Assembly: GCA_028719205.1 (NCBI GenBank)
Contig: JAQUKH010000028.1
Coordinates: forward strand, 1-33,708
Reading direction: 5' to 3'
DNA: 33,708 bases
Origin: a bacterium
GTDB lineage: Bacteria; JACRDZ01; JAQUKH01
A program made the translations under genes and the position numbers. Shown here piece after piece: positions 1 through 33,708 of this stretch. Under the pieces are notes generated by a model. The model was not told the origin of the DNA, searched no databases, and saw only the letters and a list, made by a program, of their open reading frames with translations. Numbering within the stretch: position 1 is the stretch's first letter; every line of letters starts with the position of its first letter.

Positions 1-98
1 GTTACGCGTCGGCGTTGATCTTGACAGTTATAATTTTAGTTATCAGCATCGCGTCGAGGATTTTGACAAAGAGGTTTTCAAAACATATTATAAAATAA
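1..98 (+). CDS. pstA: Phosphate ABC transporter permease PstA, C-terminal fragment
   Basis: The window opens inside a reading frame (first full codon at base 3) that ends with TAA at 96-98. The 31 visible residues are a hydrophobic helix (ALILTVIILVISIASRIL) followed by a basic tail (TKRFSKHIIK). This is how the last membrane helix and cytoplasmic end of PstA-type permeases look. The assignment rests mainly on the next gene, which is a clear PstB ATPase in the same orientation; the two would form the usual pstA-pstB pair of the phosphate importer in the inner membrane. The rest of the gene lies outside the window, so the family call is an inference from a short tail plus context. Confidence 0.6.
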   Translation, partial: YASALILTVIILVISIASRILTKRFSKHIIK

Positions 99-100
99 TT

Positions 101-162
101 TGTAGGGGCAGACCCGTGTGTCTGCCCAAATAATAGGGCGAACACATGGGTTCGCCCCTACA
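101..162. repeat. Double-hairpin palindromic repeat, copy 1
   Basis: Two 27-base arms (101-127 and 136-162) are inverted copies with five differences, separated by AAATAATA. Each arm is also a hairpin of its own: GGGCAGAC pairs with GTCTGCCC in the left arm, GGGCGAAC with GTTCGCCC in the right arm. The arms start and end with TGTAGGGGC and GCCCCTACA. The element fills almost all the space between pstA and pstB and ends 14 bases before the pstB start. A second copy lies at 26259-26327. Confidence 0.9.
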
Positions 163-176
163 CACGGGAAATTACA

Positions 177-1190
177 ATGCAATCTAAAACACACATCAGC
201 GTAAAAGACCTATCAATATGGTACAACGGCCAGCAGGCTTTGAATAACATAACTATTGATATTCCTGATAAAAAGATCACGGCGATTATCGGGCCGTCAG
301 GCTGCGGGAAGACGACTTTGCTTAAATCTTTTAACCGCTTGATTGAATTACGAGAAGGGATAAAAATTCAGGGCGAGGTTTTGGTTGACGGCGAGAATAT
401 TTACGGTCCGGATGTTGAAGTTATGGACCTTAGGAAAAAAATGGGTTATCTTTCCCAGCGTCCGCAGGTGTTACCGATGTCTATCTATGAAAATATTGTT
501 TATGGCCCGAGGCTTTTTGGCATAAAAAATAAAAAGGAACTGGATATAATTGTTGAAAAGTATTTGAAAGAGGCTCATTTATGGGATGAAGTAAAAAACA
601 GGCTGCATAATTCCGCTTCAGGCTTATCAATAGGGCAGCAGCAAAGGCTTTGCCTTGCAAGGGGTTTGGCTGTTGAGCCGGAGGCTATATTGGGAGATGA
701 ACCTACTTCCGCTCTGGATCCGATCTCGTCAAACCGGATCGAGGAACAATTTTTAGAGCTAAAAAATCGTTATACGATCGTGCTGGTTACTCACAGTTTA
801 AGCCAGGCTAAACGGATCGCTGATCATGTAGTATTTTTATATCTTGGAAATTTGGTTGAACACGGCCCGGCGGACGTTATTTTTAAAAATCCGAAATATA
901 TGAAAACACAAAGTTATATTAACGGAAAAGTTATTGAAGAGCCTGATATAGATAAAACCCTGGATTTGAAAGGAACAGTCCTCTCCGGCAATTTTGTGAA
1001 GATAAAACTGGCTTTGGAAGAACTCGAAGCGGGGAAAGTATTAAAAATTATTATTGACGATAATCCTGAAAAATCAGGGATCCTGAATTTTATTGAATTT
1101 GACGGACATAAGGTCCTTGAAATAAAAAGGCTAAACACAAAAGATTGGGAAGTAATTGCCAGGAAACAGGAGCGGGATTATTTTGTTTAA
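177..1190 (+). CDS. pstB: PstB-type phosphate ABC transporter ATPase with C-terminal TusA-like domain
   Basis: Cytoplasmic ATPase of the phosphate importer. Residues 1-255 are a standard PstB: Walker A GPSGCGKTT (39-47), a Q-loop region (SQRPQVLPMS), the ABC signature LSIGQQQR, Walker B with DEPTSALDP, and the switch histidine in THS. PstB proteins are usually about 250 residues and end shortly after the equivalent of NPKYMKTQSYINGK. This one continues to 337. Residues 261-331 (LDLKG..., KIKLALEELEAGKVLKIIIDD, GHKVLEI, ending IARK) follow the TusA/SirA sulfurtransferase fold pattern, but the catalytic CPxP motif is replaced by LSGN, so the domain has no active cysteine. The ATG at 177 has no good Shine-Dalgarno sequence because the repeat sits just upstream. 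The stop overlaps the convergent methyltransferase gene by four bases. The ATPase call is firm; the C-terminal domain call rests on pattern matching by eye. Confidence 0.9.
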   Translation: MQSKTHISVKDLSIWYNGQQALNNITIDIPDKKITAIIGPSGCGKTTLLKSFNRLIELREGIKIQGEVLVDGENIYGPDVEVMDLRKKMGYLSQRPQVLPMSIYENIVYGPRLFGIKNKKELDIIVEKYLKEAHLWDEVKNRLHNSASGLSIGQQQRLCLARGLAVEPEAILGDEPTSALDPISSNRIEEQFLELKNRYTIVLVTHSLSQAKRIADHVVFLYLGNLVEHGPADVIFKNPKYMKTQSYINGKVIEEPDIDKTLDLKGTVLSGNFVKIKLALEELEAGKVLKIIIDDNPEKSGILNFIEFDGHKVLEIKRLNTKDWEVIARKQERDYFV

Positions 1191-1987
1191 AATTTATTTT
1201 CGCGGGTAAAAATAAAAGCTTTGTGCCAGGAATGATCTTTTAAAAAGCTTGTTCCTGAAAATAAAAGGTCAACCGGTATAGATAAAAATACAGAAATATA
1301 CAGTAACAAATAATATAGCGGAACCGGTATGCCTTTTGAATGCAAGATCAGTTTCTGCTTAATTGGCATTATATCAACCGAATAAGTATTTTTCAAAGAC
1401 GCTCCGGCCTCTTTGAATGCCGATAAATATTCCATTTCACTCCGGATGAACAATATATCGCTGAATGAATTTTTATCGCGGGCCCGGTTGGGGGCTACTT
1501 CCAGAATAAAAATTTTGCCGTTTTTATTGAGCAGCCTGACCATATTACCCACACTTTTTTTAAATTCTTTTTCATCTGTGATATGCTGAAGCACGGTAAC
1601 ACAGGTTATCAGGTCAAAAGTATCCGCGGGAAGTTCTATCTCGGCGATCGCCGCGTTCAGGAAATCCACGTTCTTATCGGCCGGTATTCCGGCAATTTTG
1701 ATCATTTCATTTGATATGTCCGCGCCTGTTACCTTGGCTCCTTTTTGCGCGAGGATACGGCACCACCTGCCTACTCCGCAGCCCAGGTCAAGTACTTTTT
1801 TATTTTTAATATCAATGGAATTAAGCATCTTGTAAAAAACCTTTTTATGTATCAGGTCAATATATTTATTATAAAAATACGGTGAACCATAAGAGCATAT
1901 AGCTTTAAATCCGTTTTGAGAATTGCCGTACTGCTGCGCCCTGTTATCCCAATATTCCTTTTTTATATCAGGCATATTTATATCCAT
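1187..1987 (-). CDS. Class I SAM-dependent methyltransferase
   Basis: A 266-residue protein with a Rossmann-type methyltransferase core. Motif I, VLDLGCGVGRW, is at residues 65-75, the acidic end of strand 2 is GADIS, and motif IV-like residues are DTFDLITCVTVLQHI, as in the Methyltransf_11/25 group. The target is not evident. Residues about 215-250 are strongly hydrophobic (LYYLLLYISVFLSIPVDLLF), which is unusual for a soluble methyltransferase and suggests membrane association. The start at 1987 is supported by AAGGTGG seven bases upstream on the minus strand; the gene overlaps the end of the upstream glycosyltransferase by 20 bases, so it is translated from the same message. It is the last gene of the four-gene minus-strand locus. 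Modification of a lipid-linked or secreted glycan is a reasonable guess from the neighbours. Confidence 0.85.
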   Translation of the reverse strand: MDINMPDIKKEYWDNRAQQYGNSQNGFKAICSYGSPYFYNKYIDLIHKKVFYKMLNSIDIKNKKVLDLGCGVGRWCRILAQKGAKVTGADISNEMIKIAGIPADKNVDFLNAAIAEIELPADTFDLITCVTVLQHITDEKEFKKSVGNMVRLLNKNGKIFILEVAPNRARDKNSFSDILFIRSEMEYLSAFKEAGASLKNTYSVDIMPIKQKLILHSKGIPVPLYYLLLYISVFLSIPVDLLFSGTSFLKDHSWHKAFIFTRENKF

Positions 1988-3263
1988 CTTCGACCACCTT
2001 TACTCCGAATATTTTTATTGTTATAAAGTTTAGAAAACCCAAAGTTTTTGGGACCAATCCCATATATAAACTATAAAAAGGAAAAAGAGGTAAAATATAG
2101 TAATATTTATTCCTTCTTCTGCGTTCAACAGATATAAGCAGTAAATACATTATCAGCATGCAAAACACATAGAAATACAGGAACAGAGCAGGATTGGTGA
2201 AATAATAGTCCGGGATCAAATTAAGGCCTGCCAAGTTATCAAAGAAATTTAAAAAGGAAACTGCGAGGAGAACAATTGAAAGCATTCTTAGGGGATGAAA
2301 AATAACCGATATGAAAATGTTATAAATTATGTATTGGTAGATCGAATAAAATTTCCTGGGTAAAAATCTTAACTGGCCGGCCATAAGGGTATCGATTTTA
2401 ATTAATGAAAAATCCCATCCCATCCTCTGTTGTGTAAGATCCTTTAAAGTCTTTCTTTGTTTCGTTAATACGCTTAACCGCCCGTCATAATAAATATGCC
2501 CGCCGCTTGTTAATATCCGCAAAGATGTTTCATAATCTTCTCCATATACGCTTTGGCTGTGTTTGGATAAAACGGATTCAAGAAAGCCGCGCTTAAAAAA
2601 AGCGAAAGCGCCGGAGATAACGGTGAGTTCTTCCATGGATTTTTTTGCCAATCCCATGGAAATTTTATATTCAAAGTTCTGAAGCCGCTCTAAGATCGAA
2701 TTCCCTTCCACCAGAATTCTTACAGCGCAAGCGTCAAAGGAAGAATTTTGAAAATTATTTAAAACCTCATCAAAATCAGATATTTTTTTATTATGTTCCT
2801 TAGGATTTAAATTCAGTATCGCTGAATCCGGATCCATTACGATCACTGTATAGATCCTTTCCGGCAGTTTTTTTAGTCCATTAAGTATGCTTGCCGGCTT
2901 TTGTAAATTATGTTCATTTGTAATAAAAGGAATGCCGCGTTCTTTTAAGAGAGCGGCGGTATTATCACTGGAAGCATCATCAATAATTAATATATTTTGA
3001 TAACCGAAAGGTTTTATATTTTTAACAAAGTTTTCGAATGTCTTTGAAATATTATAAACAGAAATAATAACCTTGTATGAATTTAACCCGGAGGCATTTG
3101 CCCCGTTTTTATTCCGCGCATTTTCTTTTTTTACGGAGGTTGGCAGCATGGAATTACCTTCTTTGGTATTTTTTTTCCGGTAGATCAATTTTATTATAAA
3201 ATCAACTGAATCTATCAGCGGGATATACAGCCCTATAACGAGTGCTAATATTATTTTTACCAT
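1968..3263 (-). CDS. Membrane-bound family 2 glycosyltransferase, processive-synthase type
   Basis: A 431-residue protein with one N-terminal membrane segment (3-27), a cytoplasmic GT-A domain (about 62-290), and two or three C-terminal membrane segments (about 300-335, 345-378, 395-420). Visible GT2 signatures are the nucleotide-binding IIDDASSDNT (residues 93-102), DxD at D144-P-D146, the acid/base-like GED at 241-243, and QQRMGW at 278-283, which corresponds to the Q(Q/R)xRW motif of processive synthases such as cellulose, poly-GlcNAc and hyaluronan synthases. The likely role is inner-membrane synthesis and perhaps translocation of a polysaccharide; donor sugar and product cannot be read from sequence. 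It overlaps the barrel gene by seven bases upstream and the methyltransferase by 20 downstream. The Shine-Dalgarno match before the ATG at 3263 is weak. No BcsB or PilZ partner is visible. Confidence 0.85.
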   Translation of the reverse strand: MVKIILALVIGLYIPLIDSVDFIIKLIYRKKNTKEGNSMLPTSVKKENARNKNGANASGLNSYKVIISVYNISKTFENFVKNIKPFGYQNILIIDDASSDNTAALLKERGIPFITNEHNLQKPASILNGLKKLPERIYTVIVMDPDSAILNLNPKEHNKKISDFDEVLNNFQNSSFDACAVRILVEGNSILERLQNFEYKISMGLAKKSMEELTVISGAFAFFKRGFLESVLSKHSQSVYGEDYETSLRILTSGGHIYYDGRLSVLTKQRKTLKDLTQQRMGWDFSLIKIDTLMAGQLRFLPRKFYSIYQYIIYNIFISVIFHPLRMLSIVLLAVSFLNFFDNLAGLNLIPDYYFTNPALFLYFYVFCMLIMYLLLISVERRRRNKYYYILPLFPFYSLYMGLVPKTLGFLNFITIKIFGVKVVEDGYKYA

Positions 3264-4051
3264 GTGTGTATAAATCCTATTCCAATAACTTCCTGCTCGG
3301 CGTTAATTGGTTTTTTACGTTTTTGAAAGCTGATGTCAGCTGTCAGCCACCAGTCTTTTTTAATATTCATTTTCCAGAGCGCGGCAAAAGTATCGGCCCT
3401 GAATTTCCCTAATTCTTCCACGACAAGATATGATTCAGAATTATTAATATACATAAATCCAAATTCATGGCGGGAAGAAAGAAAATAATCCGCTTTTAAA
3501 AGAAAGGAATTATTTGATACCGATAAAGAATTGACATCAAAAGTTGTAACGGCATGAAAGACCTTTACATGTAAATTAACTTTCGGTAAAGAAAAATCTG
3601 TCGCCCCTAAAGAATATATGTGTACATGGGCATCTTCAAAAATATTAGACTTATATCCGAAATGAAGAATATTTTTGCTTTTCAAATTATAGGTTAATTC
3701 CGTATCGGAGAACAATTTAGGGAAGGTCCATTTGTTTGAAGAAAAACCCAGGGTTTCTCTTAAAGCGAATTTATCGTCAAGTTTAAAAGAGCCGCCGATT
3801 TCCTGTAAACTTTCATTTGTCTTGAATTTATCCTGATAGGTAATTTGGGCAAAAAGAATGATATCTTTTAATTTCCTGTCAATAAATAACAGTGAGGTTC
3901 CCTTGGTTCCGCTGGTGCCGAAAGAATAGTTTTCCAGAAAATATCTGTTTTGGATTTCATAATATTTTTCTTCAGCAGTAAATACCGTTGAGAAAAGCAG
4001 TATTAATAAAATCATAGATATAATTATGATATAAACATTTTTTTTAAACAT
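3257..4051 (-). CDS. Outer-membrane beta-barrel protein, YaiO-like
   Basis: About 264 residues: a hydrophobic signal sequence (roughly 1-25, with FSTVFTA before the cleavage zone) followed by alternating polar/aromatic stretches typical of transmembrane beta strands, ending in the aromatic residue Trp (IGIGFIHTW). A terminal aromatic is the usual sorting signal for outer-membrane barrels. Overall length and strand pattern resemble the YaiO family, some members of which occur beside exopolysaccharide glycosyltransferases; that family call is from memory and is tentative. An ATG at 4051 and a TTG at 4060 are both possible starts; neither has a clear Shine-Dalgarno sequence, and I use the ATG. 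The gene overlaps both neighbours, so tight co-expression with the radical SAM protein and the glycosyltransferase is likely. A role as the exit pore for the polysaccharide is an inference. Confidence 0.65.
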   Translation of the reverse strand: MFKKNVYIIIISMILLILLFSTVFTAEEKYYEIQNRYFLENYSFGTSGTKGTSLLFIDRKLKDIILFAQITYQDKFKTNESLQEIGGSFKLDDKFALRETLGFSSNKWTFPKLFSDTELTYNLKSKNILHFGYKSNIFEDAHVHIYSLGATDFSLPKVNLHVKVFHAVTTFDVNSLSVSNNSFLLKADYFLSSRHEFGFMYINNSESYLVVEELGKFRADTFAALWKMNIKKDWWLTADISFQKRKKPINAEQEVIGIGFIHTW

Positions 4052-5609
4052 TTTGTTCAACCATTGTTAATATCTTATTTTTAAAATATTCAGGTGAATT
4101 AGCTAACCTCACCGGATAAGCCTCGGTAACAGACATTATATACAGCAAAGAACGGAGGCGTGAAGGGAAATACTCAACGTTATATTTATTTTTAAAATAG
4201 GTGATATTGTTTTGCATAATTTTATCTGTTATCTGGATGAAATCCTGGAGTTCTTTTGACCTAGGCTGGATACTGATGCCCCGAAGTAATTTATTTTTGG
4301 TTAAAGGGATCTGTATATTTTTGTATAAAATCAGGTCCTGCAGACCGGGGTCCTGTGTCATTTTAGATCCGGCAAACGGGATAACTGACGGATAGATAGA
4401 AACCTCACAGCCTTTTTCCAAATATTCGATACATTTACTTAAAGTAAGGAAAACATCGTTAAAAGAACAGTCCGGGGATATTAAAATTATATCTAGAAAG
4501 GGTTTTATTCCAACCTCTAAACTGATATTTAATATTTTATCAATTTTATTATAAATTGTTTCTTTGTTGTATTCTTTTAAAGTATTTATTGAAAAAGATT
4601 CAACGCCGTAACCTATCAGCCTGAATCCGGCTGATTTCATCAGTTTCAGGTCATTCTCATCCAAAGAATCTATCCTGCAGGAAGCGATAAAAGTAAGATC
4701 TTCAGGGATCAAATTATCTTTTTTGCACTTGATTATATCCTCGAAAATGTTAGGATTCCTTTTTTCCCCTCTAAGAACAAAAATATCATCCTGAAAAATT
4801 ATTGTTTTAACAGAAGGATATTGACTGGTTATTTTGGTTAACATCAATATTATATCCTTTGAGGTCAACCTTACTAATTTTGCTTTATGGCAGTTATTTG
4901 CAAAACTTAAAAAGTTGGTATAGCAGCAAAAAGAACAATTCATCGGGCAGTAATTCGAGGTCATTAACCTGATACTGTTAACTTCGCGGAGATGATAAGT
5001 ATTTTCCTTAAGGAGAGAATTATCCATATGGGAAATAGCCTTTATTTTATGCCAATAAGCCGTGACAGGGATTTCCTGATAAGGAATACTGAAAGTGGCA
5101 AGCTTAAATAGTTCATAATCCAGAGGGATATTGTGATTCCTGATGAATATTCCGGATTCTTTATAAACTAAACCGGGTGTATGTTTGTTGACAACTCCAT
5201 TAATTTTTAATGAAGTACAAATATTTAGTAAAGGGATTTCTCCTTCGCCCATGACACAATAATCCAGGGAAGAATTATTTAATACTGTTTCATATTCAAA
5301 CGTCGCTCCAATTCCTCCTCCTATACAAATAATATTTTTATATTGCGATTTTACTAAATTGATCAGTGAAAGGTCATAAGGCAAAGTCATGCTTGTAATG
5401 GAAAAACCTATGATCTTTGGATTATAATATTTGACCATTGACATAAGGGTCTGGTAAGGATCTAAGTACAGGTTAGGGTCAAAAACAGCGCATTTTATTC
5501 CATAGTTCCTGACAAATCCGCAGATCCTCCATATGCCTAATGGCGGGGCAATAAATGACTGATTTCCTTTAAGGGGATCATATGGGCCTACCAAAAGAAC
5601 GTCCAGCAT
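4044..5609 (-). CDS. B12-binding domain radical SAM protein
   Basis: A 521-residue protein. Residues about 1-135 form a cobalamin-binding-like Rossmann domain that starts VLLVGPYDP and contains PKIIGFSITSMT, CIGGGIGATFEYE and YCVMGEGE. Residues about 205-430 are the radical SAM barrel with the cluster motif C221-x3-C225-x2-C228 (CPMNCSFC). The following residue is also Cys. This architecture is that of B12-dependent radical SAM enzymes (the HpnP/BchE/P-methylase group), which include C-methylases and ring-forming enzymes; the substrate is unknown. I place the start at the ATG at 5609 because GGAG lies seven bases upstream; a GTG at 5636 opens the same frame but falls inside a hairpin. It is the first gene of the four-gene minus-strand locus and overlaps the barrel gene, which suggests it modifies the glycan or lipid made by that locus. 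Confidence 0.85.
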   Translation of the reverse strand: MLDVLLVGPYDPLKGNQSFIAPPLGIWRICGFVRNYGIKCAVFDPNLYLDPYQTLMSMVKYYNPKIIGFSITSMTLPYDLSLINLVKSQYKNIICIGGGIGATFEYETVLNNSSLDYCVMGEGEIPLLNICTSLKINGVVNKHTPGLVYKESGIFIRNHNIPLDYELFKLATFSIPYQEIPVTAYWHKIKAISHMDNSLLKENTYHLREVNSIRLMTSNYCPMNCSFCCYTNFLSFANNCHKAKLVRLTSKDIILMLTKITSQYPSVKTIIFQDDIFVLRGEKRNPNIFEDIIKCKKDNLIPEDLTFIASCRIDSLDENDLKLMKSAGFRLIGYGVESFSINTLKEYNKETIYNKIDKILNISLEVGIKPFLDIILISPDCSFNDVFLTLSKCIEYLEKGCEVSIYPSVIPFAGSKMTQDPGLQDLILYKNIQIPLTKNKLLRGISIQPRSKELQDFIQITDKIMQNNITYFKNKYNVEYFPSRLRSLLYIMSVTEAYPVRLANSPEYFKNKILTMVEQNV

Positions 5610-5627
5610 TGGGTATCTCCAAAATAA

Positions 5628-5663
5628 AAAAGTCACTTAAGTTTAAAAACCTAAGTGACTTTT
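5628..5663 (-). terminator. Leader hairpin with U-tract (possible attenuator)
   Basis: AAAAGTCACTTA (5628-5639) and TAAGTGACTTTT (5652-5663) are perfect 12-bp inverted repeats with a 12-base loop. Read on the minus strand, the stem is followed by a T-rich run (CTTTTTTATTTT), then the GGAG ribosome-binding site and ATG of the radical SAM gene. It therefore lies in the 5' leader of the locus and could stop or slow transcription there. The stem is AT-rich, so a weak terminator or ribosome-access control are both possible. Confidence 0.55.
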
Positions 5664-5737
5664 GTCCTTGAAAAACGACTCCTGTCCTTATTTTTGCTGA
5701 CAGATCAATATATTTATCAGAGCATTTACTTAAATCA

Positions 5738-5766
5738 ATGCTATTCCTCTTTTTTTAGTTTGTCAA
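5738..5766 (-). promoter_or_regulatory. Predicted sigma-70-type promoter for the minus-strand locus
   Basis: On the minus strand, TTGACA (5766-5761) is followed after 17 bases by TAGCAT (5743-5738). The -35 is a perfect consensus; the -10 matches four of six. Transcription would give a leader of roughly 120 bases before the radical SAM start, containing the hairpin at 5628-5663. A short inverted repeat (AGCATT/AATGCT, 5721-5742) overlaps the -10 and could be an operator. Confidence 0.6.
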
Positions 5767-5806
5767 TATCTATTTATTATCTATTTATCATCAAGGATAA
5801 TACTTA

Positions 5807-5835
5807 TTGAAATAGATCCTGAATTAAAGTATAGT
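5807..5835 (+). promoter_or_regulatory. Predicted promoter of glgB giving a near-leaderless mRNA
   Basis: TTGAAA (5807-5812), a 17-base spacer, then TATAGT (5830-5835); each box matches consensus in five of six positions. The expected start of transcription is about 5842, only three bases before the glgB ATG. No Shine-Dalgarno sequence precedes the ATG, which agrees with a leaderless transcript. Confidence 0.65.
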
Positions 5836-5844
5836 ATTCTTACT

Positions 5845-7758
5845 ATGGACAACGAAATAAGCCTGTTTACGGATTATGATATTCATCTTTTTAAAGAAGG
5901 CAATCATTTTACCATTTATGAAAAATTGGGTTCGCATCTGATGAAGGTAAATGGTGTTGAAGGAGCCTATTTCGCGTTATGGGCGCCTAACGCTGTGAAA
6001 GTTTTTGTTATCGGTGATTTTAACGCGTGGAATACCAACGCGAATCTGATGTCCTTAAGAAAAGACGGATCCGGTATCTGGGAAATTTTTATACCGAATG
6101 TGGTAAAAGGCGCTGTATATAAATATCATATTGTTTCCAAATACCGTAATTATAAAGTCAATAAAGGAGACCCTTACGCGTTTTACTGGGAAGTGCCTTC
6201 AAAGACCGCGTCGCGTGTCTGGGATCTGGATTACAAATGGAATGATGCGTCATGGATGAAAGACAGGATCCATCACAATAGTTTAAACGCGCCTATTTCG
6301 ATCTATGAAGTTCACCTTGGTTCATGGAGAAGGGTCCCTGAAGAAAAAAACCGGTTTTTAACCTACCGTGAAATGGCGACTATTTTAACTGATTATATTA
6401 AGGCAATGGGATTCACGCATGTCGAGTTTTTACCTGTTATGGAACATCCGCTTTACCGTTCATGGGGGTATCAGACCGTCGGATATTTCGCGCCAACGAG
6501 CCGTTACGGCACACCGCAGGATTTCATGTTCCTTGTTGATTATCTGCATCAGAATAATATTGCCGTAATACTGGATTGGGTGCCGTCGCATTTTCCGTCG
6601 GATGAACACGGGCTTTCATATTTTGACGGGACGCATCTTTATGAACATGAAGACCGGCGGAAAGGTTTTCATCCGGATTGGAAGACCCATATTTTTAATT
6701 ATGGAAGAGGAGAGGTTTGGAATTTTCTTATCAGTAACGCGTTATTCTGGCTGAAGAATTATCATATTGACGGGATCAGAGTGGACGCGGTAGCGTCGAT
6801 GCTGTATCTTGATTATTCACGCAAAGAAGGCGAGTGGATCCCGAATAAATACGGGGGCAGGGAGAACATCGAAGCGATAGATTTTATCAAGCGGTTCAAT
6901 GAGGTTATTTACGGTAATGTAGAAGGGGTCCAGACTTTCGCGGAAGAATCAACGGCTTGGGGTATGGTATCGCGCCCTGTGCATGTCGGCGGATTGGGCT
7001 TCGGGATGAAGTGGAACATGGGCTGGATGCACGATACGCTTGAATATTTTAAGAAAGATCCGCTTCACCGGAAGCATCACCAGAACGATATCACATTCAG
7101 TATGTGGTATGCCTTTACCGAGAATTTTCTGCTTCCGTTTTCTCACGATGAGGTAGTTCACGGAAAGGGTTCGCTTTTTGGAAAAATGTCCGGAATAGAC
7201 ACCTGGCAGAAATTCGCGAATTTAAGGCTTTTGTTCGGATTTATGTATATGCATCCCGGCAAGAAACTTTTGTTTATGGGTGATGAGATCGCCCAGTGGA
7301 AGGAATGGGATGAGGCGCACAGCCTGGAATGGGATGTCCTTAAATATCCCGATCACCAGGGGATCAGGATGTGGGTCCGCGATCTTAATTATTTTTACAG
7401 GAATGAACCTGCGATGTATGAACTTGATTTTGAACTTGCCGGTTTTAAATGGGTGGATTTCCATGATGTGAATAACAGCATATTAAGTTTCTTGAGAATG
7501 GGGAAAACCACTGACGATAAAATACTCGTGATCTGTAATTTTACGCCTGTCATCCGGCATGATTACAAAGTCGGAGTGCCGGAGGATGGATTCTGGAAAG
7601 AGGTATTGAACAGCGACGCGAAATGTTACGGAGGCAGTAACCAGGGAAATATGGGGGGCGTTGAGGCGGTTGAATTCAATATGAATAATATGGATCATTC
7701 CATTTCCGTAACCCTGCCGCCGCTGGGGGTTGTGGTATTTAAAAAAGAGGCTGAATAA
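5845..7758 (+). CDS. glgB: 1,4-alpha-glucan branching enzyme GlgB
   Basis: Cytoplasmic enzyme that cuts alpha-1,4 chains and reattaches them in alpha-1,6 linkage during glycogen synthesis. At 637 residues it has the usual bacterial length. Residues about 35-120 are the N-terminal CBM48 domain ([20 protein letters not shown]), followed by the GH13 barrel and a C-terminal all-beta domain ending [10 protein letters not shown]. The catalytic triad is visible: nucleophile D314 in GIRVDAV, acid/base E367 in TFAEES, and D435 in SHDEVVHGK. It is transcribed alone, divergently from the radical SAM locus, from a promoter that leaves almost no leader. The next glucan genes resume at 12580 after the chaperone-usher block. 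Identification is firm. Confidence 0.97.
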
Positions 7759-7774
7759 AAATTTAAAAAAAGAC

Positions 7775-7802
7775 TTGACAAACAGAAAAAAAGTATTATT
7801 AT
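7775..7802 (+). promoter_or_regulatory. Predicted promoter of the chaperone-usher operon
   Basis: TTGACA (7775-7780), a 16-base spacer, and TATTAT (7797-7802). Transcription would begin near 7809 and run through a leader of about 250 bases that contains the terminator at 7880-7921 and an unused-looking ribosome-binding sequence at 7935. The non-coding stretch 7759-8059 therefore holds a promoter, a structured leader and one arm of an inverted repeat; I see no RNA family I can name in it. Confidence 0.6.
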
Positions 7803-7879
7803 CAAATTATAGTTTTAAGAGTATTTTTTTTAAACTTCGATTTTTAGATCTCTGAGGGGCAAGAGTCATTTAAGGACAT

Positions 7880-7921
7880 AAGCCGCTTGTTATACTGAAA
7901 AGTATAATAAGCGGCTTTTTT
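7880..7921 (+). terminator. Strong rho-independent terminator inside the leader of the pilus operon
   Basis: AAGCCGCTT (7880-7888) pairs with AAGCGGCTT (7909-7917); after one G-U pair, TTATACT pairs with AGTATAA, closed by a GAAA tetraloop. The stem has about 17 pairs and is followed by a T run. It lies downstream of the promoter at 7775 and upstream of the first gene at 8060, the usual place of a riboswitch or attenuator expression platform. It could also terminate read-through from glgB. GGGGC at 7856-7860 could compete for part of the 5' stem. Confidence 0.85.
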
Positions 7922-7934
7922 ATTTTCAGGAAAA

Positions 7935-7944
7935 AAGGAGGTGA
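7935..7944 (+). promoter_or_regulatory. Perfect Shine-Dalgarno sequence without an evident start codon
   Basis: AAGGAGGTGA is fully complementary to the usual 3' end of bacterial 16S rRNA. No ATG, GTG or TTG lies 5-10 bases downstream. The nearest frame, opened by ATA at 7950, would give a hydrophobic peptide of 13 residues (VILLMFYVAYSI after the first) that stops at 7989-7991. A GTG within the motif itself (7941) opens the same frame. Confidence 0.5.
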
Positions 7945-7989
7945 ATAAAATAGTTATTCTTTTAATGTTTTATGTTGCTTATTCTATTT

Positions 7990-8003
7990 GAGATTGGCAT
8001 TAA
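7990..8003 (+). repeat. Left arm of 14-bp perfect inverted repeat flanking the subunit gene
   Basis: GAGATTGGCATTAA is the exact reverse complement of TTAATGCCAATCTC at 8679-8692. The two arms enclose the ribosome-binding site and the complete subunit gene (8060-8647) and nothing else. The match does not extend beyond 14 bases on either side. Confidence 0.85.
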
Positions 8004-8059
8004 AAGCTGTGGGGAAAGTTTTATTTACTTTTAATTAGAAATATATAAAGGAGTCAAAA

Positions 8060-8647
8060 ATGAAAAAAAGTATATTATTACTTGCAGCTTTTACGTTTTT
8101 GGTGGTATGTAATTCCTTTGCCGTGGCAGATATGACCGATAACGCGGCAGCCCATGTTTTTTTAAATATAGTTCCAAACATTGCTGTAACAGCTACTGAT
8201 GCTAATGTGGCAGCCCAAAGCTTACAGACAGGAGCAGTGCTGGTTCCTATTTCCTTCAGAGTTGATGCTAATACGGAAGCAGTTGATCTGTCTGTATTAG
8301 TTACTAATCTCTATAAAGGGAATGATCCAGCCGGAACCGAAGTGGCTCCAATTCTTCCTGCCGGTGGAGGCGTGCAAATTGACCCGGATAATGCTAACGA
8401 AATGGGCGGTGGTGACGGTTTTGCTGAGTTCGTTACAGGCGGCAGTTACACAAATGAAAAGGGAACTTTTGAGGGCATGCAAACTCAGGAAGTTATATTT
8501 GAAAGCTCTCAAAATGGCCATTTCAGCCAGAATGTCGAAGTTATTCCTTCATGGAGTAATGAAGACAATGAAAAACCTGTAGGCCAATACAGTGGTTATG
8601 TTATACTGTATAGTGCGGTTGTTGGTGCTTCACAGCCAGGGTATTAA
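8060..8647 (+). CDS. Secreted pilin-like structural subunit of the chaperone-usher operon
   Basis: A 195-residue protein with a clear signal peptide (residues 1-23, LLLAAFTFLVVCNSFAVA then DMTDN). The mature part is acidic, has alternating beta-strand character and no cysteine, so it lacks the disulfide of classical FimA-type pilins. The family is not one I recognise from sequence alone. The role is inferred from position: it is the first gene, with the best ribosome-binding site (AAAGGAG six bases before ATG), directly upstream of a PapD-like chaperone and an usher, as expected for a major fibre subunit needed in excess. It is enclosed by the 14-bp inverted repeat and preceded by the leader with terminator. 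The C-terminal region (YSGYVILYSAVVGAS) has the alternating hydrophobic pattern expected of a chaperone-bound donor or G strand. Confidence 0.65.
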   Translation: MKKSILLLAAFTFLVVCNSFAVADMTDNAAAHVFLNIVPNIAVTATDANVAAQSLQTGAVLVPISFRVDANTEAVDLSVLVTNLYKGNDPAGTEVAPILPAGGGVQIDPDNANEMGGGDGFAEFVTGGSYTNEKGTFEGMQTQEVIFESSQNGHFSQNVEVIPSWSNEDNEKPVGQYSGYVILYSAVVGASQPGY

Positions 8648-8678
8648 TTAACGTGTTTACCCTGGATAAGAACAGTGA

Positions 8679-8692
8679 TTAATGCCAATCTC
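8679..8692 (+). repeat. Right arm of 14-bp inverted repeat; overlaps a possible chaperone start
   Basis: TTAATGCCAATCTC, reverse complement of 7990-8003. It contains an ATG (8682-8684) in frame with the chaperone gene. In an mRNA covering both arms, pairing would hide this ATG. Confidence 0.85.
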
Positions 8693-8711
8693 TTTTTTAT
8701 CTGGATATATT

Positions 8712-9533
8712 ATGGAAATAATAACCTTAAAATATGCAATAAGATATTTAATGGTGTGTTTTTTTCTTTTGGTATTGGTCTTTGATGTAAAGGTTAAGGC
8801 GGCGTTAGTTATAAAACCCGCTTACATCATGCAGAAATTGACCCAGAAGCGTATTTCAGATGTCTTTTATATTAAAAATGTTGGGGATAAGGAGGAGCGG
8901 TACCGGGCTACCGCTATTCATTTTATAGTTGGTGATAAGGGTGGTTTACAGGTTATACCTTCTGATGAATATTCCCTGGCTCAATGGATAAAGTTTAATC
9001 CTACTGAATTTATCCTGCCTCCTAATACCAGCAGGATGATCCGGTATTCCATAATTCCACAGGGAAAATTGAAAGAACGGGAATATTGGGGTGCCATCCA
9101 GTTTGTTCCATTGAAAGGCCAGACAGTGACTACTAAAGGGAAGGAAGGCCAGGATATATCCCTGGAAGTTGTGAGTGTTATACTGGTGCCGATTTATGGC
9201 AAGGTTGAAGGGACTAAATTTTCCGGCGAACTTTCCGGCTTTGAGGCCAAACAGCAAAAGGATGACATTAACTTGCTGTTCCGCGTTAAAAATACTAACG
9301 AGGGTGTTTTGCGCTTGCCAGGCCTTTGCCAGATTGTGGATAGTAATAACAAGATAATAAAAGAAGTTGAAATAAAATCAATCGTAGTATTTCCTGGAAA
9401 AAATCGATTGATGAGTGTTTCTATCAAAGAAAAATTAACTTCAGGAAACTATACCGCAAGGGTAGTTCTCGATAATAAGGAAGAAAAAATTTATCTGACC
9501 GGTGAAGCTAGTTTTATATATGAAAGTAAATAA
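8712..9533 (+). CDS. Periplasmic fimbrial chaperone, PapD-like
   Basis: About 273 residues with a signal sequence of 30 residues (YLMVCFFLLVLVFDVKVKA). The mature N-terminal domain shows the PapD pattern: ALVIKPAYI at the first strand, a variable YRATAIHF strand, then FNPTEFILPPNTSRMIRYSI, equivalent to the conserved P-x-x-F-x-L-x-P-x-x-x-x-x-V-R segment with the arginine that anchors subunits. A second beta domain (about residues 150-255) follows. It would bind the subunit from 8060 in the periplasm, cap its incomplete Ig fold, and deliver it to the usher. Starts at 8682 and 8712 are both open. I use 8712 because the signal peptide then has normal length, though neither has a strong ribosome-binding site; the upstream ATG falls in the inverted repeat. 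It overlaps the usher start. Confidence 0.8.
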   Translation: MEIITLKYAIRYLMVCFFLLVLVFDVKVKAALVIKPAYIMQKLTQKRISDVFYIKNVGDKEERYRATAIHFIVGDKGGLQVIPSDEYSLAQWIKFNPTEFILPPNTSRMIRYSIIPQGKLKEREYWGAIQFVPLKGQTVTTKGKEGQDISLEVVSVILVPIYGKVEGTKFSGELSGFEAKQQKDDINLLFRVKNTNEGVLRLPGLCQIVDSNNKIIKEVEIKSIVVFPGKNRLMSVSIKEKLTSGNYTARVVLDNKEEKIYLTGEASFIYESK

Positions 9534-12500
9534 AACCGTACTTATAATAATATTGAATGTTTTTTTTTATAATTTTTCCTTTTGCGCGGAAATCCAGCCT
9601 GCTCAATCTTCATCATGGGACTTTCCATCACAAAAAACCGTTTTACAAACAGCCTTGACGGGTTTTCACCTGCAGGGAAAAAAACGCAGCCAAAGTATTT
9701 ATATTTTTGATTTTGATATAGTGATAACTGAAGATAATTCCCGTTTGGTGCCGTTATTCCGTTTATTACGCCTATTGGGCGCTAACGGCCAGGTACAATA
9801 TGATAATCTGATAACCTTTCAAGTGGAAGCCGGGCCAAAAGTGAAACTGAATGCCGTTGAGCAATCCCTGCATGTGGAGAATAGAAATATTCCTGTAGAA
9901 ATCAAAATTGGGAATTCAGATGTTACCGGACGGGGTGAGATGTATGTTTCAGAAAAGATAATTAAAGAAGCCTTCGGTTTTGATTTTAACTGGAGCGAAG
10001 AAAATTATGAGTATACATTAAATACTGATAAATCCCTTGAATTGTTCAATCAAAACCGGCCGGGAGGGCAATCTCTGCTTTCCGCGAAAGTACAGGAACC
10101 TTCTTCATCGCTTTATGAAACTGAACCTGATGTTTATTCAGATACCTGCAGGTCTTTTTTTTCTTTTATTCAGCCTCAGTTGCGTGTCGATAGCCAATAT
10201 CACTTGGTCAGAGATGAACGTCATGTAGAAACTGTCGCGCATCCGGCTTTAACTTTATGGGGGAATTTTTCGTCCGGCATATACAGGATAAAATTGAGCC
10301 AGACTATCAATTATCCAAATGCGAAAATCCCAAGCATTATAAACTGGCTGGATGAAGGTGTATGGACCTCCAAGGAAGAAAATATGATCACAAAGGTTGG
10401 AGATACTAATTTCGGGTGCAGTGAACTGGTGGCTCCGGGGACAAGTGTTTTTGGAGCCAGCGTTAAATGGATCTCGCCGCAAAAAGAAAAGGATGTTAAA
10501 TATGACCGTTACCTTAAGCGACGAAGTATCGGGTATTTAAGCGAGGATAATTTTGAAGGGCTGGCTCAACTTGGTGCAACCGTAGAGCTATGGGTAAATA
10601 ACATTCTTATACAGACTAAAATTGTTGAAGAGCCGGCAATTGAAAGAGCCGGTTATGGTATTTACAGGTTTAATAGTGTTGGTTTGCTTGAAAAGGCCCT
10701 GAATGAGATAAAAATTGTAATTAAGCGTAAAGACGGAATGGTTGAAGAGTATTACAAGCAAATACTTGGGACTACCGCCCTCCTGCCGGCTGGAAGCTGG
10801 GCAATCCTCGGCGGAGCGGGAACCCGCCGCCAGAAAAATTTAACTGAAACTGTGACAGAAGGAGTTTTTTTTGCTTCACAAGTTAACTATGGTCTTACCA
10901 AGGCGGTAACTTTAGGATTAACCGTTGCGGCCCAGAATAAATTTGCCCTTCTTTTAGATACAACAGGAAGTGTTTCAAGATCACCGGAAAGTTATAATGT
11001 CGGCCAACAGGTCAATATACGTCTACTGGACAAGTTATTGCTGAAGGAAGAAGCAGCTAAGAGTATAAAAACTGCGGATGATACAAATGCCGGGGCTTAT
11101 AAGCTTGGGATAGAATATTACTTCAAAAAAATAAAATTGGAATCACAGTTATTTTCATACGCGCCGGGGTATATGAACGGATTAACTGATATAAGCGACC
11201 GGCGGGGATATTCAGCTTTTACCCGCTGGCCGTTATTAAAGAAACTGTCTATGAATTTAATGGGCCTGCGTGTTCATAATAATATTGATCATAGTGAAGA
11301 TTATACAAAAACAGAAGATATTGTCAGTTTAAGTTTAAGTTTTCCCGGTTTGATTCCAAAAACAGATATAAGATTAGGCACTTTTTATACAGATCTGGAT
11401 AATTTAACCGGAATGAATATTAGATCTATTACGCGTACATATATCGCTGATATGAATATCAATTTTACAAACGACCTGAACATGGAAGTCAGACACGTAT
11501 TTGGGGATAAGTCCGGCTTGCAGGAGACTGAGGATTTGGCTTATGGGTTGTCTGTCCCTGGCATTGATCAATATTTTTCCCGTGGAACCAGGGTCAGGAC
11601 AAGTTACAGTATAAATCCACGCAATGCCGTATCTTCCATGTACTGGAAAACAGACAGCCAGCGCCAGGCAGAAGTCTCTTATGAACATAAATACTATAAC
11701 AGTGAAGGTAAAAACACCTGGGATTCCCGTATTGATCTTGGTAAGATCATTAGTACCGGAAAGTTTTACAGCCATGGCAATATGGAATTCAAAATTGATG
11801 AATCCGGATATAACCGCGTCGGTTTGGAAGCGGATACAAAGAATAACGGCAAGGAATATTATTTTGGATTTTATTTTTCTTTAAATAATCTTTTCAGTAT
11901 TAGTGAAGGCAAATTTAAGAAAGTAACGCAGTTTGGTATTTCCCCTGAAATGGGAGGCGTAGAAGGTTTTGTATACCTGGATAAAGACGGTAATGGCCAT
12001 CGCGGAGCGGATGAGCCGGGATTACCAAATATACCCATTATGATGAACGGGCGCAGTTATGGAGAATCGGACCAGAACGGCAATTTTTTTATCTCTTGTA
12101 ATCCTAAAAAAGAATTTGTGACTGTGAGCCTGGACGAATATTCATTACCGGCCATATATATACCGACGCAGGGCAAACAGAAAGTATATTGGAAAGAAGG
12201 GATATTCAGCAAAGCAAACCTTGGATTATGTGTTACTAACGCGGTTTCCGGTGAAGTCAGTGCTTATAGCCTGGAAAACACTAAAAAAAGATTTCCCGGG
12301 TTACGTGTGATGCTGCTTATGGCTGATGACAAGAAAACCTTAATAAGAGACTCTGTCACAGGGTCTGACGGCAGTTTCTATATCGGAGAAATTAAACCGG
12401 GGAACTACATGCTGGATATAGATATTGATTCCGTGCCGGTTGAATATAAACCAATAGGTTTGCCCAGGGAATTAAACATTGTATCCGGTGCTGAACCGGG

Positions 12501-12543
12501 CGAACTTAAGGATTTTAATATTTTGTTGATAAAAAAGGAATAG
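9520..12543 (+). CDS. Outer-membrane usher-like protein with C-terminal beta-sandwich domains
   Basis: About 1007 residues, with a signal peptide (VLIIILNVFFYNFSFCA) starting at the ATG at 9520; a GTG at 9502 is in the same frame. An unusual N-terminal region (about 70-190) resembles copper-amine-oxidase-N-like repeats (LVPLFRLLRLLGANGQVQYD and GRGEMYVSEKIIKEAFGFDF). Then comes an usher-type barrel and plug: VGDTNFGCSELVAPGTSVFG, ATVELWVNNILI, YGIYRFNSVGLLEKA, ALLPAGSWAILGGAG, and many alternating strands to about residue 800. The last 200 residues hold two prealbumin/SdrD-like domains, one beginning EGFVYLDKDGNGHRGADEPG and one VTGSDGSFYIGEIKPGNYML. The protein would form the outer-membrane pore through which subunits are assembled into a surface fibre. 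The usher call is good; the terminal domain calls are by eye. Confidence 0.75.
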   Translation: MKVNKTVLIIILNVFFYNFSFCAEIQPAQSSSWDFPSQKTVLQTALTGFHLQGKKRSQSIYIFDFDIVITEDNSRLVPLFRLLRLLGANGQVQYDNLITFQVEAGPKVKLNAVEQSLHVENRNIPVEIKIGNSDVTGRGEMYVSEKIIKEAFGFDFNWSEENYEYTLNTDKSLELFNQNRPGGQSLLSAKVQEPSSSLYETEPDVYSDTCRSFFSFIQPQLRVDSQYHLVRDERHVETVAHPALTLWGNFSSGIYRIKLSQTINYPNAKIPSIINWLDEGVWTSKEENMITKVGDTNFGCSELVAPGTSVFGASVKWISPQKEKDVKYDRYLKRRSIGYLSEDNFEGLAQLGATVELWVNNILIQTKIVEEPAIERAGYGIYRFNSVGLLEKALNEIKIVIKRKDGMVEEYYKQILGTTALLPAGSWAILGGAGTRRQKNLTETVTEGVFFASQVNYGLTKAVTLGLTVAAQNKFALLLDTTGSVSRSPESYNVGQQVNIRLLDKLLLKEEAAKSIKTADDTNAGAYKLGIEYYFKKIKLESQLFSYAPGYMNGLTDISDRRGYSAFTRWPLLKKLSMNLMGLRVHNNIDHSEDYTKTEDIVSLSLSFPGLIPKTDIRLGTFYTDLDNLTGMNIRSITRTYIADMNINFTNDLNMEVRHVFGDKSGLQETEDLAYGLSVPGIDQYFSRGTRVRTSYSINPRNAVSSMYWKTDSQRQAEVSYEHKYYNSEGKNTWDSRIDLGKIISTGKFYSHGNMEFKIDESGYNRVGLEADTKNNGKEYYFGFYFSLNNLFSISEGKFKKVTQFGISPEMGGVEGFVYLDKDGNGHRGADEPGLPNIPIMMNGRSYGESDQNGNFFISCNPKKEFVTVSLDEYSLPAIYIPTQGKQKVYWKEGIFSKANLGLCVTNAVSGEVSAYSLENTKKRFPGLRVMLLMADDKKTLIRDSVTGSDGSFYIGEIKPGNYMLDIDIDSVPVEYKPIGLPRELNIVSGAEPGELKDFNILLIKKE

Positions 12544-12544
12544 C

Positions 12545-12573
12545 TTGCAATAAATTTAAATAACCGATAATAT
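12545..12573 (+). promoter_or_regulatory. Predicted promoter of malQ, leaderless
   Basis: TTGCAA (12545-12550), a 17-base spacer, TAATAT (12568-12573). Counting seven bases from the end of the -10 box places the first transcribed base on the A of the malQ ATG (12580). No Shine-Dalgarno sequence is present. Alternative -10 boxes (TATTAT, TATAAT) overlap in the same AT-rich run. Confidence 0.5.
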
Positions 12574-12579
12574 TATAAT

Positions 12580-14079
12580 ATGTCAAATCGAAAAAGCGGA
12601 ATACTTTTACATATCAGTTCGCTTCCCTCGCCCTATGGAATAGGTGATTTTGGTCCGCAAGCCTATAAATTTGCCGATTTCCTTGGCAAAACCAAACAAG
12701 GTTTTTGGCAGGTATTGCCTTTTAATCCTACTGAAGTTGAATTCGGTAATTGTCCTTATAACAGTCTTTCTGTCTTCGCGGGGAACACGCTTTTTATCAG
12801 CCCTGACCTATTGGCCAGGGATGGATTTTTAGACAAAAAGGATCTTAAGCCTAAACCTGTATTCCCTAAAGAAAAATGTGATTATGCCGGCGTTACATCC
12901 TATAAACAAAAAATATTTTATAAAGCGTATGAAAACTTTAAAGGGAAAAAAGAAGGATTAAAAGAATATAAAGAATTTTGTTTAAAGAATTCCGAATGGC
13001 TGGAGGATTTTTCTATTTTTGTGGTATTAAAAAAAGTTTTTGAAGGGAAAGCCTGGTGCGATTGGCCGGAAGGACTTAAGAACAGGGAACAAAGTTCTTT
13101 GGAGGATATCAGAAAAAAATATGGCAGCGAAATTGAGCGCGAAAAATTTCTACAGTATGTTTTCCATAAGCAATGGTATATGTTAAAAAAATATTGCGAC
13201 AAAAACGGGATAAAAATAATAGGAGATATCCCTATTTATGTTTGTTATGATAGCGTTGATGTATGGAAAAATCCTGAATTATTTAATCTTGATGGAAATA
13301 AAAAACCGGTTACGGTCTCAGGTGTTCCCCCGGATTATTTTAGTTCTACCGGACAGTTATGGGGAAATCCGGTGTATAGATGGGACGCCCTGAAAGAAAC
13401 AAATTATAAATGGTGGATTGACCGGATGGCGCGTGATCTTGAAATTTTTGATATTATGAGAATAGACCACTTCCGCGGTTTTGTAGGGTACTGGGAAGTT
13501 CCTGCCAGTGAAATTACGGCAGTGAACGGCCGATGGGTTCAGGCGAACGCCGTGGATTTTTTTAATACGGTAGCCTGCAAGTTTCCAGGTATGCCTTTTA
13601 TTGCCGAGGATCTGGGTATTATAACGGATGATGTCAGGGAGGTTATAAAAAAATTTAATTTTCCGGGCATGAGAGTAATGCTTTTCGCGTTTGGCGATGA
13701 TAATAACGACAATCCATACCTTCCTCGTAATTTTATAGAGAATTGTGTTGTATATACAGGTACTCATGATAACAATACGGTAAGAGGCTGGTTTGAGAAC
13801 GAATCTAGTGCTAAAGAGAAAGAACGATTGTTCCGTTATTTAGGACACGAGGTTGATTCACGTAACGCGCATATGGGATTTATTAAGCTTGCGATGGATT
13901 CGGTCGCGAATACGGTTGTTTTTCCAATGCAGGATATTTTAGGATTAGGAAGTTACGCGCGAATGAATATACCGTCAACTACATGCGGCAATTGGGAATG
14001 GCGGTTATTGCCGGGACAAATTACCAAGAATGTTTCTGATAAACTTTTAAAAATAACAGAGACTTATAAAAGGGGATAG
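12580..14079 (+). CDS. malQ: 4-alpha-glucanotransferase (amylomaltase)
   Basis: Cytoplasmic GH77 enzyme that moves alpha-1,4-glucan segments between chains, used in glycogen and maltodextrin turnover. The 499-residue length is normal. Conserved landmarks run in order: SLPSPYGIGDFG, WQVLPFNPTE, IGDIPIYV, GVPPDYFSSTGQLWGNPVY, nucleophile D296 in MRIDHFRG, acid/base E343 in FIAEDLG, and D397 in GTHDNNT. It begins 36 bases after the usher stop, behind its own predicted promoter, with no ribosome-binding site. galT starts eight bases after its stop and glgA follows, so malQ-galT-glgA form one glucan operon. Confidence 0.97.
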   Translation: MSNRKSGILLHISSLPSPYGIGDFGPQAYKFADFLGKTKQGFWQVLPFNPTEVEFGNCPYNSLSVFAGNTLFISPDLLARDGFLDKKDLKPKPVFPKEKCDYAGVTSYKQKIFYKAYENFKGKKEGLKEYKEFCLKNSEWLEDFSIFVVLKKVFEGKAWCDWPEGLKNREQSSLEDIRKKYGSEIEREKFLQYVFHKQWYMLKKYCDKNGIKIIGDIPIYVCYDSVDVWKNPELFNLDGNKKPVTVSGVPPDYFSSTGQLWGNPVYRWDALKETNYKWWIDRMARDLEIFDIMRIDHFRGFVGYWEVPASEITAVNGRWVQANAVDFFNTVACKFPGMPFIAEDLGIITDDVREVIKKFNFPGMRVMLFAFGDDNNDNPYLPRNFIENCVVYTGTHDNNTVRGWFENESSAKEKERLFRYLGHEVDSRNAHMGFIKLAMDSVANTVVFPMQDILGLGSYARMNIPSTTCGNWEWRLLPGQITKNVSDKLLKITETYKRG

Positions 14080-14087
14080 GAGAAAAT

Positions 14088-15107
14088 ATGGGTGAACTAC
14101 GCAAAGATCCGATTTTGGAACGATGGGTAATTATAGCGAGCGAACGGTCAAAAAGGCCGGGAGGATTTTTTAAAGCACCAAGAATAACTGAAAAAACAGA
14201 TCCTGATAAATGCCCTTTCTGTCCGGGACATGAGTCAATGACGCCGCCCGAGATTTTCAGCCTGCGCGATCCAAAAGCAAATACCTGGAAAACGCGGGTT
14301 ATTCCAAACAAGTATCTGGCTTTAAGTTTGGATAATCCTTTTGTTAAAAAAGGCAAAGGGATGTATGACATGATGACAAATTTCGGCGCGCATGAAGTTT
14401 TGATCGAAACACCTTTCCATGAAAAAGAGGCAAAGGACCAGTCAAAAGAAGAAATAATTACCTGGCTTTCCGTGCTTCAACAGCGGACGGAAGACCTGAC
14501 AAAAGACCAGAGATTCAGGCATATTTTAATATTTAAGAATAAAGGTAAATCGGCGGGCGCTTCATTGTCGCATCCGCATCACCAGATCATGGCCACCCCG
14601 ATAACGCCCAAACGGGTAAGAGAAGAATTAAACGGATCATTTCATTATTATAAAATGAAAGAAAGATGCATCTTTTGTGATATTATCAATCAGGAACAAT
14701 CCGATGGCGAAAGGATCGTTTATGAAAACGAAGCATATATAAGTTTTTGCCCTTACGCGTCAAGATTTCCTTACGAGATCTGGATCCTGCCGAAAACGCA
14801 TGAGATCGATTTTTACGCGAAAAGTGTTAAAGACACTATGCCTTTATTAGCAGAATTGCTTAAGATTGTCTTGCAGAAATTGTCAGCTGTTCTGGGTGAT
14901 CCCGACTATAACTATATTTTCCATAATTCGCCCAACCGCATTCCGCGGAGGGATTATTGGCATACTGTAAAAGAAGATTATCATTGGCATATAGAACTTT
15001 TACCGAAATTGACAACAATTGCCGGTTTTGAATGGGGCACGGGATTTTTTATAAATCCGCTGGCGCCGGAAGACGCGGCTAAAGAGTTGAGGGAAGTAAA
15101 AATATAA
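14088..15107 (+). CDS. galT: Galactose-1-phosphate uridylyltransferase family protein
   Basis: A 339-residue member of the GalT branch of the HIT superfamily. The active-site motif is H162-P-H164-H165-Q166, with H164 the expected uridylylated nucleophile. A CPFCPGHE zinc-site motif near residue 43 and YHWHIELLPK near the C-terminus are both present. In the Leloir pathway GalT exchanges UMP between UDP-glucose and galactose-1-phosphate. Here it lies between malQ and glgA with no galK or galE, so it may instead serve to interconvert glucose-1-phosphate and nucleotide-glucose for glucan synthesis; that is an inference. AGGAGA lies a few bases before the ATG. The classical motif has Gly where this protein has H165, a difference also seen in bacterial homologues of broad substrate use. 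Confidence 0.92.
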   Translation: MGELRKDPILERWVIIASERSKRPGGFFKAPRITEKTDPDKCPFCPGHESMTPPEIFSLRDPKANTWKTRVIPNKYLALSLDNPFVKKGKGMYDMMTNFGAHEVLIETPFHEKEAKDQSKEEIITWLSVLQQRTEDLTKDQRFRHILIFKNKGKSAGASLSHPHHQIMATPITPKRVREELNGSFHYYKMKERCIFCDIINQEQSDGERIVYENEAYISFCPYASRFPYEIWILPKTHEIDFYAKSVKDTMPLLAELLKIVLQKLSAVLGDPDYNYIFHNSPNRIPRRDYWHTVKEDYHWHIELLPKLTTIAGFEWGTGFFINPLAPEDAAKELREVKI

Positions 15108-15123
15108 AAAGGGAGAGGTAATC

Positions 15124-16551
15124 ATGAATATACTCTTTGTTTCTTCTGAAGTTTTTCCGTTTGCGAAGACCGGCGGCCTTGCCGATGTGTCAGGCGCCCT
15201 GCCGGACGCGTTAAATTCCTTAAAGCATAAATGCAGTATAATAATGCCGATGTATCGCAAGGTTATGGAAAATGGATTTTATCCTCCCGTTTTAAAGAAA
15301 AATTTGAAAATTAGTCTTGGACAGAGAGAATATATATTTGATCTTCTATTCCTTAAGCACAGAAATACTGATGTATATTTTATTGATAATAAAGAATTTT
15401 TTAACAGAGACGGCCTTTACGGCACACCTGAAGCCGATCATCCGGATAACGCCCTGCGTTTCGCGTTCTTCGCGAAGGCTATTCTTTCCGTGCTCAATGA
15501 TATCGGGAAAATAGATGTAATACATTGCAACGATTGGCAATCCGGGTTATTGCCGCTTTATTTAAAAATAAATAAAGATCCAATCACTAAAATAAAAACT
15601 GTTTTTACTATCCATAATATGGCGTATCAGGGGCTTTTTGGACCGGATGTAATACCTTCAATAGGCCTTACCTGGGATTTTTTAACGATGGATAAACTGG
15701 AATTTTACGGCAAAATAAGTTACATGAAGGCGGGAATTATTTATTCAGACGCTGTTACTACTGTAAGCAAGGGATACGCAAAGGAGATCCTGACAAGTGA
15801 GTTTGGATGCGGCCTTGACGGTTTATTGCAGACAAGGGCTTCATCCATTTACGGGATATTGAACGGAGTGGATTATTCTGAGTGGAATCCGAAAACAGAT
15901 ATATATATAGCGGGAAAATATAATGAGAAAGACCTTACTGAAAAAGTCGAATGTAAAAAGAATCTCCTGAGGTTATTTAAACTGCCTTTTGATGACAAAA
16001 AACCGGTTATTGGATTGATAACACGCCTTGCCGCTCAAAAAGGTTTAGACCTTGTAGCGGAGCGGATAGAAGATATCCTTTCATTAAATACATATCTGGT
16101 CCTTTTAGGTACAGGTGATGAAAAATATAATAATATGTTCAAAAATATTGCTGAAAAATATAAGGGCAAGGCCGGAATTAAAATAGGTTTTGACAACGCG
16201 CTTGCCCATCAAATAGAGGCCGGGAGCGATATGTTCCTTATGCCGTCGAGGTATGAACCTTGCGGCCTGAACCAGATGTACAGCTTAAAATACGGAACGG
16301 TTCCTGTAGTAAGGGCGACAGGCGGGCTGGATGACACTATTTCTGATTTTAACCCCGCGACAAAAAAAGGCAACGGTTTCAAATTTTCTGAAGCATCAGG
16401 TGATGCCTTAGTCGCGGTTCTCAAAAGGGCCGTTGAAGTTTATAAAAATAATAAAAATTGGAAAGTTCTGCAGCAAAACGGCATGAACTGTGATTTTTCG
16501 TGGGAGAATTCCGCGAAAGAATACATCGAATTATATAAGAAAATCTCTTAA
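15124..16551 (+). CDS. glgA: Glycogen synthase GlgA (GT5)
   Basis: Cytoplasmic enzyme that extends alpha-1,4-glucan chains from ADP-glucose (or UDP-glucose). It has 475 residues, the normal length. The donor-binding motif KTGGL is at residues 15-19 (FAKTGGLADVSGALP), followed by HCNDWQSGLLP, FTIHNMAYQG, NGVDYSEWNP, GLITRLAAQKGLDL, and RYEPCGLNQMYSLKYGTVPV with RATGGLDDT near the C-terminus. The start has a strong ribosome-binding site (GGGAGAGG). It lies 16 bases after galT and is followed within 14 bases by a radical SAM gene. Confidence 0.97.
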   Translation: MNILFVSSEVFPFAKTGGLADVSGALPDALNSLKHKCSIIMPMYRKVMENGFYPPVLKKNLKISLGQREYIFDLLFLKHRNTDVYFIDNKEFFNRDGLYGTPEADHPDNALRFAFFAKAILSVLNDIGKIDVIHCNDWQSGLLPLYLKINKDPITKIKTVFTIHNMAYQGLFGPDVIPSIGLTWDFLTMDKLEFYGKISYMKAGIIYSDAVTTVSKGYAKEILTSEFGCGLDGLLQTRASSIYGILNGVDYSEWNPKTDIYIAGKYNEKDLTEKVECKKNLLRLFKLPFDDKKPVIGLITRLAAQKGLDLVAERIEDILSLNTYLVLLGTGDEKYNNMFKNIAEKYKGKAGIKIGFDNALAHQIEAGSDMFLMPSRYEPCGLNQMYSLKYGTVPVVRATGGLDDTISDFNPATKKGNGFKFSEASGDALVAVLKRAVEVYKNNKNWKVLQQNGMNCDFSWENSAKEYIELYKKIS

Positions 16552-16565
16552 TATTGTTTTGGACA

Positions 16566-17807
16566 ATGACAATATTCTTCCGGAAATTTCCTAATAATAT
16601 TTTAACCATTCCTGTTCTGGTAAATTCACTTGAAAATTTATTCGGGCCTGAAGAGCTGAAATGCTTTTGTTTTTTTTCAATGGAAGAACTTTCGCAATTA
16701 AGCGCTTTTTCGGATAAAACTTTCTATATTGTTTACTCGTTCATGACGACGGAAGCGGAGAAGGTCTATAATGAGGTAAGGCAGATAAGAGGATTATTAA
16801 AAAATAAGAAATATCTTATCCTGGGAGGAGGCTCCCATTTAAACGGGGATGATAAAAATTATTTTGGTTTTGATCAAGTATTTTCAGGTTATAGCGAGGA
16901 GAGTTTTCCTTATTTTTTGAAAGACGCGGAAAATAACTCTTCAGCATATCTGAATAAAAAATATTTAATAAAAGATAAAACTGTTTTCCCCGCGGATAAT
17001 CCTATCCTTGATCAATCCTTTCCGTTTAACGGATCTTTTATGACATCACCTCCGCTTGAAATAATGCGCGGATGCAGGCAAAAATGCAATTTCTGCCAGA
17101 CGGGGACAGTTAATAAAAATAATTTCCAGATACGAAGCCCGGAATCCATAGAAAAATATCTTATTTATTCGAAAAATAAAACCTTCCAGCGAATAAATTT
17201 TATTTCGCCGAACGCGTTTGATTATAAGCTTCCTGGTAAATCCGCTTTCGGATCAATAGAAGATCTATTGTCGCTTTGCGCGAAATATAAATTCAAATAT
17301 ATAGAATACGGGATCTTTCCTTCCGAGGTCCGGCCTGAGTCGGTAAATAAAGAAATTATCGGCCTTATAAAAAAATATTGCACGAATAAAAAAGTTACGA
17401 TCGGGGGCCAGAGCGGGAATAACAGGATGTTGAAATTGATCAACCGGACACATTCGGTTGAAGATATTATCAACGCTTCGCGGATCATTTATGAGGCAGG
17501 ACTGACCCCGAATATTGATTTTATCATTGGTTTTCCGGAAGAGACTAGGGAAGATAGAATTGAATTATTCACTTTGATAAAGATGCTTTCGAAAAAATTC
17601 AGGGCTAAGATCCAGATGCATTATTTTATTCCTCTTTCAGGCACAAAATATAATTTTAAAAATCCCACCCCGATCGATCCTGAAACACAAAAAGACCTGG
17701 ATAAATTGACAGAGGGCGGCGTTATATTAAGCTGGTGGAGAAACGGCATAAAATTGTCGGAACAGGTTGTTAACTTCAGGGATTTTATAAATACTACAAT
17801 CTCTTGA
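16566..17807 (+). CDS. B12-binding-like/radical SAM protein (resembles the MJ_1487 group)
   Basis: A 413-residue protein. Residues about 1-125 resemble a cobalamin-binding-like Rossmann domain (LILGGGSHLNGD, FGFDQVFSGYSEESFPYFL). From about 160 the radical SAM barrel carries C170-x3-C174-x2-C177 (CRQKCNFC), with GGQSGNNRMLKLINR and DFIIGFPEET further on. The order of motifs resembles the B12-radical SAM MJ_1487 family, whose function is unknown to me; that match is from memory. The ATG at 16566 gives a natural N-terminus; a TTG at 16554 opens the same frame and neither has a good ribosome-binding site. It follows glgA by 14 bases and its stop codon overlaps the -35 box of the sulfur-relay operon. 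A methylthiotransferase-like role would fit a sulfur supply next door, but nothing in the sequence proves that. Confidence 0.8.
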   Translation: MTIFFRKFPNNILTIPVLVNSLENLFGPEELKCFCFFSMEELSQLSAFSDKTFYIVYSFMTTEAEKVYNEVRQIRGLLKNKKYLILGGGSHLNGDDKNYFGFDQVFSGYSEESFPYFLKDAENNSSAYLNKKYLIKDKTVFPADNPILDQSFPFNGSFMTSPPLEIMRGCRQKCNFCQTGTVNKNNFQIRSPESIEKYLIYSKNKTFQRINFISPNAFDYKLPGKSAFGSIEDLLSLCAKYKFKYIEYGIFPSEVRPESVNKEIIGLIKKYCTNKKVTIGGQSGNNRMLKLINRTHSVEDIINASRIIYEAGLTPNIDFIIGFPEETREDRIELFTLIKMLSKKFRAKIQMHYFIPLSGTKYNFKNPTPIDPETQKDLDKLTEGGVILSWWRNGIKLSEQVVNFRDFINTTIS

Positions 17808-17832
17808 CATTTATTTTTTTAGGGTATAGACT
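17804..17832 (+). promoter_or_regulatory. Predicted promoter of the sulfur-relay operon
   Basis: TTGACA (17804-17809), a 17-base spacer, TAGACT (17827-17832). The -35 box overlaps the stop codon of the upstream radical SAM gene. The leader would be about 25 bases and includes the ribosome-binding sequence AAAGGGAG before the ATG at 17865. Confidence 0.55.
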
Positions 17833-17864
17833 ATATTTAGTAACGGGATGGGTTGAAAGGGAGT

Positions 17865-19028
17865 ATGAAAAGAATTTATCTGGATAATATTGCCGGAACG
17901 CCAATTCATCCTGAAGTTAAAGAAGCAATGATACCTTTTCTGGAAGGTAATTACGGGAATCCGCAGAGCCTGCATAGTTTCGGCGCCGAGGTTAACAGGG
18001 CTGTAAAGAACGCGAGAGAAAAGACCGCGTCTTTAATAAATTGTACTCCTGAGGAAATATTTTTCACCTCCAGCGGCACTGAATCAAATAATTTCGCGTT
18101 AAAGGGGATTGCCTGGGCGAACCAGAAAAAGGGCAACCATATCATCATTTCCGCTATTGAACACCAGTCAATTCTTCATTCCGCGAAGGCATTGGAAAGA
18201 ATGGGATTTAAAACAAGCATTGTTCCGGTAGATAAATTCGGTTTAGTCAGTCCGGACGATGTAGCCAAATCAATTACCAGTGAGACCATACTGGTTTCGA
18301 TAATGCTTGCCAACAGCGAAGTCGGTACGATCGAGCCTGTCAAAGATATAGCTAAAATTGTTAAAGAAAAAGGAATAGTTTTTCACACCGACGCGGTCGG
18401 CGCGGTCGGTAATATTCCGGTTGATGTAAATGAGCTTGGAGTGGACCTGTTGAGCCTTTCCGGAAGTCAATTTTACGGGCCGAAAGGAGCGGCGGCGCTT
18501 TTTATTAAAAAAGGCGTGAGGGTACTTCCTTTTATTGACGGGGGGATTCAGGAGGAAGGCCGGCGCGCTGGTACGGAGAATGTTTCCGGTATTGTCGGAT
18601 TGGGAAAGGCCGCTGAAATGGCAAAAATAGAAATACCCGGCAGGATGGCTTATCTATCCGCTTTAAGGAACCGGATGATAAAAGAATTACCGGAAAAAAT
18701 AAAGAACATTTATGTTACGGGGCATCCTGAAAATAGATTGCCTCATCACGCCAGTTTTTGTATTGAATTCATTGAAGGGGAGGCTATGCTGCTCAGGCTG
18801 GATATGGAAGGCATTGCAGTTTCAAGCGGTTCCGCCTGTACTTCAAGGGCTCTGAAGACCTCTCATGTGCTTGTCGCGATGAAGATACCGGCGGCTTTAG
18901 CGCAGGGTTCAATTGTATTTAGTTTAAATATTTTTAATACAAATGATGACGTTGATTTTGTGTTAAAAGTTTTTCCGCCGATAGTTGATTTGCTTAGAAA
19001 AATGTCGCCTCTATATCAGGGAAAGTAA
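17865..19028 (+). CDS. NifS/IscS-like cysteine desulfurase homologue lacking the PLP lysine
   Basis: A 387-residue member of the class V aminotransferase fold, close in length to NifS/IscS. Many family landmarks are kept: IYLDN at the start, TSSGTESNN for phosphate binding, the ring-stacking histidine in AIEHQSIL, NSEVGTIEP, GGIQEEGRRAGTENV, and the sulfur-accepting Cys325 in SSGSACTS. Three cofactor residues differ from E. coli IscS: the Lys206 that forms the Schiff base is Gln202 (SGSQFYGPKG), the preceding His205 is Ser201, and Gln183 is Gly179. The nucleotides at 18450-18480 read cleanly with no frame break. A TTG at 17853 opens the frame, but ATG at 17865 has the better N-terminus and AAAGGGAG ahead. 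DsrE2 and TusA genes follow at once. It may use PLP without a covalent lysine, as reported for an archaeal IscS with Asp at this position, or act as a sulfur carrier. Confidence 0.85.
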   Translation: MKRIYLDNIAGTPIHPEVKEAMIPFLEGNYGNPQSLHSFGAEVNRAVKNAREKTASLINCTPEEIFFTSSGTESNNFALKGIAWANQKKGNHIIISAIEHQSILHSAKALERMGFKTSIVPVDKFGLVSPDDVAKSITSETILVSIMLANSEVGTIEPVKDIAKIVKEKGIVFHTDAVGAVGNIPVDVNELGVDLLSLSGSQFYGPKGAAALFIKKGVRVLPFIDGGIQEEGRRAGTENVSGIVGLGKAAEMAKIEIPGRMAYLSALRNRMIKELPEKIKNIYVTGHPENRLPHHASFCIEFIEGEAMLLRLDMEGIAVSSGSACTSRALKTSHVLVAMKIPAALAQGSIVFSLNIFNTNDDVDFVLKVFPPIVDLLRKMSPLYQGK

Positions 19029-19030
19029 AA

Positions 19031-19504
19031 ATGGATAAAACCACTTTAATTGTTTTCAGCGATGATCTGGATAAAGTACTGGCAGCTTTTAATATTGCCA
19101 CAGGTTCGGCCTCAATGGGTATGGAAGTGACAATGTTTTTCACATTTTGGGGCCTTAATGTTATAAGGAAAGACAAACCATCAAAGAGATCTTCTAACTG
19201 GATGAAAAGGTTATTGGGGATGATGAATCTCGGCGGGGCGGACAGGTTGAAATTGTCAAAATTCCATATGATGGGAATAGGTACCGGAATGATGAGGGCG
19301 TTAATGAAGAAATCCAATATGCCTTCCGTTAAAGAGATGATTTCCTTATCAAAAGAGTTAGGGGTAAAAATGGTAGCATGTACAACCACTATGGAAATAA
19401 TGGGTATTCATAAAGAAGATCTGATCCCTGAGGTAGATATGATTGCCGGAGTTGCGACATATCTCGAAAACGCGAAAGAGAGCAAAGTTAATTTATTTAT
19501 ATAA
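19031..19504 (+). CDS. DsrE2/DsrE-F-like sulfur carrier protein
   Basis: A 157-residue protein of the DsrE/DsrF-like family, probably the DsrE2 subgroup (VTMFFTFWGLNVIRKD near residue 35, a Met-rich loop about 60-95, and KMVACTTTMEIMGI near 114-127). Cys117 is in the position of the persulfide-carrying cysteine. Such proteins hand sulfur between rhodaneses, TusA and downstream acceptors, in the cytoplasm or at the membrane. It starts two bases after the NifS-like stop, with AGGG in the end of that gene as ribosome-binding site, and precedes tusA by 18 bases. The three genes look like one relay. Confidence 0.88.
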   Translation: MDKTTLIVFSDDLDKVLAAFNIATGSASMGMEVTMFFTFWGLNVIRKDKPSKRSSNWMKRLLGMMNLGGADRLKLSKFHMMGIGTGMMRALMKKSNMPSVKEMISLSKELGVKMVACTTTMEIMGIHKEDLIPEVDMIAGVATYLENAKESKVNLFI

Positions 19505-19522
19505 TAAAAATAAGGATTTATT

Positions 19523-19756
19523 GTGGAAAAAAATTATACACTTGATTGTTATGGCCTGCTTTGTCCGATGCCGGTCATTAAGATCGCCCAAATGATCAAA
19601 AAAATAAAAAAAGGGGAAGTTCTGGAATTGATCTCAACGGATGAGGGTGTGAAAGAAGATATTCCGGCGTGGTGCAGGGCTACCGGAAATGAATTCTTAG
19701 GGATAGAAGAAGAAAAAGGAATTTTTAAGGTCTATATAAAAAAGATGAAGGATTAA
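19523..19756 (+). CDS. tusA: TusA-family sulfurtransferase
   Basis: A 77-residue protein with the full TusA signature: a short first strand, then LLCPMPVIK with active Cys14, a helix (MIKKIKKGEVLELISTD), and a final strand ending KVYIKK. Length is normal. It carries a persulfide on Cys14 and passes it to acceptor proteins. Translation begins at GTG (19523), with AAGGA eight bases ahead. As the third gene of the operon it would receive sulfur from the NifS-like or DsrE2 protein. Unlike this protein, the TusA-like domain fused to PstB at the start of the window lacks the cysteine. Possible users nearby are FdhD/FdhA, which need sulfur on the metal cofactor, but that link is an inference. Confidence 0.93.
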   Translation: MEKNYTLDCYGLLCPMPVIKIAQMIKKIKKGEVLELISTDEGVKEDIPAWCRATGNEFLGIEEEKGIFKVYIKKMKD

Positions 19757-19759
19757 AGC

Positions 19760-19788
19760 TTGACAAAGTTAACTAAATATGAAAGAAT
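19760..19788 (+). promoter_or_regulatory. Possible promoter of the HTH-CBM48 operon
   Basis: TTGACA (19760-19765) is followed after 17 bases by AAGAAT (19783-19788), a four-of-six match. It begins just after the tusA stop and would give a leader of about 65 bases that contains the inverted repeat at 19809-19847. Confidence 0.4.
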
Positions 19789-19808
19789 AAAATTTTCTAA
19801 AAGGTAAC

Positions 19809-19847
19809 AAAATGTTTATCAATTATTTGGATTGGGATTAACATTTT
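19809..19847 (+). promoter_or_regulatory. Inverted repeat in the leader of the HTH-CBM48 gene; candidate operator
   Basis: AAAATGTT (19809-19816) and AACATTTT (19840-19847) are perfect 8-bp arms, 31 bases start to start, about three helical turns. The repeat lies between the predicted promoter and the ribosome-binding site of a gene that encodes a DNA-binding protein, where an autoregulatory site would be expected. AT-rich composition makes a chance match possible. Confidence 0.4.
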
Positions 19848-19860
19848 AAGAGGGGAAATT

Positions 19861-20382
19861 ATGGGGATTGATATGATCGGTTTGAATTTAAGAAGAGTTC
19901 GAGAACAAAATGGATTTACACAGGAAGCAATCGCGAAAAAACTTGGGGTATCAAGACAAGCTGTTTGTATGTGGGAATCAGGAAAAAGGGAAGTAAGTGT
20001 ATCGAAGCTTATAGAGGTCGCTGAAATTTTTAATATGAGCATTGATGAGATAATAAGGCCAGGGAAAGTAAGACCAAATAATAATAATTATCCGGTTGTA
20101 AAAAATAAAAAAGAAAAAGCGGACCCTAAAACCTGTTTTGAATTAGACGCGCCTTACGCTAATGAGGTTTTATTAGTGGGTGATTTTAATTCCTGGAACG
20201 CGGGGGGGATACTGTTAAAGAAAAATGAAAAGGGATTATGGAAAATTGAATTAGCGCTTAATCCCGGAAAATATGAATATAAGTTTATAGTTGACGGAAA
20301 ATGGCAGAATGATCCTGCTAATACTGATACAGCCGTAAATTCATACGGCACAACTAATTCGGTAAAGGAAATAACTAAATGA
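19861..20382 (+). CDS. XRE helix-turn-helix protein fused to a glycogen-binding CBM48 (AMPK-beta-type) domain
   Basis: A 173-residue two-domain protein. Residues about 8-65 are an XRE/Cro-type helix-turn-helix (LRRVREQNGFTQEAIAKKLG, SRQAVCMWESGKREVS, then LIEVAEIFNMSIDEII). A basic, Asn-rich linker (66-88) leads to a CBM48/AMPK-beta glycogen-binding domain (about 90-172). The residues that contact glycogen in AMPK-beta are all present: W112 in GDFNSW, K141 in YEYKF, W148 in DGKW, T164 and N166 in YGTTN. The simplest reading is a transcription regulator whose DNA binding responds to glycogen or maltodextrin. AGAGGGG precedes the ATG. Its stop overlaps the start of the GT4 gene (ATGA), so it is co-translated with a glucan-synthesis enzyme. 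I know of no characterised regulator with this architecture. The domain calls are strong; the sensing role is an inference. Confidence 0.9.
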   Translation: MGIDMIGLNLRRVREQNGFTQEAIAKKLGVSRQAVCMWESGKREVSVSKLIEVAEIFNMSIDEIIRPGKVRPNNNNYPVVKNKKEKADPKTCFELDAPYANEVLLVGDFNSWNAGGILLKKNEKGLWKIELALNPGKYEYKFIVDGKWQNDPANTDTAVNSYGTTNSVKEITK

Positions 20383-21539
20383 GAATTGCCCTGTTTTCCT
20401 GGGAATCTTTACATTCAATTGCAATTGGAGGCATAGCGGTACATGTCACGGAACTTGCCTGCGCCATGCAGCGCAAGGGGCATGAAGTTCATATTTTTAC
20501 ACGTATGGGCCGCCGCGATCACAGGCTTTATGAATGTATCGATGGGGTTCACTATCATCGATGCCCTTATCCGCATCATCCTGATTTTATTGAAGAAGTT
20601 AACAATATGTGCCGTTCATTTGTTCATTATTTTTTCCAGACAGAGGATTATATCGGCCATTTTGATATTGTTCACTGCCATGACTGGCTGACGACAAACG
20701 CGCTGGTATGGATAAAAAAAGGCAGGCCGCGAAAGTCTATTATGACAATACATTCGACTGAATTCGGGAGGTGCGGTAATAAGTTTCACAAGGGAAAATC
20801 AGACATAATAAGGCATCTTGAGTGGTATGGGACTTATGAAGCAAGTAAGGTAATAGCTGTTTCCAATTTTTTAAAGAAAGAAATAATACAGATCTATAGC
20901 CTGCCGGAAGATAAGATCCATGTCATTTATAATGGAATACATTATAAAGCTTATGACGGCTGGATAGACCCGGGCGCTGTAAAAAGGATATATGGCATAG
21001 GTCCTTTAGATCCCGTGGTTTTGTTTGTGGGAAGAATAGTTTATCAAAAGGGTGTGGACCTTTTAGTAGAGGCTATTCCTCATGTTTTAAAATTTCATAA
21101 AAACGCGAAATTTGTTTTTGTCGGTGATGGAGAAATGCGCCATCAGATCGAATCAAGGACGCATCAGTTAGGGATAAATCACGCGACAAGGTTTTTGGGC
21201 CAGGCCGGTGGAAGTAAATTAATTGATCTTTATAAAGCCTGTGAATGTGTATGCATTCCAAGCAGGAATGAGCCGTTTGGGATCGTTCTACTTGAGGCCT
21301 GGAGCGCAGGGAAGCCCGCTGTAGCCAGTATAAATGGCGGGCCGGGGGAAATAATATGGCACGATGTAAACGGGTTAAAAATTAATGACAATGTAAATTC
21401 TGTGGCATGGGGTATCGGAACATTATTGTCAGATTTTGATCATGCCAGGTGGATGGGACGAAACGGCCGGATCGCGGTTGAAACGGCATTTTCGTGGGAT
21501 GTAATTGCTGACGTAACACTTTCCGTTTATGAGAGCTGA
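20379..21539 (+). CDS. GT4 glycosyltransferase, glycogen-synthase-like
   Basis: A 386-residue GT-B enzyme of family GT4. The N-terminal domain has GGIAVHVTELACAMQRKGHEVHIFTR and HCHDWLT; the C-terminal domain has VLFVGRIVYQKGVDLLVEA and the E298-x7-E306 motif (NEPFGIVLLE) that binds the donor nucleotide sugar. Overall resemblance is to the GT4 enzymes that make maltose-1-phosphate or glycogen (GlgM-like, archaeal glycogen synthases), which agrees with its place between the HTH-CBM48 gene and a DUF4912 gene. It starts with a four-base overlap (ATGA), so translation is coupled. It would be a second chain-synthesising enzyme in addition to GlgA. Exact donor and acceptor cannot be read from sequence. 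Confidence 0.87.
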   Translation: MRIALFSWESLHSIAIGGIAVHVTELACAMQRKGHEVHIFTRMGRRDHRLYECIDGVHYHRCPYPHHPDFIEEVNNMCRSFVHYFFQTEDYIGHFDIVHCHDWLTTNALVWIKKGRPRKSIMTIHSTEFGRCGNKFHKGKSDIIRHLEWYGTYEASKVIAVSNFLKKEIIQIYSLPEDKIHVIYNGIHYKAYDGWIDPGAVKRIYGIGPLDPVVLFVGRIVYQKGVDLLVEAIPHVLKFHKNAKFVFVGDGEMRHQIESRTHQLGINHATRFLGQAGGSKLIDLYKACECVCIPSRNEPFGIVLLEAWSAGKPAVASINGGPGEIIWHDVNGLKINDNVNSVAWGIGTLLSDFDHARWMGRNGRIAVETAFSWDVIADVTLSVYES

Positions 21540-21547
21540 GGATATTT

Positions 21548-22573
21548 ATGCAGAAAAAAAATTTTGTTGACAACTTAGACCTGCCTGTGGATTATAATCA
21601 TACGAATCTTACTCTTATCCCAAGAGATCCATATTGGGTATTTGCTTATTGGGAAATATCTCCGTCTGTCCTTGAAACGCTTAAAAAAAAGACCGGCAAT
21701 AAATTGCCTAAAATATCATCATATATAATCAGGATGCATGATATAACTTCAGTGGATTTTAATGGAAAGAACGCGAATTCATCATTTGATATTAATATTG
21801 CCCCGCATAAGGGCAGCTCATATATAAACCTGCCGTGTGATAATGTAAATTATTGCGCTGAGTTAGGAATAACCGAACCGGATGGAAAATTTTTTCCGTT
21901 GACAATGTCAAACTATGCCGCTGCTCCAAGGCTAAGTTCATCGCCAAGGTCTGATCTTATATGGATGGATTCGAAAAACAGAAAAAGACAGCCTTTTGTT
22001 GATCCAAAAGAAGAAGAAAAAAATAAAATTTCAAACATTAAATTCGAAGACCTGCCAAAAAAAGCTAAAAGGATGTTCCTGACGGAAGACGATATAAGGG
22101 CTTATTATTCAAGGATCATGTCTTTGTATACCCGAAAAAATAAAAAGCCGGCGCATATGCCGGAAAAGGTATCAGCCGGAAAATATAATAAATCTCTAAA
22201 AAATAATTGCGCGGCAAATAATAAAGATTTAAACGATATTATTTTAAGTGAAGGATTTAATAATAATTTTTCAGGTTCATCAGGGATGGGCTCAAGTGAA
22301 TTAAAAGGCGGCGCGAGCGAAAGGGAAGAAAAAGGAAGAAAGTTCTTCTTTGAGATAGGAACGGAACTGATCGTTTTCGGCCGTACTGAACCGGACGCGG
22401 AAGTGCTGATGAATGGTAAAAAAATAGACCTTAGAAATGACGGGACATTCAGCATGAGGTTTGCCTTTCCCGATGGAAAGATCCCGCTTGATTTTATAGC
22501 AACGTCAAATGATAAAGTTGATAGACGTACCATAATGACTTCCGCCGAACGGGCAAAAACCAGATCCAGTTAA
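21548..22573 (+). CDS. DUF4912 domain protein
   Basis: A 341-residue protein of unknown function. Residues about 15-145 match my recollection of DUF4912 (LTLIPRDPYWVFAYWEI, later YCAELGITEPDGKFFPL and SNYAAAPRLSSSP). A charged, Asn/Ser-rich middle (about 150-255) follows. The last 80 residues form a compact beta domain (ELIVFGRTEPDAEVLMNGKK, LRNDGTFSMRFAFPDGKIPL) that often ends such proteins. There is no signal peptide or membrane segment. GAGG lies seven bases before the ATG and the gene begins eight bases after the GT4 stop. DUF4912 genes are, as far as I recall, often found beside GT4 or GH57 glucan enzymes. The two beta domains resemble carbohydrate- or protein-binding modules, so a scaffold on the glucan particle is possible but unproven. 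Confidence 0.85.
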   Translation: MQKKNFVDNLDLPVDYNHTNLTLIPRDPYWVFAYWEISPSVLETLKKKTGNKLPKISSYIIRMHDITSVDFNGKNANSSFDINIAPHKGSSYINLPCDNVNYCAELGITEPDGKFFPLTMSNYAAAPRLSSSPRSDLIWMDSKNRKRQPFVDPKEEEKNKISNIKFEDLPKKAKRMFLTEDDIRAYYSRIMSLYTRKNKKPAHMPEKVSAGKYNKSLKNNCAANNKDLNDIILSEGFNNNFSGSSGMGSSELKGGASEREEKGRKFFFEIGTELIVFGRTEPDAEVLMNGKKIDLRNDGTFSMRFAFPDGKIPLDFIATSNDKVDRRTIMTSAERAKTRSS

Positions 22574-22590
22574 TTTAATAATAAGAAAAC

Positions 22591-23322
22591 ATGAAACTTA
22601 AAAAAAAATTATTTTTTATAGTTTTATTTATATTTAGATTAAACTCATTAGTGCTGGGAATTGATGAGGCGGAGCTTTCGAAGTTACGGAAAGCAATGGT
22701 TGAGACCCAGATAAAGGCTGAAGGGATAAAAGATGAACGTGTGCTTCAGGCGATGTTAAAAGTAAAAAGGCATTTATTCGTACCGGAGGAATATAAAAAC
22801 ACGGCTTATATTAACGGCCCTTTGCCGATCGGAGAAGGCCAGACAATTTCCCAGCCGTATATTGTCGCTTTAATGACCGAGCTTCTGGAATTGAAAGGTA
22901 ATGAAAAGGTTTTAGAAATAGGCACAGGTTCAGGTTATCAGGCCGCAATATTGGGTGAGCTGGCGAAAGAAGTTTACACAATTGAAATTCTTGATATTTT
23001 GGGAAGACGGGCTGAAAAACTTTTAAACGAATTGAAATATAAAAATATTAAAGTAAAAATAGGGGATGGTTATTTAGGCTGGCTTGAATACGCGCCTTTT
23101 GACGCGATAATCGTTACAGCCGCTCCTGAAGAGATCCCAAAGGCATTGATAGAACAACTGGCTGAAGGCGGGAAAATGGTAATTCCTGTTGAAGATCAAT
23201 TCCCGATCGACCGTTATTCTCAAAAATTGAAATTGGTTAGAAAAATAAACGGGAAACCGGTAGTTAAAGATATTATCGCGGTAAGGTTTGTTCCGATGAT
23301 AAAGGGATTAGAAAAAAAATAG
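22591..23322 (+). CDS. pcm: Secreted protein-L-isoaspartate O-methyltransferase family protein
   Basis: A 243-residue PCMT-family enzyme that methylates isoaspartyl residues to start repair of damaged proteins. Conserved parts: ERVLQAMLKVKRHLFVPEEY, LPIGEGQTISQPYIVALMTE, motif I EIGTGSGYQAA, and FDAIIVTAAPEEIP with LIEQLAEGGKMVIPV. An N-terminal hydrophobic segment (about 5-22) looks like a signal peptide, so the enzyme may work outside the cytoplasm, where the methyl donor SAM would not be expected; it may instead be an anchor. The start codon at 22591 has only a weak ribosome-binding site (AAGAAA). It follows DUF4912 by 17 bases and is the last gene of that operon; no terminator is visible. 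Confidence 0.9.
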   Translation: MKLKKKLFFIVLFIFRLNSLVLGIDEAELSKLRKAMVETQIKAEGIKDERVLQAMLKVKRHLFVPEEYKNTAYINGPLPIGEGQTISQPYIVALMTELLELKGNEKVLEIGTGSGYQAAILGELAKEVYTIEILDILGRRAEKLLNELKYKNIKVKIGDGYLGWLEYAPFDAIIVTAAPEEIPKALIEQLAEGGKMVIPVEDQFPIDRYSQKLKLVRKINGKPVVKDIIAVRFVPMIKGLEKK

Positions 23323-23348
23323 CTTTAAAAATCCTGAAAATTTTGCTC

Positions 23349-23378
23349 TTGACACAGATAAAAAATAAATGGTAAAAT
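23349..23378 (+). promoter_or_regulatory. Predicted promoter of the formate dehydrogenase operon
   Basis: TTGACA (23349-23354), an 18-base spacer, TAAAAT (23373-23378). Transcription would start near 23385 and run into the riboswitch at 23404. Confidence 0.7.
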
Positions 23379-23403
23379 TATAACTCAAATTAAAAATTTT
23401 ATA

Positions 23404-23508
23404 CAACTGACGGCATAGGATGGTTTTACCATCGGGGAGTATGAAATAGAGAAAAGTATTTAGTCGACCGTCTGGGCATTCTAAAATTAGATACTCAGAC
23501 GGTTTTTT
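23404..23508 (+). promoter_or_regulatory. ZTP (pfl) riboswitch with terminator platform
   Basis: The leader shows the core of the ZTP/ZMP riboswitch: ACTGACGG (23406-23413), a hairpin GATGGT/ACCATC (23419-23433), CGGGGAG right after it, a variable linker, then GACCGTCTGGGCA (23466-23478) as the 3' half, with CCG at 23468-23470 able to form the pseudoknot with CGG at 23411-23413. The 3' core is shared with a terminator: ACCGTCTG (23467-23474) pairs with CAGACGGT (23496-23503), followed by T6. Ligand binding should keep the 3' core out of the terminator, so high ZMP/ZTP (low 10-formyl-tetrahydrofolate) turns on the downstream formate dehydrogenase operon. About 45 bases separate it from the fdhA start. 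The gap 23323-23553 is otherwise empty. Confidence 0.85.
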
Positions 23509-23553
23509 ATTATAGTCACAAAACTTGCGGTGTGCGGGAGGAGTTAAAACAAA

Positions 23554-26244
23554 ATGAAAACAATATCACTTATGATTGATGGAAAGATTTATTCCGGAAA
23601 TGAAAACCAGAGCGTTTTGGATGTAGCTATAGAAAATGGGGTCTTTATTCCGCATTTATGCCATGACCCCCGGCTTGAGGCTTATGGCGGGTGCCGTATG
23701 TGTATAGTTGAAATCGAAGGAATGCGCGGGATGGTTACTTCCTGCACGGTGAAAATTAAAGAGGGAATGAAGGTTGTTACTAATAACGAGCTTCTAAACC
23801 GTCATAGAGTTATGATCCTGAAGTTTCTTCTGGCCAGTCATCCTAACGAATGTATGACCTGCAATAAATCAGGAGATTGTAAATTACAGGATCTGGCTTA
23901 TCATTATAAAATTGAAAATATCAGTCCGCTGCAAAAAGAAGAGAGGTCCTTTCCGCTGACAAAAGATAATCCTTTAATAGAGCTGGACCGGAACAAATGC
24001 ATAACCTGCGGCAAATGCGTAAGGATTTGCAACGAAGTTGTACAGCGTGACGTCTGGGCTTTCGCGAAACGAGGTATTAATACGGTAGTAACAACTCCCA
24101 TGTACCGTTCCATGGAAGAATCTGGCTGCGAGTTCTGCGGGCAATGTGTTTCGGCCTGTCCTACCGGCGCTTTAACTGAAAAGGCGAGCAAGGGCAAAGG
24201 CCGTTTATCGGATATGAAAAGAGTGCGTACAACCTGCAGTTACTGCGGGACCGGCTGTAATTTTTATTTGAACGCGAAAGATAATAAAGTGGTAAAAGTT
24301 ACTTCCTGTTTTGAGGGGCCTGTGAACCAGGGTAATCTTTGCGTGAAAGGAAGATTCGGATATGAATTTATAAACAGCCCTGACCGTATAATGAAGCCGA
24401 TGATACGGAAAAACGGCAAACTGGAGGAAGTGGAATATCAGGAAGCGATCGATTACACCGCGCGGAAATTTCTTGAGTTGAAGAAAAAATACGGGCCGGA
24501 TAGTTTGGGAGGATTTTCTTCTTCACGCTGTACAAATGAAGAAAATTATGTTACTGCCAAATTGGTCCGGGCGGTTTTTGGAACAAATAATATTGATAAC
24601 TGCGCTCGGGTCTGCCATGCGCCTTCCGTCGCTGGTTTGTCCGCCTGCTTCGGTTCGGGCGCGGCGACTAATTCTTTTGACCAGATCGAAGACGCAGATG
24701 TTCTGTTTATAACCGGTTCAAATACTACTGAAGCGCATCCTATAGTCAGCCTTAAAGTAAAGAAAGCGCTGCGGAATGGTGCAAAAATAATAGTAGCCGA
24801 TCCCAGAAAGATAGAACTTGCTTATAAAGCCGAAATATGGCTCGATTTGCGGCCGGGAACAAATATAGCTCTTCTTAACGGAATGATGAATGTGATTCTT
24901 AAAGAAGGCTTGCAGAACGATAAGTTTGTAAAAGACAGGACGGAAGGTTATGACGCGTTTGTTAAAGTAGTCAGCAAATATACACCCGAATATGCTGAAA
25001 AAATTACAGGGGTAGACAGGAATAAAATAATAGAAGCCGCGAGATTGTACGCGAAGGCGGAAAAGGCGTCAATATTATACAGCCTTGGAATGACGGAACA
25101 TAATACAGGCACGCTGAACGTTATGTCCATGGGAAACCTGGCGATGCTTTGTGGCCAGGTTGGAAGAAGATCGACCGGTGTAAATCCTCTTCGCGGGCAG
25201 AACAATGTCCAGGGAGCGTGTGATATGGGGGCCCTGCCGAATGTGTTTTCAGGTTATCAGAAAGTTGATGACCCCGCTATTCGCGCGAAATTTGAAAAGT
25301 TCTGGGGAGTTAAACTTCCGGAAACAAAAGGCATGCAGTCAACAAAAATGATCGAGGCGGCGCATGAAGGAAAATTAAAAGGTTTGTTTATTCTGGGCGA
25401 GGATCCCGCTCACACGGATCCGAATATCAGCCTTGTAAAAGAATCGCTTGAAAAACTGGAGTTTCTTGTTGTTCAGGAATTATTCCATACAAAAACAACA
25501 GAGCTTGCTCACGTTGTTTTTCCTGCGGCAAGTTTCGCGGAATGTAATGGAACATTCACGAACGGAGAAAGAAGGATTCAGTTGGTAATGAAGGCGATAC
25601 CCCCGCTGCCAGGGCGTGAAAACTGGCAGACTATATGTGATATCTCAACGGCAATGGGTTATCCGATGTATTATAATAACGCGTTTGAAATTATGGAAGA
25701 GGTTGCGGCTGTATCTCCGATGTTTGCCGGTATAACTTTTGAAAGGCTGAAGGAAAAAGGTTTACAGTGGCCGATACCTGACAGAAAACATCCTGGGACT
25801 TGTACCATGTATGAAAAGGCTTTTAATTTCCCATCGGGATTAGGGAAGTTTAACGCGATCGAACATAAAGATCCGATCGAAATGCCGGATAAAGAGTATC
25901 CGTATACTTTAATTACAGGCCGTCGCCGCGAGCATTATAATAACGGTTCAATGACAAGGCGAAGTAACGGTATCATGGAGATCTGGCCTGAAGAAACATT
26001 AGAGATAAGTCCGTCTGACGCGAAAAAATTGGTGATTACCGACGGTGAATATGTAAATTTGATATCCCGCCGCGGAAAAGTAAAAATCAAGGCAAGGGTT
26101 ACTGAAAAAGCGAGAGAGGGAAGATTTTTTACCTCTTTCCATTATATAAAAACTTTGACAAATCTGGTTACTAATTCGGTTTTTGATCCCATGGCGGGAA
26201 CACCGGAATATAAGGCGTGCGCGGTCAAGGTGGAAAAAATATAA
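23554..26244 (+). CDS. fdhA: Formate dehydrogenase catalytic subunit (Mo/W, Cys type) with NuoG-like N-terminus
   Basis: An 896-residue cytoplasmic enzyme subunit that interconverts formate and CO2. Residues 1-80 are a [2Fe-2S] domain (CHDPRLEAYGGCRMC), 80-120 carry the His/Cys [4Fe-4S] site (HPNECMTCNKSGDC), 140-215 two ferredoxin-type clusters (CITCGKCVRIC, CEFCGQCVSACP). From about 225 comes the molybdopterin oxidoreductase with its own cluster motif (CSYCGTGC). The active residue is Cys354 followed by His355 in ARVCHAPSVAG; it is TGC, so this is a cysteine, not a selenocysteine, enzyme. The C-terminal cofactor-binding domain begins near PYTLITGRRREHYN. The N-terminal electron relay fits the NuoE/NuoF subunits later in the operon, giving an NAD-dependent or bifurcating complex. 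GGGAGGAG precedes the ATG. Control by the ZTP riboswitch is predicted. Confidence 0.95.
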   Translation: MKTISLMIDGKIYSGNENQSVLDVAIENGVFIPHLCHDPRLEAYGGCRMCIVEIEGMRGMVTSCTVKIKEGMKVVTNNELLNRHRVMILKFLLASHPNECMTCNKSGDCKLQDLAYHYKIENISPLQKEERSFPLTKDNPLIELDRNKCITCGKCVRICNEVVQRDVWAFAKRGINTVVTTPMYRSMEESGCEFCGQCVSACPTGALTEKASKGKGRLSDMKRVRTTCSYCGTGCNFYLNAKDNKVVKVTSCFEGPVNQGNLCVKGRFGYEFINSPDRIMKPMIRKNGKLEEVEYQEAIDYTARKFLELKKKYGPDSLGGFSSSRCTNEENYVTAKLVRAVFGTNNIDNCARVCHAPSVAGLSACFGSGAATNSFDQIEDADVLFITGSNTTEAHPIVSLKVKKALRNGAKIIVADPRKIELAYKAEIWLDLRPGTNIALLNGMMNVILKEGLQNDKFVKDRTEGYDAFVKVVSKYTPEYAEKITGVDRNKIIEAARLYAKAEKASILYSLGMTEHNTGTLNVMSMGNLAMLCGQVGRRSTGVNPLRGQNNVQGACDMGALPNVFSGYQKVDDPAIRAKFEKFWGVKLPETKGMQSTKMIEAAHEGKLKGLFILGEDPAHTDPNISLVKESLEKLEFLVVQELFHTKTTELAHVVFPAASFAECNGTFTNGERRIQLVMKAIPPLPGRENWQTICDISTAMGYPMYYNNAFEIMEEVAAVSPMFAGITFERLKEKGLQWPIPDRKHPGTCTMYEKAFNFPSGLGKFNAIEHKDPIEMPDKEYPYTLITGRRREHYNNGSMTRRSNGIMEIWPEETLEISPSDAKKLVITDGEYVNLISRRGKVKIKARVTEKAREGRFFTSFHYIKTLTNLVTNSVFDPMAGTPEYKACAVKVEKI

Positions 26245-26258
26245 TCGTGGTTTTTGAA

Positions 26259-26327
26259 TGTAGGGGCAGGCCCCTGTGCCTGCCCAAATAATAAATTATA
26301 GGGCAACCACAGGGGGTTGCCCCTACA
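26259..26327. repeat. Double-hairpin palindromic repeat, copy 2
   Basis: Arms 26259-26285 and 26301-26327 with a 15-base spacer that begins AAATAATA as in copy 1. The left arm folds as GGGCAGGC/GCCTGCCC, the right as GGGCAACC/GGTTGCCC; outer ends are again TGTAGGGGC and GCCCCTACA. It lies between fdhA and the FmdE-like gene and ends four bases before that gene's ATG. Confidence 0.9.
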
Positions 26328-26331
26328 ATAA

Positions 26332-26901
26332 ATGAACCGTTGGCGGAATATAGATGACAATTTACTGAAAGACGCAGCGCTTTTCCATGGCCGTCTGGCG
26401 CCGGGATTGTATCTTGGATTTTTTATGGTAAAAAAGGCGCGGGAGCTGCTTGGTTCGCCGGAGATGATCGACGCGGTATCTGAAACTGTAAAATGCCTGC
26501 CGGATTCCGTGCAGTTGACGACACCGTGTACGGTAGGCAACGGTTGGTTAAAGGTTTTTGATTATGGTAATTTTGCCCTGACCCTTTATGATAAAAAAAC
26601 AAAAGAAGGTGTCAGGATCTGGGTTGATTTGAATAAAATTCCTAAAGACACGCTTTTTTATAAATGGTTCACCCGCCTGGAGAAAGAAAAAGAAGGTGAC
26701 GAAGAGGTACTCTTAGGAGAAATAAAACGGTTGAATGTAAAACTATTTTCTTTCAGCCGGGTAAAAGTTGAAATTGAAAAAGGCAAACATCTGCCTTTGA
26801 TGGCATGTGAAAAGTGTAAAGAGTTATTTCCCGTAAAAAATAATGTTAATGGGTTATGTTTAAGTTGTCAGGGTAAAGGATACTGGAAAACTATTGGATA
26901 G
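26332..26901 (+). CDS. FmdE-like metal-binding protein with C-terminal zinc ribbon
   Basis: A 189-residue protein resembling subunit E of formylmethanofuran dehydrogenase (FmdE). The N-terminal part has FHGRLAPG, KCLPDSVQLTTPCTVGNGWL and FALTLYDK, which follow the FmdE pattern of a His motif, a CxxD motif and a CTxGN motif. In the FmdE family the first motif is usually FHGH; here the second His is Arg. Two Cys pairs at the C-terminus (CEKC and CLSC, about residues 162-183) form a probable zinc ribbon. Bacterial relatives often accompany molybdopterin enzymes, and this one is inside the formate dehydrogenase operon, so a role in cofactor or metal handling is likely but unproven. There is no ribosome-binding site; the repeat ends four bases ahead. 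fdhD starts two bases after its stop. Confidence 0.8.
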   Translation: MNRWRNIDDNLLKDAALFHGRLAPGLYLGFFMVKKARELLGSPEMIDAVSETVKCLPDSVQLTTPCTVGNGWLKVFDYGNFALTLYDKKTKEGVRIWVDLNKIPKDTLFYKWFTRLEKEKEGDEEVLLGEIKRLNVKLFSFSRVKVEIEKGKHLPLMACEKCKELFPVKNNVNGLCLSCQGKGYWKTIG

Positions 26902-26903
26902 TT

Positions 26904-27728
26904 ATGACAGGTAATGTTTCTAAAGGTAAAAATTTTTGTTTTACGGATAATAAAGTAAAACTCGTCAACGGTATGATGGTGAGGGAAGAACCGTTAAGTA
27001 TTATTGTGGACGGTGATCCTTACAGTGTCCTGATGAGGACACCGGGTGATGAAGAAGACCTGGTACTTGGATTTCTCTATAGTGAAGGGGTTATCAGCAG
27101 CCCGGAAGAAATAGATTTTATTCATTATTGTTCGCAGGAAAAAGAAAAAAATTCGGTTGTTGCCGGGTTAAAAAACAGGAAAAATATAAGGCGAAAAAAG
27201 CGGGCTTATGAAGTCCGTTCAAGCTGCGGGATCTGCGGGAAAGAGGTAATTGAAGATTTAAGGAAAAATTTAAAAAATATTTCTTCAGAGGAAATTTTTT
27301 TCTTTAAAAATTTAATTAATCTTGATAAAAAAATAGTTAAGAAGCAAAAGATCTTTAAATTAACAGGCGGGACGCATGCCGCCGCCCTTTTTGACAGAGA
27401 AGGGAAACTCATTTTATTGAGGGAGGATATAGGCAGGCATAACGCGCTGGATAAGGTTATCGGGCATATCCTGAAAAACGGGATCGATTGCCGGGACAAA
27501 ATCATATTTTTAAGCGGCCGGACAAGTTATGAAATGATCCTTAAAGTGATCCGCCTGGGCGCGCCGGTTGTCGCGTCTATTTCAGGAACGACAAGCCTGG
27601 CGGTGGATTTGAGTAAGGAATTTAATTTAACATTAATTGGATTTCTGCGGGGAGAAAAAATGACGGTTTACACTCACCCGTGGAGAATTGGGAGGTTCCA
27701 TGAAAAACAAGAAAAAATCAGAAGGTAA
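26904..27728 (+). CDS. fdhD: Formate dehydrogenase accessory sulfurtransferase FdhD
   Basis: A 274-residue protein that moves a sulfur atom from a cysteine desulfurase onto the molybdopterin cofactor before it enters FdhA. Family motifs: REEPLSIIVDG near the start, TPGDEEDLVLGFLYSEGVI, the functional C108-x2-C111 loop (SSCGICG), GGTHAAALF, REDIGRHNALDKVIG, and SGRTSYEMILK. Length is typical. It begins two bases after the FmdE-like stop and overlaps the start of nuoE by 29 bases. The usual sulfur donor is IscS; the only homologue in this window lacks the PLP lysine, so another desulfurase elsewhere or an altered mechanism is needed. Confidence 0.95.
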   Translation: MTGNVSKGKNFCFTDNKVKLVNGMMVREEPLSIIVDGDPYSVLMRTPGDEEDLVLGFLYSEGVISSPEEIDFIHYCSQEKEKNSVVAGLKNRKNIRRKKRAYEVRSSCGICGKEVIEDLRKNLKNISSEEIFFFKNLINLDKKIVKKQKIFKLTGGTHAAALFDREGKLILLREDIGRHNALDKVIGHILKNGIDCRDKIIFLSGRTSYEMILKVIRLGAPVVASISGTTSLAVDLSKEFNLTLIGFLRGEKMTVYTHPWRIGRFHEKQEKIRR

Positions 27729-28218
27729 AATTAAATCAAAAGATAAATGTGGTTGCGCAGTAAGCTGTGAATCAGAAGAAATTATAAAAGGATTTTCGCA
27801 TCAGGGGAAACAATATGTAATTCCTCTTTTGCAAAAAGTGCAGGAGCAGGATGGTTATATAAGCGAAGAGACTATGGATCTTGTTTCGGAAAAACTGGGT
27901 GTTCCTGTAAGCCAGGTATACGCGATCACTACTTTTTATTCTTATTTCCGCCTGCAGCCGATAGGAAAACATTTGGTCCGTCCGTGCAGGGGAACAGCAT
28001 GCCATGTGAAAGGGTCAAAACGGATCATTGAAAAGATAAAAGAACATTTAGACCTGAAGGGAGATATAGATACAACGGCTGATAACCAATTTACAGTCGC
28101 GCCTGTGGCGTGCCTGGGAACCTGCGGATTGGCGCCGGTTATGATGATAGGGAATAATGTTTACGGCAATCTTAATGAAGAAAATGCCGGGAAAATAATA
28201 GACAGGCTGAAAAGTTAG
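27700..28218 (+). CDS. nuoE: NuoE-like [2Fe-2S] subunit of the formate dehydrogenase complex
   Basis: A 172-residue NuoE/HndA-type subunit with a thioredoxin-like [2Fe-2S] domain. The four ligands are visible as C-x4-C in CRGTACHVKG and C-x3-C in ACLGTCGLAP. The N-terminal helical part has YVIPLLQKVQEQDGYI and KLGVPVSQVYAITTFYSYF. The first 20 residues are Lys-rich and contain CGCAVSC, an extra cysteine cluster not typical of the family. I place the start at ATG 27700, with GGGAGG five bases upstream, rather than the TTG at 27688. It would pass electrons between FdhA and NuoF. nuoF follows after ten bases. Confidence 0.93.
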   Translation: MKNKKKSEGKIKSKDKCGCAVSCESEEIIKGFSHQGKQYVIPLLQKVQEQDGYISEETMDLVSEKLGVPVSQVYAITTFYSYFRLQPIGKHLVRPCRGTACHVKGSKRIIEKIKEHLDLKGDIDTTADNQFTVAPVACLGTCGLAPVMMIGNNVYGNLNEENAGKIIDRLKS

Positions 28219-28228
28219 GGAGGAAAAA

Positions 28229-30025
28229 ATGATAAAAAAAGGAACGAAAATATATATTGGTATGGCGACCTGTGGTTTAGCCGCCGGCGGACAGGAAGTT
28301 TATGACAGCTTTGTTTCTAAATTAGGTAAAAAAGAAAGTAATGTTCAGTTAATTCCCACGGGATGTATCGGAGTTTGTTCACGTGAGGTGATAGTTGACG
28401 TGGAAGTGCCGGGAATGAACCGTGTTACCTATGAAAAAGTAAAACCTGAGATGGTGGAAAAAATAATTTCGGAGCATCTGGAAAAAGATCAGCCTGTAAA
28501 TGAATGGGTTTTTGGCCAATCAGGTGATAAAAAAGTATATCCCGGGATCGAAATGTATCAGGACCTGCCGATGTTCAAAAATCAGGTAAGGATCGTTTTA
28601 CGGAATTGCGGTTCCATTGATCCGGATAAAATTGAGGATTATATAAATGCCGGCGGATATAAGGCGATCAAGAAAGCGTTAAAAATGGGGCAGTCAGCGG
28701 TGATCGCGGAGATCACAAAAGCAGGGCTTCGGGGAAGAGGCGGAGCGGGTTTTCCGACAGGAAAGAAGTGGGATATCGCGTTACAGCAGAAATCCGGCCA
28801 GAAATATTTTATTTGTAACGCGGATGAAGGTGATCCCGGAGCGTTCATGAACCGGAGCACCCTTGAGGGTGACCCTCACGCGGTAATTGAAGGATTAATC
28901 ATAGGCGGTTACGCTATCGGTGCCAGTAAAGGTTATATCTATTGCCGCGCTGAATATCCGTTAGCGGTGAAAAGGCTGCATCTCGCGCTTGAACAGGCAA
29001 GAGAAAAAGGTTTTCTCGGGAAGAAGATATTAGGAAGTGATTTTGATTTTGACATTACGGTAAAGGAAGGAGCCGGCGCGTTTGTTTGCGGCGAAGAAAC
29101 GGCGCTTATCGCGTCTATCGAAGGCGAAAGAGGAATGCCAAGGCCCCGTCCGCCATATCCGGCGCAATCGGGACTATGGGGAAAACCGACAAATATAAAT
29201 AATGTTGAGACACTCGCGAATATTCCATACATAATTAATGAAGGCGGGGAAAAATTCGCGTCTTTTGGAACAGAAAAAAGCAAGGGAACGAAGGTATTCG
29301 CTATTACCGGAAAAATTAAAAATACGGGTTTAGTTGAAGTCCCGATGGGAATTACAATTAATGATATGATCTATAAAGTTGCCGGCGGGATGGCGACAAA
29401 AAAGAAATTTAAGGCTATTCAGGTTGGAGGGCCTTCAGGCGGTTGCGTGACGGCCGCGCTGGGTGACACGAAAATAGATTATGAATCATTGGTTTCCGTC
29501 GGGGCGATCATGGGGTCCGGCGGAGCGGTTGTTCTTGATGAAGGGAACTGTATGGTTGACACGGCTAGATTTTTCCTGGAGTTTACCAAGAGTGAATCCT
29601 GCGGGAAATGCGCGCCGTGCCGTCTGGGTATCAGCCAGATGCTTTCTATTCTTAATCGTATTTGTGAAGGAAAAGGAAAACCGGAAGATAAAGTCGCTTT
29701 AGTGCAGATCGCGGAAACGGTTAAAGGCGCTTCTTTATGCGGGCTTGGCCAGACTTCGCCGAATCCGGTTATTACGACTTTGCGTTATTTCGAAAAAGAA
29801 TATGATGAACATATCAATGAGAAAAAATGCAAGGCGGGTATCTGCGCGGAGCTTTTAAGGTTTGAAGTCGATGAAACGATCTGTAAAAAATGCGGGATCT
29901 GCGTGAAACAATGTCCGGCTCAGGCCATACAGGGCGGCGCGAAAACGCTCGCGAAAATAGATAAAAGTAAATGCACGAAATGCCGGAAATGCATTGAGGC
30001 CTGCCCGTTCTGCGCGATCTATTAA
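28229..30025 (+). CDS. nuoF: NuoF-like NAD(H)-binding flavoprotein subunit with ferredoxin domain
   Basis: A 598-residue subunit of the NuoF/HndC type. Residues 1-100 are a thioredoxin-like [2Fe-2S] domain (MATCG near 12, TGCIGVCSRE). The FMN/NADH-binding core has GLRGRGGAGFPTGKKW, CNADEGDPGAFMNRS and GAGAFVCGEETALIAS. Near residue 455 is the [4Fe-4S] motif ESCGKCAPCRLG. The C-terminus carries two ferredoxin-type clusters (CKKCGICVKQCP, CTKCRKCIEACP). This layout matches the NAD-linked and electron-bifurcating hydrogenases and formate dehydrogenases, so NAD coupling is clear and bifurcation with ferredoxin is possible. AGGGAGGA precedes the ATG. It is the last gene of the operon, followed by a strong terminator. 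Confidence 0.95.
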   Translation: MIKKGTKIYIGMATCGLAAGGQEVYDSFVSKLGKKESNVQLIPTGCIGVCSREVIVDVEVPGMNRVTYEKVKPEMVEKIISEHLEKDQPVNEWVFGQSGDKKVYPGIEMYQDLPMFKNQVRIVLRNCGSIDPDKIEDYINAGGYKAIKKALKMGQSAVIAEITKAGLRGRGGAGFPTGKKWDIALQQKSGQKYFICNADEGDPGAFMNRSTLEGDPHAVIEGLIIGGYAIGASKGYIYCRAEYPLAVKRLHLALEQAREKGFLGKKILGSDFDFDITVKEGAGAFVCGEETALIASIEGERGMPRPRPPYPAQSGLWGKPTNINNVETLANIPYIINEGGEKFASFGTEKSKGTKVFAITGKIKNTGLVEVPMGITINDMIYKVAGGMATKKKFKAIQVGGPSGGCVTAALGDTKIDYESLVSVGAIMGSGGAVVLDEGNCMVDTARFFLEFTKSESCGKCAPCRLGISQMLSILNRICEGKGKPEDKVALVQIAETVKGASLCGLGQTSPNPVITTLRYFEKEYDEHINEKKCKAGICAELLRFEVDETICKKCGICVKQCPAQAIQGGAKTLAKIDKSKCTKCRKCIEACPFCAIY

Positions 30026-30048
30026 TATTTTTATCTTTTAATAATACA

Positions 30049-30081
30049 GGGAGAATGATAAACTTATCATTCTCCCTTTTT
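30049..30081 (+). terminator. Rho-independent terminator of the formate dehydrogenase operon
   Basis: GGGAGAATGATAA (30049-30061) pairs perfectly with TTATCATTCTCCC (30064-30076) and is followed by TTTTT. It lies 24 bases after the nuoF stop. Confidence 0.93.
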
Positions 30082-30094
30082 GATTTTAAAATCT

Positions 30095-30180
30095 CTAAAC
30101 CCCCTTTTATTCCCCCTTATCAGGGGGATAAAAAATTTTTTTTGTTTCTCCCCTGATAAGGGGAGATCAAGAAGGGTTAG
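30095..30180. repeat. Second type of double-hairpin repeat
   Basis: An imperfect inverted repeat running from CTAAAC (30095) to GGTTAG (30180). Each half contains its own hairpin: CCCCCT/AGGGGG (30112-30127, loop TATC) and CTCCCCT/AGGGGAG (30148-30165, loop GATA). A 20-base A/T-rich spacer lies between. Architecture is like the repeat at 101-162, but the sequence is different. Only one copy is in the window. Confidence 0.8.
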
Positions 30181-30215
30181 GAGTGTTAGAATTTTGCCAA
30201 AGTCGAGTTGCTAAA

Positions 30216-30770
30216 ATGAACATATTTACAATCATAATTATAGGTATCGCCTTATCGATGGATGTGTTTGCCATTTCCGTAACAAGCGGAGCCGCGATAA
30301 AGGACCTGAAGATAAATCACGTTTTGAAAATAGCGTTTTTTTTCGGTTTGATCCAGTCCGGCATGTTTCTCATCGGGGATCTTTTAGGTTTCAGTATGCG
30401 GGACCTTATTTCAGGTATAGACCATTGGATCTCGTTTTCGCTTTTGAGTTTGATCGGCGGTAAAATGATCTATGAATCATTTCAAATAGGGGATGATGTA
30501 AAAAGAGACCCGCATGACACCTTTGTCCTTATCGCCCTTGCGGTCGCCACCAGTATTGACGCCTTCGCGGTAGGATTAAGTTTCGCGTTATTAAAAGTCC
30601 CGGTTTTTTTGCCCGCGTTAATTATCGGTGTTGTCACCTTTGTGATATCTTCCATCGGTGTTCTTATCGGGGAAAAGATCGGCCATTTCTTTGAAAATAA
30701 GATCGAGATCGCCGGCGGTTTGATCTTAATAGCGATCGGGGTGAAGATCTTATTTGAACATATTATGTAA
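30216..30770 (+). CDS. mntP: Manganese efflux pump MntP
   Basis: A 184-residue inner-membrane protein with six predicted helices, the length of MntP/YebN. The two conserved acidic motifs are SMDVFAISVTSGA near residue 15 in the first helix and SIDAFAVGLSFALL near 113. It exports manganese when levels are high. A GTG at 30183 opens the frame, but the family N-terminus starts at the ATG at 30216; no good ribosome-binding site precedes it. Many mntP genes are under a yybP-ykoY Mn riboswitch; the 190 bases upstream hold a terminator and a repeat, and I see no such RNA. Confidence 0.92.
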   Translation: MNIFTIIIIGIALSMDVFAISVTSGAAIKDLKINHVLKIAFFFGLIQSGMFLIGDLLGFSMRDLISGIDHWISFSLLSLIGGKMIYESFQIGDDVKRDPHDTFVLIALAVATSIDAFAVGLSFALLKVPVFLPALIIGVVTFVISSIGVLIGEKIGHFFENKIEIAGGLILIAIGVKILFEHIM

Positions 30771-30985
30771 GGCTGATTTTTCTCATCTTCGAAATATTCC
30801 TTTCACTTCTTTTTTTAAAATGGCTTAATTTTGAATTTAAATATTGCCAGGTATACTGATCAAGGTATATTAAATGGAAACTGGATAACATGACAAATGG
30901 GATATTACCCAACTCGGTAAGTATAATAAAATCAAGTAGTTAGGTCATTTTTTATTTCTATTTTAATTGACCATTTTAAAACTCT

Positions 30986-31012
30986 TTGATATTATCCAAG
31001 AAACTATATAAT
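30986..31012 (+). promoter_or_regulatory. Possible promoter of the gene at 31038
   Basis: TTGATA (30986-30991) and TATAAT (31007-31012) with a 15-base spacer, shorter than ideal. AAGGA at 31027-31031 gives a ribosome-binding site for the ATG at 31038. The rest of the non-coding stretch 30771-31037 is AT-rich with no structure I can name. Confidence 0.4.
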
Positions 31013-31037
31013 AATATGTTATAACTAAGGATAATTA

Positions 31038-31800
31038 ATGAATAGTGCAATATTCTGTATAACTTTTATTTGTCTTTTTAATCCAATATCTATTTTATCA
31101 AGTGAGCTTAATGATAAAAATAAATATTCAGAAGAGGCGCAAATCTATTCTACATTTCTGGATTTCTATTATGATTCAGGTATGTATTATGATCCAAAAT
31201 TAATAATAAAATCTATTGCTGTAAATGATTCAACGTCAATTAAGAGTCTTGGGTGGAGTGAAAAAGATAAATCAAGGTTTTATGAATTACTTATCAGAAT
31301 AGCTTTTAAGAATAATAATCCAGATATTGATACAATAGATAATTTTTGGGAAACAAATAGAAATAATGTAAAGATCATTAAAGAGATTCCTTCTAAATTC
31401 AATTTAATTTATCTTTCAGAAGCAGATCAGAAAGAATGGTACATAAAATATCCTGAAGCAGTGGGAATTATATCGTTTTCACAAGTTGGCTTTAATAAAG
31501 GCAGATCTCAAGCATTTTTATATTTTGTAAATGATATAAACTGGGGTGCAGGATATATTGCTTTACTAAATAAAAAGGACAATGTTTGGAAACCGGGTGC
31601 TGAGAACCTTATAGAATTGCTTGCCGGTAAAATAGACTCTGTGATCATAGATCGCATGAATTATGGGGGGTGCCGGAAAAATATACAAGGACCACGGGTG
31701 GAGCGATAAACTTTCAGATAAATATTTTATTGAAGCCGGGAAAAAGATTTCAATCGATTGTAAAAAAAATGGCATTAAATGCAGATCAGTCTTTTCTTGA
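31038..31800 (+). pseudogene. Secreted protein of unknown function, frameshifted at a G6 run
   Basis: The uninterrupted frame ends at 31709 (223 residues). N-terminal residues 1-22 look like a signal peptide (AIFCITFICLFNPISILSS). The body is acidic with no motif I recognise. The last residues after the G6 run at 31665-31670 (CRKNIQGPRVER) do not look native. If one G is removed, the frame continues as GGAGKIYKDHGWSDKL and ends SIDCKKNGIKCRSVFS at the TGA at 31798-31800, giving about 254 residues with an ordinary-looking C-terminus. Base composition is more AT-rich than its neighbours, and the C-ending-codon plus GCG habit of the other genes is absent, so it may be recently acquired. A sequencing error, a real inactivating mutation, or slippage at the G run would all explain it. 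Confidence 0.6.
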
Positions 31801-31883
31801 CAAAACACACAATTTAATCAATAATAAAATTAATATATCTGGATCGTGTGTGAGTGGGAGGGATAAAATGAAGGAGGCAGATT

Positions 31884-33059
31884 ATGAACATAAGAAAGAT
31901 CAAAGAAAACATTTTCTGGGTGGGGGCGGTTGACTGGAACAGGCGGTTATTCGATTCGTTGATCCCTCTTCCCGACGGGACAAGTTATAATGCTTATTTG
32001 ATCACAGGAAGCGAGAAAACAGCCTTGATCGATACTGTTGATCCATCAATGGCCGATAGATTATTTACTCATTTGGGCGGAGTAAAAAATATTGATTATG
32101 TTATAAGCCATCATTCCGAGCAAGACCATTCAGGATCAATTCCTCTGGTTCTTGATAAATATCCCAATGCGAAAGTTGTGGCATCCCCTAAAGGCAAAGA
32201 ATTTCTCATCAATCATCTGCATATCTCTGAACACAGGTTCCTGGTTGTGGAAGATGGACATACTTTATCACTAGGCGATAAAACATTAAAATTTATTCAT
32301 ACGCCATGGGTTCACTGGCCGGAGACGATGGTTACTTATTTAAAGCAGGACAGGATCCTTTTTTCGTGTGATTTTTTTGGGTCGCATATCGCGGCAAGTG
32401 ACCTGTATGTCACTGATGAATCCCGTGTTTATGAAGCGGCAAAGCGTTATTTTGCGGAAATAATGATGCCGTTTAGAAGCATTATTCGTAAAAATATTGA
32501 AAAAATTAAGGCTTATGAAATTGACATGATCGCGCCGAGTCACGGACAGGTCTATGACCAGCCTGAATTTATTATTAAGGCTTATGAAGATTGGACTTCT
32601 GACCAGCCGAAGAACCTTGTTGTTATTCCTTATATTTCCATGCACGGAAGCACGGCGAAGATGGTTAATTACATGGTTGAAAAATTAAGCGCGTCAGGAA
32701 TTACAGCCCAGCCGTTTGATCTCGCGGTAACAGATATAGGAAAATTGGCTATTGAGCTTGTTGATGCCGCAACTATCATAATAGGTACTCCGACGGTTCA
32801 TGTCGGCCCGCATCCGAATGTTGTTTACGCGGCGTGTTTGGCAAATGCCTTGCGTCCAAAGGCAAAATTTGCTACTATCATCGGGTCTTATGGATGGGGA
32901 ACAAAGGCGGTTGAACAAATTGCCGCGATGATCCCGAATTTAAAGGTGGAGATACTGCCTCCGGTTATTTGTAAAGGATTACCTCTGCCGGGAGATTATC
33001 AGGCATTAGATCAATTGGCGGATGCGATCGTGAAAAAGCATAAAGAAATTGGGTTGTAG
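31884..33059 (+). CDS. Flavodiiron protein (FprA family)
   Basis: A 391-residue soluble enzyme that reduces O2 to water or NO to N2O, protecting anaerobes. The N-terminal metallo-beta-lactamase-like domain holds the di-iron ligands: H77-x-E79-x-D81-H82 (HSEQDH), H144 (HWPETM), D163 (CDFFG) and H220 (SHGQ). Note that all the ligands of the catalytic type are present. The flavodoxin domain begins near residue 245 (VVIPYISMHGSTAKM) and binds FMN. AAGGAGG lies a few bases before the ATG. A TTGACA at 31797 could be part of its promoter, but no convincing -10 box follows. There is no rubredoxin domain or rubredoxin gene beside it. Confidence 0.95.
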   Translation: MNIRKIKENIFWVGAVDWNRRLFDSLIPLPDGTSYNAYLITGSEKTALIDTVDPSMADRLFTHLGGVKNIDYVISHHSEQDHSGSIPLVLDKYPNAKVVASPKGKEFLINHLHISEHRFLVVEDGHTLSLGDKTLKFIHTPWVHWPETMVTYLKQDRILFSCDFFGSHIAASDLYVTDESRVYEAAKRYFAEIMMPFRSIIRKNIEKIKAYEIDMIAPSHGQVYDQPEFIIKAYEDWTSDQPKNLVVIPYISMHGSTAKMVNYMVEKLSASGITAQPFDLAVTDIGKLAIELVDAATIIIGTPTVHVGPHPNVVYAACLANALRPKAKFATIIGSYGWGTKAVEQIAAMIPNLKVEILPPVICKGLPLPGDYQALDQLADAIVKKHKEIGL

Positions 33060-33090
33060 TTATATTAAAAAAGAAAGAGAGCGGAAAAAT

Positions 33091-33708
33091 TTGGAAAAAA
33101 AACAGGCATTTAAAATTGTGTATGAGGATGACTCTTTAGTAGTAGTTGATAAATCAGCAGGTTTGCTTGTTGTCCCGACGCCAAAGGATGAAAAACATAC
33201 CCTGGATAATTTAGTCAATCAGGCATTAAAGACAAAAGGCACGGGTCCGAACGCGTATCCCGCGCACCGGCTTGACAGGGATACCTCAGGACTTGTTATA
33301 TTCGCCAAAGGCAAGGCCGCGCTCGCGAATCTGGTGGACCAGTTCAAAAAACATATTGTTCATAAAACTTATCTTGCGATAGTTCAAGGGCGCGTTAAAA
33401 ATACTAAGGGCGAGATAAATATACTTCTCGCGACCGACAGAAAAACCTACGCGGTGTATCCGACCCAGGATAAAAAAATAGGCCAGCCCGCGCTGACCCG
33501 CTTCAGGGTTTTAAGTTATTTAAGAGGCGCGACATTGCTTGAGGTTGAGCCAAAGACAGGCCGGACCAACCAGATAAGGGTCCACCTGGCGTTTATCGGC
33601 CACCCGCTTGTCGGAGAACGCAAATACGCTATCGCCAAAGATTTTTCCGTGAAATTCAGAAGGACCGCTTTGCACGCCGAAACAATATCCTTTCGTCACC
33701 CGGTAACA
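33091..33708 (+). CDS. RluA-family pseudouridine synthase, N-terminal part (cut by window end)
   Basis: The frame opens with TTG at 33091 (no in-frame ATG lies between it and the preceding stop; GAGAGCGG is just upstream) and is still open at the window end, giving 206 residues. The catalytic motif HRLDRDTSG is at residues 59-67, with Asp62 as the active residue. Other family features are the start (YEDDSLVVVDKSAGLLVVP), HKTYLAIVQG and GRTNQIRVHLAFIGHPLVG. The enzyme converts uridine to pseudouridine in rRNA or tRNA; the target cannot be told. It starts 31 bases after the flavodiiron gene. There is no S4 domain at the N-terminus, as in RluA rather than RluC/D. Confidence 0.92.
   Translation, partial: MEKKQAFKIVYEDDSLVVVDKSAGLLVVPTPKDEKHTLDNLVNQALKTKGTGPNAYPAHRLDRDTSGLVIFAKGKAALANLVDQFKKHIVHKTYLAIVQGRVKNTKGEINILLATDRKTYAVYPTQDKKIGQPALTRFRVLSYLRGATLLEVEPKTGRTNQIRVHLAFIGHPLVGERKYAIAKDFSVKFRRTALHAETISFRHPVT

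Follow-up and report, generated by a model that had tools for sequence, protein, structure and literature searches.

How bacteria gauge their glycogen content is poorly known; metabolites and global regulators are the usual explanation of its control. For another storage polymer a direct reader has been described: PhaR of Ralstonia eutropha binds both DNA and polyhydroxybutyrate and represses its own gene and that of a phasin until the polymer relieves the repression (PMC3570403). In the RsgI anti-sigma-I factors of Clostridium thermocellum, a carbohydrate-binding module (CBM) fused to a transcription regulator senses polysaccharide (PMC4711584). The glycogen-binding domain of the AMPK β subunit acts as a glycogen sensor and contacts the glucan through W100, K126, W133, L146 and T148 (PMC2642990).

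Here we describe a bacterial protein in which a helix-turn-helix (HTH) domain is joined to an AMPK-type CBM48. It is encoded in a stretch of 33,708 nucleotides (contig JAQUKH010000028.1, positions 1 to 33,708), which is called the window below. Since 173 residues carry both a putative polymer sensor and a DNA reader, with a predicted 19-base operator, the question of glycogen sensing is simple to test in this system.

Domain organization and glucan-contact residues

The protein is encoded on the forward strand by a single intact frame, from the ATG at 19861 to the TGA at 20382. Residues 10–64 match the Pfam family HTH_3 (59.4 bits, cut-off 23) and residues 100–172 match AMPK1_CBM, the profile of AMPK-type CBM48 (53.6 bits, cut-off 26.8), both well beyond the curated thresholds; the two matches far exceed chance. 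In an AlphaFold2 model built from nine orthologs (mean pLDDT 77.8, pTM 0.47), a helical N-terminal domain and a β-sandwich are both confidently predicted and are joined by a floppy or disordered linker (residues 69–87), with the CBM48 domain extending over approximately residues 90–172. The pTM value means that the model leaves the placement of the two domains relative to each other undefined. The best Foldseek match of the sandwich is the AMPK β1 glycogen-binding domain (1z0m; target TM 0.91, 1.2 Å), and the closest solved sequences to the C-terminal half are likewise AMPK β glycogen-binding domains. The frame, the Pfam matches and the fold all agree with the original prediction, made from the DNA letters, of an N-terminal HTH and a C-terminal CBM48 in one 173-residue protein. 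No homology to PhaR was seen: the Pfam hits and the best 25 NCBIfam hits include no PHA- or PHB-regulator family.

The alignment maps the five AMPK contact residues, in the order given above, to W112, K141, W148, Y162 and T164. The same prediction held that every contact residue is kept, which is correct for W112, K141, W148 and T164 but not for the L146 position, which was missing from its list and is occupied by Y162. T164 is replaced by S, A or V in several orthologs. W112, K141 and W148 are invariant in all 11 HTH-CBM fusions and in all 29 solo CBM48 proteins, and N166 is kept in every protein, fusion or solo, where the position is present. In the branching enzyme encoded in the window, the first Trp and the Lys are present, whereas the second Trp and the G-T-x-N loop are missing. 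Sugar binding is not universal among the CBM48 domains of glucan enzymes; here, the invariance of W112, K141, W148 and N166 argues for retained glucan binding. On this pattern of conservation, the CBM48 of the protein is quite likely to bind α-glucan.

Genomic surroundings and transcription unit

The next gene on the forward strand encodes a GT4 glycosyltransferase of 386 residues (20379..21539; Pfam Glycos_transf_1 and Glyco_transf_4); orthologous loci likewise have it after the CBM48 gene. Its start overlaps the stop of the HTH-CBM gene by 4 bases (ATGA), in line with the overlap reported earlier. Against TIGR02149, the nearest glycogen-synthase model (Corynebacterium-type), the GT4 protein scores 163.8 bits, below the cut-off of 302.4. 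A DUF4912 gene (21548..22573, forward strand), which is kept beside the GT4 gene in relatives, follows after 8 bases in the same probable operon. A protein-L-isoaspartate methyltransferase gene (pcm; 22591..23322, forward strand) starts 17 bases further on and possibly belongs to the same operon; the DUF4912-pcm order also occurs in a congener (G003). The transcription unit probably comprises the HTH-CBM, GT4 and DUF4912 genes and perhaps pcm.

Genes for the branching enzyme GlgB (5845..7758), MalQ (12580..14079), a GalT-type uridylyltransferase (14088..15107) and the glycogen synthase GlgA (15124..16551) are found upstream on the forward strand, and all four products pass their NCBIfam cut-offs. 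They lie 3.3 to 14 kb from the HTH-CBM gene with other genes intervening, so that the HTH-CBM unit is probably a separate one inside a glucan region. The placement of the protein among glgB, malQ, galT and glgA in the original prediction thus stands as to proximity and gene identity, but these genes probably lie outside its transcription unit, and four kinds of gene (radical SAM, IscS, DsrE and TusA) separate glgA from the HTH-CBM gene.

Other features of the region are recorded here. Three genes between glgB and malQ (8060–12543) have no confident Pfam match and by eye resemble a secreted subunit, a chaperone and an usher (1013 aa). A ZMP/ZTP riboswitch (23393–23484; 57.9 bits, gathering threshold 39) precedes a molybdopterin gene of the formate-dehydrogenase type at 23554; folate and purine genes are the more familiar setting for riboswitches of this class. 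DUF4912 is a constant neighbor of the GT4 protein and in relatives is also found beside a GH57 branching enzyme. In the literature searched, which covered few subscription journals, one paper mentions DUF4912 and none was found on its function; it may have a role in α-glucan metabolism.

Distribution of the HTH-CBM48 fusion

The original prediction proposed to look for HTH_3 plus AMPK1_CBM architectures and for glucan genes beside them in other lineages, and both recur. The two domains occur together in two genomes of the window's genus (its own, G000, and the congener G003) and in 9 genomes out of 384 from the Omnitrophota, the phylum to which G004 (recorded as Candidatus Omnitrophota) belongs. 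In the resulting 11 proteins, of which those aligned are 41–69% identical to the window protein, the HTH recognition helix is invariant (SRQAxCxWE). GT4 and DUF4912 genes are directly downstream in all nine loci with a continuing contig (G000, G003, G004, G081, G163, G185, G186, G329 and G384); G197 and G224 were left out of this count because their contigs end inside the gene. Neighbors unrelated to glucans, which the original prediction named as a refutation, were seen in none of the nine. In the Omnitrophota loci examined with Pfam (L067 and L054), a GH57 branching-enzyme-type protein comes next. Judged by these comparisons, the fusion is conserved.

CBM48 is far from restricted to the fusion. 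A three-sequence profile matches in 229 of 285 Omnitrophota genomes, mostly to the CBM48 half alone, and in the loci read from G049, G101, G202, G020, G132, G215, G173, G095, G043, G222 and G192 an HTH-less CBM48 protein stands beside the same GT4 (386–388 residues) and DUF4912. In G163, an HTH-CBM protein and a stand-alone CBM48 protein are encoded in tandem ahead of the GT4. The many loci of this kind indicate that CBM48 is the regular partner of this GT4, to which the HTH is an optional addition. In one other phylum, to which G289 and G290 belong and in which solo CBM48 is present, up to 395 genomes yielded no HTH fusion. No plasmid record has a match covering 80% of the query, the matches listed being to the HTH only, and viral contigs gave a single weak HTH match. 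The GT4 and CBM48 trees are poorly resolved and the HTH-bearing rows do not form a clade, so that we draw no conclusion on a single origin of the fusion.

Second, stand-alone CBM48 proteins are encoded in the window's genome (L060:9049-9333) and in the congener (L063:9243-10722), the latter adjoining a second GT4 that is 71% identical. The operator element described below is absent at both of these genes.

A promoter element that tracks the HTH domain

Upstream of the HTH-CBM gene, the forward strand carries a promoter of the form TTGACA-N17-AAGAAT with an extended TG (19760..19788), a layout shared by the nine HTH-CBM genes first compared; the end of the TusA gene, at 19756, precedes the -35 box by four bases. 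The spacer between -35 and -10 contains a predicted 19-base operator, AAGTTAACTAAATATGAAA (19766..19784, forward strand), which scores 14.4 bits in group-held-out scoring, whereas none of 29 HTH-less upstream regions exceeds 8.5. The second-best element match, GGTAACAAAATGTTTAT (19803..19819, forward strand), is weak and is a possible second operator; as a dyad it does not rise above shuffles in the window's genome.

Most HTH-CBM promoters contain the element AAGTTAACAnAATGTGGCA between -35 and -10. The first nine genes have TTGACA-N17-N6 upstream with the spacer AAGTTAACAnAATGTGn conserved in most of them, which gives the element TTGACA-AAGTTAACAnAATGTGn. For held-out scoring, the matrix for each site was built without that site and its close relatives; only 2–11 of 708,944 positions then score as high as the held-out site, and nearly all of these are other elements. 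The core element reaches 9.5–26.7 bits in 12 HTH-bearing loci, scored with held-out matrices, versus 0.1–8.5 bits in 29 HTH-less CBM48 loci, scored with the full matrix (Mann-Whitney p 3e-7, relatedness not corrected for), and even the lowest HTH-bearing operon is above all 29 HTH-less genes. When -35 and -10 are masked, the spacer still sets most sites apart; the exceptions are G163 and G224, which have weaker spacer matches and their best held-out core at a second site downstream of the promoter, and G197, which has a poor spacer element (negative spacer-only score) and a near-perfect GTTAAC-N5-GTTAAC nearby. This symmetric dyad was rejected as a universal operator, since G081 and G197 are the only genomes in which it clearly exceeds shuffles.

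Two orthologs came to light after the matrix was built. In G384 the element is almost unchanged (TTGACAAAGTTAACAGAGTGTGGCATACT, 34.7 bits); in G329 the consensus core AAGTTAACAAAATGTGGCA is just upstream of the gene, away from the -35 box. The nearest HTH relatives in the first 285 Omnitrophota genomes are seven HTH-CBM proteins and one protein (G201, locus L016) that has the helix SRQAVCMWE and a receiver (response-regulator) domain in place of CBM48. The gene for the HTH-receiver protein comes after a sigma-54 gene in its operon, just upstream of which the element is found (TTGACAATGTTAACAGAATGTGGCA). The HTH that ranks next, from G271, differs in its helix (VAQSTVGMWE), and no element match was found in that genome. 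The presence of the element with the HTH, the receiver protein included, and its low scores at HTH-less CBM48 loci indicate that it tracks the HTH rather than CBM48 or GT4. The element is most likely the operator of this HTH, and by the same comparison the protein very probably binds its own promoter. At L016:156-5504, the sigma-54 gene, the HTH-receiver gene and a PAS histidine kinase gene form one probable operon.

Outside coding DNA, the window's genome has a single copy of the full element, at 19760. A wider regulon was sought there and rejected: other core matches (133+135) are about as numerous as those of a reversed control pattern (119+132), and the three best are in coding sequence. 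As the genome yielded no further gene under such an operator, the switch appears local and autogenous. A three-mismatch copy of the element is found within the GT4 coding sequence (20590–20611); weak matches at the corresponding place in L012, L055 and L058 probably come from conserved protein sequence (EVNNMCRS).

A proposed switch and its alternatives

The reading we favor, and rate as slightly more probable than all others taken together, is that the protein locally regulates its own HTH-CBM/GT4/DUF4912 operon, probably as a repressor, with α-glucan as the signal. An HTH dimer on the predicted operator would block RNA polymerase, and the glucan-free protein would be the repressing form. The CBM48 would hold chains or branches of glycogen or long maltodextrin via W112, K141, W148 and N166, and a large glycogen particle would then pull the protein off the promoter, so that the operon is made when the polymer is present. 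Repression is the usual effect of an operator between -35 and -10, and we consider a repressing role likely; that glucan binding alters DNA binding is reasonably probable. The parts, their conservation and the pairing of element and helix are supported by comparison, from which we infer DNA binding, glucan binding, their coupling and the sign of control. The pairing of CBM48 and GT4 without the HTH in most Omnitrophota counts against the reading, as CBM48 may mainly serve GT4. So do the replacement of the AMPK leucine, the variation at T164, the poor spacer element of G197 and the weaker spacer matches of G163 and G224.

In one alternative, the protein is an autoregulator whose CBM48 binds the partner GT4 (or DUF4912), so that the level of free enzyme rather than polymer sets control. 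CBM48 adjoins GT4 with or without the HTH, it can mediate protein contacts elsewhere, and the AMPK leucine is a tyrosine (Y162) here; however, the invariance of W112, K141 and W148 extends to the many solo proteins that are not beside a GT4, and we regard this explanation as unlikely. A little less probable is a repressor of the ordinary small-ligand kind in which only the sensor domain is unusual and the ligand is a soluble maltodextrin or branched oligosaccharide rather than the polymer. The AMPK CBM48 also binds maltohexaose, maltoheptaose and cyclodextrin, but linear oligosaccharides displace it from glycogen only above 1 mM, which favors a multivalent polymer (PMC2642990). The nearby malQ and glgB genes fit a soluble ligand, although sequence alone cannot separate polymer from oligosaccharide.

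The sign of the response could also be reversed. In the original prediction glycogen would give product feedback on synthesis; as a negative feedback by co-repression, this would mean that glucan-bound protein binds DNA better. The parts list is identical and the operon is probably synthetic (GT4 here, a GH57 branching enzyme in relatives), but attachment to a large glycogen particle would be expected to take a repressor away from DNA, and PhaR, the best known storage-polymer sensor, is derepressed by its polymer (PMC3570403). We favor derepression, the way in which PhaR works, and rate it at least as likely as product feedback; co-repression as the whole explanation is unlikely, slightly more so than a soluble ligand. 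Least probable by far is that the element is merely a conserved strong promoter of the CBM-GT4-DUF4912 operon, or the site of another regulator. It does overlap the -35/-10 spacer in most loci; yet it is absent from HTH-less CBM48-GT4 operons, lies upstream of the unrelated HTH-receiver operon with the same helix, has moved off the -35 box in G329, and is still recovered at most sites by spacer-only scoring.

Comparison with known systems

The protein shares its HTH family with the XRE/HTH_3 autoregulators and, as predicted here, an operator over its own promoter; it differs in having CBM48 as the sensor, for which we know of no report in that family. Stand-alone CBM48 proteins (~90–130 aa) have the same CBM48 and often the same GT4-DUF4912 neighbors, but are without the HTH and the operator element. 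The AMPK β domain has the same fold and the counterparts of W100, K126, W133 and T148 are kept, whereas AMPK β is eukaryotic and signals via a kinase, and the protein described here has Y162 for L146 and is fused to a DNA-binding domain. RsgI likewise combines a carbohydrate-binding module with a transcription regulator; unlike the soluble, HTH-bearing window protein, it is a membrane protein that reads an extracellular polymer and acts via a sigma factor.

A second CBM48-bearing transcription regulator is encoded in the same genome (L061:7379-8759, contig C10) and likewise in G001 (L072:4021-5433). At both loci the gene after that of an ECF sigma factor encodes a zf-HC2 protein that has a single hydrophobic segment, probably transmembrane, and ends in an AMPK-type CBM48. 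This protein may be an RsgI-like anti-sigma factor that senses glucan outside the membrane.

No paper on an HTH-CBM48 regulator was found in the literature searched, which covered few subscription journals. The original statement that no characterized DNA-binding protein reads the polymer itself is borne out there for glycogen, but PhaR reads polyhydroxybutyrate (PMC3570403). If the favored reading is true, the protein would offer synthetic biology a small switch that responds to glycogen, and it would be a bacterial counterpart of glycogen sensing by AMPK. We give an even chance to its being the first DNA-binding regulator family that senses glycogen itself via an AMPK-type CBM48 and acts from a defined operator, with modular HTHs that share one operator code and carry different sensors (CBM48 or receiver). 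The closest counterpart would be PhaR, with unrelated domains, another polymer and binding that is experimental there and inferred here, and with the same proposed logic: an autorepressor of itself and a polymer-related gene, released by the storage polymer.
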